This document shows positions 1-64,000 of a DNA stretch of 64,000 bases, one piece after another. The notes below the pieces were generated by a model, which was not told where the DNA came from, did no database searches, and saw only the letters and a list, made by a program, of their open reading frames with translations. The position numbers were made by a program, and so were the translations under genes. Each line of letters begins with the position of its first letter. The first letter of the stretch is position 1. The stretch covers positions 2,418,001 through 2,482,000 of the forward strand of contig NZ_CP007034.1 of assembly GCF_000512915.1 (NCBI RefSeq), read 5' to 3'. The stretch comes from Barnesiella viscericola DSM 18177 (lineage in GTDB: Bacteria > Bacteroidota > Bacteroidia > Bacteroidales > Barnesiellaceae).

Positions 1-355
1 ACGAGTATTTCTTGATTTCCTGTCCCAGAGCGGTGCCGCGAATGAAATCGGGGTGGAACAGCAGCCCGTGTCCCGAGGGGTGGCTGTTTTTTGCCATGGT
101 CACCTCGGCTACCTGTCCCGGGGCAAAGCAGACGATAGTTCCCTCCTGGTAATCGTAGGGCTGGCGTCCGTAGGTGATGTCACCGCATTTGGTGTTTTTC
201 AGGAACAGGGCATACACCCCGTAGTTGACTTTGAAATGTTCGGGCCATTGGGTGGCTTGGGATAAATCGACCACCGAGACCATCGGGTGCAGGGTTTCGA
301 GTCCGAATATCTTGTTGTACTTGTCGACCGAGTCGAGCATGATTACATCTTCCAT
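1..355 (-). CDS. AraC-type regulator, N-terminal part (cut by window edge)
   Basis: About 118 residues of the N-terminal sensor domain of an AraC-type transcription factor are visible; the DNA-binding C-terminus lies outside the window. The segment with ETLHPMVSVVDLS and YGRQPYDYQEG lines up by eye with the N-terminus of the AraC-type protein at 1496-2410 (KTLHPTVSLIPL, FGRREYDFSDG), and both share an (A/S)PGQ motif, so the two are paralogues. The ATG at 353-355 is the first in frame; another Met lies five codons on. It is transcribed away from the CMD-cupin gene at 642. The family assignment rests on this similarity, because the helix-turn-helix is not in view. Confidence 0.75.
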   Translation of the reverse strand, partial: MEDVIMLDSVDKYNKIFGLETLHPMVSVVDLSQATQWPEHFKVNYGVYALFLKNTKCGDITYGRQPYDYQEGTIVCFAPGQVAEVTMAKNSHPSGHGLLFHPDFIRGTALGQEIKKYS

Positions 356-582
356 ATTGCAGTAGGTTTTGTCACACTGCAAATATAGTGTTTAATCCCG
401 TATCTCATTCATATTGCACGAGATATCCATGATTGGGGTATAAATATCCGTAAATGGTATACAGGCGTCGCAGGGAGGGTTTCCTGCTTTTATCATGTTC
501 CCCTCCGACCAGTATGACTGAAAACCCACGTTCGGGTATAATCATCGGTAATTTATATACAAAGATGGCGCGTGAGATGTCC

Positions 583-590
583 TACCTTTG
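583..590 (+). promoter_or_regulatory. Candidate -7 box (TACCTTTG) for the CMD-cupin gene
   Basis: TACCTTTG fits the Bacteroidetes -7 consensus TAnnTTTG and lies 51 nt before the ATG at 642. No clear TTTG -33 box is present 19-21 nt upstream, so this is a partial match. Confidence 0.45.
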
Positions 591-641
591 TAGCGAGGAA
601 AAAGAAGGACAAAACAATTCAAAAACAAAAAATACAAGCAT

Positions 642-1469
642 ATGAGAAGAATTTTATTTATACTTGCGCTTGTCGCATGGACGATAAACAGTACTACTAT
701 TATGGCACAGGAAAAAATCAAACAGACGGCTGGCCGTGACCAGCTAGGGGAGTTTGCCCCTCAATTCGCCGCACTTAACGACGACGTGCTCTTCGGTGAG
801 GTGTGGAGCCGTACCGATAAACTGGGATTGCGTGATCGTAGCCTGGTGACTATCACCTCGCTTATCAGCCAGGGTATTACCGACAGTTCACTGACCTATC
901 ATTTGCAGACCGCCAGGCAGAACGGAATCACCCGTACCGAGATTGCCGAGATTATCACCCACATCGGTTTCTATGCCGGTTGGCCCAAGGCCTGGGCTGC
1001 CTTTCGGTTGGCCAAGGAGGTGTGGGCCGAGGATACCGCGGGCGATGATGCCCGGGCGGCTTTCCAGCGCGAGATGATATTCCCGATAGGCGAGCCCAAC
1101 ACGGCCTATGCCCGATATTTCATCGGGAACAGCTATCTGGCACCCATCTCCCGCGAGCAGGTGGTAGTGTCGAACGTGACCTTTGAACCGGGTTGCCGGA
1201 ACAACTGGCATATCCATCGGGCCAAAAACGGGGGCGGGCAGATGCTTATCGGCGTAGCCGGCCGCGGTTGGTACCAGGAGGAGGGTAAACCGGCGGTTGA
1301 GATTCTTCCCGGTACGGTAATCCATATCCCGGCTAACGTAAAACACTGGCACGGTGCGGCCGCCGACAGCTGGTTTGCTCACCTGGCTTTCGAGATTCCC
1401 GGCGAGGAGACGGCCAACGAATGGCTGGAACCGGTCTCGGACGAGGCTTATAACCAACTGGACAAGTAA
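642..1469 (+). CDS. Secreted carboxymuconolactone decarboxylase-cupin fusion protein
   Basis: 275 residues. A signal peptide (hydrophobic stretch to about residue 22, ending MAQ) points to export. Residues about 35-135 form a CMD/AhpD-like helical domain (RDRSLVTITSLIS, then GFYAGWPKAWAA); the usual CxxC redox pair of AhpD is not visible, so peroxidase activity is not indicated. Residues about 170-265 form a cupin barrel (PGCRNNWHIHRAKNGGGQ, PGTVIHIPANVKHWHGA) whose His residues look able to bind a metal. Bacteroidales have many such fusions of unknown substrate. The AraC-type gene at 1496 starts 27 nt downstream on the same strand and is probably co-transcribed, suggesting a local regulator-enzyme pair. 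Confidence 0.85.
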   Translation: MRRILFILALVAWTINSTTIMAQEKIKQTAGRDQLGEFAPQFAALNDDVLFGEVWSRTDKLGLRDRSLVTITSLISQGITDSSLTYHLQTARQNGITRTEIAEIITHIGFYAGWPKAWAAFRLAKEVWAEDTAGDDARAAFQREMIFPIGEPNTAYARYFIGNSYLAPISREQVVVSNVTFEPGCRNNWHIHRAKNGGGQMLIGVAGRGWYQEEGKPAVEILPGTVIHIPANVKHWHGAAADSWFAHLAFEIPGEETANEWLEPVSDEAYNQLDK

Positions 1470-1495
1470 TCTGGATAAACGCTTGGGCAAGACCG

Positions 1496-2410
1496 ATGAC
1501 TACTCCGTTGACTATAAAGACCGTATCCCGTTGCAATCAACTCTTCTCGGTGAAGACGCTTCACCCCACGGTAAGCCTGATTCCGCTTGGCGGTTGCACG
1601 TCGTTGTCGCAACCGCTGCGGTTGGGCCTCTATGCGGTGTGGCTGACGGCTGGCGGGGGAGGCAGTCCGGTCTTTTTTGGTCGACGCGAGTATGACTTTT
1701 CCGACGGTATGCTCGTGGCTTCGTCGCCCGGCCAACTGGTTGATAGCGACTGGTGGGGCGGCTGCAACGGAGCAGAGGGTTGGTTGCTCTGTTTCCACCC
1801 TTTGTGGATACGCCTTTTGAAGGGGGGGCGCGAGGCGGGAGCTCATTCGTTCTTCCGGTATAGGCCCGACGAGGCTTTGCACCTCTCGTTGCGGGAGTGT
1901 ACGGCTCTGTTTCGCGAGATGGACGGCCTGGAAGAGGAGCTACGCTGGGGTATCGACGAGTGTAGCCGGGCTATTCTCGGCGACCGCATGGGGCTGTTGC
2001 TCGACTACGTGGCCCGCTTCTACAAGCGGCAGTTCATTACCCGACGTGAGGTGGAGGCCGATTGGCTGGGAGCGACCGACACGTGGCTGGAACAGTTCTT
2101 CCGGTCGGGACAGGCTCGCCATTCCGCTTTGCCTACGGCCGAGACGTTGGCCGCCCGAGCAGGTTGTTCGCCCGCCTATTTCGACGACGCATTGAGGCAG
2201 GCAACCGGGAAAGATACCCGTAACTATGTCAATGCCAAGCGTATTGCCTTGGCTGAGTCTCTTTTGCAGCAGGGCCGGCTGAGTGTGGAGGAGGTGGCCG
2301 AGACTTTGGGATTCCCTACCGGGCACGATTTCTGCACCGTGTTCCGCCGGTTGCGGGGTGAAATGCCCGGTATGCCTTGTTGTTGCCGCGAAATGGGAAT
2401 ATTGAATTAG
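1496..2410 (+). CDS. AraC-family transcriptional regulator
   Basis: 304 residues: an N-terminal sensor domain (about 1-150) and a C-terminal AraC helix-turn-helix region (about 205-295; TLAARAGCSPAYFDDAL, then SVEEVAETLGFPTGHDFCTVFRR). The extreme C-terminus (PGMPCCCREMGILN) departs from the usual GxTPxxYR ending, so the second recognition helix region is slightly unusual. It follows the CMD-cupin gene by 27 nt and resembles the partial regulator at 1-355. Likely role, by inference: control of the neighbouring CMD-cupin gene. Confidence 0.85.
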   Translation: MTTPLTIKTVSRCNQLFSVKTLHPTVSLIPLGGCTSLSQPLRLGLYAVWLTAGGGGSPVFFGRREYDFSDGMLVASSPGQLVDSDWWGGCNGAEGWLLCFHPLWIRLLKGGREAGAHSFFRYRPDEALHLSLRECTALFREMDGLEEELRWGIDECSRAILGDRMGLLLDYVARFYKRQFITRREVEADWLGATDTWLEQFFRSGQARHSALPTAETLAARAGCSPAYFDDALRQATGKDTRNYVNAKRIALAESLLQQGRLSVEEVAETLGFPTGHDFCTVFRRLRGEMPGMPCCCREMGILN

Positions 2411-2553
2411 TATCGCGTTTACTTGTCTTTTACCTTCGTCCGGCATGTAGCTCTTGGGTTATTTCAGGGCAAGTGCAAGAGACGGCGATAAGGAGTGAAT
2501 AGTTGAACCAGGGTCGGTTGCGATTCGGCGCCGCCCCGCAATAATAGCTGATT

Positions 2554-3537
2554 ATGAACATACGAAGAAACATTTTTACCTTTTTACTGGTAGCCGGTGC
2601 GATGGCCGGTTGTGCCAATGCCCAGCATCAGTCCGAGGCTACCCGACCCGATGCGCCGACGGCCGGCGATTCGATACCCAAAGTGTATCTGTTCAAGGAA
2701 ATATCGTCCGAGAATCTGGTCAAGATTTATCAGGCGCTTGGTCGTGAGGCTCACGGAAAAGTGGCGGTGAAACTGTCGACCGGCGAACCGGGCGGCCATA
2801 ATTTTCTGCAACCGGCCTTGATCAAAGAGTTGGTGCAACTGGTCAATGGCACTATCGTGGAGTGTAATACCGCTTACGGAGGCGGTCGTTCCGATACCGA
2901 GAGTCATCGCCGGGCTGCTGCCGACCACGGCTTCACGGCCATAGCACCGGTCGATATCATGGATGCCGAGGGTGAGGTGGAGTTGCCAGTGACCGGAGGC
3001 AAGCACCTGACCCGCGACATTGTGGGAAAGAATTTCCTGAACTACGATTTCACGATTGTCCTCTCGCATTTCAAGGGTCATGCCATGGGCGGTTTCGGTG
3101 GGGCCATCAAAAACATGTCGATCGGCATCGCCTCGTCGAATGGCAAGCGGCTGATTCATTCGGCCGGAACCAGCACGACCAGTTGGGGTAATCCGGCGCA
3201 GGACGATTTTCTGGAATCGATGGCCGAGGCTGCCAAGGCTGTCGCCGACCATTGTGGTGAGAATATCCTATACATCAGCGTAGCCAACAATCTTTCGGTC
3301 GATTGCGACTGCGACTCGTCGCCGGCCGACCCGCAGATGGGCGACATAGGCATTCTGGCTTCGCTCGACCCGGTAGCGCTCGACAGGGCCTGTACCGATT
3401 TGGTGCGCTCGTCTGCCGACCACGGTAAGATTCATCTCATCGAGCGTATCGACTCGCGGCATGGCATGCACACGCTCGATCATGCCGAAGCCCTCGGTAT
3501 GGGCAGCCAGCAATATGAACTGGTGGCTCTCGATTGA
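2554..3537 (+). CDS. DUF362 family protein, probable lipoprotein
   Basis: 327 residues. The N-terminus (hydrophobic, then AMAGC at about residue 19) looks like a lipoprotein signal with a slightly unusual -3 residue, so periplasmic or membrane anchoring is likely. The body matches the DUF362 family: VAVKLSTGEPGG near residue 68, the GGGRSDTESHRRAA segment, SHFKGHAMGGFGGAIKN near 175, and a late Cys cluster (VDCDCDSS) before a DPVALDRACTDLV helix. In anaerobes DUF362 proteins often carry an added ferredoxin domain; none is present here. Substrate unknown. It converges on porU and is followed by a terminator at 3616. Confidence 0.8.
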   Translation: MNIRRNIFTFLLVAGAMAGCANAQHQSEATRPDAPTAGDSIPKVYLFKEISSENLVKIYQALGREAHGKVAVKLSTGEPGGHNFLQPALIKELVQLVNGTIVECNTAYGGGRSDTESHRRAAADHGFTAIAPVDIMDAEGEVELPVTGGKHLTRDIVGKNFLNYDFTIVLSHFKGHAMGGFGGAIKNMSIGIASSNGKRLIHSAGTSTTSWGNPAQDDFLESMAEAAKAVADHCGENILYISVANNLSVDCDCDSSPADPQMGDIGILASLDPVALDRACTDLVRSSADHGKIHLIERIDSRHGMHTLDHAEALGMGSQQYELVALD

Positions 3538-3615
3538 TATTTGCATAGGGGGGTGATGATCGGTAAGCCCTACGGTCTCTCCTCCCGTTTTTAACTGAAT
3601 GGCACATAAGTTTTT

Positions 3616-3667
3616 CCCCTCCCGCTCGTCTTTCCCTTTATGGGAAAACGGTGGAGAGGGGATTTTT
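3616..3667 (+). terminator. Intrinsic terminator after the DUF362 gene
   Basis: A stem of CCCCTC (3616-3621) with GAGGGG (3656-3661), containing an inner TTTCCC/GGGAAA stem, is followed by a T run. It lies between the convergent DUF362 and porU genes and terminates the plus strand. Confidence 0.65.
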
Positions 3668-3738
3668 CTGTTGTTCCAGGCGAGAGCGTGTGGGGGTACC
3701 GGCTCATCTCTGGACCAGTTACAAAAGGTGCGGTGATA

Positions 3739-6700
3739 TTATTGGCCCGTAACACATAGCTTCTTGGAGCGGGTAGCCTCGTGCTCGTTGTCGGTCGAGA
3801 TGATGGCCTTGTAGAGGTATATGCCACCGGGCACCCGGTTGCCGCTGCTGTCGGTCAAGTCCCAGTTGACGGGATAGGACTTGAACATGTCGGAGATCCC
3901 TTTGCCCGAGTACCGCCACACCTCCATACCCATGAGGTTGTAGACCGATATGGTCACGTTGATGATGGCATCGGGGCGGTTGTGGCGGAGGTAGAAGTTG
4001 GTCGATGTGTGGGCCGGGTTCTGGTCGGCATAGAGGTCATAGATGACCGGTTTGAGCCCGGCTTTCACCGAGAAGGAGAGTTCGACTTCCGACGAGTTGT
4101 TTTCGGTATCCCACACTTTCAACCGCAGGCTGTGGTTGCCTTCGCTCAGTCCGCTCAGGGGATAGGTGATGACTCCGCGACCAAACTCGCCCACCGTAGG
4201 CTCGAAATAGGAGGCCACATCGGTGTACAGGGTGCGGTTGTCGAGGGTGACCGTCATCTGGTGGCCTATCCCGGCATCGGAGATGTTGATGCCCGAGGGG
4301 TCGTACACCTCGGCGATGAGCAGGGGCGACTCGTTGACCTGGTCGCCGTTTTTGAAATCGTCGGAGTTGAGGTAGGCATAGTATATTTCGGGCCCTTCGA
4401 AATCATCGTTCGAGCTGTCGTTGAAACCGCCCACGATAAAGTTCGATTCGTTGCCGCTGCCCTCCTGGTTTGCATCGTTATAGCAATAGAGGTTGATCAA
4501 CCCCTTGTCGTCGGCGAAATTGATTTCCCGCGGTACTTTGAAGGCAATTTCGAACTGGCCGCCTACGATAGAGTCCTTGCCCACATAGAGCCGGTTACTT
4601 CGTTCCGAAAACTCGAAGACCGAGCCCTCTTTACCGTAGCCGTGGGTCACGACCGAGACCTCCGAATCGTAGACGGTGGGGCAGATGATGCCGTTGTAGT
4701 CGGTGGCCTTCTCGCCTTGCGGGGTATAGACCTCGCCCTTGATGAAGACCGAGTCGCGCGCCTGTATGGTTGGGGTTGTCTGGGTAATGTCGTAGCCGTT
4801 GATTTCGGTCACCTTGATCTGATATTCGGGATAGAGCAGTTTCAGAGCCGGATCCCCCAGCAAGGTGTAGTTCAGCTTGTTGCTGTCGGTCTGCTGTATG
4901 CTGCATTTGGCCTTGCGCAAGATGTCGCCCAATCGGGGATAGTTGCCGTTTTCGTCGCGGGTGAATATGCTTTGAGCTACGCCCTTGTTGAGGTAGTGAT
5001 TGTCGCTGATGTAGACCACTCGGGTTGTGGTGATGAGGGCAATGCCTCCGCCGCTGGGGTTGAGGCACAGAATCTCGCCGGCCGAGGTATCCTCGTGATC
5101 GTAGCGTCCGAAGTCGCAGGTGGCCGTGATGAAGAGCGGTAACCGCTTCAAGTACATGGACTGTATGTCGGTGATGTTGAGCAGGTTCTCGTGCGTCCAG
5201 GCCACGGTGCTGCCATGACCTATGTAGTCGATGACAAGCACCCCGTCGTCGAGTACCTGGAACAGTTTCTTTTTGGCTGTGGGGTAGGTGCGACCTGTCG
5301 AGGTGATTTCGGCCGTGTAGGCATCGGTGTAGATTTTGTTGATGAAACAGTGGGCGTCGCTGTTCTCCAAAATCTTGGAAATGTCCTCGGCCTGTGACAT
5401 GTGCTCGGCATAGTTTTCGTCGTCGGCCACGATGCACACCTGGTTTTTCCAGGAGCCTTTGTCGGTATTGGCTATGTAGCCGGCCAATTTGGAAACTACA
5501 TCTTTGGCCTCCTGCTCGCTCTTTACGGGTAACCGGCCTACACTCACCCGCAGTTTGTCTGAGGCAATGCGTACTCCTGAATTATCATCGAGGAAGCCAA
5601 AGTAGTCGTCGGTCGTGTAGGAAGCCCGTTCGTCCGCTCCGGTCCCGTGCTGGTAGGTAAGCAGGGTGGGGTATTTCACATATTTGCCGGTCTCGCTTAT
5701 CTTTCGGTTGTCGTAGAGCCCCTTCCCGAAGAGTAGCAGATAGAGCTGTTTGCCGTTGACTCCTCCCTCACGGTCGAAAAACATCTTCATCAGCCGGCGA
5801 TAGGCGGTAGCATCGGGTGTGCCCGATGAAAATTCGTTGAATACGGTCGTGTGTTCGATCACGGCAACTTCCATGCCGTCGAGTTGCTGATGCAGCTGGG
5901 CGATGCTTTGGGCATAGGAGAGATACTCTTTGGGCGCCAGAATCACCAGGTCGGGGGTAGCCATGCCGTGCAGATTCTGATTGGCTACGGTCTCGACAAA
6001 AGATACCGAGGTTTGAGTCGCTTCGGTATCGAAGGCCACATACTCTTCGTTGTCCCGGGTAGGGACGAAGCGGGCATTTCCGTTCTCGACAGTGGGGACA
6101 ATGTTGACGGGGTTCTGGGGGTCCGAAATGTCCCAGATGCGAGTTGTCGACGTGTAGCCAGGCAGCTTGTAACAGCTGTTTTGCGGCACCTCTTTCAGTC
6201 GGAACTGGATACTGCCGTTGTAGAGTTGCAGTTTGCGTTTGTAGTTGAAGCGGAAATAGTTGAGCCGGGCCAGCGAGAGGCTTCCCCCGCTTTGACGGAA
6301 GAGGAGCGAGAAGGTAAGTTCTTCGCTGTCGAGGTAAATCTCTTTGAGGGTCGACGTGGTTTCAAAGAAGTCGTAGGTGCTCTCCGAGCTGCTGGGCACT
6401 CTGTCTGACGTGCTTTCAGGCAACGTTTCTCCCTGATAGGTGAATACCAGATAGCTGCTGCCGCCCACCACTTTGGCTCCGAACGAAGTGCGCAGTTTCA
6501 CCGGTGCGGTGTTGTCTACGCCAGGCATCTCGAAGGTGAAGTTGCGCGAGGTGGTATAGCGGAAATCTTCGCCCAGAAAGGTGCGGCCCGTGGCGCCGGG
6601 CGAGTAGAGTTTCTGTTCGTAGACGGCATGTTCGTCAAACGAGGTAATGTCGGTCATGCCCGTCGCGGCACTGCCGTTACGGTCGGTCAGCGCGGCCGTG

Positions 6701-7167
6701 ACGCTCTTGCTGTCGGTGATGAAATAGTATCCGGCCGTAGAGTAGGTGTTCTGTTCATGCTCATATTCCTGGTTCTTTTCGTTGTAGCTCCATGTAATGG
6801 GGCCTTGGGCGTAGAACAGAATTTTGGATCCGGTGCGCAGAATGGGGATTTGGGTCAGGTCGTCGGCATCGTCCTCCGAGAAGGTTTCGGGCAGCATGGC
6901 CCCCCCGTATCCGAAAATCGTTACGGCATCGGGATTGGAGAATCCCCATCGGTTTAGCTCCCGGTAGGTAATCTGGTGGATTCCCGATTGGTAAACGGCA
7001 ATCTTCACCCACAACCCGTCGGCCAGTTGCGACCGCGAAGCATAATGGCTGGCATTGAGTGCCCGCGACGGCATCGCCGTAAGCAGGGCTCCCCCCACGC
7101 AGAGCCACCAGAGCAGCCGGGGCAGGAGGATTTTTGTGAATATGGCGTGTTGTGCAGTTGCTTTCAT
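3739..7167 (-). CDS. porU: Type IX secretion system sortase PorU (C25 gingipain-like)
   Basis: 1142 residues, normal for PorU, the outer-surface transpeptidase-like sortase that removes C-terminal signals of type IX cargo and joins them to anionic lipopolysaccharide. A signal-type hydrophobic segment lies at about residues 12-37. The C25 catalytic pair is visible: His in IGHGST near residue 652 and Cys in TATCDFGRY near residue 684. The N-terminal region (QSGIHQITYRELNRWGF) and the C-terminal NRVPGGIYLYKA segment, a type A sorting-domain ending, also fit. It is divergent from a short protein bearing a typical type IX C-terminal domain at 7464. Its presence marks the host as type IX secretion-competent. 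Confidence 0.95.
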   Translation of the reverse strand: MKATAQHAIFTKILLPRLLWWLCVGGALLTAMPSRALNASHYASRSQLADGLWVKIAVYQSGIHQITYRELNRWGFSNPDAVTIFGYGGAMLPETFSEDDADDLTQIPILRTGSKILFYAQGPITWSYNEKNQEYEHEQNTYSTAGYYFITDSKSVTAALTDRNGSAATGMTDITSFDEHAVYEQKLYSPGATGRTFLGEDFRYTTSRNFTFEMPGVDNTAPVKLRTSFGAKVVGGSSYLVFTYQGETLPESTSDRVPSSSESTYDFFETTSTLKEIYLDSEELTFSLLFRQSGGSLSLARLNYFRFNYKRKLQLYNGSIQFRLKEVPQNSCYKLPGYTSTTRIWDISDPQNPVNIVPTVENGNARFVPTRDNEEYVAFDTEATQTSVSFVETVANQNLHGMATPDLVILAPKEYLSYAQSIAQLHQQLDGMEVAVIEHTTVFNEFSSGTPDATAYRRLMKMFFDREGGVNGKQLYLLLFGKGLYDNRKISETGKYVKYPTLLTYQHGTGADERASYTTDDYFGFLDDNSGVRIASDKLRVSVGRLPVKSEQEAKDVVSKLAGYIANTDKGSWKNQVCIVADDENYAEHMSQAEDISKILENSDAHCFINKIYTDAYTAEITSTGRTYPTAKKKLFQVLDDGVLVIDYIGHGSTVAWTHENLLNITDIQSMYLKRLPLFITATCDFGRYDHEDTSAGEILCLNPSGGGIALITTTRVVYISDNHYLNKGVAQSIFTRDENGNYPRLGDILRKAKCSIQQTDSNKLNYTLLGDPALKLLYPEYQIKVTEINGYDITQTTPTIQARDSVFIKGEVYTPQGEKATDYNGIICPTVYDSEVSVVTHGYGKEGSVFEFSERSNRLYVGKDSIVGGQFEIAFKVPREINFADDKGLINLYCYNDANQEGSGNESNFIVGGFNDSSNDDFEGPEIYYAYLNSDDFKNGDQVNESPLLIAEVYDPSGINISDAGIGHQMTVTLDNRTLYTDVASYFEPTVGEFGRGVITYPLSGLSEGNHSLRLKVWDTENNSSEVELSFSVKAGLKPVIYDLYADQNPAHTSTNFYLRHNRPDAIINVTISVYNLMGMEVWRYSGKGISDMFKSYPVNWDLTDSSGNRVPGGIYLYKAIISTDNEHEATRSKKLCVTGQ

Positions 7168-7387
7168 CGTATCTTATATAACGGGTGAAAAACCGTATTA
7201 TTGCGGGCTGAAAGAAAAACTATCCGAATGCTCGGTGATTGGCCGCTCCTGATTATTTAAGGATATGATTCCTGTCGGATAGCCGTTTTTTTGTAAATAA
7301 AATAGATGGTTTGATTGTCATTGTGTCGTAATAATGAACATAAATTAAGCCTAGATGTTTTTATTATAATGATATTTGTGGCATTAT

Positions 7388-7419
7388 TTTGTTGTTTAAT
7401 ATAAAGTTTTGTATATTTG
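7388..7419 (+). promoter_or_regulatory. Bacteroidetes promoter TTTG-N20-TATATTTG
   Basis: TTTG at 7388-7391, a 20-nt spacer and TATATTTG at 7412-7419 match the sigma-ABfr consensus well. Transcription would begin near 7425, leaving about 40 nt of leader before the ATG at 7464. The rest of the 296-bp divergent gap to porU shows no further clear signal. Confidence 0.75.
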
Positions 7420-7463
7420 CCAGCAATATAAAATATGTATCATTTATAAAAATTAATTTTATT

Positions 7464-8633
7464 ATGAAGAAAATTACTTTTTATTCTTTTAAAAAATCGT
7501 TGTTGACCATGGCGGCTGTAATGGGTTGCGTTTCGTTGTCTTATGGTCAAGAGGCCGTAGAAGCCAGTTATGACGACTTTGGTAAACCCACTGCCGCTAC
7601 AGACGGTAACAAACACTGGCAAACCAAAGGCGAAGTGTTGAATGTAGTCAATGTGGCCGAGGAGTCTCCCTTGACCTTTACTCCTGAAGGCTCAGCGGGT
7701 TATCAGGCTTGGGACAATAGTGATAATCCTATTTTGGTCTATCCCGGCGGAGCTTCTTTCGACTTGAAAGTAACTTATGATAAAGATGGTTGGGGTTGCC
7801 TCACGGTATTCCTGTTGAGAAGTGGAGTAACTCCGAGTGCTGACGACAAGATTTTCGGAACCTATGACGGGAATTGGATAAGTTCTGGAGATAATAATAA
7901 TCTTTATAACAGTATATCTGCCGCTGCAGAAGAAGGAGTTACCGTTTCTTCTAATGACAGAACTGTTTCTTTCCCGATTACCATACCGGAAGATATGACC
8001 GAAGGTCAAATGGCTGTGGTTAGATTTATTATCTGTAAGGATGCTGCATCAGAAAATAAGCCATATGATGGGACTCCCAATACTACGACTGCTTATGAGT
8101 TGGCCTACTGCGACTATGTGGTTAAAGTCGTTCCCAAGAAAGATTATGGCTCTGTAACGCTGGTTCCTGTTGCCACCGAACAAGGTTCTGCCGAGATTCA
8201 ATCGTACGACGAGGCTACGAGCTCTTGGGTTAGTGCCAGCGACCTGAGCCGTGTAGAGATTGGTACTGAGTTGCGTGTAGCCGTTACGCCGGCCGAAGGT
8301 TATTCTGTAAGTAGCGTTATGAAGAACGCAACTGCTCTGACGGCAAACGAGGAGGACGGTTGTTTCTATTTCACGGTTGACGAAGAGAATATCGCTATCT
8401 TGGTATCTTTCCAGGTAGCATCGTCGATCGACCGGGTAGAGTCGCAAAATGTCTACTACAACGCCGGTGAGGCTGTGCTTTACACCGCCGATGCTCAACG
8501 TGTCGAAATCTTCGATTTGAGCGGCCGTGTAGTGATGAGAGCTGCCGATGTGGCATCGGTCGATGTATCGACGCTGAATGGTGGTGTATATATCGCCGTA
8601 GTAGACGGAAAGGTTGTTAAATTCGTGAAATAA
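7464..8633 (+). CDS. Secreted protein with type IX secretion C-terminal sorting domain
   Basis: 389 residues from the ATG at 7464; an earlier in-frame ATG at 7389 lies upstream of the predicted promoter -7 box and would add an unlikely leader, so it was rejected. Signal peptide MKKITFYSFKKSLLTMAAV up to about SYG. Residues about 30-225 are a beta-rich domain I do not recognise. Residues about 228-310 look like a repeat-type module (VTPAEGYSVSSVMKNATAL). The last 70 residues are a type A sorting domain: the YTADAQRVEIFDLSGRVV and LNGGVYIAVVDGKVVKF pattern. It is therefore probably exported by the type IX system and processed by PorU, encoded divergently next to it. Function unknown. Confidence 0.85.
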   Translation: MKKITFYSFKKSLLTMAAVMGCVSLSYGQEAVEASYDDFGKPTAATDGNKHWQTKGEVLNVVNVAEESPLTFTPEGSAGYQAWDNSDNPILVYPGGASFDLKVTYDKDGWGCLTVFLLRSGVTPSADDKIFGTYDGNWISSGDNNNLYNSISAAAEEGVTVSSNDRTVSFPITIPEDMTEGQMAVVRFIICKDAASENKPYDGTPNTTTAYELAYCDYVVKVVPKKDYGSVTLVPVATEQGSAEIQSYDEATSSWVSASDLSRVEIGTELRVAVTPAEGYSVSSVMKNATALTANEEDGCFYFTVDEENIAILVSFQVASSIDRVESQNVYYNAGEAVLYTADAQRVEIFDLSGRVVMRAADVASVDVSTLNGGVYIAVVDGKVVKFVK

Positions 8634-8658
8634 TTGATTTTATTCACACTACTATACC

Positions 8659-8692
8659 GAGGGGGCTCCTGCATGCAGGGGCCCCTCTTTTT
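8659..8692 (+). terminator. Rho-independent terminator
   Basis: GAGGGG (8659-8664) pairs with CCCCTC (8682-8687) around the palindrome CCTGCATGCAGG, followed by TTTTT. It lies 26 nt after the stop of the type IX cargo gene. Confidence 0.9.
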
Positions 8693-9080
8693 GTATCTGT
8701 ACTTGCCGTTTGTTATCTTTGAATGAGGTAGGGAAGTGGCTAAGTGCGACTTGAAAACTTCGTTTTCCGTTTGTCTCGGCGCTCGCCTTTCACTATATTT
8801 GTTGTAATCAGGTAGGTTTTATTTGACTATCAACAGATTGGATAAAACTCGCACGAGAACGGGCAATGGATAAGAAAAAGCCGGACTGTTCCGAACCGCC
8901 ATATTTCTCATGCTTTCAAATAACTCTTTATCTCACTTGCAAAGATAACACCTTTTTTCTGAAAAAACAGCAAAACAAGTCACAATCAGTCTGGATACAT
9001 AATCACAAGTCATGACTAAACCTTTAAAATAACAACCTGTTCAATAACTTTATTTTGATACGCTCAAAATATTATTTATG
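8693..9080. other. Intergenic stretch without a supportable gene
   Basis: This AT-rich gap separates the GC-rich chromosomal genes from the efflux operon. It contains a plus-strand promoter match (8770-8801) and a minus-strand TATCTTTG near 8941-8948, but no convincing reading frame. It could be a remnant of a lost gene or an old insertion boundary. Confidence 0.5.
8770..8801 (+). promoter_or_regulatory. Orphan promoter TTTG-N20-TATATTTG
   Basis: TTTG at 8770-8773, a 20-nt spacer and TATATTTG at 8794-8801 form a full consensus promoter, yet no plus-strand gene follows before 9177. Confidence 0.5.
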
Positions 9081-9129
9081 AAAAAACTGTGCTAGCAAAG
9101 TTGAAATTAATTCTTTACTGGCACAGTTT
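9081..9129 (-). terminator. Rho-independent terminator of the efflux operon
   Basis: Arms 9084-9100 and 9113-9129 (17 bp, two mismatches, 12-nt loop) form a hairpin. Read on the minus strand it is followed by a run of six T residues, placing it about 50 nt after the last gene of the leftward efflux operon. Confidence 0.8.
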
Positions 9130-9177
9130 AATATACATCCTTCATCATTAGTATCCAATGACTAAGAATAGACGCTA

Positions 9178-9384
9178 TTAAAAATAAAATGTTTTATACT
9201 CAATGATCATATACTGCTCATTAAAGTATATACTGTCCTCACGCAAAAGATAACCTATTGCGATAAGTACCATTTCATGCGGATAATGAATTGTTTTCAT
9301 TATATCATTAATACTTATCCGGTTTTCTTTATATAAAAGCCTTTTTATTTCAGCAGTTATTGTTTCAATTGAATCTGATTTCAT
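9178..9384 (-). CDS. Small winged-helix protein (DUF2582-like)
   Basis: 68 residues. The pattern of two helices followed by IAIGYLLREDSIYF resembles DUF2582-type winged-helix proteins. Its ATG overlaps the stop of the TolC-like gene by four bases (ATGA at 9381-9384), so it is translationally coupled and the last gene of the operon. It may act as a small regulator of the operon or be an accessory protein; no ligand-binding domain is present. Confidence 0.7.
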   Translation of the reverse strand: MKSDSIETITAEIKRLLYKENRISINDIMKTIHYPHEMVLIAIGYLLREDSIYFNEQYMIIEYKTFYF

Positions 9385-10661
9385 AAGCCACCAATAGAAT
9401 TTAAGTATTTAGATTTTGCAATATGGTAATTGATTTTTGCAGATATAACCTCAAAATATGCTTTCTGCCAACTGGCTTGTGCTTCCAGAAAATTAGCCAA
9501 TGTTTCCATACCTGTTTCAAAGCTTTTGCTGCTTTCCTGCAAATTCTCCTCTGCATAACTGAAAGCATTTTCAGTAAGTTCAACCTCCAGTTCAGCTTCA
9601 TTCAGAATATTATAGTTTCTTGTAACTTCCAATTGCATCTTTTCAATCATTTCATCCCGCATGACCTCTGCTTTCTGCAATTCAATTTTTGCAGATTTTA
9701 TTTTTCTGTGTCCTTCTCCCCAATGGAAAAGAGGAATCTTTACAGCCAACATTACAGAAAATATGTCATCTTTCAGAAACTTATGTCCGTTCATTCTAAC
9801 TCCATCTATATAATTATATCCGGCTACAAGTCCTATTCTTGGCAAATAATCACTTCTTACAGACTTTATCTGCTCTCTCTTCAGATTGATATTTTCAGAC
9901 AACAACTTATATTCAGAACGGTTTTCTATTATGAATTCATCATTTCGGAATACTGCCGGTTCAAATTCTATGGTTCCTGAGATTTCAATATCATCACTCA
10001 GAGGAATTCCCATTATATGACATAAAGCCATTTTCGACAGTCTGATTGCATTTTCGCTTCTTTTCATGGAAAGATTGGCTTCGTTCAGTTTCACCTGTAC
10101 TTTGAGCAATTCATTTCTGGGTGACATACCAGTTTTATTCATCTTTTCAATATTATTAAAGAGCTCTTCCACAAGGTTCTTGTATTTGATTGATACCTCA
10201 TATAGTTCCTTGGCCTTAATTACATTCCAGTATGCTTCTTCCGTTTCTATACGGATTTCGGAATCGTTCTTTTTCCGGTTCAGTACAGCCATATTTGTGC
10301 CAATTTCCGACATATTCCTTGCCGCAATAATTTTGCCACCCATATAAACTGGCTGTTCAAGCTGTACACCTGCAAAATAAGTATTGCTTATATCAAGGGC
10401 CGCAGATAAAGAAGGGGCAAGTTCCATCGAAAAATCCTTATTGGCATAAAGATAGCCTCCCGATGCGGACAGTTTCGGAAGAAAACCTGCTACCACATTC
10501 TTTTCTTGAAGTTCTGCCTGCTTTATCGAAAAATCTGACAGTTTCATCTTTTTATTGTTCTCTACCGCAATCCTGCAACAGTCATCAAGAGTGAATACTC
10601 TTTGGGCATAACAGAACGATGATAGCAGGATTATAAATATGCCTGATAAAAGTCTTTTCAT
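9381..10661 (-). CDS. TolC-family outer membrane efflux channel
   Basis: 426 residues from the ATG at 10661, one base after the RND pump stop; an upstream in-frame start lies inside the pump gene and was rejected. The signal peptide (MKRLLSGIFIILLSSFCYA) is clear. The repeated long coiled helices with NEANLSMKRSENAIRLSKMAL and the late YAEENLQESSKSFETGMETL segment are typical of TolC/OprM channels. It would carry substrates across the outer membrane for the pump encoded just upstream. Confidence 0.9.
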   Translation of the reverse strand: MKRLLSGIFIILLSSFCYAQRVFTLDDCCRIAVENNKKMKLSDFSIKQAELQEKNVVAGFLPKLSASGGYLYANKDFSMELAPSLSAALDISNTYFAGVQLEQPVYMGGKIIAARNMSEIGTNMAVLNRKKNDSEIRIETEEAYWNVIKAKELYEVSIKYKNLVEELFNNIEKMNKTGMSPRNELLKVQVKLNEANLSMKRSENAIRLSKMALCHIMGIPLSDDIEISGTIEFEPAVFRNDEFIIENRSEYKLLSENINLKREQIKSVRSDYLPRIGLVAGYNYIDGVRMNGHKFLKDDIFSVMLAVKIPLFHWGEGHRKIKSAKIELQKAEVMRDEMIEKMQLEVTRNYNILNEAELEVELTENAFSYAEENLQESSKSFETGMETLANFLEAQASWQKAYFEVISAKINYHIAKSKYLNSIGGL

Positions 10662-10662
10662 T

Positions 10663-13600
10663 TTAATCACATTTAATATTGAAGAATAAAGCATAGAATA
10701 CAGGAATAATCATTAATGTAATGATTGTACCAACAAGAAGGCCTCCCATAATGGCTACAGCCATAGGACCAAACATAGCATCTGAAATCAGAGGTATCAT
10801 ACCGAGGATAGTAGTTCCTGAAGCCATCATTACCGGTCTTAATCTGGATGAAGAAGCTGACAACAGGGCTTCAACAGGCTCAACGCCAGTCTTGATCTGA
10901 GCAGTTATCTCATCTATAAGTACAACTCCATTTTTTATCATCATACCTATCAATCCCAAAGCTCCTACAACAGCAACAAAACTGAAAGGCTTTCCACTGA
11001 CGAAAATGCCCATTACAATACCTATGTATGCAAGCGGAAGACACAGAAAAATAATTAACGGTTTCTTGAAATCCCTGAATAGAAATACCAAAACCGCAAA
11101 CATGAATATGACCGCTATGGGCAGACTTCTGAAAAGATACTTGTTAGAATCTGTACTTGCCTTATACTCACCCAGCCATTTCATGGAATAGCCGTCAGGG
11201 AACTCAATTCGTTCATTAATTTTCTTTTCAAGAGCAAGGCGTGTATCTTCAGCAGTAAATCCGTAGGCATTATTACACTGGACTATGACAGCACGCTGTC
11301 CGTTATAACGGTAGGCGACTGGATCTTTCCATTCAAAGCTGATACTGTCCGATATTTCTTTAACAGGCCTTCCGGATGTCAACCTGTCTATCAACAACTG
11401 TTTCCGTTCAGGGTCCATAAGCATTCGCTGGATACTTTCCTCTTCTGTCACAGCAGTAATATTAGGCAGCATAGAATTGACAGTAACATCTTCGAGACTG
11501 TTATATCCTATGTTCTTCAGGTAAATATTTTTTAATATACTGCCATCATATAAAGAACCTACAGGAATACCCTCTGTCACTGAGAGCAATGACAATCCAA
11601 TATCTGTTTTTCCAAGTCCTGCTCTTCGGGCATTATGCTGGTTGAAGTTAATGTCCATGTTGATGACTGGATCATCCCAATTATCTGTAATAAGCATTGC
11701 AGAAGGTTCCTCCCGCATAATATCCTGAATTTTGTTTCTCAATTCCTTCAGAACTCCCGGATCTGGGCCGGAGACCAGAATTTCTATAGGAAATTCCATA
11801 TACATAGTGTTATATTTCTTTAGCCGGATAAAGGCATCAGGATAATGACGGTTCATATATTCCTGTAAATCCTGCATACAGTTGTCTATGTCCTTATGGC
11901 TTTTGAAATCGATAATCAATTCTCCGTATCGAAGACTTGGATCAGCTACTGAACGTACAAGGTTGTATCTCGCCGGCGTGCCTCCGAGAGATGTGGTTAC
12001 GTGCGTTATGGCCGGATTTGTCTTGAGATACCTCTCTATTTCTTCCAGATCTTTTTCAACCTTCTCGATACGTGTTCCCTCCGGCATCTTATATTCCATA
12101 TAAATCTGGTTGTATGTCAGATCCGGGAAAAATGTCTGTGGTAAAAAACTGAAACAACAAACACTGACAATTAACAGCAGTACAATTCCGATAATAGTCC
12201 CGGCTTTATGATGCAGCAGGAAAGTAAGCACCCCGCGAAATTTTCTGTATAATGGTGTATTGAAAATATTTGTATTGTCATCTGCCGTCTTAATCTTCAA
12301 ATAATGTTCTGAATGAATCGGGACATGTACCAGTGCCAGAATCCAGCTGAGAAGCAGAGATACGGCCAATACGATAAATAAGTCGCGGGCATATTCTCCG
12401 GCCATATCCGGGGACAGCGAAACCGGCATAAAAGCTATGATAGCAATAAGGGTAGCTCCCAAAAGCGGACGTGCCGTGATATTAGCCGTGTGAACAAGTG
12501 ACTGAGGCTTTTTCATACCACGCGCACTGTCAACCAAAATACCATCCACAACCACTATTGCGTTATCCACAAGCATACCCATGGCAACTATAAATGCCCC
12601 TAAAGACACTCTCTGAAGAGTTCCATCAAAGAAATATAGGACTACAAAAGATCCCAAAACTGTAATTACCAGTCCTGTTCCTATGATGACACCACTTCTG
12701 AATCCCATGGTAAGCATAAGAATAACTATAACGATAAGTACTGATTCTATAAGATTTACAATAAATGTATCAATGGCATCACTTACACGCTCAGGCTGGT
12801 AAAAAACCTTGTTGAACTTGAACCCTGACGGAAGTCCGTTTTCCAGCTCTTCAATCTTTTCGGTTACAGTCTTTCCGATTTTTAGAATATCATAGCCTGA
12901 TTCCATGGCTATTGCAATACCGTAAGCCCTTTTACCGTCATATTTCATTTTGTTACGCTGCGGTTTCTCATAGTCCTCCTCGATATCAGCTATATTTCCA
13001 AGAGTGAACGTATTACCGTCATGGCCTTTCAGAACCAGATTTCTGATATCTTCCAGATCACGAAAGTTTCCGGGTACCATAACCTTCATACGCTCATCGC
13101 CACTATTAAAGAAGCCACTATATACTGTCCTGTTCTGATCTTGCAGTGTCATCAGTATTTCAATTGGAGAAATTCCCAGACGGGCCATTTCTTTACTGTC
13201 TATATTGACATTTATACAAGGTGTTGCAGTTCCATATATCTGGACATTTCTTATACCTTCTATGTTGATAAGTTCACGCTGTATGAAATTTGTGTATCGT
13301 ATCATATCACTGTCTGAAAAACCATCAGCCGTTAACGTATAGAACATTCCATAGACAGCACTGAAGTCATCAAGTACCATTGGTACTGAGGCACCGGTAG
13401 GCAATTGGGTATGAACATCGACAATCTTTTTTCTCAATATATCCCATTTTTGTTCCAATTCGCCATTGGGTACAGTTGTTTTCAGAACTACCTTTATAAG
13501 AGACAGGTCGTTCAGTGATTTTGATTCAATATAGTCTATATCTCCCATCTGACGTATTGCCTTTTCCAGCTTGTCAGACACTTCAAGTTCAACCTGATGC

Positions 13601-13770
13601 GCAGTTGCACCAGGATACACAGTCATGACCAAAGCCTGTTTGACCGTTATTTCCGGATCTTCCATTTTGCTCATGGAGTAGAAAGACCATAGACCGCCGA
13701 TAACGAGGAAAGCTATAAACAGCTTGATCAGGGCCTTGTTTTCCAAGGCATATTCCGCCATACTTTTCAT
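10663..13770 (-). CDS. RND efflux pump, inner-membrane permease
   Basis: 1035 residues, normal for an AcrB-like proton/drug antiporter. The N-terminal TM segment (ALIKLFIAFLVIGGLWSF) precedes a porter domain starting EDPEITVKQALVMTVYPGA. TM4 carries the conserved acidic region AMGMLVDNAIVVVDG near residue 400, needed for proton relay in the family, and the second TM bundle shows GLIGMMIKNGVVLIDE near 940. It overlaps the end of the adaptor gene (ATGA at 13767-13770) and belongs to the adaptor-pump-channel operon. Substrates cannot be read from sequence. Confidence 0.95.
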   Translation of the reverse strand: MKSMAEYALENKALIKLFIAFLVIGGLWSFYSMSKMEDPEITVKQALVMTVYPGATAHQVELEVSDKLEKAIRQMGDIDYIESKSLNDLSLIKVVLKTTVPNGELEQKWDILRKKIVDVHTQLPTGASVPMVLDDFSAVYGMFYTLTADGFSDSDMIRYTNFIQRELINIEGIRNVQIYGTATPCINVNIDSKEMARLGISPIEILMTLQDQNRTVYSGFFNSGDERMKVMVPGNFRDLEDIRNLVLKGHDGNTFTLGNIADIEEDYEKPQRNKMKYDGKRAYGIAIAMESGYDILKIGKTVTEKIEELENGLPSGFKFNKVFYQPERVSDAIDTFIVNLIESVLIVIVILMLTMGFRSGVIIGTGLVITVLGSFVVLYFFDGTLQRVSLGAFIVAMGMLVDNAIVVVDGILVDSARGMKKPQSLVHTANITARPLLGATLIAIIAFMPVSLSPDMAGEYARDLFIVLAVSLLLSWILALVHVPIHSEHYLKIKTADDNTNIFNTPLYRKFRGVLTFLLHHKAGTIIGIVLLLIVSVCCFSFLPQTFFPDLTYNQIYMEYKMPEGTRIEKVEKDLEEIERYLKTNPAITHVTTSLGGTPARYNLVRSVADPSLRYGELIIDFKSHKDIDNCMQDLQEYMNRHYPDAFIRLKKYNTMYMEFPIEILVSGPDPGVLKELRNKIQDIMREEPSAMLITDNWDDPVINMDINFNQHNARRAGLGKTDIGLSLLSVTEGIPVGSLYDGSILKNIYLKNIGYNSLEDVTVNSMLPNITAVTEEESIQRMLMDPERKQLLIDRLTSGRPVKEISDSISFEWKDPVAYRYNGQRAVIVQCNNAYGFTAEDTRLALEKKINERIEFPDGYSMKWLGEYKASTDSNKYLFRSLPIAVIFMFAVLVFLFRDFKKPLIIFLCLPLAYIGIVMGIFVSGKPFSFVAVVGALGLIGMMIKNGVVLIDEITAQIKTGVEPVEALLSASSSRLRPVMMASGTTILGMIPLISDAMFGPMAVAIMGGLLVGTIITLMIIPVFYALFFNIKCD

Positions 13771-14813
13771 AGCATTCCTCCTATATTGGTTGATGACACT
13801 TCTTTCATTTCTTCCACGGTCTGCCCTTCAGACAAACTATGGATTCCGGTTATGGCTATTCTGTCGTGAGGTTCCAACCCTCTTACAAATGCCGTTTCTC
13901 TTTCTATCCGTATTAATTTAACGGGTGTACAAGCAGCCTTCCCATTATTGATCTTCCATACGCATGTGTTCCCTTTATCCTGAAATAAAGCCGATGCAGG
14001 CAATGATAATGATGGGGTTGTGCTTGAATATGCTAATCTTATATCTACATTCATACCGACTGACAGGACTTTGGAAAATTCTGATGGTATGTCAAAGGAA
14101 ACATTGTATAGTTGTCCGTTTGATGCATTGCGGTTTTGGGCTTTTAATGTTATTGCGGTAGATAGATTACCGCACACAAGTTCTGCATATATAAGATTTT
14201 TCAATCTGTTATAATCTTTTAATGCCATACTTATGTCCGCCTTGTACCCACCTTCCTGTTTCAGAAGCAAAACGGGCATTCCGGCAGAAACTATCTCTCC
14301 GCTGTTTTTGAAAATATCTGATATGAAACAGTCAAATGGAGCTTTTATTTCCGTGTATCTCAAAGCATCTTCAGCAGCATTGAACTTGGCCTCTGCCACT
14401 TTGTTTGCAGCAATGACTTTCTCATAATCGTTTGGAGAGACTGTGTTATTCTCAAACAAGGCTTGTATGCGTTTCGTCTCTTTTTCCGATTGTTCGAATA
14501 CAGCTTTTGCAGCATTATACTGGACTTCAAAATCATGCTTGTCCAATGTTGCTATAATACTGCCTTTACGGAAACTCATTCCTTCATTTTCAGGTAAGAA
14601 TGCAATCTGGCCATTGACCTTAAAAGCTATGGTCACTTCTTTCTCCGAATTTATAACTCCAGAGTATTTGACATACTCAACGCTGTCTCTATTTCCTACT
14701 GTTAATGTTTTAACCAGTACAGAAGAGCTTTCTTTTCTTCCTGAATCTGTTTTACAGGAGGCTGATGCAAGAATAATAATTCCCGCACTCAAATACATAA
14801 ATAATCTTTTCAT
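13767..14813 (-). CDS. RND periplasmic adaptor (membrane fusion) lipoprotein
   Basis: 348 residues from the ATG at 14813 (MKRLFMYLSAGIIILASASC), which gives a lipoprotein signal with Cys at about residue 20; a start eight codons upstream would spoil it. Biotinyl-lipoyl-like halves (FKVNGQIAFLPENEGMSF and LRYTEIKAPFDCFISDI) flank a short coiled hairpin (FEQSEKETKRIQALFENNTVS). It bridges the RND pump and the TolC-like channel. First gene of the leftward efflux operon, divergent from an AraC regulator. Confidence 0.92.
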   Translation of the reverse strand: MKRLFMYLSAGIIILASASCKTDSGRKESSSVLVKTLTVGNRDSVEYVKYSGVINSEKEVTIAFKVNGQIAFLPENEGMSFRKGSIIATLDKHDFEVQYNAAKAVFEQSEKETKRIQALFENNTVSPNDYEKVIAANKVAEAKFNAAEDALRYTEIKAPFDCFISDIFKNSGEIVSAGMPVLLLKQEGGYKADISMALKDYNRLKNLIYAELVCGNLSTAITLKAQNRNASNGQLYNVSFDIPSEFSKVLSVGMNVDIRLAYSSTTPSLSLPASALFQDKGNTCVWKINNGKAACTPVKLIRIERETAFVRGLEPHDRIAITGIHSLSEGQTVEEMKEVSSTNIGGML

Positions 14814-14883
14814 TGTCTTAAACTTTAGCTTTTGCAAATTTCATCAAACCCAATGAGAAACACGTTTCCATTTACACATGCGG

Positions 14884-14976
14884 AATGTTCTAAAACCCTT
14901 TTTTTACTATGTGATTTAGAATAGTAGTTGCTGGATAAGGGAATATTATATTCATTTTTCCATTAAAAATGTTCTA
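14884..14976. promoter_or_regulatory. Possible regulator-binding direct repeats
   Basis: AATGTTCTA occurs at 14884-14892 and 14968-14976 in the divergent gap between the adaptor gene and the AraC gene. A further TTCTAAA/TTTAGAA inverted pair lies near 14889-14922. Candidate operators for the divergent AraC protein, by position only. Confidence 0.3.
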
Positions 14977-14990
14977 TTAGTAAGAAATTC

Positions 14991-15021
14991 TTTGATGGAA
15001 ATATGGATACAATTATATTTG
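14991..15021 (+). promoter_or_regulatory. Promoter TTTG-N19-TATATTTG of the AraC gene
   Basis: TTTG at 14991-14994, a 19-nt spacer and TATATTTG at 15014-15021 are a full consensus match. The ATG follows 13 nt after the -7 box, so the leader is very short. Confidence 0.7.
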
Positions 15022-15034
15022 TAATAAAAAAAAT

Positions 15035-15904
15035 ATGAACCAATTCAAGAACCTGGATATAAGAATAGCAAAGAATCTTATAGGCGATATAGATTATGTA
15101 GATAACGATTTTATTGTACTGGATGATCTCTCTAAATTCAATATTCCCAATGATTCACCCATCAGACTTGGTGCATTTACAATAAGTTTGTGTCTTAACG
15201 GACATATAACTACTGATATCAACATGATAAGGTACGACGTACAGCCGGGAGATATGGTAATAACACTTCCTAAAGATATAATAGAACACAAGGATGTTTC
15301 GTCTGATATCAGAGGAATTTTCTTTATTGTTTCACAGCGTTTTATTGAAGAAGCTTTTCCGAAAATAGGAGAAATACTTCCAATTTTTCTTTATATCCCA
15401 AAATACCCTAAAATTGAATTGACAGCAAATCAATGTTTCAATATACAGCAGTTTTATGATTTCTTTATCCAAAGACTTAAAGACCAGTCAGTATATAGAG
15501 ATAAAATGATAAGCTCGATACTGCAGGCTCTGATTTATTATATCACCGGCTTATTGATTAACTCTGATAAACGGGAAAAAAAGGAGAGAAAAGAAGAATT
15601 GCTGAGTAAATTTATTCAGCTGATAATAAAACACTACAAGGAAAACAGAACACTGGATTTCTATGCAGAAAAACTGTTTATTTCAACAAAATATATGTCA
15701 GACATTATAAAAAAGACAAGCGGACTGACAGCTCATGACTGGATAGACAGATATACCATTCTGGAAGCTAAGATTTTGTTACGGTCAACCAATAAGACAA
15801 TCCAAGAAATATCCAATGAGCTGAATTTCCCTAATCATTCGTTCTTTTCAAAATACTTTAAGCATCACATGGGTATGACTCCTAAGGCTTACAGGCAATC
15901 TTAA
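15035..15904 (+). CDS. AraC-family regulator, divergent from the RND efflux operon
   Basis: 289 residues. An N-terminal cupin-like sensor (about 30-150; LCLNGHITTDINMIRYDVQPGD) is followed by a complete AraC DNA-binding domain (about 195-288) with a first helix-turn-helix (LDFYAEKLFISTKYMSDIIK) and a normal family ending (FFSKYFKHHMGMTPKAYRQ). Its divergent position suggests it controls the efflux operon. Base composition is AT-rich like the efflux genes and unlike the genes on either side, so the regulator and pump probably arrived together. Confidence 0.88.
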   Translation: MNQFKNLDIRIAKNLIGDIDYVDNDFIVLDDLSKFNIPNDSPIRLGAFTISLCLNGHITTDINMIRYDVQPGDMVITLPKDIIEHKDVSSDIRGIFFIVSQRFIEEAFPKIGEILPIFLYIPKYPKIELTANQCFNIQQFYDFFIQRLKDQSVYRDKMISSILQALIYYITGLLINSDKREKKERKEELLSKFIQLIIKHYKENRTLDFYAEKLFISTKYMSDIIKKTSGLTAHDWIDRYTILEAKILLRSTNKTIQEISNELNFPNHSFFSKYFKHHMGMTPKAYRQS

Positions 15905-15961
15905 ACATATAATATCTAGAAACAAAAACATATCGGGAAAACGAGCATACCGCAGCCGAGT

Positions 15962-16124
15962 CCCTATAACCACAGGCAAAGGTAATTCGTGTTCTTCTCG
16001 TACAAGCAAGGCCAAGCCCTTCGGGTTCGTGGAAAAAATCATCCTCGCCCCGGAGGGCTTGCGGTATTTTTTCCCGAAGCCTTGCATGTACGGAACACGA
16101 CCTTTTTAGGCCTGTAGTTATGGG
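15962..16124. repeat. Palindromic intergenic element, copy A
   Basis: A 163-bp imperfect palindrome. Outer arms 15962-15977 and 16110-16124 pair; then TCGTGTTC (15987-15994) with GAACACGA (16093-16100), and 15999-16012 with 16079-16092 (one mismatch). The inner stem is GGAAAAAAT (16031-16039) with ATTTTTTCC (16066-16074), around a CATCCTCGC core. CAAAGGTA at 15977-15984 is the reverse complement of a TAnnTTTG box. A small CCGG/CCGG hairpin follows (16128-16146). It lies between the AraC gene and the first ICE-type gene, so it may mark the left edge of the element. Confidence 0.85.
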
Positions 16125-16166
16125 AACTCCGGCCCCAGAAGCCGGACTAACAAAAAATCAAATGTT

Positions 16167-16997
16167 ATGTTACAGGCAACAAAGAACAAGTACACGGTGG
16201 AAACACTCAAACCACTGAACATTCTGTACGATCATGAACACTGGCTGACACAGCAGGACGTGGATATGGCCAACGGCTATGTGGAACTGATAGAAAGGAC
16301 ACGCTCGGAAAAGACTCCACAGATAGGTGACAGACTCATCTATGTGGACAGATACGGGAAATATTACAGCAATGCCCTTATTGAAAACAATGATGAAGAG
16401 AGCGGTCGGATTTCCATCTGTGAAGAACCTTATATTCCCTTTGTATGGGAGCAGGACGCCAATATCCGGCTGAGCGTCAGCGGAGGGGCCTTCCACCATA
16501 TTGACCCCAAGCAATTGAAATTCGTCAGATGGACGGAAGGTGCATTCAAGGACTGGGGAAACTGCGGAGCGTGTGCCAACGGTGCCGTCACATTCACGGC
16601 AAAAGTACCGTTATGGTCCTATTCCGAACCTGATCCGCTCTACGGTGATTTCACCACGGAAACATGGAGACAGTATTATTTGACCAAGGACACGGGTCCG
16701 GACGCACGCAACCTGTATCAGGGCTACGACATGGCTTTCAGGACCGAAGAGGACTTCCGGCAGTTCCTGAAGGACTATGAAGGAACCGTGTTCAAGGGCA
16801 ACTGGGAAAACCAGATAGTACTCTGGTGTTTCCGACATGAAAACCGGTTCCTGCCGCAGCACGAATGGGACAAGATAGATGCCCCGGCCATGGAACGGCG
16901 TCTCAACTTCCATCCCGAACAGGTCAAGCTGGTCAAGGACATGGACAGCCACATCACCTACTGTTACCGTATCAAACCCGAAATTGACAATCTCTAA
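16167..16997 (+). CDS. Conjugative-element hypothetical protein (DUF4121-like)
   Basis: 276 residues, soluble, no signal peptide. The pattern of a long N-terminal region followed by YIPFVWEQDANIRLSVSGGAFHHI and FKDWGNCGACANGAVTFTA matches my memory of DUF4121 proteins of Bacteroidales conjugative transposons, though I cannot run a search. Two Cys in CGAC could bind a metal but are alone. It opens the module ending with the methylase-helicase and starts 43 nt after palindrome copy A. Function unknown. Confidence 0.7.
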   Translation: MLQATKNKYTVETLKPLNILYDHEHWLTQQDVDMANGYVELIERTRSEKTPQIGDRLIYVDRYGKYYSNALIENNDEESGRISICEEPYIPFVWEQDANIRLSVSGGAFHHIDPKQLKFVRWTEGAFKDWGNCGACANGAVTFTAKVPLWSYSEPDPLYGDFTTETWRQYYLTKDTGPDARNLYQGYDMAFRTEEDFRQFLKDYEGTVFKGNWENQIVLWCFRHENRFLPQHEWDKIDAPAMERRLNFHPEQVKLVKDMDSHITYCYRIKPEIDNL

Positions 16998-17009
16998 AAC
17001 AATACAGTT

Positions 17010-17951
17010 ATGCAGACAACAGCAACAAGAACAGCAGGCAGCCACACTGACCTGCTTACAGGTATCCTGAACGTGCAAGTAAGGAACGAGGACAAGATTA
17101 CAGAACAGGACCGGCAGTATTGCCAGCTACAGCAGGACCAGCTCTACAGGACACTTGACCGTATCGACCGATGGTATGACATCTTCAAGGAAGAAGCGGA
17201 ACGGTATCGGGAAATCAAGAGCTTCAAGTATGAGAATAACGGTAAGGTCTCCATACGGAATTTCTATTTCAACAACAGCGGGGAGGATGACTATACCCAC
17301 AACGAATTCAAACCGTTTGACCTCATCAACGAGCTTGCGGACAACAACTGCAATGCCAACGCGAATTTCGCGAGTCGCATCATTTCCTATTTCAACAGGA
17401 CCTACAATGTAGATGTCCCCATTCCTGTAATCGACGAGAAGGCCATGCGCATGGGATTCCGTCCGATCTACCAGACTTACGTGGACATGGTCATTGAACA
17501 CCTCGGCGGAAAAAGTTTCCGTGAGACCGCAGAGGAAGAACTGCTGGCCCGTTTCCTGAAAACGGTACAGCCTTCCCGCTGGAGCAAGGTGAAGCCCGAA
17601 CTAAAAAAGGACAAGATAACTTTCCCTGACATCGTATCCTGGGACAGCATCCATCTGGAATACCACCGGGAATATGAGTTCTCGTATGACTGCGGAAGGA
17701 AAGTGGACATTTTCTGCGAAGGTATCGCATACGGAGCAGATGACGTGATAAACGGTTCAAGCGGTATGGTCATCGGCCTTGACAGACGCGATGTGGATAT
17801 AACCGAATGGTACAACCTCACCCTGAGCAACGCAGAACAGATCAAGTTCTACAAGAACGGACGCATCGACGTACGCTTCAAGGACAGCCAGGCCGCAGAG
17901 AACTGCTACAGAAGGCTGCGGCTGGATGAAATCACACTCAGAGAAGACTGA
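17010..17951 (+). CDS. Conjugative-element protein of unknown function
   Basis: 313 residues, acidic and soluble, with an early charged helix (EQDRQYCQLQQDQLYRTLDRIDRWYDIFKEEAERYREI) suggestive of a coiled coil. I recognise no catalytic motif. It follows the DUF4121-like gene by 12 nt and precedes the methylase-helicase by 80 nt on the same strand, so all three are probably one operon. A role linked to DNA modification is possible only from context. Confidence 0.7.
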   Translation: MQTTATRTAGSHTDLLTGILNVQVRNEDKITEQDRQYCQLQQDQLYRTLDRIDRWYDIFKEEAERYREIKSFKYENNGKVSIRNFYFNNSGEDDYTHNEFKPFDLINELADNNCNANANFASRIISYFNRTYNVDVPIPVIDEKAMRMGFRPIYQTYVDMVIEHLGGKSFRETAEEELLARFLKTVQPSRWSKVKPELKKDKITFPDIVSWDSIHLEYHREYEFSYDCGRKVDIFCEGIAYGADDVINGSSGMVIGLDRRDVDITEWYNLTLSNAEQIKFYKNGRIDVRFKDSQAAENCYRRLRLDEITLRED

Positions 17952-18031
17952 TTCATGAAATACTTATTCAGGCACCCCGTAAGACATCCTTGCGGGGTGT
18001 CTTCGTTTCCAACCATTAAAAAAGAAAAGAC

Positions 18032-21000
18032 ATGTATGCCATCATACCCCAACAGATTCCCCAGGACAGGCGTGCCGAGGTCAACGAGAAAATCCTTTTC
18101 GCCATAGACTCCGGCAAGGACCTCGTCCCGAAGGAAAGCATCTACAACTGCTACACGGGAACCGGAGGACTGCACAACCTCAGGCAGGCGGATTTCACCA
18201 GCTACCATGAATACGCCGAGGCCAAGAAGGAATTCGAGATGGGACAGTTCTTCACCCCGCACGACATATGCCGGAACATGATGGAAACCCTATCCCCGAC
18301 ATCTACGGAAATGGTGCTTGACATGTGCTGCGGCATGGGCAACTTCTTCAACCATCTGCCCAACCTGCACAATGCCTACGGATTCGACATCGACGGCAAG
18401 GCGGTGGCCGTTGCCAGATACCTCTACCCGGAAGCCCATATCGAGAAATGCGACATACAGCTGTACAATCCCGAACAGCGTTTCGACATCATTGTCGGAA
18501 ATCCGCCCTTCAACCTGAAATTTGATTACAGGCTGTCGCAGGAATTCTACATGGACAAGGCCTATGACGTGCTCAACCCTGCCGGAATCCTGATGGTCAT
18601 CGTCCCTCTCTCCTTCATGCAGAACGAGTTCTGGGAAAAGACCCGCGTGGCGAAAATCAACTCGAATTTCTCCTTCATCGGCCAGACCCGGCTGGACCAT
18701 TCAGCCTTCTCTCCGGTGGGCGTACAGAATTTCGCAACAAAAATCATGGTATTCCTCCGCCGTTCCCTCCATATTGAAATGCAGCCCTACAACGCGGAAG
18801 AGTTTGTCAGCATGGATGAGCTGAAGAAACGCATAGCCGAAGTACGGAAAATGAAACACCGGCTGCGCTTCCAACTGATGCGGGAGTCCAACCATATAGA
18901 CAAGGAAGAACTGGAACAGTTCGAGTACAGGCTCGCCAAGTACATGTACGAGCTGAAAGCCCATGCCGTGCTGAACAGGCACATCGAAAAGGCGGAAGCA
19001 CTGGTGTCCAAATTCCGCAACCAGAAACCACCGGAAGGTGCCACCAGGGAACAGATAAAGGAATGGGAACGCAAGAAGCTGACCACCGGCAAGGTTCTCG
19101 GCATCATCCGCAGGTACATCACCTCGCAGAACGTGGTGCCGCGCAAGGAAGTGGCATTGGTGAAGACATCCTACGGCTTCAAGCTGAAACAGTATGCCCC
19201 GCGTCTGCTCGACAAGGTCACGCACAAGGCCGCAGGCATCAACGACATCATACTCGGAAGGGCCGAACTCCCGATGCCGGAAACCGTCACGGAAAAGAAC
19301 ATGCGGCAGATCCGTGCCGCCAGAAAACTGATACGGCGCAAACAGAGGCAATATGAGACCCAGAATCTCCAGTTTGCGGAAATGCGGGAAGATGACGGTC
19401 TGAAGGAATACCTGGACCGCACCAGGTTCATCAACAAGGAAGGTGAAGTCTGCGAATTCACGGACTTGCAGAAACACGACCTGAACCTCGTGCTGCAGAA
19501 ACGCTATGCCCTTCTGAACTGGCAGCAAGGCTCGGGCAAGACCGCCGCCGTCTATCACCGGGCGAAATACCTGCTCAAGTTCCGGAGAGCAAGGAATGTC
19601 ATCATACTGGCACCGGCCATCGCCACCAACATGACCTGGGTGCCGTTCCTGACTGTAAACAAGGAACGGTTCCGTACAATACAAAACGTCAGGGACCTCG
19701 ACCATGTACCGGAAGGAACCTTCCTTGTCGTCTCCACTTCCATGCTCGGCAAGCTGAAAAAAGGTCTGATGCGTTTCGTCAGACGCACTTGCGGGAAACT
19801 GTGCCTGGTCTTCGACGAGTCGGACGAAATCACCAATCCCACGTCACAGCGCACAAGGAACGTCCTGTGCATCTTCAGAAGAATCAGGTACAAGATCCTC
19901 GATACCGGAACAACCACCCGCAACAACATCGCGGAGCTGTACAGCCAGTTCGAACTGCTCTACAACAACTCCGTAAACATGATATGCTGGAGCCCGCAGG
20001 TCTACCACGAGAACAGGGATCACGAAATAGAGGAAGAGAACAACCCGGATTACGGGACACCGTTCCCCGCCTTCAGGGGACATGTCCTCTTCCGCGCCTG
20101 TCACTGCCCGGGGAAAGCCACCGTTTTCGGCATAGAGAAACAGAACCAGGATGTCTACAACAAGGACGAGCTTTCCGAACTTATCGGCAAGACGGTCATC
20201 ACCCGTAAATTCAGGGATTTTGCGGGAGAGAAATACCGGGTACGTACGCATACCGTCCGCCCCTCGGAAGGAGAACACGAGGTGTACCGTGTCATCATCG
20301 AGGAGTTCTGCCGCATCTGTGAACTGTACTACAACAGCACGGGAGACACGAAAAAGGATGCGGGGCTGAGACTCATGAGGCAGATCAAGCTGCTTATCAA
20401 GGCCTGTTCGGTCCCGCACCTGATAGAGGGATACTACGGTGACAGTTATCCTTCCAAGACCCGCTACATTGAAAGGCTCATAAGGACAATACCGGGCAAG
20501 GTTGCCATCGGATGTACCACATTGGCGGCCTTCGACCTCTACGAGAGCTATATCCGGGAACATTTTCCCGACAGACCTGTATTTGTGGTCAAGGGAGATG
20601 TAGCCTTCAAGAAACGGCAGAGCATCGTGACCGAATTCGACTCCACCATCAACGGCATCCTGATATGCACACAGCAGAGCCTGAGCAGCTCCGTGAACAT
20701 ACCTACCTGCAACGACGTGATACTGGAATCCCTGCAGTGGAACATCCCCCGTATGGAACAGTTCTACTTCCGTTTTATCCGTCTCGATTCCAAAGAAATG
20801 AAGGATGTCCACTACGTCACCTACGAAGATTCGGTCGAACAGAACCTGATGGCACTGGTACTGACCAAGGAGCGTCTGAACGAATTCATCAAGACCGGTG
20901 AGGTCAAAGAACAGTCAGAAATCTTCGAGGAGTTCGACATCACAATGTCTGTCATCGACAGCCTGCTCATCCGCACGCAGGACAGTGAAGGCAAAATACA

Positions 21001-21034
21001 CATCAGCTGGGGAAGCCAGCGCATAACAGAATAA
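18032..21034 (+). CDS. N6-adenine DNA methylase fused to a superfamily 2 helicase
   Basis: 1000 residues in two enzymatic halves. The N-terminal methyltransferase shows GQFFTPHDIC (about 71), the AdoMet motif DMCCGMGNF (about 97-105) and the catalytic NPPF (157-160), the gamma-class N6-adenine arrangement. After a charged linker (about 250-470) comes a helicase with Walker A QGSGKT (about 499-504), a DExD-type box DESDE (about 594) and a C-terminal helicase domain (IGCTTLAAFDLYESYI; GILICTQQSLSSSVN; MEQFYFRFIRLDS). No nuclease domain is evident, so it is not a complete type IIG or type I enzyme. Such fusions occur on conjugative elements and may protect incoming DNA. An ArdA-like gene follows, after palindrome copy B. 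Confidence 0.85.
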   Translation: MYAIIPQQIPQDRRAEVNEKILFAIDSGKDLVPKESIYNCYTGTGGLHNLRQADFTSYHEYAEAKKEFEMGQFFTPHDICRNMMETLSPTSTEMVLDMCCGMGNFFNHLPNLHNAYGFDIDGKAVAVARYLYPEAHIEKCDIQLYNPEQRFDIIVGNPPFNLKFDYRLSQEFYMDKAYDVLNPAGILMVIVPLSFMQNEFWEKTRVAKINSNFSFIGQTRLDHSAFSPVGVQNFATKIMVFLRRSLHIEMQPYNAEEFVSMDELKKRIAEVRKMKHRLRFQLMRESNHIDKEELEQFEYRLAKYMYELKAHAVLNRHIEKAEALVSKFRNQKPPEGATREQIKEWERKKLTTGKVLGIIRRYITSQNVVPRKEVALVKTSYGFKLKQYAPRLLDKVTHKAAGINDIILGRAELPMPETVTEKNMRQIRAARKLIRRKQRQYETQNLQFAEMREDDGLKEYLDRTRFINKEGEVCEFTDLQKHDLNLVLQKRYALLNWQQGSGKTAAVYHRAKYLLKFRRARNVIILAPAIATNMTWVPFLTVNKERFRTIQNVRDLDHVPEGTFLVVSTSMLGKLKKGLMRFVRRTCGKLCLVFDESDEITNPTSQRTRNVLCIFRRIRYKILDTGTTTRNNIAELYSQFELLYNNSVNMICWSPQVYHENRDHEIEEENNPDYGTPFPAFRGHVLFRACHCPGKATVFGIEKQNQDVYNKDELSELIGKTVITRKFRDFAGEKYRVRTHTVRPSEGEHEVYRVIIEEFCRICELYYNSTGDTKKDAGLRLMRQIKLLIKACSVPHLIEGYYGDSYPSKTRYIERLIRTIPGKVAIGCTTLAAFDLYESYIREHFPDRPVFVVKGDVAFKKRQSIVTEFDSTINGILICTQQSLSSSVNIPTCNDVILESLQWNIPRMEQFYFRFIRLDSKEMKDVHYVTYEDSVEQNLMALVLTKERLNEFIKTGEVKEQSEIFEEFDITMSVIDSLLIRTQDSEGKIHISWGSQRITE

Positions 21035-21064
21035 ATATGAACCGTATGAAGAAGACCGGGAGTT

Positions 21065-21220
21065 CCATTCCCACCGACAAAGGTAAGCCGCGTCCCCATC
21101 GGCTGAGCAAGGTCAGGCCGCAGGCGGTTTTCAGGAAAATCATCCTCGCGGAGCTGCGGTATTTTCCCGAAAAACCCTGCACAGCCGGGACACGGCACCT
21201 TGTCGAGGTCGGTGGAATGG
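21065..21220. repeat. Palindromic intergenic element, copy B
   Basis: A 156-bp palindrome between the methylase-helicase and the ArdA-like gene. Outer arms 21065-21078 and 21208-21220 pair with one unpaired base; GCCGCGTCCC (21087-21096) pairs with GGGACACGGC (21187-21196); CGGCTGAGCA (21100-21109) with TGCACAGCCG (21178-21187). Inner stem GGAAAAT/ATTTTCC surrounds CATCCTCGC. CAAAGGTA is at 21078-21085. Outer arms differ from copy A yet pair fully. Confidence 0.87.
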
Positions 21221-21256
21221 AATCCCCGGCATCCACATACATAAAAGACAAGTAAT

Positions 21257-21748
21257 ATGGATCTGAACAATGCAGAGATTGCCGTGACCACACAGCATCT
21301 CATGGACATAAAGGATTACAGGGACTACTGGCTGCACCTGTCCGACTACAGCGACATGAGCGAGTTCTTGTGTGCCTGTTCCGACCTGTTCCCCGGGGAA
21401 AAGGAACCGGAATACCGGTATCCCAGATGGGAGAACATCCCGGACACGCTGATCAGCCGTGAATGGCTCTGTCCCAACTTCTTCGAGATCAGGGACGCCC
21501 TTGAAAGGCTCGAAGAGGAAGAAACGGAGTTTTTCATAAACTGGAGCAGGCATTACGGCTATGACATCACCACGGATGACCCGCACATGATGGTATCACA
21601 TTACCACGACCTGTACGGGGACACCGTCACGGAAGCTGAAGAAGACGCGGACACAGGAGAAGACGCCCTGATATACACGGGCGTATCAAGCTGCTACTGC
21701 GACACGCTTCCCTTCCGGTACGAAATATTTGATGACAATTATGACTAA
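21257..21748 (+). CDS. ardA: Antirestriction protein, ArdA family
   Basis: 163 residues, strongly acidic, as expected for a DNA-mimic inhibitor of type I restriction enzymes. The N-terminal part carries the ArdA pattern: YWLHLSDYSDMSEFLCACSD, then PEYRYPRWENIPDTLISREWL. The C-terminal third (DTVTEAEEDADTGED) is even more acidic. ArdA is generally expressed early during conjugative entry to shield unmodified DNA. It starts 36 nt after palindrome copy B, so that element could act in its early expression. Similarity is by eye; the second half is less certain than the first. Confidence 0.72.
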   Translation: MDLNNAEIAVTTQHLMDIKDYRDYWLHLSDYSDMSEFLCACSDLFPGEKEPEYRYPRWENIPDTLISREWLCPNFFEIRDALERLEEEETEFFINWSRHYGYDITTDDPHMMVSHYHDLYGDTVTEAEEDADTGEDALIYTGVSSCYCDTLPFRYEIFDDNYD

Positions 21749-21760
21749 AAGACAAAAGAT

Positions 21761-22075
21761 ATGGAAATCAACTTCAAAGGACCTGTAATGCCTATCGACC
21801 CGTACTCGCAGCTGGCATTCGTGGAAATACTGAACATACTACTGACGGCGGGACACATCGTGGACGTGAACCGCTTCCTCATAAGCAGGAACGTGAACCC
21901 GCAGTTCGGTTCGCTGTCAGGCTATTTCAGATGGTCGTTCGCCGGAGACCGCTTCACGCTCTGGCAACGCACGGACTACAATTCGACGCTGTGTTTCAAC
22001 CACAGGATACTCGACCTGCCTTTCGGTGTCCTGGCAGCGAAAGACAACGGGAAAGACAAGGAAACGGCAAACTGA
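21761..22075 (+). CDS. Hypothetical protein, 104 residues
   Basis: Unrecognised. Soluble, with a hydrophobic helix near residues 17-32 (QLAFVEILNILLTAGHIV) and a motif FRWSFAGDRFTLWQRTDYN. It begins 12 nt after the ArdA-like gene with the AAAGATATGG-type start common in this run and is followed 12 nt later by another small gene, so it belongs to the same operon. Confidence 0.65.
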   Translation: MEINFKGPVMPIDPYSQLAFVEILNILLTAGHIVDVNRFLISRNVNPQFGSLSGYFRWSFAGDRFTLWQRTDYNSTLCFNHRILDLPFGVLAAKDNGKDKETAN

Positions 22076-22087
22076 AAATGAAACGAT

Positions 22088-22375
22088 ATGGAAACGACGA
22101 TCAAAATACCCAACCGGGAAATTGCGCTCGCGGCATTTGACAGGCTCCGCAGGGAAAAAAGGAAGGATGCCGCACTGAGGCTGGCCGGGTGCATGCTCAG
22201 AGGGACATACATATCCCTCGGCATCGGTGATACCGACTGGGAAATAGACACCGCACTGCACAAATGCGGCGGTGAGCCTAAAACCGGATACGGTCATATG
22301 GCACATTTCCACTTCGACGGCGAGACGGAAATGGAAACAGAGAAATATGAAAGGCTCAAGGAAGAGAACGGATGA
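22088..22375 (+). CDS. Hypothetical protein, 95 residues
   Basis: Unrecognised. N-terminal helix rich in Arg and Lys (AAFDRLRREKRKDAALRL), then a LGIGDTDWEIDTALHK segment. No metal-binding or membrane motif. Operon member between two other short genes of the ArdA-led run; the next gene starts 84 nt later. Confidence 0.62.
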   Translation: METTIKIPNREIALAAFDRLRREKRKDAALRLAGCMLRGTYISLGIGDTDWEIDTALHKCGGEPKTGYGHMAHFHFDGETEMETEKYERLKEENG

Positions 22376-22459
22376 CAAGGGAGCGGCCGAAAGGTCGCTC
22401 TTCTCATTTATATACGACATGTACGGGAAACAGAATCCTGCCGTACACAGGTAACAGAA

Positions 22460-23392
22460 ATGGAAGAACAGGAAAGACTGACAATGGAATTCGTGAAATC
22501 GCTCATGGACAAGTCCTACACGCTGGTATGGGTGAACTACAACGACAATCTCGACAACTGCCGTGACACCATCCAGAAGTGTCTGGAAGAAAGGAGCTGT
22601 GAAAGTCTGTGGGAGAAAGTGGACGAATGGTACGGTGACGCCGAATGGGAAGCTGTCCGTGAAATCGTCTCAAAGCTGAAGGATGAATGTATCCGTTTCC
22701 ATGATTTCGGGGAAGAGGAAGTGGACAAGTTCTTTCAAGAACACGAAGACGAAATCAGGGAAGAAATCTATGACAGAAACGACTCTGACACGCTGAAAGA
22801 ACTTCTCAAAAACACGGATGACATCCCCGTGCGTGTCGAGATGCTGTCAAACTACGACTGCATCAATTCCAACTGGCTGGAATCGCAGGAAGGATACCGG
22901 TACAAGGAATCCTATTTCGGGGATATGATAGACGCGCTGAACCTCAATCCAGCCAAAGTGAAGAAAATGCTGGTGGAGAAAGGCTACACGGTATATGGCC
23001 GGTTCCCCGACAAAAAATACAGGGACGGCAAGGAACAGGTATCCTATGAGCAATTCTATCAGGAACTCATCAACTCCTGCTGCGGTGCCAACCTGCTGAC
23101 CTATATCGGCAAGGTAAACCTGCAGGAACTTTATGATGCCGGATTCTCGCTTGTGGAAGTCATTATTCCCAAAGGCAACTGCTGCGGCATCTTCAGCTCC
23201 ATGTACGGCGGTGGAAGTCTCCTGGAAATGGAACTCCTGAAAGATGTCAGACTGAAACTGGAAGTCAGGGACTATCACGGATTCCGCTTCCGTCTTGACA
23301 GCGAGAACTCAAAATATGAATGCTCCATCAAGCATGTGTACGGGGTATGCGATTCCTTCTTCGGAGAAAAGATAGGTCTTGTCGCTTCATAA
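22460..23392 (+). CDS. Hypothetical protein, 310 residues
   Basis: Unrecognised, acidic and soluble. The first half is helical and charged (EEEVDKFFQEHEDEIREEIYD), the second half mixed, with a glycine-rich GNCCGIFSSMYGGGSLLE near residue 245 and paired cysteines elsewhere (NSCCGANL). No known catalytic pattern is visible. Part of the ArdA-led run. Confidence 0.65.
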   Translation: MEEQERLTMEFVKSLMDKSYTLVWVNYNDNLDNCRDTIQKCLEERSCESLWEKVDEWYGDAEWEAVREIVSKLKDECIRFHDFGEEEVDKFFQEHEDEIREEIYDRNDSDTLKELLKNTDDIPVRVEMLSNYDCINSNWLESQEGYRYKESYFGDMIDALNLNPAKVKKMLVEKGYTVYGRFPDKKYRDGKEQVSYEQFYQELINSCCGANLLTYIGKVNLQELYDAGFSLVEVIIPKGNCCGIFSSMYGGGSLLEMELLKDVRLKLEVRDYHGFRFRLDSENSKYECSIKHVYGVCDSFFGEKIGLVAS

Positions 23393-23423
23393 ATCAAGTA
23401 TGGTCACTTAAAGATATCAAATC

Positions 23424-23912
23424 ATGGAAAAGAAATATGCAATCATCCTATTCAAGGGAAAAGAATACCTGTGCGGACACGAAGACGGCTGCCATTACGA
23501 TGTGTCCTGCCCGGTGAGGACATTCACTGAAGGAGAAGACGACTTCAAAATTCAGGAATCCGGGAAAAACCGGTCTGAAAGGACATTCCGGTACCATGGA
23601 AAGGAATTCAGGCTTGTCACCGGCTTCTACCCGAACGGATGGCCGGTTCTGAGTCTGGAATCACCGGACAACGGGGAACTATACACGGTGCTTACCGTCA
23701 ATCTGGAAGACTCCCCGGCATTCGGGATTCCCGACCAGGCATTCATTGACATAAACAACAATCCGGAAGCGATGGAATTCCTCATAAGGAACAGCCTTGC
23801 CGAAGATACGGGATACAGACGCAAAAGCGGATGGGTGGAATACCCGATGGCCAAACTGAACCTGGCTGAACTGTACCGGTTGTCACCGGAATCGTTCGAG
23901 AACCAAGAATAA
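23424..23912 (+). CDS. DUF4313-like protein
   Basis: 162 residues. The C-terminal half, YTVLTVNLEDSP through FIDINNNPEAMEFLIRNSLA to a late YP motif, resembles DUF4313 proteins found on Bacteroidales conjugative elements; the assignment is from memory. No enzymatic motif. Starts 31 nt after the preceding gene, same strand. Confidence 0.6.
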   Translation: MEKKYAIILFKGKEYLCGHEDGCHYDVSCPVRTFTEGEDDFKIQESGKNRSERTFRYHGKEFRLVTGFYPNGWPVLSLESPDNGELYTVLTVNLEDSPAFGIPDQAFIDINNNPEAMEFLIRNSLAEDTGYRRKSGWVEYPMAKLNLAELYRLSPESFENQE

Positions 23913-23951
23913 GAATCAACAATAGAAATCATTAACCAAATCATAGGAATT

Positions 23952-24533
23952 ATGGCAAAGTACGATGTAAGAGTAAGGTACACCTTCGAGGGTACCTACA
24001 AGGTCGTGGCGGAAGACCGCGACGAGGCGGAAAGAATTGTAACGGAAGACTGCGGTCTGGTATTGGGCGGAAACATCCACACTACCCGCGATGATGACGA
24101 GGTGACAGAGTGGAGATTCAGCAGTCACCCTGACATGCAGATCCTTTCTTTCAGGGAACGGGTTGACAAAGGCAAGGTCAGATACACGTCCATGTGTTTC
24201 AGCGACAGGATTGAAGAACTGAGAAAGGACATAATCGAAGCCATCAGGCAACTGCTCGATGCGCACGGCCTGAAAAAAATCACGTTTACCGACAACGAAG
24301 AAGACCCTGTATGGATCATCTGGTTTGACGATAATGTAGAACCATACGAGTGTTATGTTACAGGAATTGAGGTTACTGACAAGCACATTACCGTGTTGGC
24401 AACAATAAAGGACAGTATGGAAGAGGTTTGCAGCCAGGCTCCCTTCGAACTTGGAGCCAGCAACATAGATTGGCTTAATCAGATGTACGAAGCGGTCAGG
24501 CTTCAACTTGAAAATACAAACGGGAACTCTTGA
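23952..24533 (+). CDS. Hypothetical protein with DpnD/PcfM-like N-terminus
   Basis: 193 residues. The N-terminal 35 residues (YDVRVRYTFEGTYKVVAEDRDEAERIV) have the beta-strand then helix pattern of small DpnD/PcfM-like domains seen in mobile elements. The rest is unrecognised, with WIIWFDDNVEPYECYV near residue 117. Same operon as its neighbours. The domain hint is weak. Confidence 0.6.
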   Translation: MAKYDVRVRYTFEGTYKVVAEDRDEAERIVTEDCGLVLGGNIHTTRDDDEVTEWRFSSHPDMQILSFRERVDKGKVRYTSMCFSDRIEELRKDIIEAIRQLLDAHGLKKITFTDNEEDPVWIIWFDDNVEPYECYVTGIEVTDKHITVLATIKDSMEEVCSQAPFELGASNIDWLNQMYEAVRLQLENTNGNS

Positions 24534-24546
24534 AATGAAAGACGAT

Positions 24547-24777
24547 ATGGCAACAAAAGTCAATATGGACAGACACATCCGGGAAGGATGGACTGTCGGA
24601 GCGTTCATCAGGGAGCTGGCCCCCCAGGTGGAAATGATCATGAGCGGGCAAAGCTGGAGGGAACCTTTCAGGAACAAACAGGAACTGGCGGACTGGTGCA
24701 GGGACAACCAGCCCTATTACAAGAAAAGGATTCCCGAAGTGAACAGCCATTTTGCAAGAATGTATAACCTCAAATAA
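24547..24777 (+). CDS. Hypothetical protein, 76 residues
   Basis: The start MATKVNMDRHIREGW at 24547 was chosen because GATATGG-type starts recur through this run; in-frame ATGs at 24508 and 24535 are alternatives. Small, helical, with a C-terminal WCRDNQPYYKKRIPEVNSHF. Unrecognised; operon member. Confidence 0.58.
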   Translation: MATKVNMDRHIREGWTVGAFIRELAPQVEMIMSGQSWREPFRNKQELADWCRDNQPYYKKRIPEVNSHFARMYNLK

Positions 24778-24787
24778 AAACGGAAAT

Positions 24788-25384
24788 ATGAAATATCAAG
24801 CGGAAAATGCAGTGTCCAGCTTCTTCTACTACATGTGGAATGCCTGGAGTGAGGAAGAGTGCAGGACAGTCTTCAAGGAAATGTACCCACATTTTTGGGA
24901 AAAATGGAGTCTGATGACGGACAAGGGTGTATTCGGAGCCTCCGAACGGTTCTATGCGGAACTGACGGACCATTACCGGGAAAAACTGGTGGAACGGGCC
25001 GTCAGTCTCTATGACGGCAAGGCCAGACGCAAACTCCCAGACGATTCAAGAATTCGGGTATGCAGCGACTGCGGTTCTGCAGAGATTGAGATACAGGCAT
25101 GGGTGGACGTCAACACAAACGAATATCACAGTGACGTGGACGACGACATCTGGTGCTCCCGGTGCGCGGACAATGTGGAGACCTGCTCCAGACAATCCTT
25201 TCTTGAAAAGATGCAGGAATGGTGGAAGTCCAACAACACCGAAGCCCTTGAATACCTGACCGGACTCAAGACATCCGATTTCCCTTCAGCCAATTCCGGG
25301 CAGACATTCGCCGAGGCCGCCGATGAGTGGTGGAACGGCAAAAGCTATGACGGGAAACGGGACATATATCTGGCAAACAACTAA
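24788..25384 (+). CDS. Zinc-ribbon-containing hypothetical protein
   Basis: 198 residues from the ATG at 24788; an upstream in-frame ATG overlaps the previous gene. Two cysteine pairs, VCSDCGS (about 95) and WCSRCAD (about 125), form a probable zinc ribbon, hinting at nucleic-acid or protein binding. The C-terminus has two similar segments (MQEWWKSNN and ADEWWNGKSYDG). Member of the ArdA-led operon. Confidence 0.62.
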   Translation: MKYQAENAVSSFFYYMWNAWSEEECRTVFKEMYPHFWEKWSLMTDKGVFGASERFYAELTDHYREKLVERAVSLYDGKARRKLPDDSRIRVCSDCGSAEIEIQAWVDVNTNEYHSDVDDDIWCSRCADNVETCSRQSFLEKMQEWWKSNNTEALEYLTGLKTSDFPSANSGQTFAEAADEWWNGKSYDGKRDIYLANN

Positions 25385-25395
25385 AGACAACGGAT

Positions 25396-25605
25396 ATGGC
25401 ACGGAACATCATTGACCTGATCTGCAACTCATGCAGTTGCGGCAAGGAAGAGGCACAGGAATACCTGGACGACGAGATAAGGAACCTGCAGGAACTTCAG
25501 GAAGACAATGACCTGAGAAGCGAAGACTTCGAGATCGCGTGCAGCAACCTCGGACTCGACCAGGACTGGCAGATATATTTCATCAACCGTCTCGCGGGAC
25601 TTTAA
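25396..25605 (+). CDS. Small hypothetical protein, 69 residues
   Basis: Acidic helical protein with CNSCSCGKEEAQEYLDDEI near its N-terminus; the three cysteines could bind metal but are too few for a standard ribbon. It starts 11 nt after the zinc-ribbon gene and ends 11 nt before the J-domain gene, so it is in the operon. Confidence 0.6.
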   Translation: MARNIIDLICNSCSCGKEEAQEYLDDEIRNLQELQEDNDLRSEDFEIACSNLGLDQDWQIYFINRLAGL

Positions 25606-25616
25606 CATCTACGATC

Positions 25617-26687
25617 ATGACTTATTTTCAGAACATACACTCACTGGCGGACCTGAAGAAGGAATACCGCCGACTGGCAATGCTTCACCACCCCGACAAG
25701 GGTGGTGACACTGTCCTCATGCAAAAGCTGAACACCGAGTTTGAGAAACTTTTCGAGATATGGAAAGACAGGCCTGGTGTCTCCTCTGCCGCTACAGGGT
25801 ATGAACACGACTATCAGGATGCCACCGCAAAGGAATACGCTGAATACGTGTACAATGAATACCGCTGGAAAGGGCGCAACTATACCGGACAGTCCGCGCC
25901 GGAAATCACGGAACTGGTCAGGACATGGCTCAAGGAGACCTATCCGAGATACACCTTCTCAGTCCGCAGGGACGGATACAGCTCAATCCTTGTCCGGCTG
26001 ATGAAAGCGGACTTCGAGGCTTTTACAAAAGAATCCGGCAAGGTACAGGGAGACATCAACCACTACAACATCCAGGCATCGGACAGTCTGACAGACCGGG
26101 CCAAGGAGGTGATGACAAACGTCAGGGATTTTGTGATGTCATACAATTTCGATGAAAGCGACCCTATGACGGACTATTTCCACACCAACTTCTACCTCAC
26201 ACTCGGAATCGGCAGCTACAGACAGCCGTACCGGATGGAACTGCCGAAGATTACGGGAAAAGACAGTCCTGAAGTGTTCCGCCATCCCGAAGGATCGGCA
26301 CACAAGGCAATGCGCCAGGCACTGGGCAAGGCCCGGTTCGGCTTCATCGAGAGCCGGAGACATATCGGAGAAATGATACTCGGAGAAGACTTTTACGGCT
26401 CACAGGGAGAACATTATTTCTGGCCCAAGGAATATTCGAGTGCGAAGACGGCAGAGAAACGCATCGGGAAACTGGAGGCAGCCGGAATGCGCTGCGAACT
26501 GACAGGCTGCAACGGCGGATACATACGTCTGCTCGGATATACTCCGGAAACGGAAAGCAGTCTGGAACGGGAAAGGCAGGAATATGCCACGGCATACCGG
26601 AAGTGGGTGTCAGAACACGGCATATCCCCAAATACGGGAACAGTACACCAGAACATTTCAAATCCAATCAGACAGATACAATTATGA
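25617..26687 (+). CDS. J-domain protein with LPD29-like region
   Basis: 356 residues from the ATG at 25617; an earlier in-frame start lies inside the previous gene. Residues about 10-60 are a DnaJ J-domain with the HPDKGG signature, which in the family stimulates Hsp70 ATPase. The next part (KGRNYTGQSAPEITELVRTW, then YTFSVRRDGYSSILVRL) resembles LPD29, a domain of large polyvalent proteins of mobile elements. This suggests use of the host DnaK after transfer, by inference. Its stop overlaps the next start (ATGA). Confidence 0.78.
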   Translation: MTYFQNIHSLADLKKEYRRLAMLHHPDKGGDTVLMQKLNTEFEKLFEIWKDRPGVSSAATGYEHDYQDATAKEYAEYVYNEYRWKGRNYTGQSAPEITELVRTWLKETYPRYTFSVRRDGYSSILVRLMKADFEAFTKESGKVQGDINHYNIQASDSLTDRAKEVMTNVRDFVMSYNFDESDPMTDYFHTNFYLTLGIGSYRQPYRMELPKITGKDSPEVFRHPEGSAHKAMRQALGKARFGFIESRRHIGEMILGEDFYGSQGEHYFWPKEYSSAKTAEKRIGKLEAAGMRCELTGCNGGYIRLLGYTPETESSLERERQEYATAYRKWVSEHGISPNTGTVHQNISNPIRQIQL

Positions 26688-27031
26688 CAAACAGGGAAAT
26701 CATCAGAGAACTGAAACGCTGCGGCTACAGCCGGGTGGACATTGATACGGACAGTAGAGCCGCAAAGACTTTCTACACCTACCGTGGCGGGCTTCATATC
26801 AACGGTACGGAAGATCTGTCATTCCATATCGTACCGCCACAGGACAGTCTCGGACTGGGACGGTTTGCAATATGCGCCACCCGTAACGGGGAAAGCTCAC
26901 AGCTGGGGACAGACCAAGCCCCGTTCTTTTTCCGGTGGCTGCTTGCCTTCCTCAAAGGTGAGAGAAAAGAGAAAGAGATAATAGATGAAATAATCTACAA
27001 AGCGGATTCACATGAAAACGGCACAATTTAG
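26684..27031 (+). CDS. Hypothetical protein, 115 residues
   Basis: The start MTNREIIRELKRCGYSRVDID overlaps the J-domain stop by four bases (26684-26687), which fixes it by translational coupling; a longer frame from 26603 was rejected. Beta-rich centre, charged C-terminal helix (KGERKEKEIIDEIIYKA). Unrecognised. Last gene before palindrome copy C. Confidence 0.62.
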   Translation: MTNREIIRELKRCGYSRVDIDTDSRAAKTFYTYRGGLHINGTEDLSFHIVPPQDSLGLGRFAICATRNGESSQLGTDQAPFFFRWLLAFLKGERKEKEIIDEIIYKADSHENGTI

Positions 27032-27077
27032 CCATAAACCTAATAACACAGATATAAGTTTGATGACCCTGAATTTT

Positions 27078-27242
27078 TATTTTCCTCCCTGCAAAGGTAG
27101 TCCCGTGTCCAACGTACCCGGACAAGGTCAGGCCCCTGCGGGGTTGGCTGAAAGAAAATTATCCTCGCCGATGGCTGCGGTATTTTCTTTCGCCAAACCT
27201 TGCGGGTACGGCCACGGGACAGTCAGGCAGGCGAGAAATAAA
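27078..27242. repeat. Palindromic intergenic element, copy C
   Basis: GTCCCGTG (27100-27107) pairs with CACGGGAC (27213-27220) and CGTACCCG (27113-27120) with CGGGTACG (27203-27210). The inner stem here is AAAGAAAAT/ATTTTCTTT, a compensated change from GGAAAAAT/ATTTTTCC in other copies. CAAAGGTA is at 27092-27099. A 17-bp GC palindrome follows at 27248-27264. It separates the ArdA-led run from the DUF4120 gene. Confidence 0.85.
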
Positions 27243-27294
27243 AAATACCGGCTCCCGGAGCCGGACGTGTTTAACAGATAAAATACAATGAGTC

Positions 27295-27585
27295 ATGAAA
27301 ATCCTGAATGAAGAACATTTCCAGAATGTAAAACGCTATGCCGAATCCATCGGTGACACATCACTCCAGAACTGTCTGGACAGACTGAAAAAATGGGAGG
27401 AGAATCCAGACCATCCAAGCGAAATCTCGCTCTATTATGACCATGCCCCGTACTCGTTCGGCTTCACGCAACGCTATCCTGACGGAAGCGTCGGCATCGT
27501 GGGCGGTCTGCTCTATCACGGAATACCCGACCAATCCTTTGCCGTGACACTTGAACCGTTCCACGGATGGCAGATACATACCTGA
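27295..27585 (+). CDS. DUF4120 family protein
   Basis: 96 residues. ILNEEHFQNVKRYAESIGD, YDHAPYSFGFTQRYPDG and a final LEPFHGWQIHT match DUF4120 proteins common on Bacteroidales conjugative transposons. Function unknown. First gene after palindrome copy C and 46 nt before the next gene on the same strand. Confidence 0.75.
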   Translation: MKILNEEHFQNVKRYAESIGDTSLQNCLDRLKKWEENPDHPSEISLYYDHAPYSFGFTQRYPDGSVGIVGGLLYHGIPDQSFAVTLEPFHGWQIHT

Positions 27586-27630
27586 AAAAAGACAGACAAT
27601 CATAGTATTAACTTTATAAAATTCAAGATT

Positions 27631-28554
27631 ATGGAAGCAATGGCAGTATTGGAAAAACAACAGCAGTTTGATTTTCAGAACAACGGAATCGAAGTAATGA
27701 ACTTCGAGACTCTCCAGCGTACCTACAAGGAGAATGATATCTACGGCAAGCCTGTCCAGGGCATCTATCACTACCAGGTCCTGCAGCGTATGATGGGCAT
27801 TTGCGAGAAGTATAATCTCGATTACGAGGTGGAGGAAATCTTCGCGGCCCAGAACAGAAACAAGACACAACCGGGAGTGAGCATTCTCCCGCAGGTAGAA
27901 CAGACACACGGTGAAAAGGCAGTGGAAGCCCACATCCTCCGACGCATCTTCGCGACTATCCGGATCAAGGACTGGGAAACGGACGAGCTGACAACTACGC
28001 TGGTCGTCGCCTACCATCAGGATGGCATACAGGCGGCCATAGGCCCGTGCGTGAAAGTATGCCATAACCAATGTATCCTCTCGCCGGAAAGGAGCATCTG
28101 CAACTACGGAAAAAACAAGGTGACAACGGAAGGGGTATTCGAGACGGTGGACGGATGGCTGGCCAATTTCGAAGTGAACATGAACGAAGACATTGCACGC
28201 ATTCAGCGGCTGAAACGCAGAATCGTCTCACTGGAAGAAGTGTATATGTATATCGGGCTGCTGACAGCATTGCGTGTCTCCCATGACAGTTCGGACAGGA
28301 ACCTGTCATCCTCCGTGGAAACCTACCCGCTTAACCAGAGCCAGATTTCCATCTTCACGGAAGAGGTGCTGAAACTGGTCCGCGAAAAGGGACAGGTTAC
28401 CGCTTGGGACTTGTATAATGTAGCGACTGAGATATATAAGCCGGGCAGAACGGACTTCCCGGCCCTGATTCCGCAGAACGGAGCAATGGCGGAACTCCTG
28501 CTTTCCCGTCTGCCCTCAGAGGTGGAAATACAGGATGCCGTTCTGGTAGGCTGA
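27631..28554 (+). CDS. Conjugative-element protein, weakly DUF932-like
   Basis: 307 residues, soluble. The middle (TLVVAYHQDGIQAAIGPCVKVCHNQCILSPERSICNYG) recalls the arrangement of DUF932 phage/plasmid-like proteins, where a similar position has a conserved CSN motif, but the match is weak. The C-terminal half is helical (TEEVLKLVREKGQVTAWDLYNVA). Function unknown. Confidence 0.62.
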   Translation: MEAMAVLEKQQQFDFQNNGIEVMNFETLQRTYKENDIYGKPVQGIYHYQVLQRMMGICEKYNLDYEVEEIFAAQNRNKTQPGVSILPQVEQTHGEKAVEAHILRRIFATIRIKDWETDELTTTLVVAYHQDGIQAAIGPCVKVCHNQCILSPERSICNYGKNKVTTEGVFETVDGWLANFEVNMNEDIARIQRLKRRIVSLEEVYMYIGLLTALRVSHDSSDRNLSSSVETYPLNQSQISIFTEEVLKLVREKGQVTAWDLYNVATEIYKPGRTDFPALIPQNGAMAELLLSRLPSEVEIQDAVLVG

Positions 28555-28580
28555 ACAGCTACAGAATGAAATATTCATAT

Positions 28581-28649
28581 TATTTTTGCATAGAAACAAA
28601 CCAATGACATATCAACAACCCGGACAGGCGTTCATAACCGATGCCTGTC
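28581..28649 (+). promoter_or_regulatory. Promoter box and 5' leader hairpin of the DUF1848 gene
   Basis: TATTTTTG (28581-28588) matches the TAnnTTTG -7 consensus. In the predicted leader, GACAGGC (28623-28629) and GCCTGTC (28643-28649) form a hairpin 22 nt before the ATG at 28672. This gives DUF1848 its own transcription start and a leader that could affect translation. Confidence 0.45.
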
Positions 28650-28671
28650 TTCACTATATAATCTTAACAAT

Positions 28672-29736
28672 ATGACTTGGAAAAAAGCAAATATCATCAT
28701 AGACGGTCAAAAAATGGAAGTTCCGGCTCCCGACATCATATCGGCAAGCCGCAGCACGGACATCCCGGCATTCTATGCGGACTGGTTCTTCCATCGGCTC
28801 GAAACCGGCTATTCCGTGTGGAACAACCCGTTCAACGGAAAAAAGAGCTATATCTCTTACCGGAATACAAGATTCATAGTGTTCTGGTCGAAAAATCCCA
28901 AACCTCTTCTTCCTTATCTGCCGATCCTGAAAGAAAGAGGTATCGGCTGCTATATCCAGTTCACTTTGAATGATTATGAGGAAGACGGACTGGAAACCGG
29001 TGTTCCTCCGCTGACAGAACGTATTGAAACATTCAGGACTCTTTCCGATATATTGGGCAAAGAAGCCGTAATATGGCGGTTCGATCCGCTGATACTCACA
29101 GACAACATATCCGTGGATACTCTGATTGAAAAGATCGAACGTGTAGGAACGGAGATACACAATTGTACGGAAAAGCTGGTTTTCAGTTTTGCAGACATAG
29201 ACTCGTACAGAAAGGTCAAGGCCAACATGACAGACAGCGGAATCCCATATCATGAATGGAATAAAGAAAAAATGGAGGAGCTTGCCGGAAAACTGACGGT
29301 ACTGAACCGTAACAGAGGATGGAATCTGGAGCTGGCTACCTGCGGCGAAAATCTGGATCTTGGCAAATACAGGATATCCCGTAACCGCTGCATCGACGGT
29401 GACCTTATAGCACGTCTGGCATGGAAAGACAAGGAGCTGATGTCCGCATTGGGCGTCATCATACAGGAAATGCCGTCTCCAGCCTTTTTCGACATGAATG
29501 ACCTTCCTTACGGTGCCGTGATTCTCCCTGGCAACAAATACTTCGTCAGCAATCACAAAAAGGATCCGGGACAACGCACCTCATGCGGATGTATGGCAGC
29601 CAAGGATATCGGGGAATACAATACCTGCCCCCATCTCTGCGAATACTGCTATGCAAATTCAAGTAAAAAATCGGCAATCATGAACTGGGAAATGCACCGG
29701 CAGAACCCTATGGCGGAAACGATAACCGGAAAGTAA
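28672..29736 (+). CDS. DUF1848 family protein (probable Fe-S radical enzyme)
   Basis: 354 residues. ISASRSTDIPAFYADWFFHR at residue 23, FIVFWSKNPKPLLPYL and WRFDPLILTDNIS are DUF1848 signatures. The C-terminal cysteine set CGCMAAKDIGEYNTCPHLCEYCYAN resembles an iron-sulfur site, and the family has been compared with spore photoproduct lyase/radical SAM proteins. That could mean nucleic-acid repair or modification, but the substrate is unknown. Last rightward gene before the oppositely oriented transfer operon. Confidence 0.82.
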   Translation: MTWKKANIIIDGQKMEVPAPDIISASRSTDIPAFYADWFFHRLETGYSVWNNPFNGKKSYISYRNTRFIVFWSKNPKPLLPYLPILKERGIGCYIQFTLNDYEEDGLETGVPPLTERIETFRTLSDILGKEAVIWRFDPLILTDNISVDTLIEKIERVGTEIHNCTEKLVFSFADIDSYRKVKANMTDSGIPYHEWNKEKMEELAGKLTVLNRNRGWNLELATCGENLDLGKYRISRNRCIDGDLIARLAWKDKELMSALGVIIQEMPSPAFFDMNDLPYGAVILPGNKYFVSNHKKDPGQRTSCGCMAAKDIGEYNTCPHLCEYCYANSSKKSAIMNWEMHRQNPMAETITGK

Positions 29737-29744
29737 AACAAAAG

Positions 29745-29790
29745 ACGAGGAAGAAACTGACAGTCAAAAGACTGAAAGATTCTTCCTCGT
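29745..29790. terminator. Bidirectional terminator between DUF1848 and the transfer operon
   Basis: ACGAGGAAGAA (29745-29755) pairs with TTCTTCCTCGT (29780-29790) around an inner CAGTC-AAAA-GACTG hairpin. T-rich sequence follows on both strands, and the hairpin lies between the stops of two convergent genes. Confidence 0.85.
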
Positions 29791-29794
29791 TTGT

Positions 29795-30307
29795 TTACTC
29801 CTCGAAGAGCAGCATGTATTCCACCTTCCTTCGTCGTTCAATACTCGGAACTACCTTACCTTTGTAACACCGGAAAGAAACATACTCCTTATAGATATTC
29901 CGGTCTCCGGCCTCCAGCTTCTTCAACAGGCTGCTCTTGGGCATCTTGCCGTAACCTTTCAAACGGTATGCCCCCACATTATAGCTCAAAACAGCTACAA
30001 TCAGCGAATCACGTCCCAGATAACTGAACATACGGCACAACTTGCGTAAATCCGCTCTCAGGATTGAATCCCCCTGTTCTTTTGTAATGCCATTGGTCAG
30101 CCTTTCCCCGGGAAGGACCTTATGCCCGTACCCGACATAAGGCCAGTGTCTTTTTTCTCCATGCCAGCCCTCGAACCGCTTAATGCACTCGACCGCAAGG
30201 CTGAACCTGTCCTGTTTTTCCTTTACCGGATTCTCCGCCCGCAACGGTATGCTCCCGAAGCAGATGATGGCGAAAAACGCGGCAAACAAACTTGTCCTTA
30301 TTCCCAT
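29795..30307 (-). CDS. Transfer-operon lysozyme (GH24-like)
   Basis: 170 residues from the ATG at 30307 (MGIRTSLFAAFFAIICFG), which gives a clean signal peptide; a longer start is less likely. The lysozyme motifs are RFEGWHGE (catalytic Glu) and YVGYGHKVLPGERLTNGIT, as in phage-type GH24 enzymes. In conjugative elements such enzymes open peptidoglycan for the mating apparatus. It overlaps the traQ end by 10 bases and is the last gene of the leftward tra operon. Confidence 0.85.
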   Translation of the reverse strand: MGIRTSLFAAFFAIICFGSIPLRAENPVKEKQDRFSLAVECIKRFEGWHGEKRHWPYVGYGHKVLPGERLTNGITKEQGDSILRADLRKLCRMFSYLGRDSLIVAVLSYNVGAYRLKGYGKMPKSSLLKKLEAGDRNIYKEYVSFRCYKGKVVPSIERRRKVEYMLLFEE

Positions 30308-30816
30308 AGGCGAATCGGATCTATTAAAGGATACCACTTGCCACCGATAGTAACCACGGTGTCCTCATCTCCCGTCTCGTTGTTGAAATTGAATGTCAAC
30401 TGGAAAAGCTGGGTCGGTTCGCTGTTGTCCTCAAAATAGATGTCGATGCTCTGCTGGTCTTCACACTCGGAGGTGTAATAAAGGCGGAACACCTCCCGGT
30501 CCAGGGGATAGCGGTCGTTGGGTAGCAGCACCATTCCGTCGTCCATGCGCAGCTTGCCTTCGCCGTCCGGCTGGAAATAGCGAATGGTATAGCGGGCATC
30601 GGTGAACCGCCCTTCCCGTTTCAGTTCGCAGCGTATTTCCACGGTCTCGCCTTTCACGATGCGTGTGGGTACGGGCATCGTCTCCACCGTGAAGGGATAG
30701 GATTGCTGCATGTCAAGGTCATCGCTGCACGAGGTCAGCATACCAAAGGTCAGGCCCATCAAGGCGCATACAAGGGCATACAGCCCTTTTCTGTTCATAT
30801 TAGGTTTCATATTCAT
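30298..30816 (-). CDS. traQ: Conjugative transfer protein TraQ (DUF3872)
   Basis: 172 residues. A lipoprotein-type signal ending GMLTSC (Cys near 30) precedes a beta-rich domain with VKGETVEIRCELKREGRF and a closing GGKWYPLIDPIRLWE, typical of DUF3872/TraQ. Position between traP and the lysozyme agrees with the CTnDOT order. Starts at 30814-30816; Met3 or Met7 are alternatives. Confidence 0.85.
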   Translation of the reverse strand: MNMKPNMNRKGLYALVCALMGLTFGMLTSCSDDLDMQQSYPFTVETMPVPTRIVKGETVEIRCELKREGRFTDARYTIRYFQPDGEGKLRMDDGMVLLPNDRYPLDREVFRLYYTSECEDQQSIDIYFEDNSEPTQLFQLTFNFNNETGDEDTVVTIGGKWYPLIDPIRLWE

Positions 30817-30843
30817 TTCTTGTTTTAACGGTTTATAAAAAAA

Positions 30844-31722
30844 TTACTGTTCAGGCGGAAAATTGCTTTCCAGATATTCGTTCAGGTCCTTGCATCCGGC
30901 ATACAGGTCGGAACAGTCGTCAATCCTGTCACCGTAGCGTTTCCGAAGGACGGCCAGTGTCCTTTTTCCGGCATCGTCATTGTCCAGGTAGCACCGGATC
31001 CTCCCGTAATTGTCCAGAAAAAGGAACGAACGTTCAAGCAGGGCCACCGAATTGAGGACCAGATAATCCTCACCGCGGCTGATGCCGAGTACCTTCCATG
31101 AAAGAAAGTCGATAAAGCCCTCAAAAAGGTTGCAGGTAAGCGATCCGTTGCGGATGACGGAGATGTCCTTGGGCGGCAGGCACCATTTCATGAACCTGGT
31201 CCGCAGCTCATAGCCTCCGCCCATGTTCCTGAAGCCGACGGCGAAATACCGCTTGCCGTACAGCCGGAACCGTACTTCCTCACACTCTGCACGGGCTATT
31301 CCGGCAGGAATGCCGCGTCCCTTCAGATAGCCGAGCAGGACATTGCAGTACAAGGGACTCCGTACCACTTCCTCAAAGCGAGAGGCCTCTTTCTGCTTTT
31401 CCATCCTGATACTATCCTTTACCCTTGGTTGTCCGGCATATTCAGGTATTGTGCCTCCATATACTCCGGCGATGAACCTCGCCTGAGCCATGAAGCCGTC
31501 ACATCCCGAAAGTTCTCCAGCAAGGGTGAAGATGTCGCCTCCATGCCCGGTACCGAAGTCGTGCCATACACCCTTGCGGGTGTTCACATGGAACGAAGGT
31601 GTCCTTTCCTCACGGCACGGGGAGAGATACCAGCATTCGTCGCCGTGCCGTCTGACCGGCTCCTGTCCCAGACGGGACAGGAATTCCTCAATGGGAATGC
31701 CTCTGATCATCTCTATATCCAT
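30844..31722 (-). CDS. traP: TraP-type primase (zinc finger plus Toprim)
   Basis: 292 residues. The N-terminus has a DnaG-like zinc-binding region (HGDECWYLSPCREERTPSFH, then WHDFGTGHGGD), and the C-terminal half a Toprim-like fold with RCYLDNDDAGKRTL near residue 240 as the acidic metal-binding segment. The family makes primers, presumably for second-strand synthesis on the transferred strand. Follows traO by six bases in the tra operon. Confidence 0.88.
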   Translation of the reverse strand: MDIEMIRGIPIEEFLSRLGQEPVRRHGDECWYLSPCREERTPSFHVNTRKGVWHDFGTGHGGDIFTLAGELSGCDGFMAQARFIAGVYGGTIPEYAGQPRVKDSIRMEKQKEASRFEEVVRSPLYCNVLLGYLKGRGIPAGIARAECEEVRFRLYGKRYFAVGFRNMGGGYELRTRFMKWCLPPKDISVIRNGSLTCNLFEGFIDFLSWKVLGISRGEDYLVLNSVALLERSFLFLDNYGRIRCYLDNDDAGKRTLAVLRKRYGDRIDDCSDLYAGCKDLNEYLESNFPPEQ

Positions 31723-31728
31723 AGGCGT

Positions 31729-32307
31729 CTAATTGATGATGAAACGGACTCCAAGCCCGAACTGTGTCGTGAACTTTCCCAGAGAACTTCCCCAAAGCAC
31801 ACGTTCACGCACATGGGCAAGCAGCACGATACGGTCCGTCACATAGCTTTCCAGCTCCAGCGTCAGGGCTCCGCCATAGACGAAGGCATCCCGGTGGGAA
31901 AGCATGGAACCGTCATACAGAACCTTTTCTCCCCAGTTCAACGTCTCATATCCCACCAGGGCGGAACCGCCGACAGAGAGGAAGAATATCTTCGCCGGGT
32001 CGGACAGGAACTTCAGGTAATAACCGCCCTCGGCCGTAAACTGGGCCCGTGGAACGGAAGTCCCGCGATAGCCGTAGTTTTTCAGCAGGTATTCCACGCC
32101 AGCCACCCAATGGTTGGCCCTTTTCGTATATCCCGACACGGCAAAGCCCGTGTACCAGTCAACCGGTGATTTCAGGTTTCCGGCAAAGCCTCCCCTGAGT
32201 TCCACACCCTTCATTCCGGGAAGGTAACGCTGGGCGTATGCCTGCCCCGATGACAGGGCAAGCGATACGCATACGGCAAAAAGAAACAGATACTTCTTCA
32301 TGGTCAT
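31729..32307 (-). CDS. traO: Conjugative transfer protein TraO
   Basis: 192 residues. Signal peptide (MKKYLFLFAVCVSLALSSGQAYA) and an outer-membrane beta-barrel-like pattern (VELRGGFAGN; GGYYLKFLSDPAKIFFLSVGGSALVG; closing LGVRFIIN). Fits TraO of Bacteroidales elements. The start at 32307 overlaps the traN stop (ATGA), supporting coupling; Met3 would be equally plausible. Confidence 0.85.
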   Translation of the reverse strand: MTMKKYLFLFAVCVSLALSSGQAYAQRYLPGMKGVELRGGFAGNLKSPVDWYTGFAVSGYTKRANHWVAGVEYLLKNYGYRGTSVPRAQFTAEGGYYLKFLSDPAKIFFLSVGGSALVGYETLNWGEKVLYDGSMLSHRDAFVYGGALTLELESYVTDRIVLLAHVRERVLWGSSLGKFTTQFGLGVRFIIN

Positions 32308-33275
32308 TTCACTTTAAGTTCGTTGATCACCCTCGCTCTCACGATATCCTCACTCTCCACGGTGAAGCTCTGATGACGGCCTCCGCTCTTCTCGTGCATC
32401 TCCACCACCAGCATCTTGTCGGCGGGAATGGTGAACTTGTCAAAGACAAAGACGGTACGCTCGTCCTTCTTTCCGGCAACAGCCGTGGCATAGTTGTAGG
32501 CACGCAGCGGAAATATCACCTGCTCCTGGATGGCCGTGCGCTTGAGGACCTTCTTGTCCACGATCTTGAACGTCACGAAATCCACCTCATAAGGCACGTT
32601 CGACGTGTTCTTCACCTGGGTGTGGAAATAGAGCAGCCCGTTGTGGGTATAGAGCCCGCGAAGCAGGTACTGGATGCCGAACGCCTTGCTTCCGATATGC
32701 TTGATGTGACGTCTGTTATCCTTGTGGATGGCCTTGGCTATAAGGTGTACCAGCTTGGGCGACTCGCTGCCGAGTTCCTTCAGGTAGATGTCGAGGGCAT
32801 TGTTCGGGCGGTTCACCTCGCTGCCGTCATGGATGAAATCGGCCATCTCGATGTTGAGCAGCAGGGGCTCGTCGGCATACTTGACATTGAAGGTGTAAAA
32901 ACTTCCGCTTTCGGTAATCACCGACATGTTGGTCTCCTCACGGAAGTTCTTTCTGGTAGCCTTGACACGGATGACGTTCTCAGAACCGTCCGCCTTGCCC
33001 GCAATCAGATTCGGAGAACCGAGATCCACATAACGGACAGCCGAGGGAAAAATGATATGGGTTGTCTTGTCATACGTCACTTCCAGCCCGTATGGCGGAA
33101 TCATCCGGTCAAAGGTGAGCTTTCTGGACAGCCCGTGATAGAGGTCGCCGTCCTCCTGCTGCGGATAGATATCCGCCTTCAGGGTCAAATCATTTACGGC
33201 CGTGGTATCAGCCGACTGTGCATGTGCACTTGCAACGCCGCCTGCGAGGGCAAGCATCAAAAGAATCTTTTTCAT
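32304..33275 (-). CDS. traN: Conjugative transfer protein TraN (DUF4138)
   Basis: 323 residues with a signal peptide (KKILLMLALAGGVASAHA). The body, from KLTFDRMIPPYGLEVTYDKTTHIIFPSAVRYVDLGSPNLI onward (shown in parts), is the VirB9-like DUF4138 pattern: a Thr-His-Ile strand followed by DLGS. Likely forms part of the outer-membrane core complex with TraM and TraO. Close packing on both sides. Confidence 0.88.
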   Translation of the reverse strand: MKKILLMLALAGGVASAHAQSADTTAVNDLTLKADIYPQQEDGDLYHGLSRKLTFDRMIPPYGLEVTYDKTTHIIFPSAVRYVDLGSPNLIAGKADGSENVIRVKATRKNFREETNMSVITESGSFYTFNVKYADEPLLLNIEMADFIHDGSEVNRPNNALDIYLKELGSESPKLVHLIAKAIHKDNRRHIKHIGSKAFGIQYLLRGLYTHNGLLYFHTQVKNTSNVPYEVDFVTFKIVDKKVLKRTAIQEQVIFPLRAYNYATAVAGKKDERTVFVFDKFTIPADKMLVVEMHEKSGGRHQSFTVESEDIVRARVINELKVK

Positions 33276-33295
33276 GTCTTTACTGTTTTAATGGG

Positions 33296-34588
33296 TTATT
33301 GATTGTTGTTCTGATAAAGCATCAGTCCGTAGCCTGATTTGAGATGCACCTTTTCCTCGCGCATCTTCTTGGAAATGTACTGCGACACGCCCTGTATGGC
33401 CCCCCGTCCAAGCTCGGAGAGGAGCTGGTCGCCTGCCGACTGGTTGGTGATGGAGATGGTTGTGCCGAGATTCTGTCCCATGTTGGCGGCCACTTCCCTT
33501 ACCGCATTCGCTTCCGTTGAGCCGGGAATGAATATCCCGTCCTGTCCGTCACTGTCCAGCACGGTCAGTTCCACGGGAATGACATTGCCGTCATATTCGA
33601 CCTGCAGGATTTCAATGCCAAGCCGCTCGCCCTGAATACGTCCCTCACCGGTCAGCAGGGTATTGCGTGGCAGCACATATCTTCCCACACGCATGGCCTC
33701 CAGCAGCCTGAGACGCACGCTTTGTCCGCTGATGACGGTCTGGTCGCCATGCACGCAGGCCCGTATGGTATTCCTCGCCATCTGTGTCCCGGCACTGCCC
33801 ACAGCTGTATGGAAGCCGATATCCGCACCGGAAAGCAGCCTCGCGAACTGTACCGAATCGGTAAGAGGCTGAGGAAGGGACGACACGACCGGAGAGGACA
33901 CCAACCCGACAGGAACGGCTTTCGCCTTCCTCTCCCTTGAGGAACTTTCCGTCTCCTGACTCTCCGCTGTTCCCGTGCTGCCGCCCGAAGGCATATATTT
34001 GGCGGCAAGCTCATAGGACTTCTCCAGCAAAGCCACCTGTTCTTCGTAGCTCGGTCCGGCCGTCTGCGTTGCGGCAGCCTGGCGGAGCTGTTCCACCTCT
34101 GCTTTCAGCGCCTCCTTCTCCGGGTCTTCCTCCGGACTCTCGTAAAAGCTGCCAAGCGTGGCGTTGATGTCGTTGTAGGCCGAGGCGGAAGAGGCGAAGG
34201 CACCCGTCCTGCCGTTTCCTACGGAACGGTACGCACGGCTTTCATTTTCACTTCCAATTTCCTGTGCCGTTTCTATTCCCGGGGCATTCTCCTGTCTGTG
34301 TCCATCGGCCAGGGCGGAGAAGTCGGCCAGCGTACGCTTCTTCTCCTCCTGCCGGCGAACCATGTCCGCCTGCTCATAGGCAGCCATCTTGTCCGCCTCG
34401 ATACCCGTACCCCTCGGGTCGGGAAGTTCGGCATTGAAGCCCGTTTTCTTTTCCGCCTCTTGCCTGTCTTTCTCGGTCGGGGCGAAAATTAGCCACATGC
34501 ACCCGAGGAACAGCAGGAACATACCTGTGAAAACCAGATATTTCCTGATTTTCTGCTTCTGTTTCAATTTTTCTGCATCCGTACTCAT
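33296..34588 (-). CDS. traM: Conjugative transfer protein TraM (VirB10-like)
   Basis: 430 residues from MSTDAEKLKQKQK at 34588; an upstream in-frame start would overlap traL. One TM segment near residues 15-38 (LVFTGMFLLFLGCMWLIF), a long low-complexity periplasmic linker rich in Glu, Ser and Ala, and a C-terminal domain (VHGDQTVISGQSVRLRLLE; LPRNTLLTGEGRIQGERLGI) as in TraM/VirB10-type spanners that connect inner and outer membranes. Confidence 0.88.
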   Translation of the reverse strand: MSTDAEKLKQKQKIRKYLVFTGMFLLFLGCMWLIFAPTEKDRQEAEKKTGFNAELPDPRGTGIEADKMAAYEQADMVRRQEEKKRTLADFSALADGHRQENAPGIETAQEIGSENESRAYRSVGNGRTGAFASSASAYNDINATLGSFYESPEEDPEKEALKAEVEQLRQAAATQTAGPSYEEQVALLEKSYELAAKYMPSGGSTGTAESQETESSSRERKAKAVPVGLVSSPVVSSLPQPLTDSVQFARLLSGADIGFHTAVGSAGTQMARNTIRACVHGDQTVISGQSVRLRLLEAMRVGRYVLPRNTLLTGEGRIQGERLGIEILQVEYDGNVIPVELTVLDSDGQDGIFIPGSTEANAVREVAANMGQNLGTTISITNQSAGDQLLSELGRGAIQGVSQYISKKMREEKVHLKSGYGLMLYQNNNQ

Positions 34589-34592
34589 AATC

Positions 34593-34886
34593 TTACCTGT
34601 TGAACTGGTTAAAAAACTCTTCCATCTCACGGATTTTCACGTCGGAAAGGGTATCCGCCGGCACAAAGTCGGGAACCTCAAGCGGAGTAATCCTGATGAC
34701 GTCCTGCCGAATGTCCTCCCGCCCGATGTCATAAACCGCCCGGAAAATCATGTAGAAATTGACCAGCGCGAAAAGGGAAGCCATCACGATGACGGCGATT
34801 GCCCTCTGACGGGGTGTGAGCCTGTCACAAAGGCCGCGCAGCCTGCCCCCGATAAAATCCTTGATTTTTACATACATCTTTCTCAT
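34593..34886 (-). CDS. traL: Conjugative transfer protein TraL (DUF3989)
   Basis: 97 residues from MRKMYVKIKDFIGG at 34886, preceded by an AAGG-type ribosome site; starts at 34910 or further upstream would lie inside traK. A single TM helix (AIAVIVMASLFALVNFYMIF) near residues 27-46 and a periplasmic tail ending EEFFNQFNR agree with DUF3989/TraL. Confidence 0.8.
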   Translation of the reverse strand: MRKMYVKIKDFIGGRLRGLCDRLTPRQRAIAVIVMASLFALVNFYMIFRAVYDIGREDIRQDVIRITPLEVPDFVPADTLSDVKIREMEEFFNQFNR

Positions 34887-34899
34887 ACATACCTTGTTT

Positions 34900-35523
34900 T
34901 TATCTGTCATACATTCTGATATCCCTGTTCTCCAACACGCGGAACCCTTCCAGGATGAACCCGTGCGGATTGTTGTCACTGCGGGTGGAGTTCCGCAGCC
35001 TGCCATGCGTGACAAGGCTGCGTTCCGTCACGCTCTTCTTACGGATGATGAAAAGGCGTGCGTATGTCGTGACATCATACGGATAGGTGTTGAAGTCGCA
35101 CTTCACGCTGTCTATCTCGATACGCTGGCTGACATTGCCCGAAATGATTCTATTGTAGTAACCCTGTTCGGCCAGATCACCGTAATGGGAATAGGCGGAA
35201 CGGTCGCTCAGGAACATGGCACGCTGCACGTTTCCCTCGATGGCACTCTTGTCGGGCGCCAGCGTGAAGAACAGCTCGTGGAAGCGTCTGACATGTTCCC
35301 TTGCCTCTACGGGGCGGTTCTGCTCCAGGTCCTGCGATAGGGCGAGCATGAGCGATTTCCCCTCATCCAGCACATAGATTTTCTGGCGCTGGGCTTCGGC
35401 AAAGCTGTACGCCTTCCACACGGAATAGCCCACAAGCAGGGTGCAGACACCCAGATAGACGATTCCGAACAGGCGCAGATGCCGGAAGCTGGTCTCGATA
35501 TTTTTCAGTGATTTGAATTCCAT
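34900..35523 (-). CDS. traK: Conjugative transfer protein TraK (VirB8/VirB5-like position)
   Basis: 207 residues. Opening MEFKSLKNIETSFRHLRLF, a TM helix near 19-36 (GIVYLGVCTLLVGYSVWK) and a periplasmic domain (HELFFTLAPDKSAIEGNVQRA; NRIISGNVSQRIEIDSVKCD) are typical of TraK in this transfer system. An inner-membrane scaffold component by family knowledge. Confidence 0.9.
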   Translation of the reverse strand: MEFKSLKNIETSFRHLRLFGIVYLGVCTLLVGYSVWKAYSFAEAQRQKIYVLDEGKSLMLALSQDLEQNRPVEAREHVRRFHELFFTLAPDKSAIEGNVQRAMFLSDRSAYSHYGDLAEQGYYNRIISGNVSQRIEIDSVKCDFNTYPYDVTTYARLFIIRKKSVTERSLVTHGRLRNSTRSDNNPHGFILEGFRVLENRDIRMYDR

Positions 35524-35548
35524 TGTCTTTCAGTTTTTTTGATTGTCA

Positions 35549-36553
35549 TTATTTGAACAGTCTTCCGGTCACGTTGCCCACGGCGGCACCGGTGGCGCCT
35601 CCCACGATGGACCCGGCCTTGGAAGCCGTCTGGTTCACATTCTTTCCGTAGTTCCCGGCGCCTCCTCCGGCCTGCACGATCCAGTTCGCCACGGTCGGGA
35701 TGGTGAAATACCCGATGATGCCGATGATAAGGAACGTGATATACACGGCATTGGAACTGTCCGGAATGAAGTTGGGGTCAGACAGCTGCTCGATGTCCTT
35801 CTGAAGCATCAGGGTCTGTATGCGGGCCAGCACGCTGCTGAAAAGATCGGAGACGGGCAGCCACAGATAGATGCTGATATAGCGGACAAACCATTGGCTG
35901 AGCGAAGCCTGGAAACCGTCCCAGCACGAAATGGCAAAGGAAATCGGTCCGAGTATGGAAAGGACAATCAGGAAGAATGTCCTTAGCGTGTCCACTACAA
36001 GCGCGGCCGCATTGAACATCAGTTCCAGCAGCTCGCGGAAAAAGTTCTGCACCGCCTTCTTCATGTTATACATGGCGCGGTCCACGTACATGCCGCACGC
36101 CTCGATGGCGTCCAGGGCTCCCAACTCGTCCAGCTTGTTGTCAAAAGCCTCCTTGTCCACCAGATAGGCCGTCTCGGGATTCCTCCGCATCGCCTCAATC
36201 TCCAGCTTGTCCTTCTGCTCCCGGTACTCGTTCATGTCGAAGGTCTGCGTCTCCAGAATCTTGTGCGTTCCGGTCACGACGGGTGACAGGATGCTGTTGA
36301 GCGTACCCAGCACGATGGTCGGGAAAAACATGATGCAGATACCCAGAGCGAACGGGCGCAGCAGGGGGAACACGTCAATGGGTTCGGCCCTGGCCAGCGA
36401 CTGCCAGACACGGTACGCCACATAAAAGAGGGCTCCCAATCCGGCAAGGCCCTTGGCCACGCCGGTCATCTGCGAACAGAGCGGCATCATGTCCGTGTAC
36501 AGACTTTGCAGAATCTGGTGCAGATTGTCAAAATTCACAGCCAACAATACCAT
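35549..36553 (-). CDS. traJ: Conjugative transfer protein TraJ (VirB6-like)
   Basis: 334 residues from the ATG at 36553; the frame extends two codons to a TTG at 36559, which I judge less likely. At least five TM segments (for example VAKGLAGLGALFYVAYRVW, FALGICIMFFPTIVLGTL, FFLIVLSILGPISFAI, YITFLIIGIIGYFTIPTV) fit a polytopic inner-membrane channel protein. The Gly-rich tail is usual for TraJ. Confidence 0.9.
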   Translation of the reverse strand: MVLLAVNFDNLHQILQSLYTDMMPLCSQMTGVAKGLAGLGALFYVAYRVWQSLARAEPIDVFPLLRPFALGICIMFFPTIVLGTLNSILSPVVTGTHKILETQTFDMNEYREQKDKLEIEAMRRNPETAYLVDKEAFDNKLDELGALDAIEACGMYVDRAMYNMKKAVQNFFRELLELMFNAAALVVDTLRTFFLIVLSILGPISFAISCWDGFQASLSQWFVRYISIYLWLPVSDLFSSVLARIQTLMLQKDIEQLSDPNFIPDSSNAVYITFLIIGIIGYFTIPTVANWIVQAGGGAGNYGKNVNQTASKAGSIVGGATGAAVGNVTGRLFK

Positions 36554-36571
36554 AAGCAATCCTCCCTGAAA

Positions 36572-37204
36572 TTACCAGTAGCGTTCGTTGGGTGAACCGT
36601 ACAGAGCCATCACGCGGTCGAGATCGTTCCGTTTCTTGGCCCGCAGGTACGACACGCCGATGTTCTTGTTGGTATAGTACTGCACCAGACTGCGGTATTG
36701 CAGCATGTCGGTATAGCAGCGGTCGATGATGTCCATACGCTCCTTGTCGTTCATCGAAAGTCCGTTCTCATTGACCACCGTTTTCAAGTCGGTCAGCAAA
36801 TTGGCACTCTCCTCCAGCAGTTTCGTGTAGCCGATGGAGATGGCACTCAGTTCCTCGGGGGTGAAGTAGGGGTCACTGAGCATACGTTCATAGCTGGTCA
36901 CATAGATTTCCGTGATGTCGCCGACCATCAGAATGGTCTGCTGCACCTTTCGGGCATCACGTACCAGATTCTTCACTTTCCTCAGCCCGTCGTAATACTC
37001 TTTGCCCTGCTGGTAAATCTTGACCGTCTCCTGAAAATTGTTGAGCATGTTGCTGGCCGTCGAGGAGGTGTGGACGATGTTCTTGGCGGCGTTGATGATA
37101 CCTTGGGCCAGGTTCCCGGGGTCGGTCACTACCCATTGGGCGTGGACTCTGCCTGCCGAAAGGAGGCAGATACAGCATAGGGCTGTCAAAATTCTTTTCT
37201 TCAT
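36572..37204 (-). CDS. traI: Conjugative transfer protein TraI (DUF4141)
   Basis: 210 residues with a signal peptide (KKRILTALCCICLLSAGRVHA) and a long helical domain starting QWVVTDPGNLAQGIINAAKN, then NNFQETVKIYQQGKEYYDGL, the DUF4141/TraI signature. Resembles VirB5-type periplasmic proteins. No separate traH gene is seen between traG and traI, where some related elements carry one. Confidence 0.88.
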   Translation of the reverse strand: MKKRILTALCCICLLSAGRVHAQWVVTDPGNLAQGIINAAKNIVHTSSTASNMLNNFQETVKIYQQGKEYYDGLRKVKNLVRDARKVQQTILMVGDITEIYVTSYERMLSDPYFTPEELSAISIGYTKLLEESANLLTDLKTVVNENGLSMNDKERMDIIDRCYTDMLQYRSLVQYYTNKNIGVSYLRAKKRNDLDRVMALYGSPNERYW

Positions 37205-37236
37205 GTGGTTAATTGTTTAATGGTTGATAAATGATT

Positions 37237-39735
37237 TTACTGTTTTCTTCTTGTATTAGCCAGCTGCTTGATTGCCAGCTCGATATTGCCACCCAGCTTC
37301 CGGGTAAGCCGCATCAGTTCTAGCTTTTCCGTCTCCTCGGTCGTGTAGGTGTAGTACTCTTCCGGCGAGACCTCAGTGGCATAGACCGCCGACTGCGTTC
37401 CGCCGAGACCTATCCACACTTCCTTGTACTTGCGGGACGGGCTGTTGGCCATGTTGATGGAGAGAATCTGGGCACGTTCCTTGTCGGTCAGGCCCAGCAG
37501 GGACTGGATTTCATCGAACTTGTTGACATACTTCCGCTGGTCCAACAAAATCTTGCAGTCACTGTTGTTGATGATGGTTCCCTTGACGATGGGTGACGAT
37601 ATGATGTCTTCCACTTCTTGAGTAACGACAACAGCCTCCCCGAAAAACTTTCGGACGGTCTTGAAAAGGTAGCGGATATAGTTGCTCATATTGGCGGATG
37701 CCAATGCCTTCCAACATTCCTCAATGAGTATCATCTTTCGGATGCCTTTCAGCTTTCGCATCTTGCTGATGAAAGTTTCCATGATGATGATGGTGACAAT
37801 CGGAAGTAGCACCTTGTTGTCACGGATATTGTCCAGCTCGAAAACAATAAACCGTTTGCCAAGCAAATCAAGCTGCTTGTCGGAGTTTAACAGATAGTCG
37901 TATTCGCCACCCTTGTAATAAGGTTCCAGCACATTCAGGAATCCCCACACGTCAAAATCCTTCTCCCGTGTACGCTTGGTCTTCAGGATTTCCTGATACT
38001 CGTCGCGGATGAACTCATAGAAGGTATTGAAGGACGGAACCACGGTACTGTCCGTGCGTATCTTCTCCAGAAAGAGGTTGACCGCATTGGAGAGCGCCAC
38101 CTCCTCGGCACGTGTCGGCGGCTCGTCGTCACGTTTCCACAGGGTAAGGATAAGCGTCTTGATGGACTCCTTCTTTTCGATGTCAAACACACCGTCCTCC
38201 ACGTAGAAAGGATTGAAGGCTATCGGATTGCTCTCCTCATAGGTGAAATAGATGCCGTCCTCGCCATGCGTGCGGGCATGGATAAGACCGCACAATCCCT
38301 GATAGGAATTGCCCGTGTCCACCAGCAGCACATGCGCTCCCTGTTCGTAATACTGGCGCACCATGTGGTTGGTAAAGAATGACTTCCCGCTGCCCGAAGG
38401 TCCGAGAATGAACTTGTTGCGGTTGGTAATCGTACCGTTCTTCATCGGCAGGTCGGAAATGTCCAGGTGAACAGGCTTTCCGGTCAGACGGTCCACCATG
38501 CGGATGCCGAACGGTGAAAGCGAATCCTTGTAGGACGTTTCTCCAATGAACAGGCACAGGGCCTGCTCGATGAAGGTGTAGAAACTTTCCTCAGACGGAA
38601 AATCACCGGCATTGCCGGGAATGGCCGCCCAGAAGAGTGTCGGTACATCGACGGTATTATGGCGGGGCTTGGCCTCCATCAGGGCAATCTGGCTACCCAC
38701 ATCATTCTTGATACGCTTCAGCTTCTCCCGGTCGTCGCTCCATGCAAAGACATTGCAGTGCGCACGGATGGAAGTGAGTCCCTTGCTGTGCGCCTCGTTC
38801 AGATACTCCTCAATCCATTCACGGTTGATTTGGTTGGAGCGGCTGTAACGGGACAGCGAGTGCATGTTGCGGGCGGTCTGCTCGAACTTCCTCAGGTTCT
38901 CCGCCGAATCGTCTATGAAGAGATACTGGTTCACGATATGGTTGCACGTGAGCAGTATCCCTATCGGTGCGGCAAAGGAGAGGCGGCAGTCGCTGCAGTC
39001 CGTGGAGAGTCGTTCATAACGGCTGTCCGTACCCACGGATGACGGCAAATCCTCCGTCTCAGAAAGGGTATGCAGGCAGAGCACATTGTCGCCGACCTTC
39101 ATTTCCCCGGCTCCGAGAGTGATGTCCTGCAGGCTGGTCGTATTTTCCTGCGAAAGCGAAAAATACTTTTCGATAATGCCCGCGGAGGTTTCCGTACCGG
39201 TAATCTCTTCGTCCGTCAGCCTGACCATGCGGAGCAGACCGCTGTCGTTCACGATACGCTCGAACTGCCCGCAGCATTCCAGAAAGCGTGCAACGGTATC
39301 CTTGTCCTGCATCTCCTTGGGGATGATGAACCCGCGCGTGAGGGCATTGAAACTGCTTGTCGTGCGGCTGTGTTCCTTCGTGGTCTTTGTCAGAAACAGA
39401 TAGCAGGTATGGTTCAGGTACGGCCGCTCATTGAAATGCCTTTCAAAACTGCGGCTGAGGAAACTCAGGTCATCACGGCAAATGTCAGGTCTGTAGCTCT
39501 CCTCGATGAAGATGTCCTGCTTGTGGACAATGCTGTAGTTCGGTAGAACCCGGACAGCCTTCGCCCATGTGGAATGAAGGGCCTCGTATTCGGCGCGTGT
39601 CAACGTGAACACTTCCGGCAGCTCCACCCTGTAGGCCACGGTAATGTCGGCATCCTTGCTGATGATGCACCCGTGCTCGACGGCCATCAGAGGGAACCGG
39701 CTTTCCAGCGTGGCGGCTTTCATTACATTTCTCAT
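37237..39735 (-). CDS. traG: TraG-family conjugation ATPase (VirB4-like)
   Basis: 832 residues from MRNVMKAATLESRFPLMAVE at 39735, whose ATG overlaps the traF stop by four bases; a longer frame would run into traF. The Walker A motif GPSGSGKSFFTN is near residue 445 and the Walker B-type ILIEECWKALA near 665. It powers assembly of the mating apparatus at the inner membrane. Confidence 0.93.
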   Translation of the reverse strand: MRNVMKAATLESRFPLMAVEHGCIISKDADITVAYRVELPEVFTLTRAEYEALHSTWAKAVRVLPNYSIVHKQDIFIEESYRPDICRDDLSFLSRSFERHFNERPYLNHTCYLFLTKTTKEHSRTTSSFNALTRGFIIPKEMQDKDTVARFLECCGQFERIVNDSGLLRMVRLTDEEITGTETSAGIIEKYFSLSQENTTSLQDITLGAGEMKVGDNVLCLHTLSETEDLPSSVGTDSRYERLSTDCSDCRLSFAAPIGILLTCNHIVNQYLFIDDSAENLRKFEQTARNMHSLSRYSRSNQINREWIEEYLNEAHSKGLTSIRAHCNVFAWSDDREKLKRIKNDVGSQIALMEAKPRHNTVDVPTLFWAAIPGNAGDFPSEESFYTFIEQALCLFIGETSYKDSLSPFGIRMVDRLTGKPVHLDISDLPMKNGTITNRNKFILGPSGSGKSFFTNHMVRQYYEQGAHVLLVDTGNSYQGLCGLIHARTHGEDGIYFTYEESNPIAFNPFYVEDGVFDIEKKESIKTLILTLWKRDDEPPTRAEEVALSNAVNLFLEKIRTDSTVVPSFNTFYEFIRDEYQEILKTKRTREKDFDVWGFLNVLEPYYKGGEYDYLLNSDKQLDLLGKRFIVFELDNIRDNKVLLPIVTIIIMETFISKMRKLKGIRKMILIEECWKALASANMSNYIRYLFKTVRKFFGEAVVVTQEVEDIISSPIVKGTIINNSDCKILLDQRKYVNKFDEIQSLLGLTDKERAQILSINMANSPSRKYKEVWIGLGGTQSAVYATEVSPEEYYTYTTEETEKLELMRLTRKLGGNIELAIKQLANTRRKQ

Positions 39736-40064
39736 ACGCTTCGTTTTTTCGGGGTTGGACAAATCAACCGGAGGAAACCCTTCCGGCTGATGATGTAGCG
39801 GGGATGGCGGCGCAGCGCCTGCAATTTCATCAGTCCCCATTCACCGTATTTCGCGTTCAGGCGGAAAGTCACCCAGACAAGCACCGAAGCGCAGATGACA
39901 CCGAAACCGATACATACCCACTGGTCGATACCTGCCATGTACATGATGACAAACAGGACGAACAGGGCGAGCAGTCCGCCGGCGAAGATGAACAGGTACT
40001 GGCTTTTCAGCCCCTTGAACTCAGGGCTGCGGCCGATTCCCTTGTTGATAGGATACTCCGCCAT
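39732..40064 (-). CDS. traF: Conjugative transfer protein TraF (DUF4133)
   Basis: 110 residues. Opening YPINKGIGRSPEFKGLKSQYL and two adjacent TM helices (FIFAGGLLALFVLFVIMYMAG; WVCIGFGVICASVLVWVTF) are the DUF4133/TraF pattern, comparable to VirB3. Ends overlapping traG and starts two bases after traE. Confidence 0.92.
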   Translation of the reverse strand: MAEYPINKGIGRSPEFKGLKSQYLFIFAGGLLALFVLFVIMYMAGIDQWVCIGFGVICASVLVWVTFRLNAKYGEWGLMKLQALRRHPRYIISRKGFLRLICPTPKKRSV

Positions 40065-40066
40065 AA

Positions 40067-40363
40067 TCAGAGGAAGAATGAGCGTAAGATTGTGGCGGCT
40101 ACGATTAAAAAGATACAGGCGCCGAACCAGCTGGCTGCCGTCTTGGAGGTGTCGGGATCTCCCGAGGAAAACTTGGAATAGACCTTCACGCCTCCGATAA
40201 GGCCGACCACGGCTCCGATGGCATAAATCAATTTGGTTCCCGGATCGAAATAGGAAGTGACCATGTTGGTGGCTTCAGTGATACCGCCGATACCGTTACC
40301 CTGGGCGAAAGCCCCTGTCGTTGCAAGCAGCATCATGGCTGCAAAAAAGAATCTTTTTTTCAT
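40067..40363 (-). CDS. traE: Conjugative transfer protein TraE (DUF4134)
   Basis: 98 residues: a signal peptide (KKRFFFAAMMLLATTGAFA) then GNGIGGITEATNMVTSYFDPG and two TM helices (KLIYAIGAVVGLIGGVKVY; GACIFLIVAATILRSFF), the DUF4134/VirB2-like pattern. First gene of the main tra operon; a conserved upstream motif pair is described at 40408-40482. Confidence 0.92.
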   Translation of the reverse strand: MKKRFFFAAMMLLATTGAFAQGNGIGGITEATNMVTSYFDPGTKLIYAIGAVVGLIGGVKVYSKFSSGDPDTSKTAASWFGACIFLIVAATILRSFFL

Positions 40364-40764
40364 GTGTCGAAACTTTTAATTGGTGAGACAAAAAATGATT
40401 TCGACCACGAATATATAACGCTTAATTCATTGATTTACAACACTGACGATGCGTGACATCGGGTGTCATTACGTTACATCGGCAGGGAAATTTCGTCAAC
40501 GGGAAAATAGCTTTTGATTCTTCCAGAATAGGTAGCCCGTATCTTCGCTACTTCTAGGCATGTGATTACCAATAGCTGGAACAACGGCTGATACAAGAAA
40601 ACGCGAATTACAGAAAACTCTGTGAACAAATCAGGAATAAGTGTATAAAACACTTGGTCATTAAAAGGAAATCCGATAATTTAGGGACGTATTTTGATTT
40701 TTGGAAGTGCTTAGATCAATGTTAGTTGGAACTTTATAATTACGAATCTATAAACCAAAGTGAT
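40364..40764. other. Intergenic gap holding the tra promoter region
   Basis: About 400 bp between traE (leftward) and the DUF4377 gene (rightward). It holds the tandem motif pair and -7-like box described separately, and a small AAGTGT/ACACTT hairpin at 40639-40655. No reading frame is supported. Confidence 0.6.
40408..40482 (-). promoter_or_regulatory. Candidate tra promoter with tandem operator-like motif
   Basis: On the minus strand, CGATGTAACGT (40471-40481) and CGATGTCACGC (40451-40461) repeat with a 20-bp period, followed by TTGTAAATCA and a -7-like TATATTCG (40408-40415). The same arrangement (CGGTGCAACGT twice, 20-bp period, TTGCAAATCA, TATATTTG) precedes the DUF3945-topB operon. The alignment over 38 nt shows about 27 identities by eye. 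Confidence 0.55.
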
Positions 40765-41121
40765 ATGAAGACAAAGAATTTAGTTGGAATACTCATGCTG
40801 TTCCTGTTTACATACACCTTTATCAGTTGTGATAAAGATGATCTGACAGACAAAGTAGAAATTGTAAAAATGTATGTTTCTGCAGAAACAGATACTTATA
40901 CACCTTGGGGAAGTGAGACTCCTATAGAGTGTATGCTTGTTAAAGAAGAAAGAAATGCAAGCTATTCAAAACTTCCTTTCAGTGGTATAGATGGATTTGT
41001 TTATAAGAAAGGGACTGAATACACTCTTAAGGTTGAAAAAACGACCTTAGCAAATCCTCCTGCTGATGATAGCAATGTTAGATATAAACTGATAGAAATT
41101 TTAACAGAACAAGAGAAATGA
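40765..41121 (+). CDS. DUF4377 lipoprotein
   Basis: 118 residues from the ATG at 40765; an upstream in-frame ATG at 40726 would bury the signal. The lipoprotein signal ends YTFISC. The domain (PIECMLVKEE, FSGIDGFVYKKGTEYTLKVE, NPPADDSNVRYKLIEIL) matches DUF4377, usually found with META-domain proteins in the envelope. The gene is AT-rich and opposite in strand to the tra genes on both sides, so it looks like cargo inserted between traD and traE. Confidence 0.8.
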   Translation: MKTKNLVGILMLFLFTYTFISCDKDDLTDKVEIVKMYVSAETDTYTPWGSETPIECMLVKEERNASYSKLPFSGIDGFVYKKGTEYTLKVEKTTLANPPADDSNVRYKLIEILTEQEK

Positions 41122-41162
41122 GGTGATTAAAAGCATAAGGAACTGACACCAAAACTCACATT

Positions 41163-41201
41163 CAACCAGATTTCAACGGTCTGACCGTTGAAGTCTGGTT
41201 G
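41163..41201. terminator. Bidirectional terminator hairpin
   Basis: CAACCAGATTTCAACGGTC (41163-41181) pairs with 41183-41201, one mismatch, 1-nt loop. It separates the convergent DUF4377 and traD genes; neither T run is strong. Confidence 0.65.
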
Positions 41202-41215
41202 GTTTGAACTGCTAA

Positions 41216-41971
41216 TCACGCATACTGGTTTATATCGAAAGGCTCTTCTTCCTTATGGCCTGTTTTTCCTGAGGGACCCGGTCGGTCACCCAAATACTTG
41301 TCAAGCAGACCGTTTACCTTATCCAGATTGCTCAGCTTGTCGGTCAGGAAGGTCAGTATCTCCGTCTCACTCAGTTTGTAATGAATGGTTCTTGCGGCCC
41401 GTCTGGCTTTCTGTTCGTCCGTAGTCCCGGAGGTAAGGACCTCAGCCACGTTGTTTATTTCCTCGATTGTCAATGCCGTGTTGAAATCCGGGTCAGGTTC
41501 GGTATCTACTGGAGCCATCAGCTCCGCCCGGTCCTCTTCCGTCAGCCCCTTGTTCTCTTGTGTCACATCATCGGTACCGATATCTTCCTCTTCCTCTAAA
41601 GGAACTTTCTCCATAGGTTCGGAACGGGTAGGAATCTGTGTCGTCGTTTTCGGATCTTCCAGATAGACAATCTTTGTTTTGCCAATTACATCATCGTCTT
41701 CGGGGGGTGATGAGGGTATAGCCGTTTCCGATTTTTCTTTGGCTGTATCTGTTCCCGGCTTTTTATATTTGGCCTTTTTGCGAGCTCGACGCTCAGCTTG
41801 TTCCATTCGTCGCTTGTGGTATTTCCACAATCTGACGCGGGCAATCCGTATCACTCTGAATAGGCGGTCCCATATTCCATACATGCGCCGACGAAAAATG
41901 AATTTCCACACCTGGCACAGTACATAAATTGCACATACGGCTTTTACTGTAAAATAGAGTAGGGGAATCAT
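41216..41971 (-). CDS. traD: Conjugative transfer protein TraD-like (DUF4122)
   Basis: 251 residues from the ATG at 41971; the frame extends two codons to a TTG. One N-terminal TM segment (LLYFTVKAVCAIYVLCQVWKF), then an Arg-rich stretch (HKRRMEQAERRARKKAKY), an acidic linker and a helical C-terminus (TIEEINNVAEVLTSG; LDKVNGLLDKYLGDRPGP). Position after the DUF3408 gene and before traE fits TraD of Bacteroidales elements. Starts overlapping the DUF3408 stop region. Confidence 0.78.
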   Translation of the reverse strand: MIPLLYFTVKAVCAIYVLCQVWKFIFRRRMYGIWDRLFRVIRIARVRLWKYHKRRMEQAERRARKKAKYKKPGTDTAKEKSETAIPSSPPEDDDVIGKTKIVYLEDPKTTTQIPTRSEPMEKVPLEEEEDIGTDDVTQENKGLTEEDRAELMAPVDTEPDPDFNTALTIEEINNVAEVLTSGTTDEQKARRAARTIHYKLSETEILTFLTDKLSNLDKVNGLLDKYLGDRPGPSGKTGHKEEEPFDINQYA

Positions 41972-41973
41972 AA

Positions 41974-42411
41974 TCAAAATGGTTTTAAGGGTTTATAATA
42001 TTCTTTGTTATACAGGTCGGTGATTTCGTCCCAATGCTTTTGCAGGTGGTCCACAAGGATATTGCTGATAAAGCCGGATATGCTCATCTCCGGAGCGATG
42101 ACAGGCAATACCCGTTTGATGCACTCGGCCACTTCACGGTTGATATAGACATGGGAGCGGTTTGAAGCGGGGATGTTGACCAGAAACCTTTCTCGGTATC
42201 CGCAGGACTCATCTTTTTTCTTCTTGGGCTTCTCCACGGCGGGCTTGCCAGCCGGAGTATCTGCCGGTACGGTTGCGGCAGTTTTTTTCGCTTCCTGATG
42301 TTCCACGGACTTTTCTTTCGGGGCGGGGCTGTCCTTGCCGAAAACAGGTATGTCGCCGACGATGATATCCTTTAGGACATCTTCGTCCACCTCTACGATT
42401 TTCTTTTTCAT
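41974..42411 (-). CDS. DUF3408 protein (TraB-like)
   Basis: 145 residues. A Lys/Pro-rich N-terminal half, then YRERFLVNIPASNRSHVYIN and VLPVIAPEMSISGFISNILV, the DUF3408 signature resembling ribbon-helix-helix-type DNA-binding folds. Its start overlaps the ParA stop (42408-42411), so the two are coupled. Usually paired with ParA upstream of tra genes; possibly a partition or regulatory partner. Confidence 0.85.
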   Translation of the reverse strand: MKKKIVEVDEDVLKDIIVGDIPVFGKDSPAPKEKSVEHQEAKKTAATVPADTPAGKPAVEKPKKKKDESCGYRERFLVNIPASNRSHVYINREVAECIKRVLPVIAPEMSISGFISNILVDHLQKHWDEITDLYNKEYYKPLKPF

Positions 42412-43175
42412 GACTCTCCAAGTTTAAATTTGACCATAAGCTCTTCCGCAAGTTCCACCAGCCCGCTGCCTTCCAGTTGCCTGGCCGGAGGTGGCATCAG
42501 CGTGCAACGGAAAAAGGCACGCTTGGCATGGGTAATCTCCTTTTCATAACGGCACAGGTCAGGAAGCGTGCTGTCAAGGACTGTCAGATGCAGTTCTCTC
42601 ATGACTTCCGAGTATGACCTGAGAATCTCCACATTAGTACGTTTTTTCAATTTGTTCCAGAAAAAGAAGATGTCCTTGAGCAACGGGGTATTTTCCATCT
42701 TCTTGATGTGGTCAAGCACGGTCGTGGCAAATGCCAGCGTACTCTGCATCACAATCAGGTCCGGAACGGTGGGAGTAAGCACGTAATCCATATTGACAAT
42801 CGTACGGAATACCCCGGTGGACTCGACCGTTCCGGGAAGATCCACAAAGATGAGGTCGTAATCTCCGCTTGCCGCAATCTCATCAGCCGCCTCCCTTGCC
42901 TTTTCAGCGGTAGAACCTACAATGGGATAGGCCTTTTTCTGCACTTGGCTCCACTGCTGTTTGATCAGCTGCCGGTAATAGGCACTGTTGGAAACAGCCT
43001 TTTTGTCACGCTCCCTCATACGTACGAGACTGTGTTGGGGAGAGTCACAGTCAACGATGGCCACATTCAGCCCCTTCTCGAAATGGAAGTAACTGGCAAG
43101 CACTACGGACAGGGCCGATTTCCCGACCCCTCCTTTCTGGTTGCTGATCGCAACGAACAAAGTTTCTTTACTCAT
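42408..43175 (-). CDS. ParA-family ATPase (TraA-like)
   Basis: 255 residues. The deviant Walker A motif KGGVGKS is at 14-20, preceded by the family's FVAISNQ, and DLIFVDLPGTVEST near residue 110 is the Walker B region. Such ATPases open the transfer gene block of Bacteroidales ICEs (often called TraA) and may assist partition or positioning of the transfer machinery. Divergent from mobA across a 677-bp gap that may hold the origin of transfer. Confidence 0.9.
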   Translation of the reverse strand: MSKETLFVAISNQKGGVGKSALSVVLASYFHFEKGLNVAIVDCDSPQHSLVRMRERDKKAVSNSAYYRQLIKQQWSQVQKKAYPIVGSTAEKAREAADEIAASGDYDLIFVDLPGTVESTGVFRTIVNMDYVLTPTVPDLIVMQSTLAFATTVLDHIKKMENTPLLKDIFFFWNKLKKRTNVEILRSYSEVMRELHLTVLDSTLPDLCRYEKEITHAKRAFFRCTLMPPPARQLEGSGLVELAEELMVKFKLGES

Positions 43176-43548
43176 AAGTCTTTCTTTTTAATTGTTATTG
43201 AATAAATACCGGTGTCATCCACTAATCCGTGAATCCGCAGACGTTTCTTTCCAACCATCCGAATTCGCATCCGTTAACGGTATCATCCGGTGTCATAACC
43301 TTTAATGCGACTGTTACCGCATCTTTCCGACATCGCTTCCATCCGCGGTCTGTCTGTTGGTCATGACAATCCGTCAACAGTCCCGTCCGATATTGCTTCC
43401 ATCATCCCGACCGTTACCGGAATCATCGGATAATATGACCATTATTCCGCTATCAGAAGGCCGGTCGCAACCGTCCGCACTGCAAATAAAAGGGGATTTT
43501 CCCGAATAACCACCATCATCCAGGGACGGTGACGACTCTTGTCACCGT

Positions 43549-43607
43549 ATGACATCTTGTTACATATAATCCACTGTTTTACAGATAGATATACCATCGT
43601 AACTTTG
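43549..43607 (+). promoter_or_regulatory. Candidate mob promoter with TAACTTTG box
   Basis: TAACTTTG (43600-43607) with TTTT 19 nt upstream fits the -33/-7 layout. ATGACAT (43549-43555) and a following GTTACAT recall, loosely, the operator-like motif at the tra and topB promoters. Confidence 0.45.
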
Positions 43608-43716
43608 CCACCGACAACGGAATGGATGCCGGATGGAGCTATCCCGAAGCTGAAGAATGAGGCTGAAGGTCAAAACTCAATTTGACTTCAGGCAAATTCA
43701 TGTTCAAGCGAACATA

Positions 43717-43771
43717 GCAAGTTGTGTTTTGGGCAGCCCGAAATAAATTCGGGCATCCCAAAACAACTTGC
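43717..43771. other. 55-bp palindrome, candidate oriT hairpin
   Basis: GCAAGTTGT, TTTTGGG and GCCCGAA segments (43717-43742) pair with TTCGGGC, CCCAAAA and CAACTTGC (43748-43771), with a 5-nt loop and few mismatches. A second small TGTTC/GAACA hairpin precedes it (43701-43714). Located 82 nt before mobA, a usual place for a relaxase recognition hairpin. Confidence 0.6.
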
Positions 43772-43852
43772 CACTCGCCTGACGGCTCGGGAGGGGATTT
43801 CCTCCAAAGTCGGAAATCCGTGCCGGATTATAAAGAACCAAAAACATATAAT

Positions 43853-44299
43853 ATGGCAGACGAAAAAAGAACCAAAAGAAAGAAAACGGCAGGCCGGAAA
43901 CCTAAAAAAGACCCGGCTGTTTTCCGTTACAGCATCAAGTTCACATCGGAAGAGAACGGGCGTTTCGAGATCCTTTTCCAGAAATCGGGTCTCAGATACC
44001 GCGCACGCTACATCAAGATGAAGGCTCTTGACGAGGCTTCTAAGGTGATAAAGATAGACCCGGCGACAACGGATTTCTACATCCGGCTTACCAATTTCTA
44101 TCACCAGTTCCAGGCGATAGGTAACAACTACAACCAGGTGGTTAAAGCCGTAAAGACCAATTTCGGTGACAAGAGGGCTTTCGTGCTGCTCCGCAAATTG
44201 GAGAAGGAGACCGTCGAACTTGTGATAGTGAGCCGCCAGATAGTGGCTCTTATCAACGAGTACAAGGAAAAGTATCTGAACACCCATCTTCCGGACTGA
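43853..44299 (+). CDS. mobA: Mobilisation protein MobA (relaxosome accessory)
   Basis: 148 residues from the ATG at 43853; the frame extends upstream through the palindrome, which I reject. Basic N-terminus (DEKRTKRKKTAGRKPKK) followed by a ribbon-helix-helix/MobC-like region (VFRYSIKFTSEENGRFEIL; FYHQFQAIGNNYNQVVKAVK). Such proteins bind oriT and recruit the relaxase. The relaxase ATG follows one base after its stop. Confidence 0.85.
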   Translation: MADEKRTKRKKTAGRKPKKDPAVFRYSIKFTSEENGRFEILFQKSGLRYRARYIKMKALDEASKVIKIDPATTDFYIRLTNFYHQFQAIGNNYNQVVKAVKTNFGDKRAFVLLRKLEKETVELVIVSRQIVALINEYKEKYLNTHLPD

Positions 44300-44300
44300 C

Positions 44301-45560
44301 ATGGTGGCGAAAATCAACCGGGGCGTTTCGCTCTACGGGGCGCTCGCCTATAACTGGCAGAAGGTGGATGACAGGACCGCGCGTATAATATCGGGGAATG
44401 GAATGATTACTGATTCGGCCAACTGTCCCGATATTAATATGCAGAATGCCATCTACGGCTTCCGGAAATACCTGTTGGCAAACAAGAACACGGACAAGCC
44501 GATACTGCATATATCTCTCAATCCGTCGCTTGATGACAATCTCTCGGAAAAGCAGCTGGCAATGCTTGCCGACGAGTATATGCGCAAGATAGGCTATGGT
44601 TCCCAGCCATATATAGTGTTCCTTCATGAAGACATAGAGCGCCGCCACATACATATAGTGTCAACCTGCGTGAACGAGCGCGGAGAGAAGATCGACGACT
44701 CATACGAGTGGAACCGCTCCATGCGCGCCTGCCGCGAACTGGAACGGAAATTCGGGTTGCAGCAGGTGGCAGACAAACGCCGCGAACTGCTGGAACCGTA
44801 TCTGAAAAAGGCCGATTACCGTGACGGTGATGTGAAGCGTCAGATCGGCAACATTCTCAAGAGCGTGTTTTCATCATACCGTTTCCAGTCGTTCGGAGAA
44901 TACAGCGCGTTGCTGTCATGCTTCAACATCGAGGCGAAACAGGTGAAAGGTGAACATGAGGGAACTCCCTACAACGGTATCGTCTATGCGATTACCGATG
45001 ATTCGGGTCGTCCGGTCAGCACACCTGTCAAGTCATCGCTTCTCGGCAAGAGGTTCGGCTATGAGGGGATACAGAAACGTATAGGCTACAACGCGCGTGA
45101 CTATAAGGCTAAGAAATGGCAACCGAAGATTACGGCAGATGTCGCCATTGCCAAGCACGGTTGCCGTGTTGACCGTGACACCTTCGTGTTTATGCTGGCC
45201 TCGCGCGGCATAGACGTGGTGTTCCGGGAGAACGATGACGGGCGCATCTACGGCGCCACTTTCATAGACCACCGCAATAGAGAAGTGTATAACGGATCTC
45301 GGCTCGGCAGGGAGTTCTCGGCAAACGCTTTCGAGAATCTTTTCAATTCCAATACTGATATTCCGAGGCTTGACGGACGTAACGACGACCTGCGTATTGG
45401 CACACATTCCAATGCTGTCACCGACATTGGCGAAGCGATACAGCAGGCTTTCGGAATACTGTCGCTTGACACCAACGGACCAGATCCGCAAGAGGAAGCT
45501 CTGGCGAACCGTCTGCTTCGCAAGAAAAAGAAGAAACGCCGTTATCGCGGGCTGCAATAA
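44301..45560 (+). CDS. mobB: Relaxase / mobilisation nuclease MobB
   Basis: 419 residues. The MOBP-type metal-binding motif HEDIERRHIHIV begins near residue 109 and aligns with HxDxxRxHxHxV. Earlier, KPILHISLNPSLDDNLSEK is the usual second motif. It would nick oriT and pilot the strand into the recipient. The C-terminus is Lys/Arg-rich (LLRKKKKKRRYRG). Second gene of the mobABC operon. Confidence 0.93.
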   Translation: MVAKINRGVSLYGALAYNWQKVDDRTARIISGNGMITDSANCPDINMQNAIYGFRKYLLANKNTDKPILHISLNPSLDDNLSEKQLAMLADEYMRKIGYGSQPYIVFLHEDIERRHIHIVSTCVNERGEKIDDSYEWNRSMRACRELERKFGLQQVADKRRELLEPYLKKADYRDGDVKRQIGNILKSVFSSYRFQSFGEYSALLSCFNIEAKQVKGEHEGTPYNGIVYAITDDSGRPVSTPVKSSLLGKRFGYEGIQKRIGYNARDYKAKKWQPKITADVAIAKHGCRVDRDTFVFMLASRGIDVVFRENDDGRIYGATFIDHRNREVYNGSRLGREFSANAFENLFNSNTDIPRLDGRNDDLRIGTHSNAVTDIGEAIQQAFGILSLDTNGPDPQEEALANRLLRKKKKKRRYRGLQ

Positions 45561-45596
45561 AAACCGACATCATAAACCCTTAAAAAATTATACAAT

Positions 45597-47627
45597 ATGC
45601 AACAGGAAGATGACCTCAGGGGATTGGCGAAAGTCATGGAATTCATGCGCGCCATCTCCATCTTATTCGTAGTGATACATGTTTACTGGTATTGCTACCA
45701 GGCTATAACCGACCTTGGCGTGAACATCGGAGTCGTGGACCGCATACTGCTGAACTTCCAGCGGACTGCGGGACTTTTCAAGAACCTTCTTCTCACAAAG
45801 ATGTTCGCTCTGATATTCCTCGCCCTGTCATGCCTCGGCACCAAGGGCGTCAAGAACCGGAAGATGACATGGGAGAAAATCTACGGAGCCTACATATCGG
45901 GACTCGTGCTTTTCTTCATGAACTGGTGGATGCTTTCCTTGCCATTGTCTCCGATGGTGAATGCGGCGTTATACACCGCGACACTCACGGTCGGATACAT
46001 ACTGCTGCTCATGGCCGGAATATGGACAAGCCGCATGTTCCGCCACAACCTCATGGACGATGTGTTCAACACGGCCAACGAGAGCTTCATGCAGGAGACA
46101 CGCCTCATGGAGAATGAGTATTCGGTGAATCTGCCTACCAAGTTTGTGTATCAGGGACGCGAATGGGACGGATGGATAAACGTGGTAAATCCGTTCCGCG
46201 CTTCGATAGTTCTCGGTACGCCCGGTTCCGGCAAGAGCTACGCGGTGGTGAACAACTACATCAAGCAACAGATTTCCAAAGGGTTCGCGCTATACCTGTA
46301 TGACTACAAGTTTGATGACCTATCCATCATCGCCTACAACGAGCTGCTCAAAAACCTTGACAAATACAAGGTGAAGCCGGAGTTCTATGTGATAAATTTC
46401 GACGATCCTCGCCGCTCGCACAGGTGCAATCCTATCAATCCGCAGTTCATGGCGGATATCAGCGACGCATACGAATCGGCATACACCATACTCTTGAATC
46501 TGAACAAGACTTGGATACAGAAACAGGGAGATTTCTTCGTTGAGTCGCCGATTATCCTGCTCGCCGCTATAATATGGTACCTCCGTATATATAAGGAAGG
46601 ACGCTACTGTACCTTCCCCCATGCCATCGAGTTCCTAAATAAGCCGTATGCCGACATATTCACCATTCTCACCTCATATCCCTCGCTTGAAAACTACCTG
46701 TCCCCCTTTATGGACGCATGGAAAGGGGGCGCCCAGGACCAACTTCAAGGCCAGATAGCTTCCGCGAAAATCCCACTGTCGAGGATGATTTCGCCGCAGC
46801 TGTACTGGGTTATGACAGGCGATGATTTCACGCTCGACCTGAACAATCCGCAGGCTCCCAAAATCCTCTGTGTAGGCAATAATCCGGATAGGCAAAACAT
46901 ATATTCGGCTGCCCTCGGACTATATAACAGCCGAATAGTAAAGCTGATAAACAAGAAAGGACAGCTCAAGAGTTCAATCATCATTGACGAGCTGCCGACC
47001 ATATATTTTCGCGGCATCGACAACCTCATTGCCACTGCACGCTCCAACAAGGTAGCGGTATGTCTCGGCTTCCAGGACTTCTCCCAACTTGCGCGAGACT
47101 ATGGCGACAAGGAGGCGAAGGTAATCCAGAACACTGTCGGCAATATCTTCAGCGGGCAGGTCGTCGGCGAGACGGCAAAGAACTTGTCGGAGCGTTTCGG
47201 AAAGATACTCCAGCAGCGCCAGTCGGTATCCATCAACCGACAGGATACTTCCACCTCGATAAACACCCAGCTCGATTTCCTCATTCCCGCATCCAAGATA
47301 GCCAATCTGTCACAGGGTACGTTCGTCGGCAGCGTCGCCGACAACTTCGGCGAGGAGATAGACCAGAAGATCTTTCACTCGCGCATTATCGTTGACAGCG
47401 CAAGAGTGGCGGCAGAAACGAAAGCTTACAAGAAAATTCCTGTAATCAATGATTTTCTGGACGAGGATGGCAACGACATCATGCAGGAACAGATTGAAAG
47501 AAACTATTCTCAGATAAAGAATGATGTAGAGCAGATAATCGCCGACGAGATGGAACGCATTAAAAACGACCCGGAATTACAGCATCTGCTCCCGCCGGAG
47601 GATAACGGAGAAGGCGGGGAGAAATAA
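45597..47627 (+). CDS. mobC: Type IV coupling protein MobC (VirD4-like)
   Basis: 676 residues. Two or three N-terminal TM segments (about 17-35, 65-85, 95-140), Walker A GTPGSGKSYAVVN near 207 and Walker B SSIIIDELPTIYFRG near 459. It links the relaxosome to the mating channel as a VirD4/TraD-type ATPase. Palindrome copy D begins at the first base after its stop codon. Confidence 0.92.
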   Translation: MQQEDDLRGLAKVMEFMRAISILFVVIHVYWYCYQAITDLGVNIGVVDRILLNFQRTAGLFKNLLLTKMFALIFLALSCLGTKGVKNRKMTWEKIYGAYISGLVLFFMNWWMLSLPLSPMVNAALYTATLTVGYILLLMAGIWTSRMFRHNLMDDVFNTANESFMQETRLMENEYSVNLPTKFVYQGREWDGWINVVNPFRASIVLGTPGSGKSYAVVNNYIKQQISKGFALYLYDYKFDDLSIIAYNELLKNLDKYKVKPEFYVINFDDPRRSHRCNPINPQFMADISDAYESAYTILLNLNKTWIQKQGDFFVESPIILLAAIIWYLRIYKEGRYCTFPHAIEFLNKPYADIFTILTSYPSLENYLSPFMDAWKGGAQDQLQGQIASAKIPLSRMISPQLYWVMTGDDFTLDLNNPQAPKILCVGNNPDRQNIYSAALGLYNSRIVKLINKKGQLKSSIIIDELPTIYFRGIDNLIATARSNKVAVCLGFQDFSQLARDYGDKEAKVIQNTVGNIFSGQVVGETAKNLSERFGKILQQRQSVSINRQDTSTSINTQLDFLIPASKIANLSQGTFVGSVADNFGEEIDQKIFHSRIIVDSARVAAETKAYKKIPVINDFLDEDGNDIMQEQIERNYSQIKNDVEQIIADEMERIKNDPELQHLLPPEDNGEGGEK

Positions 47628-47805
47628 AGCCGGTGTCTATTCTCTCCGCAAAGGTAGCCACATGCCTTTCGGACGGATGCAAGGCCAGGCCCTGCGGGTT
47701 TCGTGGAAAAATCTTCCGCGCCCCGTGGGGCTTGCGGTATTTTTCCCGAAAGCCTTGCACTGTCCGGCGTGTGGCTGTCATGGCGGCAAGAATAGGACAC
47801 AGGCT
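47628..47805. repeat. Palindromic intergenic element, copy D
   Basis: 178 bp starting right after the mobC stop. Arms: AGCCGGTGTC (47628-47637) with GACACAGGCT (47796-47805), AGCCACATGCC with GGCGTGTGGCT, and GCAAGGC with GCCTTGC around a GGAAAAAT/ATTTTTCC inner stem. The core has its own hairpin CCGCGCCCC/GGGGCTTGCGG. CAAAGGTA is at 47649-47656. Confidence 0.87.
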
Positions 47806-47830
47806 GCTGTGCCCGATAAGGATTATGATT

Positions 47831-48073
47831 ATGAAAAAAATCAAATACGACAATATCCCGGAATGGGCCATATATGCGCTCGAATATGGGATCAGTGAGG
47901 ATACGAGCCTTGATGACGAACATCGGACTCTCGTTTCGGAATTCATAAAATCAAATTTTCCGAACGGCTATATTATGGAAGTCATGTGGAACGATCATAC
48001 TGAATTTGACCGGTATCCGGCTTTCGGAAAGCCATGTGGGACATATAGTGTGAATTTTTGGATTGACAACTAA
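47831..48073 (+). CDS. Hypothetical protein, 80 residues (DUF6926-like)
   Basis: The start MKKIKYDNIPEWAIYALEYG at 47831 lies 26 nt after palindrome copy D; a longer frame would pass through the palindrome and was rejected. IPEWAIYAL, then a PAFGKPCGTYSV motif, recalls the DUF6926 family, with low confidence. Unknown function. Confidence 0.6.
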   Translation: MKKIKYDNIPEWAIYALEYGISEDTSLDDEHRTLVSEFIKSNFPNGYIMEVMWNDHTEFDRYPAFGKPCGTYSVNFWIDN

Positions 48074-48089
48074 CTAAAATAGAAGATAT

Positions 48090-48548
48090 ATGAGTGTTAT
48101 ATGTACAAGGTGCGGAAGCGCCAATGTCGCTTGTGAAGCGATAGTAAATCCCAACGGCAATGTGTTCAAGCGTTATACGGATGAGTCTTTCCGGTACGGA
48201 CAGTGCGAGGATTGTGGCACGTATCCGGAACTGACCGATCCCGATGAAGTCAAAATGGATATAGACAGATTGTATCAGGAATTCAAGTCTTATTCGGACA
48301 CAGAGCCGGACTATGCCAACTGCCGGATATTGTACAAAGATGACGGGGACAACCTGAACGTAAAAATCTCATTGAAGGCGGACGATAAAGCCGCAGCGAT
48401 GGATAAGAGCATATTCTATCACTGCGACAACATTTCCGATTTGAAATCCCTGGCAGAATACGGCGGTGAGGATTTCATTTTGGTGGAATGCTTCCGGTTT
48501 GGCAAATGGACTGATGAAGGTTATCTTTCAAATAATAAAAGCTTATGA
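48090..48548 (+). CDS. Zinc-ribbon hypothetical protein, 152 residues
   Basis: CTRCGSANV at residue 5 and CEDCGTYPEL near 39 give two CxxC pairs, a probable zinc ribbon. The rest is mixed alpha/beta without a known motif. Its stop overlaps the next start by four bases (48545-48548). Confidence 0.65.
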   Translation: MSVICTRCGSANVACEAIVNPNGNVFKRYTDESFRYGQCEDCGTYPELTDPDEVKMDIDRLYQEFKSYSDTEPDYANCRILYKDDGDNLNVKISLKADDKAAAMDKSIFYHCDNISDLKSLAEYGGEDFILVECFRFGKWTDEGYLSNNKSL

Positions 48549-48853
48549 TAACGTTACTGAAAGAATGTGCGGAATATATCCGCTCACATCCGGAGAATAG
48601 GCTGTCTAAAAAACTCCTTGATAAAATAAAGCTGGAACTGTCACGCAATGATGGATATGCTATTGTCTCAACCGTGTCGCGTGAGGACATTGTATCCGTA
48701 GGATATGACGCCGATGCCGTCGGCGATGACGACCTTGAGCGAATTGCTGAGAGTATGCACGAGGACCATACGGAGTATGGCGGCTATTGGGTGGCGTTGA
48801 AAGATGCCTGTGATGAGCTGATGATACCACGGCTATTGAAAAATCCAAAATGA
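48545..48853 (+). CDS. Hypothetical protein, 102 residues
   Basis: Helical N-terminus (LLKECAEYIRSHPENRLSKK), then DIVSVGYDADAVGDDDLERI. Translationally coupled to the zinc-ribbon gene. Unrecognised. Confidence 0.62.
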   Translation: MITLLKECAEYIRSHPENRLSKKLLDKIKLELSRNDGYAIVSTVSREDIVSVGYDADAVGDDDLERIAESMHEDHTEYGGYWVALKDACDELMIPRLLKNPK

Positions 48854-48878
48854 GTTTATTACAATAAAAACTCAAGAA

Positions 48879-48914
48879 AACAGCGGAATCTACATTGAAG
48901 CAGGTTCCGCTGTT
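48879..48914. terminator. Hairpin terminator between convergent genes
   Basis: AACAGCGGAA (48879-48888) pairs with TTCCGCTGTT (48905-48914), 16-nt loop. Lies between the 102-residue gene and the oppositely oriented AAA ATPase. Confidence 0.65.
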
Positions 48915-48956
48915 ATAGTGTCACGAACGAATACGTTAGATAATCGCTGTACTAAG

Positions 48957-50213
48957 TCATAATTCAAGGCTGTGAGGGTCAAGCAGAAATTGTTTTAATC
49001 CCATTGTGGTTATACCATTATCATCACGGCGTAGCATAATATTGTCCTTGACAACTATGATTTTCTTAAAGGAATCAGGGACATTTTTTAAGGGACGCTC
49101 TTCCTGGGCTACTTTTTCCAAAGAAGGAAGGGCAAACGCAGATTGAATATAATACCTCTGACTTCCTTTGTTTGCAACAAAATCTATTTCTATCTGTTTA
49201 CGCGCATAAGTGCCATCTGATGTTCGCTCATTAATCTCAATAACGCCCACATCAACTGAATAACCTCGCATACGCAATTCATTATAAATGACATTTTCCA
49301 TTATGTGCGTTTCCTCCTGCTGGCGGAAATTCAGCCTTGCATTGCGCAAACCCAAATCCGAGAAATAATATTTCTGAGGTGTGGATATGTATTTTTTCCC
49401 TTTGATATCATATCTCTCCGCCTTTTCCACCATGAAAGCGTCAATGAAATAGTCAAGATACTGTTTTATGGTTGCTGCCGATATACTTATGTTACCGTCG
49501 CTTTTGAATGTGTTTTCCAGTTTTCGTGGATTTGTCAGGGAGCCGATACTCGATGATATTATATCCAAAAGAATACCCATCTGGATATTGTTCTGGACTT
49601 TATTGCGCTCCACAATATCTTTAAGGTAAACCTCCCGGAACAACCGTTTAAGATACTGCGCCTTGTCTTCCGCTTTATCCAGTAATACGGCATACGGCAG
49701 ACCTCCGTATGTGTGGTAGATGTTCCATGCGTCATCCCACGCCATATTCGGATATACGGCGCAGTATTCCGCAAAACTTAACGGACGTACATGTATTTCA
49801 TCTCCCCGTCCCCTGAACTCTGTAATTATGTCTGTGGACAGGAACTTGGAATTACTGCCTGTGACATAAGTGTCAAGGTTATCCATGTGAAGAAAGCTAT
49901 TGAGTACATCCTCGAATTCCGCCATAAACTGTACCTCGTCTATAAGCAGGTAATACTGACCCTCATCTTTTAGCAGGCTTGTCACATATTCCAGACATAC
50001 ATCAGGGTCTCGCAATGATTTGTTCCGTCGGTCATCGAGTTCAATACGGATAATATGTGATTCAGGGACGCCTTCTGCTATAAGATGCTCCTTGAATAAT
50101 TTGAAGAGAAGAAAAGATTTGCCGCATCGCCTCATGCCGGTAATGATCTTTATCAACCCGTTATGCTTACGGGATACAAGCAGCTCTAAATATCTGTCAC
50201 GAGGTATAACCAT
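48957..50213 (-). CDS. AAA ATPase with DUF4143 domain
   Basis: 418 residues. Walker A GMRRCGKS at 26-33, Walker B YLLIDEVQF near 92-100, then GSNSKFL and FAEYCAVYP motifs of the AAA_14 family, and a C-terminal DUF4143 region with YYFSDLGLRNARLNF and a nuclease-like IDFVANKGSQRYYIQ. Many copies of this family occur in Bacteroidales genomes; the role is unknown, possibly toxin-antitoxin-like or DNA-linked. The sole leftward gene between palindromes D and E, hence probable cargo. Confidence 0.85.
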   Translation of the reverse strand: MVIPRDRYLELLVSRKHNGLIKIITGMRRCGKSFLLFKLFKEHLIAEGVPESHIIRIELDDRRNKSLRDPDVCLEYVTSLLKDEGQYYLLIDEVQFMAEFEDVLNSFLHMDNLDTYVTGSNSKFLSTDIITEFRGRGDEIHVRPLSFAEYCAVYPNMAWDDAWNIYHTYGGLPYAVLLDKAEDKAQYLKRLFREVYLKDIVERNKVQNNIQMGILLDIISSSIGSLTNPRKLENTFKSDGNISISAATIKQYLDYFIDAFMVEKAERYDIKGKKYISTPQKYYFSDLGLRNARLNFRQQEETHIMENVIYNELRMRGYSVDVGVIEINERTSDGTYARKQIEIDFVANKGSQRYYIQSAFALPSLEKVAQEERPLKNVPDSFKKIIVVKDNIMLRRDDNGITTMGLKQFLLDPHSLEL

Positions 50214-50475
50214 GTCATTTTATATTTTTGCGAGAATTGCAATTTTGTAAAATGGATTTCAGCGGCAAAGTTAGCTATTAAATTCATTATATCCTAATTA
50301 TCACTTAAATAAATTTGCACATGAGCCATTTCTTTGATGTTGTTTTTTGGGGAATATTGTCTGATTTAATGGATATTAACGATGAATGAGTTTTTTCATA
50401 GCCTACCACATTCAACTATTATTATGCGTTCAATACGCTGTATGTAATTTGCCATTAATGAATAAAATAACAGCA

Positions 50476-50656
50476 CGGTCGGCATCGCCGGCTAAGTCCC
50501 TTTATCAAGGTAACTCGGAGACCGAAATCCTCACGTTCAGGCCCTCCGGGTTTTCCTGCAAAAAATTCCCTGCGGTAATTTTTCTTGGAAAAAACGCTCC
50601 GGTTTTGCCCCTCCGAGTTGTAGTGTCGGTCGGGACTTAGCAAGCGATGCCGACCG
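50476..50656. repeat. Palindromic intergenic element, copy E (divergent core)
   Basis: 181 bp. The 25-nt outer arm 50476-50500 pairs with 50632-50656 (two mismatches), and TAACTCGGAG (50511-50520) with CTCCGAGTTG (50611-50620). The core differs from the other copies (TTTTCC/GGAAAA and AAAAATT/AATTTTT) but keeps CAGGCC, GCGGTAATTTTT and GCTCCGG words. A diverged member of the family. Confidence 0.8.
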
Positions 50657-50926
50657 ATGACGCATAAAACGGTCAACTGAAAAACTGTGGCGCCGGCATT
50701 ATGGTATATTGACGGTGCCACAACCAATGCCATATTACAAGAACACATATAATCCTGCCGCCTGTTTTTTACTTACGGATAGAAGTGGGGACAAAAGCAG
50801 CTCCGCCTCTCAATTCTGCATATTACGGTCGTTTTCTCCGCCCCGCCTGTTCTCCTTTCCGTTTCCCTCCGTATCTGTCTTTTTCGCCCCGTAATCGGCT
50901 CATTCCGACCTTTGCGTGACACCCTG

Positions 50927-51010
50927 CGGTGCAACGTGATGACATACGGTGCAACGTATTGTCAATCGTTTGCAAATCAGTATTTTGTATGATTTTAGAG
51001 CCTATATTTG
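50927..51010 (+). promoter_or_regulatory. Promoter of the DUF3945-topB operon with tandem operator-like motif
   Basis: CGGTGCAACGT occurs at 50927-50937 and 50947-50957 (20-bp period). TTGCAAATCA and TATATTTG (51003-51010) follow, 42 nt before the ATG at 51052. The layout and spacing mirror the traE upstream region. Confidence 0.6.
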
Positions 51011-51051
51011 CAGTGGAAACATTTATTTATTCACTCTAAATACTTCAAGGT

Positions 51052-52878
51052 ATGGCAAAAAAATCAGCAAGGGCGGAACCGGATCCGCCGACACCCAAAA
51101 TCACCGAGAACGAGCAGATGAGCGACATCGTGTTCATACTTGACAAGATGGAGCTGATATTGCAGGCGGTGTCAAAACTTGACAAGGACGGGCGACATGA
51201 AACTATCCCGGCTGACACAAAGCACCGCAACTCGTTCCTGAAAATCGACCGCTATGCGGACATGTTCGAGAATTTCCTCAAGAATTTCTGGAGCCAGCTC
51301 AAAGACCCCACTCGTTTCGGTATCCTGTCGGTAAAGGACAAGCATCTTGACGACCCCGATGTAAGACAGGCGATAGAGGACATCGCCGCAGGGAAGAAAA
51401 CCGACGCATTGGAGGAATTCCTCAAGAAATACGAGATTACCCCGAAGGGGAAACAACAAGAAAACACCAACAATCAAAATGTAGAAGAAATGGCAAAGAA
51501 ACAAAAAGACCAGGAAGAAGTGCGGATGTCACCCCGCGAGGTACACGCACAGCAGGCGGCAGCCGCCGGACAACAGCCGGAACAGCGCGCCCCGCGTTAC
51601 AACGAGTCAATGATCGACTGGGAACAACTCAAATTGTTCGGCATCTCGCGTGACTATCTCGCCGAGCGCGGACTGCTCGACCAGATGCTCCGTGGCTACA
51701 AGACTAACCAGATGGTACCCATAACCATGAACTTCGGCTCAGCCGTGCTCCGCACGGACGCACGCCTGTCGTTCCAACAGTCGGCAAACGGGCCTGTCGT
51801 ACTCGCTATTCATGGTATGCGTCAGAAACCGGACCTCGATCGCCCTTATTTCGGGCATATCTTCTCCGACGAGGACAAGAAGAACCTGTTGGAGACCGGC
51901 AACATGGGGCGCGTTGTGGATCTCAAATCCCGCAGCGGTGAGATTGTCCCCACCTTCATCAGCATCGACAAACTCACCAATGAGGTCGTGGCGATGAAGG
52001 CCGAGAATGTGTTCATCCCCGATGAAATCAAGGGTGTCAAACTCACCGAGCAGGAAAAGAACGACCTGAAGGAAGGGAAAGCCGTATTCCTCGAAGGCAT
52101 GAAGTCGCAGGCCGGCAACGACTTCGACGCCAAAGTGCAGATCAGCGCCGAACGTCGCGGAATAGAATACATCTTCGAGAACGACAGGGTGTTCAACCGT
52201 CAGGAACTCGGAGGCGTGAAACTCACCAAGCAGCAGGTTGAGGATCTCAATCTCGGAAAAGCCATCTTCGTGGAGGATATGAAGCGAAAGGACGGTGAAT
52301 ACTTCTCTTCGTTTGTCAAACTCGACCCGCAAAGCGGGCGTCCGGCATACACGCGCTACAATCCGGATTCGCCCGAAGGAGACCGGGAAATCTACATTCC
52401 CAAGGAAATCAACGGTGTGAAGCTCACCGGGGAAGAGCGTGAGGAACTGCGTGCCGGTCGGGTAATATTCCTCAAAGAAATGGTGAACCGCAAAGGTGAG
52501 GAATTTTCCTCGTTTATCAAGGCCGACCTTGAAACCGGACGGTTGAGCTACTCCCGCACGCCGGACGGCTTCGAGCAGCGAGAGCAGTTCAAGATACCAG
52601 CAGAACTGTGGGGCAAGACTCTGACCGCGACCGAACGTGCCCAGCTTCAGGACGGCAAGGCGGTGCTCATCGAAGGGATGATAGGCTTTGACAAGAAACC
52701 ATTCGCCCAATATGTCATGGCTAACTTCAACACCGGCCGTCTGGACTACTACAACGAGGATCCCACCCGCAAGCGCGACGCCTCGCAACGCAATGTGGTC
52801 GCCCAGGCTCAGGAACGACGTCAGTCGCAGGGGCAAGGACAGCAGAACCGCAAGCCGAAAGGCCAGAGCGTCGGCTGA
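51052..52878 (+). CDS. DUF4099/DUF3945 protein of conjugative elements
   Basis: 608 residues. A helical N-terminal region (about 1-140), a DUF4099 segment (IDWEQLKLFGISRDYLAERG near 187) and four DUF3945-type repeats, each beginning with PxE(I/L).G..L(T) (FIPDEIKGVKLTEQEKNDL; NRQELGGVKLTKQQVEDL; IPKEINGVKLTGEEREEL; IPAELWGKTLTATERAQL) and continuing FLEGM or IFLKEM. The Gln/Arg-rich tail suggests nucleic-acid contact. It precedes a single-domain paralogue and topoisomerase III in one operon; function unknown. Confidence 0.88.
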   Translation: MAKKSARAEPDPPTPKITENEQMSDIVFILDKMELILQAVSKLDKDGRHETIPADTKHRNSFLKIDRYADMFENFLKNFWSQLKDPTRFGILSVKDKHLDDPDVRQAIEDIAAGKKTDALEEFLKKYEITPKGKQQENTNNQNVEEMAKKQKDQEEVRMSPREVHAQQAAAAGQQPEQRAPRYNESMIDWEQLKLFGISRDYLAERGLLDQMLRGYKTNQMVPITMNFGSAVLRTDARLSFQQSANGPVVLAIHGMRQKPDLDRPYFGHIFSDEDKKNLLETGNMGRVVDLKSRSGEIVPTFISIDKLTNEVVAMKAENVFIPDEIKGVKLTEQEKNDLKEGKAVFLEGMKSQAGNDFDAKVQISAERRGIEYIFENDRVFNRQELGGVKLTKQQVEDLNLGKAIFVEDMKRKDGEYFSSFVKLDPQSGRPAYTRYNPDSPEGDREIYIPKEINGVKLTGEEREELRAGRVIFLKEMVNRKGEEFSSFIKADLETGRLSYSRTPDGFEQREQFKIPAELWGKTLTATERAQLQDGKAVLIEGMIGFDKKPFAQYVMANFNTGRLDYYNEDPTRKRDASQRNVVAQAQERRQSQGQGQQNRKPKGQSVG

Positions 52879-52908
52879 CGATATGAACAATGTGTAACGT
52901 AAAAGACC

Positions 52909-53169
52909 ATGACAATGAATCAGGAAAACATAGCTCCTTTCAATGCCGAAGATGTGGACTGGGGCGAACTGGAATCCATCGGCATACTCCGTGACGAGCT
53001 TGAGATGGCCGGCGAACTCGACACGCTCCTGCAAGGTGGGAAAACCGGTGTGATATCCCTCAGTCTCGTGCTCCTCGGTGTGGATGTCGTCCTCGACGCC
53101 ACCTTGCAGCTTGTACGCAGGGATAGCGGCGAACCGCTCCTTGAGATTATCGGCATCAAGCCCGCATGA
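52909..53169 (+). CDS. Small DUF4099-type protein
   Basis: 86 residues. VDWGELESIGILRDELEMAGELD lines up with the DUF4099 segment of the upstream protein (IDWEQLKLFGISRDYLAERG), so it is a stand-alone copy of that domain. Lies between that gene and topB. The ATG at 52915 is an alternative start. Confidence 0.78.
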   Translation: MTMNQENIAPFNAEDVDWGELESIGILRDELEMAGELDTLLQGGKTGVISLSLVLLGVDVVLDATLQLVRRDSGEPLLEIIGIKPA

Positions 53170-53198
53170 CAGAGCCTTATATAACCTAATGTCAAACC

Positions 53199-53233
53199 GC
53201 CGTTCCCTGCCCCTGACTATGGCGGGGAACGGC
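53199..53233 (+). terminator. Hairpin upstream of topB
   Basis: GCCGTTCCCTGCC (53199-53211) pairs with GGCGGGGAACGGC (53221-53233), followed by TAAATTTTT. It could attenuate transcription into topB, 16 nt downstream. Confidence 0.6.
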
Positions 53234-53249
53234 TAAATTTTTACACAAT

Positions 53250-55346
53250 ATGATAGCAATCATAACTGAAAAGCCGAGTGTAGGGCAGGACATCGCCCGT
53301 GTCGTCGGCGCCAATATACGCAAAGAGGGTTACTGTACCGGCAACGGCTACATGGTGACATGGGCGCTCGGGCACCTCGTGTCGCTCGCCATGCCGGGCG
53401 CATACGGTTACGACCGTACAACTCCCGAAACCCTTCCCATGATTCCCGACCCATTCCGGCTGGTGGTGCGCCAGATCCGTACCGACCGTGGCATGGTAAC
53501 TGACATCGCCGCCGCAAAGCAACTCAAGATCATTGACGATGTGTTCTCGAAATGCGACAGCATCATCGTGGCGACCGATGCGGGACGCGAAGGGGAACTC
53601 ATCTTCCGCTATATCTATGAATACCTCGGCTACACCAAGCCTTTCCGCAGACTGTGGATATCGTCGCTCACAGACGAGGCAATCCGTACCGGCATGGCGA
53701 ACCTGCGCGACGGTCGTGAGTACGACAGCCTCCATGCCGCCGCAGATTGCCGCGCGAAAGCCGACTGGCTTGTGGGGATGAACGCCAGCCGCGCCCTCGC
53801 CTGCGTGTCGGGCACTTCCAACAGCTCAATCGGACGTGTGCAGACACCCACGCTGGCTATGGTGTGCGCCCGTTTCCGTGAGAACCGTGATTTCGTGTCC
53901 GCCCCTTACTGGCAGCTCCATGTGACTCTCTCCAGGGACGGCAGTCTGTGCCGTTTCTTCCACAAGGATGATTTCAGGGAAAAGACACAGGCTGACGCCG
54001 CCTTCTCCCGTATCGTACCCGGTGCCACGGGGCGTGTCACCAAGGCGGAATGCAGGCGTTCCGACCGCCAGCCTCCGCTTCTTTACGACCTCACAGCTCT
54101 CCAGAAGGACTGCAACGTACATCACGACATGACCGCCGAAAAGACTCTGGCCGTGGCGCAGTCGCTCTACGAGAAGAAACTGATATCCTATCCGCGAACC
54201 GGGAGCCGTTACATACCGCAGGATGTCATGCGAACCGTGCCGGAACTGCTGCAAAAGGTGTGCGCCATGCCGGAATTCCACGCCTACGGCACTGCTTTTG
54301 ACCTTTCAACGCTCAACAACCGCAGCGTAAACGACTCCAAAGTGACCGACCATCACGCTCTGATTGTCACCGGTGTCACCTCCTCGGGCATTTCAGGCGA
54401 CGAACGTGCCGTCTATCTGATGATTGCCGGGCGTATACTCGAAGCATTCTCGCCACCGTGTGTCACCGAAACATACCTGACCGAAGCCGAAATCTGCGGG
54501 ATGCCGTTCCGTTCCAAGTCCTCGTCCGTCGTAATACCCGGCTGGCGTGCCGTGTTTGACCGCAAGGAGGACCGTGGCGAGGATGAATCCGATGAAAATG
54601 CGGCTTGCCCAGCCTTTTCAGTTGGTGACACCGCACCGGTTTCGGGACAAGGGCTGGCGCAGAGGAAGACCATGCCGCGTCCGTTGTACACCGAGGCCAC
54701 CCTCCTTGCCGCAATGGAATCGTGCGGCAAGGATATCACCGATGAGAAGGCGCGCGAGGCTGTCCGCGACATAGGCATCGGCACGCCCGCCACTCGTGCG
54801 GCCATTATCGCCACGCTGGTGAAACGCGACTACATACGTCGTTCCGGCAAGAGCATCGTACCCACCGACAAAGGTCTGGCACTGTACGATGCCGTAAAGG
54901 ATATGCTCGTGGCGGATGTAGGCATGACAGGCAGCTGGGAAAACACACTGTTGCAGATTGAACGGCACACTCTTGAACCCTCTACCTTCATGAACGCCAT
55001 CGTCGGCTATACGCGCAAGGCCACCACTGAAATTCTCGGAATAACCGTGCCAGTCACCCCGGTACATTCCCGACCGTGTCCCAAATGCGGCAAAGGGAAT
55101 GTCGTCATTCGAGCCAAGACTGCCCGGTGCGATAACACAACCTGCGGTCTGTTGGTATTCAGACGATTCTTGAACAAGGAACTCACGGACGGCCATATCG
55201 AGCAGTTGCTGTCATCCGGCAAGACTAAGCTGATAAAGGGATTCAAGGGAAAGAAGGGAAATTCATTCGATGCCATGCTTGTTTTCGACGGCGGCTACAA
55301 TGTCACGCTCGCTTTCCCGGACAGGAAGACTTCAAGAAAGAGATAG
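53250..55346 (+). CDS. topB: DNA topoisomerase III (type IA)
   Basis: 698 residues. The Toprim domain (AIITEKPSVGQDIARVVGA; VATDAGREGELIFRYIYEY) and the active-site motif YPRTGSRYIP with Tyr near 314 define a type IA topoisomerase. The C-terminus has a cysteine zinc motif (CPKCGKGN, CDNTTCGL). ICE-encoded TopB relatives act in element processing and transfer. Last gene of the DUF3945 operon; palindrome copy F begins four bases after its stop. Confidence 0.95.
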   Translation: MIAIITEKPSVGQDIARVVGANIRKEGYCTGNGYMVTWALGHLVSLAMPGAYGYDRTTPETLPMIPDPFRLVVRQIRTDRGMVTDIAAAKQLKIIDDVFSKCDSIIVATDAGREGELIFRYIYEYLGYTKPFRRLWISSLTDEAIRTGMANLRDGREYDSLHAAADCRAKADWLVGMNASRALACVSGTSNSSIGRVQTPTLAMVCARFRENRDFVSAPYWQLHVTLSRDGSLCRFFHKDDFREKTQADAAFSRIVPGATGRVTKAECRRSDRQPPLLYDLTALQKDCNVHHDMTAEKTLAVAQSLYEKKLISYPRTGSRYIPQDVMRTVPELLQKVCAMPEFHAYGTAFDLSTLNNRSVNDSKVTDHHALIVTGVTSSGISGDERAVYLMIAGRILEAFSPPCVTETYLTEAEICGMPFRSKSSSVVIPGWRAVFDRKEDRGEDESDENAACPAFSVGDTAPVSGQGLAQRKTMPRPLYTEATLLAAMESCGKDITDEKAREAVRDIGIGTPATRAAIIATLVKRDYIRRSGKSIVPTDKGLALYDAVKDMLVADVGMTGSWENTLLQIERHTLEPSTFMNAIVGYTRKATTEILGITVPVTPVHSRPCPKCGKGNVVIRAKTARCDNTTCGLLVFRRFLNKELTDGHIEQLLSSGKTKLIKGFKGKKGNSFDAMLVFDGGYNVTLAFPDRKTSRKR

Positions 55347-55350
55347 GACA

Positions 55351-55531
55351 GTGAATGCCGTCATTCGGATTCGGAGGCGAAGTTCGTGGCTCGCCCGTTT
55401 CCACCGTCAAGGCCGGGCCTTGCGGTACGGGCAAAAATCATCCTCGCTTCGCTCCGGTATTTTTACCCGTAGCCTTGCCTGTGGAGGCGCGCCACGGGGG
55501 AGCCTCCGAAATCCGGATGACACCGTGTCAC
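55351..55531. repeat. Palindromic intergenic element, copy F
   Basis: 181 bp between topB and the nitrosative-stress module. The outer arm around GTCAT-CGGATT-CGGAGGC (55351-55378) pairs with 55501-55531, and GTGGCTCGCC with GGCGCGCCAC. Core CATCCTCGC-TTC-GCTCCGGTAT with a GGGCAAAAAT/ATTTTTACCC stem. The CAAAGGTA box is degenerate here (CGAAGTTC). Confidence 0.85.
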
Positions 55532-55551
55532 CCCGGTAAATATATATAGTT

Positions 55552-55788
55552 ATGAAAGCATCTGCACTTATCACAAGGATCATAGGCATGAGGTGGCTGT
55601 GGAAAGCGATCCTGATACTCGCTTTGGCCGCCGTGTTCGGATACCTCTATACAAGGGGAGTATCACCTGTATGGGCGGCGTTGGCAATAGTCTTTTTCAG
55701 GGGATTCTTCCGATTCCTCTATAAAATTGCCTGCATCATAGTGGCGGCGGCACTGCTGTTCGCCATAATCAGCGGTCTGATTTTCTGA
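55552..55788 (+). CDS. Small membrane protein, 78 residues
   Basis: Two or three hydrophobic helices (WKAILILALAAVFGYLY; VWAALAIVFFRGFF; IACIIVAAALLFAIIS). Unrecognised. First gene after palindrome F, 157 nt before the Nim-like gene. Confidence 0.65.
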   Translation: MKASALITRIIGMRWLWKAILILALAAVFGYLYTRGVSPVWAALAIVFFRGFFRFLYKIACIIVAAALLFAIISGLIF

Positions 55789-55945
55789 AATGTCACAATG
55801 CCATATGTCCTATAAATGTTAATCACAATATTTTATCGGATATGATAATGCTGTCTCTCTATCCGATGTGACTGGATGGTTATTGATGCTTCAGAAACAA
55901 TCAGATTGTTATTCTTTTATTTTTTATTTTTCTTAAATTTGCAAC

Positions 55946-56428
55946 ATGAAGCAGATGAGAAAAGCAGCAAGGCAGAAAGATGAGGAATGGGCACTTAATG
56001 TGTTTGACCGTGCACCCTTTGTAACTATGTCAATGATTCGTCTGGACGGAACGCCGTACGGACTCCCGCTGTCGTTGATAAGGAGTAACAGACGCACGTT
56101 TTATTTCCATTGCGCCGACGAGGGGGATAAGCTGGATTGCATAAGGGCCAATCCCGTTGTAAGTCTGAGTGCCGTCAGTCGATGCACCCCGAAGTTTGAG
56201 GCCGAGAAAAAGAATTTTACGATGTATTATGACTCTGCCATTGCTTTAGGGGAAGCGGAGATTGTGACTGATAATTCGGAAAAGATTATGGCTTTGCGTC
56301 TGCTCTGTCAACGCTTTCTCCCTAAACATATGGAGAATTTTGATGAAGCGATAAAGCGCAGTCTCGAACGAACCGTTGTTGTAAAGATAACGCTCACAGA
56401 GCCGTCGGTTGGAAAATCCAAGCCATAG
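55946..56428 (+). CDS. Pyridoxamine-phosphate-oxidase-fold protein (Nim-like)
   Basis: 160 residues of a PNPOx-like flavin-binding fold: GTPYGLPLSLIRSNRRTFYFHCADEG is close in layout to Nim nitroimidazole-resistance proteins, followed by KLDCIRANPVVSLSAVS and YYDSAIALGEAEIVTD. Activity on nitro-drugs cannot be claimed from sequence. A TAAATTTG box (55934-55941) ends four bases before the ATG, implying an almost leaderless transcript, or use of Met4. The next gene starts directly after its stop. Confidence 0.8.
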   Translation: MKQMRKAARQKDEEWALNVFDRAPFVTMSMIRLDGTPYGLPLSLIRSNRRTFYFHCADEGDKLDCIRANPVVSLSAVSRCTPKFEAEKKNFTMYYDSAIALGEAEIVTDNSEKIMALRLLCQRFLPKHMENFDEAIKRSLERTVVVKITLTEPSVGKSKP

Positions 56429-56719
56429 ATGAAGATCAAATATGAAATCAAGGTGGTATGGCAGATGATTCGTCTATACTGCCGCTTGAAAGAAGGGTAC
56501 AAAAATCTTTGTCCGGATTGTGAAAAACTGGCGGAATATGCGGAAAACCGTCTGCGCCATTGTCCTTTCGGTGATGAAAAGGGAAGCTGCCGTAACTGTA
56601 AGATACATTGTTACCGCCCGGATATGAAAGAAAAAATAAAAGAGGTCATGCGTTTTTCCGGTCCGAGAATGCTGTTTTATCATCCCGTCATGGCTATACG
56701 CCATTTGGCAGGGAAATAA
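56429..56719 (+). CDS. Nitrous oxide-stimulated promoter family protein (YgbA-like)
   Basis: 96 residues with the cysteine pattern of the YgbA_NO family: CPDCEKLAEYAENRLRHCPFG, then CRNCKIHCYRPDMKEKIKEVM and RFSGPRMLFYHPVMAIRHL. E. coli YgbA is induced by nitric oxide and aids recovery from nitrosative stress. ATG abuts the stop of the Nim-like gene, so both are one transcript. A terminator hairpin follows. Confidence 0.88.
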   Translation: MKIKYEIKVVWQMIRLYCRLKEGYKNLCPDCEKLAEYAENRLRHCPFGDEKGSCRNCKIHCYRPDMKEKIKEVMRFSGPRMLFYHPVMAIRHLAGK

Positions 56720-56721
56720 TA

Positions 56722-56757
56722 AAGACATCCGAGGAGTCTATGCTCTCCGAATGTCTT
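56722..56757. terminator. Bidirectional terminator
   Basis: AAGACAT (56722-56728) pairs with ATGTCTT (56751-56757), extended by CCG/CGG and GAG/CTC pairs inside. It lies between the convergent YgbA-like and cupin genes. Confidence 0.75.
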
Positions 56758-56779
56758 AATTGTGAAAGCCAGTACGGGA

Positions 56780-57079
56780 TTATGCATTGAGTTTGGTGAC
56801 AAGAACCTTGAACCGTTCCGTAGCCTTTAAGGAATGTTTCACACCCGGTGTCATAGTGAGCGCATCACCCTCTTTCAACTCAAGCACTTTATCCTCAATA
56901 GTGAACTCCATGCTTCCTTCTATTATCTGGACGAGCACGTCGGCATTAGCCGTATGTGTGGGAATCTCAAGTCCCTTGTCTACTGCCATAAGGAGCGAAA
57001 GCCCGCTATGGTTCTGCATGACAATCTCCTTTGCTATGGAGCCGTCCGCGTATGGAATTCTGTCTTTTAATCTGAACAT
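56780..57079 (-). CDS. Single-domain cupin protein
   Basis: 99 residues, one cupin barrel: GLEIPTHTANADVLVQIIEG and ELKEGDALTMTPGVKHSLKA, with His residues fit for metal binding. Last gene of the leftward Hcp operon, 13 nt after the small membrane protein. Many such cupins in anaerobes sit beside redox-stress genes. Confidence 0.85.
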   Translation of the reverse strand: MFRLKDRIPYADGSIAKEIVMQNHSGLSLLMAVDKGLEIPTHTANADVLVQIIEGSMEFTIEDKVLELKEGDALTMTPGVKHSLKATERFKVLVTKLNA

Positions 57080-57092
57080 GTCGTAAATTTAT

Positions 57093-57212
57093 TTAGAGGT
57101 TTCTTTTTTTGCGAATCTTCATAGTGATGACAAAGCCGATGCCGAATATAAGAAAATATAATGCGGTGAAGGCAAGCCCGAGGCAGAGGAACAGTTCGGA
57201 TGATATTCTCAT
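57093..57212 (-). CDS. 39-residue membrane protein
   Basis: Translates as a single TM helix (ELFLCLGLAFTALYFLIFGI and onward) followed by a basic tail (MKIRKKRNL). Its ATG overlaps the stop of the upstream membrane-protein gene by four bases (57209-57212), which supports real, coupled translation. Lies between that gene and the cupin in the Hcp operon. It resembles small stress-related membrane proteins but has no recognised family. Confidence 0.7.
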   Translation of the reverse strand: MRISSELFLCLGLAFTALYFLIFGIGFVITMKIRKKRNL

Positions 57213-57631
57213 GACTTGACTGATTTAAAGGTTTCCTGCAAACGCGGCGGTATTCGCCCGTTCATATATTTCTGCCATCCGGCATTCAGTATGATAAGGA
57301 GCAATATCCACCATTCGGGGTATTTCAGAAAAAGCAACGACAGGGTTATTGCTACCGCTATGTTCACGACAATCCATCCCCACAATCCGGCCTTCCTGAA
57401 ATCAATCCTAACATCACCGGCAGCGGCCGCCACGCGCCACGTGCCGAGTCCGGACTCACAGACATATGCACAGTATGCCATGAGTGTGGAACCGAGAAGC
57501 GCCTCGGCAGCCGAATACCCGTGGTCAAGATGGAAATATGCTGCAAGCGACAGCGCCGCCAGCCAAAGGATGGCGTGTGCCGCCGCTATCACATATTTAT
57601 GGATAAACCGATTCACATTCCGACCGTCCAT
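57209..57631 (-). CDS. Integral membrane protein of the Hcp operon
   Basis: 140 residues with about four TM helices (VIAAAHAILWLAALSLAAYF; ALLGSTLMAYCAYVCES; WGWIVVNIAVAITLSLLFL; WWILLLIILNAGW). Unrecognised. Five nt after hcp and coupled to the 39-residue protein, so likely functions with Hcp under nitrosative stress. Confidence 0.75.
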   Translation of the reverse strand: MDGRNVNRFIHKYVIAAAHAILWLAALSLAAYFHLDHGYSAAEALLGSTLMAYCAYVCESGLGTWRVAAAAGDVRIDFRKAGLWGWIVVNIAVAITLSLLFLKYPEWWILLLIILNAGWQKYMNGRIPPRLQETFKSVKS

Positions 57632-57636
57632 TTCTT

Positions 57637-59307
57637 TCAGCCGATAAGGGTAGCCAGATCTTCGTCAACGGTGGTGATGGTACCTATATTGAACTTCTCC
57701 TGAAGCACTTTCAGAATTTCGGGGGTGAAAAACGCCGGCAGCGTCGGGCCGGTGTGGATATTCTTCACTCCGAGGCTCAACAGGGCCAGAAGCACTATCA
57801 CCGCCTTCTGCTCATACCATGCGATGTTGTAGACAATCGGCAGATCGTTGACACTCTCCAGGCCGAAAGCATCCTTGAGAGCATTGGCAATCACGACGAG
57901 CGAATAGGAATCGTTACACTGTCCGGCATCGAGCACGCGCGGAACACCCTCGATATCACCGAGCGGAAGCTTGTTGTAGCGGTATTTGGCACAGCCTGCG
58001 GTGAGAATCACGCAGTCTTTAGGGAGCCTTTCCGCAAATTCCGTATAGTATTTGCGCGAGGGCATTCTGCCGTCACAGCCTGCCATGACCACAAACTTGC
58101 GGATTTTACCGCTTTTGATGAGGTCGATAATCTTAGGTGCCAGAGCGAGCACCTGGTTATGGGCGAATCCGGCGACAATCTCACCGTGCTCTATCTCTGT
58201 CGGCGGCTGGCATGTCTGCGCCCGCTCTATGATTTCGGAAAAATCCTTTTTGCCGTCCTTCCCCTCGAGGATAAAATGTGTGCCGGGCATTCCGACGACA
58301 CCGGTCGTGTAGACGCGGTCCATGTAGGTGGTTTTCGGACGCGGGGGCACAATGCAGTTGGAGGTGAAGAGGAACATGCCGTTGAATGTCTCAAACTCGT
58401 CAATCTGCCGCCACCATGCGTTGCCGTAGTTTCCTGCGAAGTGGGGAAATTTCTTGAAGAACGGGTAGCTCTGGGCGGGGAGCATCTCCGAGTGGGTATA
58501 GATATCGACACCTTTGCCGGCGGACTGTTCGAGCAGTTCCTCAAGATCCTTGAGGTCATGACCGCTCACGAGTATGCCCGGATGGTTTCTGACACCAATG
58601 TCGACCCTGGTGATTTCGGGGTTGCCGTAGGTCGATGTGTTTGCCTTGTCAAGCAGCGCCATAGCCTTTACACCGCCCTCGCCCACATTAAGGACAAGCG
58701 AGAACAGTTCGTCCACATCTATGTCAGGACGGCTTATCTCGGCAAGGGCGTTCTCGATGATGACATATACATCTTCGTCCTCATAACCGAGGTTACAGGC
58801 GTGACGGGCATAGGCCGCCATACCCTTGCAGCCGTACATGGCAAGCTGTTTGAGACCTCTTATGTCCGGGTTCTTGTCGTGGAGAACACTTGTGATTTCT
58901 TCTTTAAGAGTACCTCCGTGTTCGATTACCTCATGTACGCCATATTCCTCCTTTGGAATATGATACGACACCTCAGGCATGAAAGGAGGCTCCATGCCGC
59001 GTTTTTTCGACTCTCCTTCGAGTTCGTTTTTCAGTTCGAGGGCTTTTGTGATATAGCCGTCGAGCATATCATTGTCGAAATTCGCGTTGGTGATGGTGGT
59101 GAACAGTGCGTCGACGATAAACCGGGATGCACCCTTGCTTGATGCGCCTTTCTCGCGCAACTGCCGGTTTACGATGGCGATTCCCCGGGCTATATAAAGG
59201 AGCTGATCCATTCTTGCAGACGTCTCGGGTTTCTTTCCGCATACACCTTGTATCTCGCAGCCTTTGCCGCGTGCCGTCTCCTGGCACTGGTAACAGAACA
59301 TTTTCAT
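57637..59307 (-). CDS. hcp: Hydroxylamine reductase / hybrid cluster protein
   Basis: 556 residues. The N-terminal cysteines C5, C8, C17 and C23 ([20 protein letters not shown]) bind the first Fe-S cluster. Downstream cluster-binding segments are present ([56 protein letters not shown]). The enzyme reduces hydroxylamine or, in current views of E. coli Hcp, nitric oxide in anaerobes. Part of the operon DUF488, hcp, two membrane proteins, cupin. Confidence 0.95.
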
Positions 59308-59329
59308 AAGTGGAGGATATGTTAAGAAG

Positions 59330-59680
59330 TTATGTTGTTAGAAGATTATAGATCACAATAGCATTGTTATGTTGTTCGTCATGAGAGGAATAAAGTAACG
59401 TCACGACAGATTTCTGTGCAAGAAGATGTCGCAATGTCCCGAATGAAGGATTTTCCTCCAGTTCCTTGGTATATCGTATCTCAAATTCGGGCCAGCGGTC
59501 AGTGGGATCTTCATGGAACCATTCGCGGAGTTCTGTGGACGGCGCGATATCCTTATCCCACAAATCATAATGGAAAGTCTCGTGCGAGAGACCTCTCGGC
59601 CAAAGTCTGTCTATATATACCCTGAAGCCGTCTTCCGGAGAAGCGGGTTCGTAAGCCCGTTTTAATTGATATTGTGTCAT
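59330..59680 (-). CDS. DUF488 family protein
   Basis: 116 residues. [30 protein letters not shown] (shown in part) and [17 protein letters not shown] are the DUF488/YeaO signature. First gene of the leftward Hcp operon, 22 nt before hcp. Function unknown. Confidence 0.88.
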
Positions 59681-59872
59681 AAACTGTGATATTACATATT
59701 ACTATTTACTATCCAATTTCAACACCTGTATCTGCGGTATGGTTCATAATTAATAATGCGTCATTAGGATTGAATTTTATTTGAAATAAAGCATACCACA
59801 AAACTTGATATTAGTAGTACCCCGTTGAAAAATGACTGCATGAACCAGGGTCGAGTGGAATAGTCTGGCTGA

Positions 59873-60040
59873 CAGACCCGAAGGAACTACCGGGCAAAAT
59901 TAGCGCCCGCCTCTTTCGGACTGCAAGGCCGGGCCTGTCGGTTTCGGGAAAAATCATCCTCGCTACGCTCCGGTATTTTTCCCGAAAGCCTTGCATTACC
60001 GGAGTCGGCCGCTGTAATGCCCTTGTAGTTCATCGGGCTG
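59873..60040. repeat. Palindromic intergenic element, copy G
   Basis: 168 bp. CAGACCCGAAGGAACTAC (59873-59890) pairs with 60024-60040, and CTGCAAGGC with GCCTTGCA around CGGGAAAAAT/ATTTTTCCCG and a CATCCTCGC-TAC-GCTCCGGTAT core. CAAAATTA at 59895-59902 is a reversed TAnnTTTG box. Separates the nitrosative module from the PRTRC cassette. Confidence 0.87.
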
Positions 60041-60076
60041 CCAAGCCCGGATATTCAATAATAAATTAAAAAAGAA

Positions 60077-60292
60077 ATGACTATGAGACAGGCTATCATG
60101 ACAGCGGCACAGCCGGCGGTGACAATCCCGGTGCCGAAGAAAAGAATCGTCCGGATCCAAAGACCGGAAATCAAGTTTCCGTCACGCAGGACAGGGGGAC
60201 CGGTGCATATCTCCACCATCCTGGATCCTATAATTGAGATAAGCCGCCATCCCGACCGCAACAGGCTTCTCGCTGAATTCTTCAAGGGATGA
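60077..60292 (+). CDS. Hypothetical basic protein preceding the PRTRC cassette
   Basis: 71 residues, basic, Pro/Ile-rich (PVPKKRIVRIQRPEIKFPSRR), then a helix-like ILDPIIEISRHPDRNRLLAEFF. Unrecognised. 36 nt after palindrome G and 45 nt before the PRTRC-E gene, same strand. A minus-strand frame over the same DNA was judged a shadow. Confidence 0.58.
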   Translation: MTMRQAIMTAAQPAVTIPVPKKRIVRIQRPEIKFPSRRTGGPVHISTILDPIIEISRHPDRNRLLAEFFKG

Positions 60293-60337
60293 GCGCAGGC
60301 AATAACCGGAAATATTCACACTAAATACGATAAGAAT

Positions 60338-61423
60338 ATGTTTTTTCAATCAATGAACCAGATGATGACCCCTAACGTGGATATCACGTTGGTCATCCGC
60401 AAATCCGCCGAGGGACGCATGGCGGTGTCGGTGCTCCCGAAGTCAAACACACTCAAGGACGAGGCGCAGAACAGCATCGTGCCGCTGACACTTAACGGCA
60501 CACCCGAAGAACTCGACTCAGGCTTCATGCAGGTGGTCGCACGTCCTATGCAAAAAGCATCAGGACTGATCTCCAACATGGCGCAGTTCGAGGCGCAGGC
60601 CAACAAAGCAGCGTCATCGAGCAAGGGAGCTAAGGAAGCCAAGACGAAAGAATCCAAAGAGGACAGGGAGAAGCGCGAGAAGTATGAAAAGAATCTCAAG
60701 AAGGCAGAGGAGCATATCGCCGCCAAGAGACACAAGGAGGCTGTGGACGCGCTTACCGAGGCACGCAAGTACGCCAAACCCGACGACTTGAAGACAATCG
60801 ACGAGCGGCTTGACGAACAGAAGAAGTTAGTGGGACAAGGAGATCTCTTCGCAATGATGGAGGAACCCGAGCAGGCTCAACCGCAGCAGCCCCAAGTCCA
60901 GCAACCGGTGCAACAGCCCGCGACGGCGCAGGTACAGCAACCGCAGGCACAGCCTCTGCCAATGCCGGAACCTGTACCGCAAGTTCAACAGCAAACTGTT
61001 CAACAAACCGGGCCACAACAGCAACCTACCATGCCACAGCAGGAAATGCCGGCACAAGCCGCACATCCCGCTCAACAACCATACGGCAACCCAGGACAGG
61101 GATATGGTGGCCAGTACGGATATCCGCAACAGCCGCAGGGATGGCCGCAGCAGGCACATCCCAACGGTGGTTATCCGCAATATGCGCATCAAAATGGCGG
61201 GATGACGCCGCCAAACGGGGGACAACACGGCACGTATCCTCCCAACGGGCAGCCACGGTATGCGCAGCAGCCGATGCCATTCGAGCATGACATGGCAGCT
61301 CATGCACCAAGAATGGCGGACCCTGACGACGCTCCTCCTTACCGGCCGGAGGAATATGCAGACTACCCCGACTTCCCGGCATCAATGTTACAAGGAAACT
61401 ATGTTCAACCTCAAATGATGTAA
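60338..61423 (+). CDS. PRTRC system protein E
   Basis: 361 residues. The N-terminal domain (VDITLVIRKSAEGRMAVSVLP; PLTLNGTPEELDSGFMQVV) matches PRTRC-E proteins; a charged coiled coil (EDREKREKYEKNLKKAEEHI) follows, then a long Gln/Pro/Gly-rich tail from about residue 175. PRTRC stands for the ParB-related, ThiF-related cassette of mobile elements. Confidence 0.85.
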   Translation: MFFQSMNQMMTPNVDITLVIRKSAEGRMAVSVLPKSNTLKDEAQNSIVPLTLNGTPEELDSGFMQVVARPMQKASGLISNMAQFEAQANKAASSSKGAKEAKTKESKEDREKREKYEKNLKKAEEHIAAKRHKEAVDALTEARKYAKPDDLKTIDERLDEQKKLVGQGDLFAMMEEPEQAQPQQPQVQQPVQQPATAQVQQPQAQPLPMPEPVPQVQQQTVQQTGPQQQPTMPQQEMPAQAAHPAQQPYGNPGQGYGGQYGYPQQPQGWPQQAHPNGGYPQYAHQNGGMTPPNGGQHGTYPPNGQPRYAQQPMPFEHDMAAHAPRMADPDDAPPYRPEEYADYPDFPASMLQGNYVQPQMM

Positions 61424-61427
61424 GACT

Positions 61428-61649
61428 ATGGCACTCGAAATCACAGGAATCAAACGCGTGTTCACTTTCAAGAAAGGAACAGCCACAATCACACTTGACG
61501 ACCCCAATCCATCGGACAGCCCCGAAATGGTGATGGGTTTCTATTCCAACACCTATCCCGAACTGACAACCGCCACTGTCCACGGTCCCACCATGAAGGA
61601 CGATGCGGCGGTCTATGAGTTCAAGACCACAATCGGAACCAAAGGATAA
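61428..61649 (+). CDS. PRTRC system protein C
   Basis: 73 residues. ITGIKRVFTFKKGTATITLDD and YSNTYPELTTATVHGP match PRTRC-C. The short beta-hairpin/helix layout and C-terminal TTIGTKG, ending in glycine, recall ubiquitin-like proteins; the ThiF/E1-like gene at 63480 makes that comparison attractive but unproven. Four nt after PRTRC-E. Confidence 0.85.
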   Translation: MALEITGIKRVFTFKKGTATITLDDPNPSDSPEMVMGFYSNTYPELTTATVHGPTMKDDAAVYEFKTTIGTKG

Positions 61650-61655
61650 GAACCA

Positions 61656-61820
61656 ATGCCCGTAAAACCTAAAAAAGAGAACCAATGCAGACTCCTGAGC
61701 GAATCACAGTCGGAACAGCTCGCAAAACTGCTCATAAGCCAGACCGAGAGGCGCTATCATTACGGAGTGAACCGGCAAAGAAGAATTACAGCGCCCAGCG
61801 GTGCTGTAATTCTTTTCTGA
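61656..61820 (+). CDS. Possible 54-residue overlapping protein
   Basis: ATG at 61656 opens a frame (MPVKPKKENQCRLLSESQSE and onward) that overlaps the 5' end of the next gene in another frame and ends at 61820 inside a hairpin with T run. Both this start and the next at 61685 follow the same GAACCA sequence. It could be a leader peptide or the true gene of this stretch. Confidence 0.4.
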   Translation: MPVKPKKENQCRLLSESQSEQLAKLLISQTERRYHYGVNRQRRITAPSGAVILF

Positions 61821-62782
61821 AAACGACCTTCCAGAGCACAGTACCTTCGTTCATAATCAAGGATTATGGGGATGGGACTTTCAACATAATCACGCAGGAG
61901 AACTATGATTTCCTGCGTGATTCATATTTCCGATATGCGGAATTGTTGAACGTGAAGGCCGACCATACACCCGGCAGAACCCTGAATGATAGCATCAACC
62001 AGTTATTCTATGACTTGGAGACCATTCTCTCCGACAAGATTGGTCTGAATATCGAGATGTATGACGGCAGACTTCATTTTACACTCTGGAAATACCATCG
62101 CTGGGGAACCTGCGAGCTGTATTATTTCCCAATAAAATTTCTAACCCAAGTCAACGCCGAACTTAGACGTATAGCCATATCGTTCCTTAACAGGTTCATG
62201 CGCGCAAACGGGATAGGTTCAATATTGGATTGTGATGAACATGAGTGTATAATGGAAAGTATCCTTTGGGAACATGACACCAATGAGACAGACAAAGAAA
62301 TTATCAAGGACAGGAAACGCATAGAGTCATATCAGACCGGCGCGATAAACAAGCTACTCAAACGTGTTGAAACAAAGTCATATCATGATGACATACACAC
62401 TGCGTTACATGACTATAAGCCGGTTAGCGCATGGGAATCAAAACTGATAGACGCCATGCTGGACGGTATGGAATTCCTTGACCCGAAGAAACCGATAATG
62501 GATTATGACTATGACCCATATTTTGAGGAAGAGCCGGACATATATCCGGTGAGGCTGCACCGCCAGATCTGCATTGTTTATGAGGATGACGACATAGTGA
62601 CAAGGACACTGATTGACTTCATAAACTCTGATTACCGGGAATCATACGAGATAATACCGGTGACAACCATGAAACTGACTCCTGACACCAAATCTCTCTT
62701 CAAAATATCGGATGAGTATCCCGAACGGTTCTTTCAATGGTCCGACAAATTCATTAACATCATAAGAAATTTTGAATCATGA
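61685..62782 (+). CDS. PRTRC-cassette protein of unknown function
   Basis: 365 residues from the only available ATG (61685). The first 40 residues overlap another frame and a hairpin, so the true start may lie downstream at a non-ATG codon. From TVPSFIIKDYGDGTFNIIT on, the sequence looks like a real soluble protein. It sits between PRTRC-C and PRTRC-B, where PRTRC-F-type proteins occur in some cassettes; the match is positional only. Its stop overlaps PRTRC-B by four bases. Confidence 0.65.
   Translation: MQTPERITVGTARKTAHKPDREALSLRSEPAKKNYSAQRCCNSFLKTTFQSTVPSFIIKDYGDGTFNIITQENYDFLRDSYFRYAELLNVKADHTPGRTLNDSINQLFYDLETILSDKIGLNIEMYDGRLHFTLWKYHRWGTCELYYFPIKFLTQVNAELRRIAISFLNRFMRANGIGSILDCDEHECIMESILWEHDTNETDKEIIKDRKRIESYQTGAINKLLKRVETKSYHDDIHTALHDYKPVSAWESKLIDAMLDGMEFLDPKKPIMDYDYDPYFEEEPDIYPVRLHRQICIVYEDDDIVTRTLIDFINSDYRESYEIIPVTTMKLTPDTKSLFKISDEYPERFFQWSDKFINIIRNFES
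61781..61816 (+). terminator. Terminator-like hairpin within the start of the PRTRC gene
   Basis: AAGAATTACAGC (61781-61792) pairs perfectly with GCTGTAATTCTT (61803-61814); the loop is 10 nt and a TTTTCTG run overlaps the right arm end. An intrinsic terminator or attenuator shape lying inside the annotated reading frame. Confidence 0.55.
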
Positions 62783-63483
62783 CAAATACTAATCAACTGA
62801 CACGGGAGATAAGTTCCGTTATATATCCCAAGGCCGTTCTGATCGCCTATGTCAGCGAGGACGAGAAGAAGCATTTTCTGGAGATGCGTGCAATAGACAA
62901 GAATGGAAACATGGGTGAAGGACGCCCCGTGACCTTGGAGTTCATGAATGACCTTGTGAGAAATTATTCGGAAGTACATGACAGCACTCCATGCGGGATA
63001 TTGCCGTCAAATCTGCTGTATTGCGATACACGCAAGGGGTCTGAACGGTATGTATGGTATAATCCGCCGCAAAGACGAATGATGTATTTTGTGGAAAGCC
63101 TGAAGATTGAAAATGCGGAATATAATGTTCCGGGAGTGATCTATGAATCAAAGGAAGGTGGCGGAATGAACGTGTATGCCTTCAAAGGAGAAGTCCCCAC
63201 TCCGGAGACAAAACTGTACGCCGCCCCGTTTTTCAACGTCACGAGTGCCAGCGTGTGCATGGGGAATCCGAAAATTGAAAGTCCGAGGCAACCGACATTC
63301 GGAACATTTCTGGAATATCTTGAGAAAAGGTTCTGGCTGACGGAGTTCTCACACTTGGGCGGAGGCCGTAATCCTACGAAGTCCAATCTTGTGCTGGTGA
63401 CAAAGGCCGCACGTGACAAACCGTTCAACCTCAATGAACTTATACCTCTGAATAATCTTAAACTAAAAGACCTTCTGAAATGA
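62779..63483 (+). CDS. PRTRC system protein B
   Basis: 234 residues. IYPKAVLIAYVSEDEKKHFLEM, then PSNLLYCDTRKGSERYVWYNPP and FFNVTSASVCMGNPKIE are PRTRC-B signatures. Coupled to both neighbours by ATGA overlaps. Likely acts with the ThiF-like protein. Confidence 0.85.
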   Translation: MTNTNQLTREISSVIYPKAVLIAYVSEDEKKHFLEMRAIDKNGNMGEGRPVTLEFMNDLVRNYSEVHDSTPCGILPSNLLYCDTRKGSERYVWYNPPQRRMMYFVESLKIENAEYNVPGVIYESKEGGGMNVYAFKGEVPTPETKLYAAPFFNVTSASVCMGNPKIESPRQPTFGTFLEYLEKRFWLTEFSHLGGGRNPTKSNLVLVTKAARDKPFNLNELIPLNNLKLKDLLK

Positions 63484-64000
63484 AACGTGTACATTATATT
63501 CACAATTACCTGCTCAATCCGCAGCATCCGGTTACGGTAAACCTTATAGGTGCCGGCGGCACGGGTTCACAGGTCCTTACAAATCTCGCCCGGCTCGATG
63601 TGACACTTAGGGCATTGAACCATCCCGGTCTATTCGTGACAGTCTATGACCCGGACATAGTTACCGAGGCCAATATCGGGCGTCAACTTTTCGGTTGGTC
63701 GGATATCGGGCTGAACAAGGCACAGTGTCTGGTGACACGGATAAACAATTTCTTCGGGAATGACTGGACTGCAATCCCGGACTTATATCCTGTATGTCCC
63801 AAGGATGTACGAAAGAATAATCTTGCCAATATCACAATTACATGCACCGACAATGTGAAATCTCGTATGAATTTATGGAAAGTGCTGAAAGCGATACAGG
63901 AATCAGACTACACCAATCATGGTACACCGATATATTGGCTCGACTTTGGCAATTCGCAGTCAAGCGGACAGGTTGTATTGGGAACTGTGCCAAGAAAAAT
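63480..64000 (+). CDS. PRTRC ThiF/E1-like protein (cut by window edge)
   Basis: About 173 residues visible. VNLIGAGGTGSQVLTNLARL is the nucleotide-binding Gly motif and VYDPDIVTEANIGRQLF the E1/ThiF adenylation region, followed by TCTDNVKSRMNLW. Such enzymes adenylate the C-terminal glycine of a ubiquitin-like partner. Overlaps PRTRC-B by four bases and continues past 64000. Confidence 0.9.
   Translation, partial: MKRVHYIHNYLLNPQHPVTVNLIGAGGTGSQVLTNLARLDVTLRALNHPGLFVTVYDPDIVTEANIGRQLFGWSDIGLNKAQCLVTRINNFFGNDWTAIPDLYPVCPKDVRKNNLANITITCTDNVKSRMNLWKVLKAIQESDYTNHGTPIYWLDFGNSQSSGQVVLGTVPRK

Follow-up and report, generated by a model that had tools for sequence, protein, structure and literature searches.

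The window, by which we mean the whole 64,000-nucleotide stretch of Barnesiella viscericola DSM 18177 DNA that was analysed, contains a PRTRC-type Bacteroidales conjugative element (ICE) with a seven-gene cassette centred on the hybrid cluster protein Hcp (Table 1). A plus-strand pair, encoding a PNPOx-fold protein and YgbA, is convergent with a minus-strand operon, duf488-hcp-mem140-mem39-cupin. The genes named in the earlier note are intact open reading frames at the positions it gave, and the two coupled membrane proteins it described are indeed joined by an ATGA overlap. The approximate cassette borders were set by alignment against the cassette-free slot of a related ICE, locus L090.

Table 1. 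Features of the element, the slot and the cassette (window coordinates).
Feature	Position	Strand	Basis or remark
Left end of element, 9-bp repeat TATATTTGT	8794..8802		right copy outside window, L005:13749-13757
Relaxase and coupling protein	44301..47627	+	family search
topB, ICE backbone flank	53250..55346	+	comparison with related ICE loci
Palindrome F core, backbone left of slot	55433..55464		core also in cassette-free L090
mem78, small membrane protein, backbone	55552..55788	+	follows topB in cassette-free ICEs too
Cassette (approximate borders)	55791..59857		alignments with L090 slot (130 bp there, counted by eye)
Perfect 7-1-7 dyad AACAATCAGATTGTT	55896..55910		centred 43 bp before flavoprotein gene start; kept in P. 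sartorii copy
Putative Bacteroidetes-type -7 box TAAATTTG	55934..55941	+	sequence inspection
PNPOx-fold (Pyridox_ox_2) protein, presumably a flavoprotein ('Nim-like' in the earlier note)	55946..56428	+	family searches
YgbA_NO protein	56429..56719	+	family match; seven Cys invariant in 26 alignment rows
Small single-domain cupin	56780..57079	-	Cupin_2 match; relatives adjoin chromosomal hcp
mem39, short hydrophobic peptide	57093..57212	-	ATGA overlap with mem140
mem140, hydrophobic protein, no family	57209..57631	-	family searches
Hcp (annotated hydroxylamine reductase)	57637..59307	-	family matches, ligand alignment
DUF488 protein, first gene of hcp operon	59330..59680	-	best Pfam match is the 'inactive' N3i clade
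Leader/promoter region of duf488-hcp operon, possible hairpin	59681..59857	-	sequence inspection, alignment
Palindrome G core, backbone right of slot	59949..59980		core also in cassette-free L090
PRTRC E, PRTRC C, F-position gene without family match, E2-D gene; backbone flank	60338..63483	+	family searches, locus comparison

The proposal that these genes are cargo on a conjugative element was borne out. The element carries a relaxase, a coupling protein and a TraG-type conjugation ATPase, with two tandem tyrosine recombinases near its right end. Its ends are defined by a 9-bp repeat, comparison of occupied and unoccupied sites identified the empty site in relatives, and related elements occur in other genera. 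A DUF3945-topB-mem78-PRTRC backbone was common to the compared ICE loci, and the slot that holds the cassette lies between mem78 and PRTRC E. B. thetaiotaomicron BT2643-BT2649 resembles an ICE of this type; DUF4099, PRTRC E and E2-D genes are listed there in the available text of PMC10434189. The earlier note had placed the module between two palindromes, F and G, and had given its span as 55552-59680. The palindromes are real, and share a 32-base core that was found in none of 100 shuffles. However, both cores are also present, 578 bp apart, in cassette-free L090, whose TopB is 95% identical; they therefore flank a slot in the backbone, and were rejected as the cassette's own ends. Similarly, the cassette genes do lie in the proposed span, but its first open reading frame is mem78, which follows topB in cassette-free elements as well and was therefore rejected as cargo.

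The cassette lies within the backbone, with mem78 on one side and the PRTRC genes on the other, which could mean that its benefit goes to the element and not to general host fitness, with protection of conjugation or of the donor cell when inflammation triggers transfer. The L090 segment in the cassette's place contains a strong terminator-like site of 10 pairs. The only such site in the window's slot (55859-55879) is weaker, with 7 pairs, so that some read-through from the backbone is possible, which would also suit a role for the element. However, among 28 ICE loci in which both flanks of the slot are present, 26 have no cassette. This indicates that transfer does not require the cassette, and makes such a role very unlikely.

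Hcp was assigned to its family with high scores (Prismane/Hcp, 549 bits; NCBIfam hydroxylamine reductase, 797 bits against a cut-off of 367). Alignment to the 1e2u chain, with positions counted by eye, indicated that it keeps the known cluster-ligand residues, which we take to be His244, Glu268, Cys312, Cys406, Cys434, Cys459, Glu494, Lys496 and Cys3/6/15/21 in 1e2u numbering. The YgbA protein scored 139.7 bits on YgbA_NO (PF11756), above the curated cut-off of 25, and gave a good structure model (pLDDT 88) for which there was no PDB match at E <= 0.001. The cupin and the DUF488 protein matched Cupin_2 and DUF488-N3i, respectively, while family searches with mem140 and mem39 returned no match; the predicted structure of mem140 (pLDDT 49) was unusable.

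The flavoprotein matches PF12900/PF01243, and the earlier note had called it Nim-like and raised the question of nitroimidazole tolerance. Were it a Nim reductase, the other cassette genes might aid redox balance. Like the products of nimA-K it belongs to the PNPOx family, with 32% identity to NimE and NimA; its best NCBIfam models are NimIJ and NimABCDEF, and a solved relative, 2fg9, is named a 5-nitroimidazole antibiotic resistance protein. However, it scored only 75 bits on the Nim models, far below their cut-offs of 260/270, whereas a NimE control reached 314 bits and even an ordinary chromosomal paralogue of the same genome reached 96. On these scores, membership of the Nim family was rejected. 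The gene context of nim genes also differs from that of the cassette, and we know of no role for Hcp, YgbA or DUF488 in nim biology, which counts further against this reading. Tolerance of nitroimidazoles is thus a most improbable function for the cassette.

The earlier note had held that an absence of the same set elsewhere would count against a functional module. In fact, three other genomes carry the whole set. At the DNA level, the cassette matches that of Barnesiella sp. An22 with 100% identity over 4129 bp, while the chromosomal gene next to the insertion site shows only 85% identity between the two; on the evidence of these identities, the cassette was transferred recently. Related elements with the cassette are present in Phocaeicola sartorii and in another Bacteroidales isolate (L127), with Hcp 97% identical. 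Fourteen PLSDB records match the cassette in part, none over more than 80% of it, and the eight matches listed all lie in hcp. Neither PLSDB, searched with mem140, nor IMG/VR, searched with Hcp, DUF488 and the flavoprotein, yielded a relative, and of 393 genomes just the two element-bearing Barnesiella contained mem140.

The history of the block is composite. dS was 1.27 for ygbA and 0.19 for hcp, and this inequality marks the block as a mosaic. The closest single-gene relatives of three genes come from one family, f26 (Hcp 77%, DUF488 83%, flavoprotein 75%), but sit on separate loci. The nearest approaches to a donor unit were duf488 and ygbA 6.4 kb apart at L074 and flavoprotein and cupin genes 5.7 kb apart at L072; no actual donor unit was found, and a single donor lineage was rejected. 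Unequal divergence and the scattering of close relatives over separate loci in other genomes are what would be expected if the genes were chance neighbours with no shared function. However, four genomes, which belong to two or more families, share the seven genes and their order; the five cassette genes for which dN/dS was estimated gave 0.07-0.16; and three of the genes are co-located on chromosomes in part of the genomes. We therefore regard chance association as highly implausible.

This chromosomal co-location, together with Hcp and its ligands and with YgbA, upholds the nitrosative-stress theme of the earlier note. At chromosomal hcp loci of Bacteroidales (e.g. L019, L027, L185 and L196), hcp has cupin and/or ygbA neighbours, as in the cassette. 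Of the 28 best such loci, 11 have a related cupin and four have ygbA at a distance of no more than 1.5 kb from hcp. The cupins are 29-39% identical to that of the cassette. In the 12 genomes having both ygbA and hcp, the two genes are 83-604 bp apart in five and on different contigs in seven. The adjoining ygbA and small cupin in part of the other Bacteroidales support a role in nitrosative stress. The chromosomal hcp loci searched, unlike the cassette, contained neither mem140 nor a duf488 relative. The cassette might instead be a general redox, hydroxylamine or oxidative-stress unit, in which the substrate of Hcp is hydroxylamine or peroxide and not NO. The family model of Hcp is named hydroxylamine reductase, and E. 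coli Hcp is described as implicated in oxidative stress in the available text of PMC2884951. However, ygbA, a member of enterobacterial NO regulons, is present in the cassette and beside some chromosomal hcp genes, and none of the cassette family matches points to peroxide or oxygen. A general redox role is accordingly unlikely.

Some features of many chromosomal hcp loci are missing from the cassette. A Crp/Fnr gene lies beside hcp at 7 of 16 chromosomal loci, and a ferredoxin-like gene likewise at 7 of 16; the cassette has neither. The HcpR-type site GTAACnnnnGTTAC had no match with up to two mismatches in either cassette promoter region, while inspection by eye showed sites of this type upstream of some chromosomal hcp genes. 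Regarding a possible HcpR in the host, Crp/Fnr-type matches were found in all nine Barnesiella genomes; the one Barnesiella protein compared was 24-35% identical to the hcp-linked ones, which were 31-46% identical to the first of their own number. Upstream of the flavoprotein gene, TAAATTTG presumably represents a -7 box of the Bacteroidetes type, and the dyad AACAATCAGATTGTT is a possible activator site. With up to two mismatches the dyad pattern had two matches (a single site read on both strands), where 0.25 were expected; since 5 of 100 shuffles also reached two, it is suggestive only. A leader hairpin before duf488, with one compensatory change seen by eye, is not claimed, given z-scores of -1.66 in the window and +0.55 in the P. 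sartorii copy. An Rfam search of 53000-62000 gave no match.

From gene families, conserved residues and co-location, we infer that the cassette is probably an accessory nitric-oxide/nitrite defence module in the slot of this ICE. In the presence of NO or nitrite, the duf488-hcp-mem140-mem39-cupin operon and the flavoprotein-ygbA pair would be expressed. Hcp would then reduce NO (to N2O) or otherwise remove reactive nitrogen, with electrons from the host. YgbA, in which seven cysteines are invariant, is likely to bind a metal or an Fe-S centre and may aid recovery, while the cupin, the DUF488 protein, the membrane pair and the flavoprotein would act as helpers. The net effect would be NO defence for hosts without an hcp. 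The cassette copy was the sole hcp found in three of the four host genomes (B. viscericola, Barnesiella sp. An22 and the L127 isolate); P. sartorii carries a second hcp, and in that host the cassette therefore closes no gap.

Reports on other bacteria, in their available text, bear on this proposal in both directions. In B. thetaiotaomicron, a gut member of the Bacteroidales whose hcpR-snoA-hcp locus serves nitrosative defence, hcp ranks with the most nitrite-induced genes, and cells that lose it are less fit when nitrite is present (PMC13370916). Next to that hcp lie HcpR and an RNA locus, whereas the cassette lacks an HcpR gene and site, contains duf488, the membrane pair, cupin, ygbA and flavoprotein genes, and is mobile. 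In Salmonella and E. coli, hcp and ygbA are under common NsrR control (PMC2884951, PMC5320621), which links both to NO as in the cassette; however, the members of that regulon (hcp-hcr, ygbA, ytfE, hmp) are separate transcription units with Hcr beside Hcp, and not one cassette. Against our proposal, ygbA and hcp-hcr were dispensable for a novel NO-scavenging activity in enterobacteria (PMC5320621), hcp hcr gave respiration no protection when hmp was present, and only hmp among NsrR-regulon members protected growth from GSNO (PMC2884951). The missing Crp/Fnr gene, HcpR-type site and ferredoxin-like gene also count against it, as do the location of ygbA and hcp on different contigs in seven of 12 genomes and the restriction of mem140 to two of 393 genomes. 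A bolder version of the proposal, which we consider unlikely, is a self-contained, HcpR-independent Hcp system that can pass from one family of gut Bacteroidales to another. In this version the flavoprotein and/or mem140-mem39 would be the electron-delivery partner replacing Hcr or ferredoxin, the cassette-specific dyad or a leader RNA would replace HcpR, and one transfer would turn an hcp-less commensal NO-tolerant.

Hcp-based defence helps B. thetaiotaomicron to persist in the gut when nitrosative stress arises from the host, according to the available text of PMC13370916. A mobile cassette would make this type of defence transferable between gut species. Its presence in two of nine Barnesiella genomes offers a natural comparison with and without it. 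The cassette also groups the little-known YgbA, DUF488-N3i, small cupin and mem140/mem39 proteins with Hcp, so that their roles may be tested together.

The genome of B. viscericola is a single contig of 3.08 Mb, of which the window covers positions 2418001-2482000. An earlier note had described a nitrosative-stress cargo module at 55552-59680, between palindromes F and G. All of the genes it named are intact, and five cassette proteins with family matches exceeded the curated Pfam cut-offs. The genes are arranged as a five-gene minus-strand operon with a plus-strand pair converging on it. However, the borders required correction. Alignment with L090, a cassette-free ICE of Muribaculaceae IMSAGC_006 whose TopB is 95% identical to that of the window, placed the cassette borders at approximately 55791 and 59857, where L090 has 130 bp (counted by eye) that include a terminator-like site. 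Since the palindrome cores and the small membrane protein gene mem78 also all occur in L090, they belong to the ICE backbone.

Features of the cassette, with window coordinates
Feature	Position	Strand	Status
PNPOx-family protein	55946-56428	+	intact ORF
YgbA_NO	56429-56719	+	intact ORF
Small cupin	56780-57079	-	intact ORF
Membrane ORF mem39	57093-57212	-	intact ORF, overlaps other membrane ORF
Membrane ORF mem140	57209-57631	-	intact ORF, overlaps other membrane ORF
Hcp	57637-59307	-	intact ORF
DUF488	59330-59680	-	intact ORF

A topB search of genome contigs gave 58 loci, and most of the Bacteroidales loci among them share the order duf3945-orf86-topB-mem78, slot, PRTRC E-C-F-D. In 28 loci mem78 and PRTRC C could both be identified; 26 of these carry no cassette gene and have the two genes 1.2-2.3 kb apart. 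The other two, from Barnesiella sp. An22 and Phocaeicola sartorii, carry all six cassette genes counted, and mem39, which was not part of that count, was found there too. A further locus with the whole set, L127 from Bacteroidales bacterium C34_57_MI_BP, falls outside the 28 because the backbone is missing on both its sides. The proposed gene set therefore does co-occur elsewhere, in An22, P. sartorii and L127. Of the 58 ICE loci, 14 have the palindrome core (55433-55464 and 59949-59980) with its inner part matched exactly; there it follows topB, precedes PRTRC E, or both.

The view that the cassette is cargo on a conjugative element is strongly supported by the relaxase, coupling protein and TraG-type ATPase found in the element, by its ends, and by the presence of the cassette in other genera. 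The 9-bp repeat TATATTTGT is present at both ends (8794-8802, and 13749-13757 of L005, a stretch of the same genome outside the window), with approximately 89 kb between the repeats, and two tandem tyrosine recombinase genes lie near the right end. In six of eight other Barnesiella the site is unoccupied (L166, L168, L169, L170, L172 and L173), and 0.07-0.4 kb separates the right-side gene from the C25-peptidase gene that flanks the element on the left (window approximately 5.8-7.2 kb). At this site in An22, a gene matching window 7557-8721 sits beside the right-side gene, and another genome, G001, has other sequence there. The repeat TATATTTGT resembles a Bacteroidetes -7 promoter box, and insertion may therefore restore a promoter for the gene downstream.

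The positions of two further gene groups, an efflux-type set and a GH97/TonB-receptor locus, place them inside the element as well. A low-GC block (9178-15904) holds efflux-like genes, recognized by eye, and an AraC-family regulator. The GH97, FecR/sigma and TonB-receptor locus (L004:334-7562 and onward) is approximately 99% identical in An22 as far as the An22 contig extends. Where topB is broken off in the An22 copy lie three tandem tyrosine recombinase genes (L041:3002-6315), an arrangement like that of RIT elements, and beyond these is a second topB, 68% identical, in opposite orientation.

Positions 55552-59680 showed 100% DNA identity with An22 over 4129 bp; the gene adjoining the element site showed 85% over 2921 bp. 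Of nine Barnesiella genomes, only two were found to have hcp or the cassette, B. viscericola and An22, which were also the only two with ygbA of the five Barnesiella genomes among the matches listed. Among 393 sampled Bacteroidales, mem140 turned up in two Barnesiella only, both of which carry the element. In P. sartorii and L127 the Hcp protein shares 97% identity with that of the window; Phocaeicola (Bacteroidaceae) and Barnesiella (Barnesiellaceae) belong to different families. In genomes some of which are drafts, the cassette hcp was the only hcp found in B. viscericola, An22 and L127, and none was found in the genomes of L090 and another locus, L143. P. sartorii has a second hcp, 60% identical to the cassette gene. 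Relative to P. sartorii, dS was 1.27 for ygbA, 0.40 for the flavoprotein gene, 0.36 for duf488, 0.19 for hcp and 0.17 for the cupin gene, with dN/dS of 0.07-0.16 for these genes. Judged from these unequal dS values the cassette is a mosaic, and recombination probably exchanged the ygbA segment (56429-56719), where dS is far above that of its neighbours.

The flavoprotein had been termed Nim-like, raising a question of nitroimidazole tolerance. With the NCBIfam Nim models (cut-offs 260 and 270 bits), B. fragilis NimE scored 314 bits, whereas the window protein and its P. sartorii copy each scored 75 bits, fewer than the 96 bits of an ordinary paralogue encoded on the B. viscericola chromosome. 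Nim identity was therefore rejected, the nitroimidazole question finds no support, and by its sequence the protein should be called a PNPOx-family protein. No described ICE-borne hcp cassette was found in the open-licence literature, where the one matching paper concerned Sinorhizobium, nor by title among the PRTRC papers listed (25 of 26); support for novelty is weak because the search covered open-licence papers only.

Chromosomal hcp loci of Bacteroidales differ from the cassette. A divergent Crp/Fnr-type gene lies within 4 kb in 7 of 16 such loci (one of the seven family-scanned), as does a ferredoxin-like gene, recognized by eye from cysteine motifs, in 7 of 16. By eye, TGTAACnnnnGTTACA-like sites precede hcp in L081, L082 and L083, and more weakly in L085 and L161; these match the HcpR2 motif of Rodionov et al. 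(PMC1274295). In contrast, no Crp/Fnr-type gene, ferredoxin-like gene or TGTAACnnnnGTTACA-like site was found in the cassette. On a 174 kb Parabacteroides distasonis plasmid record (L204, NZ_OY725747.1), housekeeping-type genes surround an hcp that adjoins a Crp/Fnr gene. In the promoter of the flavoprotein gene, a perfect 7-1-7 dyad precedes a TAAATTTG box, and its centre is 43 bp upstream of the start codon. The dyad is conserved in P. sartorii; none was observed upstream of the L072 chromosomal relative. The spacer of this promoter (55911-55934) has 6 extra bases relative to P. sartorii and L127. The duf488-hcp leader (59700-59815, minus strand) can form a hairpin, with a compensatory G-C to U-A stem change in P. 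sartorii; its folding energy was not significant.

Over its full length Hcp aligns with solved Hcp structures, and the known cluster ligands are kept on alignment to 1e2u. Seven Cys and two His are invariant in YgbA (26 aligned rows), pointing to a possible metal or Fe-S site; the fold predicted for YgbA (pLDDT 88) had no PDB match at E <= 0.001. In published work, hcp ranks with the most nitrite-inducible genes of B. thetaiotaomicron and its loss costs fitness (PMC13370916), ygbA and hcp mRNA are 31.8-fold and 284-fold higher in a Salmonella nsrR mutant (PMC2884951), and both genes are named among NsrR-regulated, NO-responsive genes of E. coli CFT073 (PMC5320621). The latter two papers also report evidence against this role: a novel NO-scavenging activity needed neither ygbA nor hcp-hcr (PMC5320621), hcp hcr did not protect respiration in the presence of hmp, and no NsrR-regulon member apart from hmp protected growth from GSNO (PMC2884951).

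Among the 28 best-scoring hcp loci after those of B. viscericola and An22, examined with flanks of at most 1.5 kb, 11 have a related cupin gene and 4 have ygbA; a cupin gene also occurs in 5 of 16 wider loci, partly from the same genomes. With B. viscericola and An22 left out, ygbA lies 83-604 bp from hcp in 5 of the 12 genomes with both genes, and on a different contig in 7. We estimate that chance would bring one ygbA and one hcp this close in roughly 0.1% of genomes of approximately 3.5 Mb. The same adjacency was seen in three more genomes, G214, G340 and G385, by comparing tables by eye, and was confirmed in G214. Chromosomes without the element lend independent support to the predicted function. 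Together, the protein families and these gene neighbourhoods support a putative nitrosative-stress role for the cassette.
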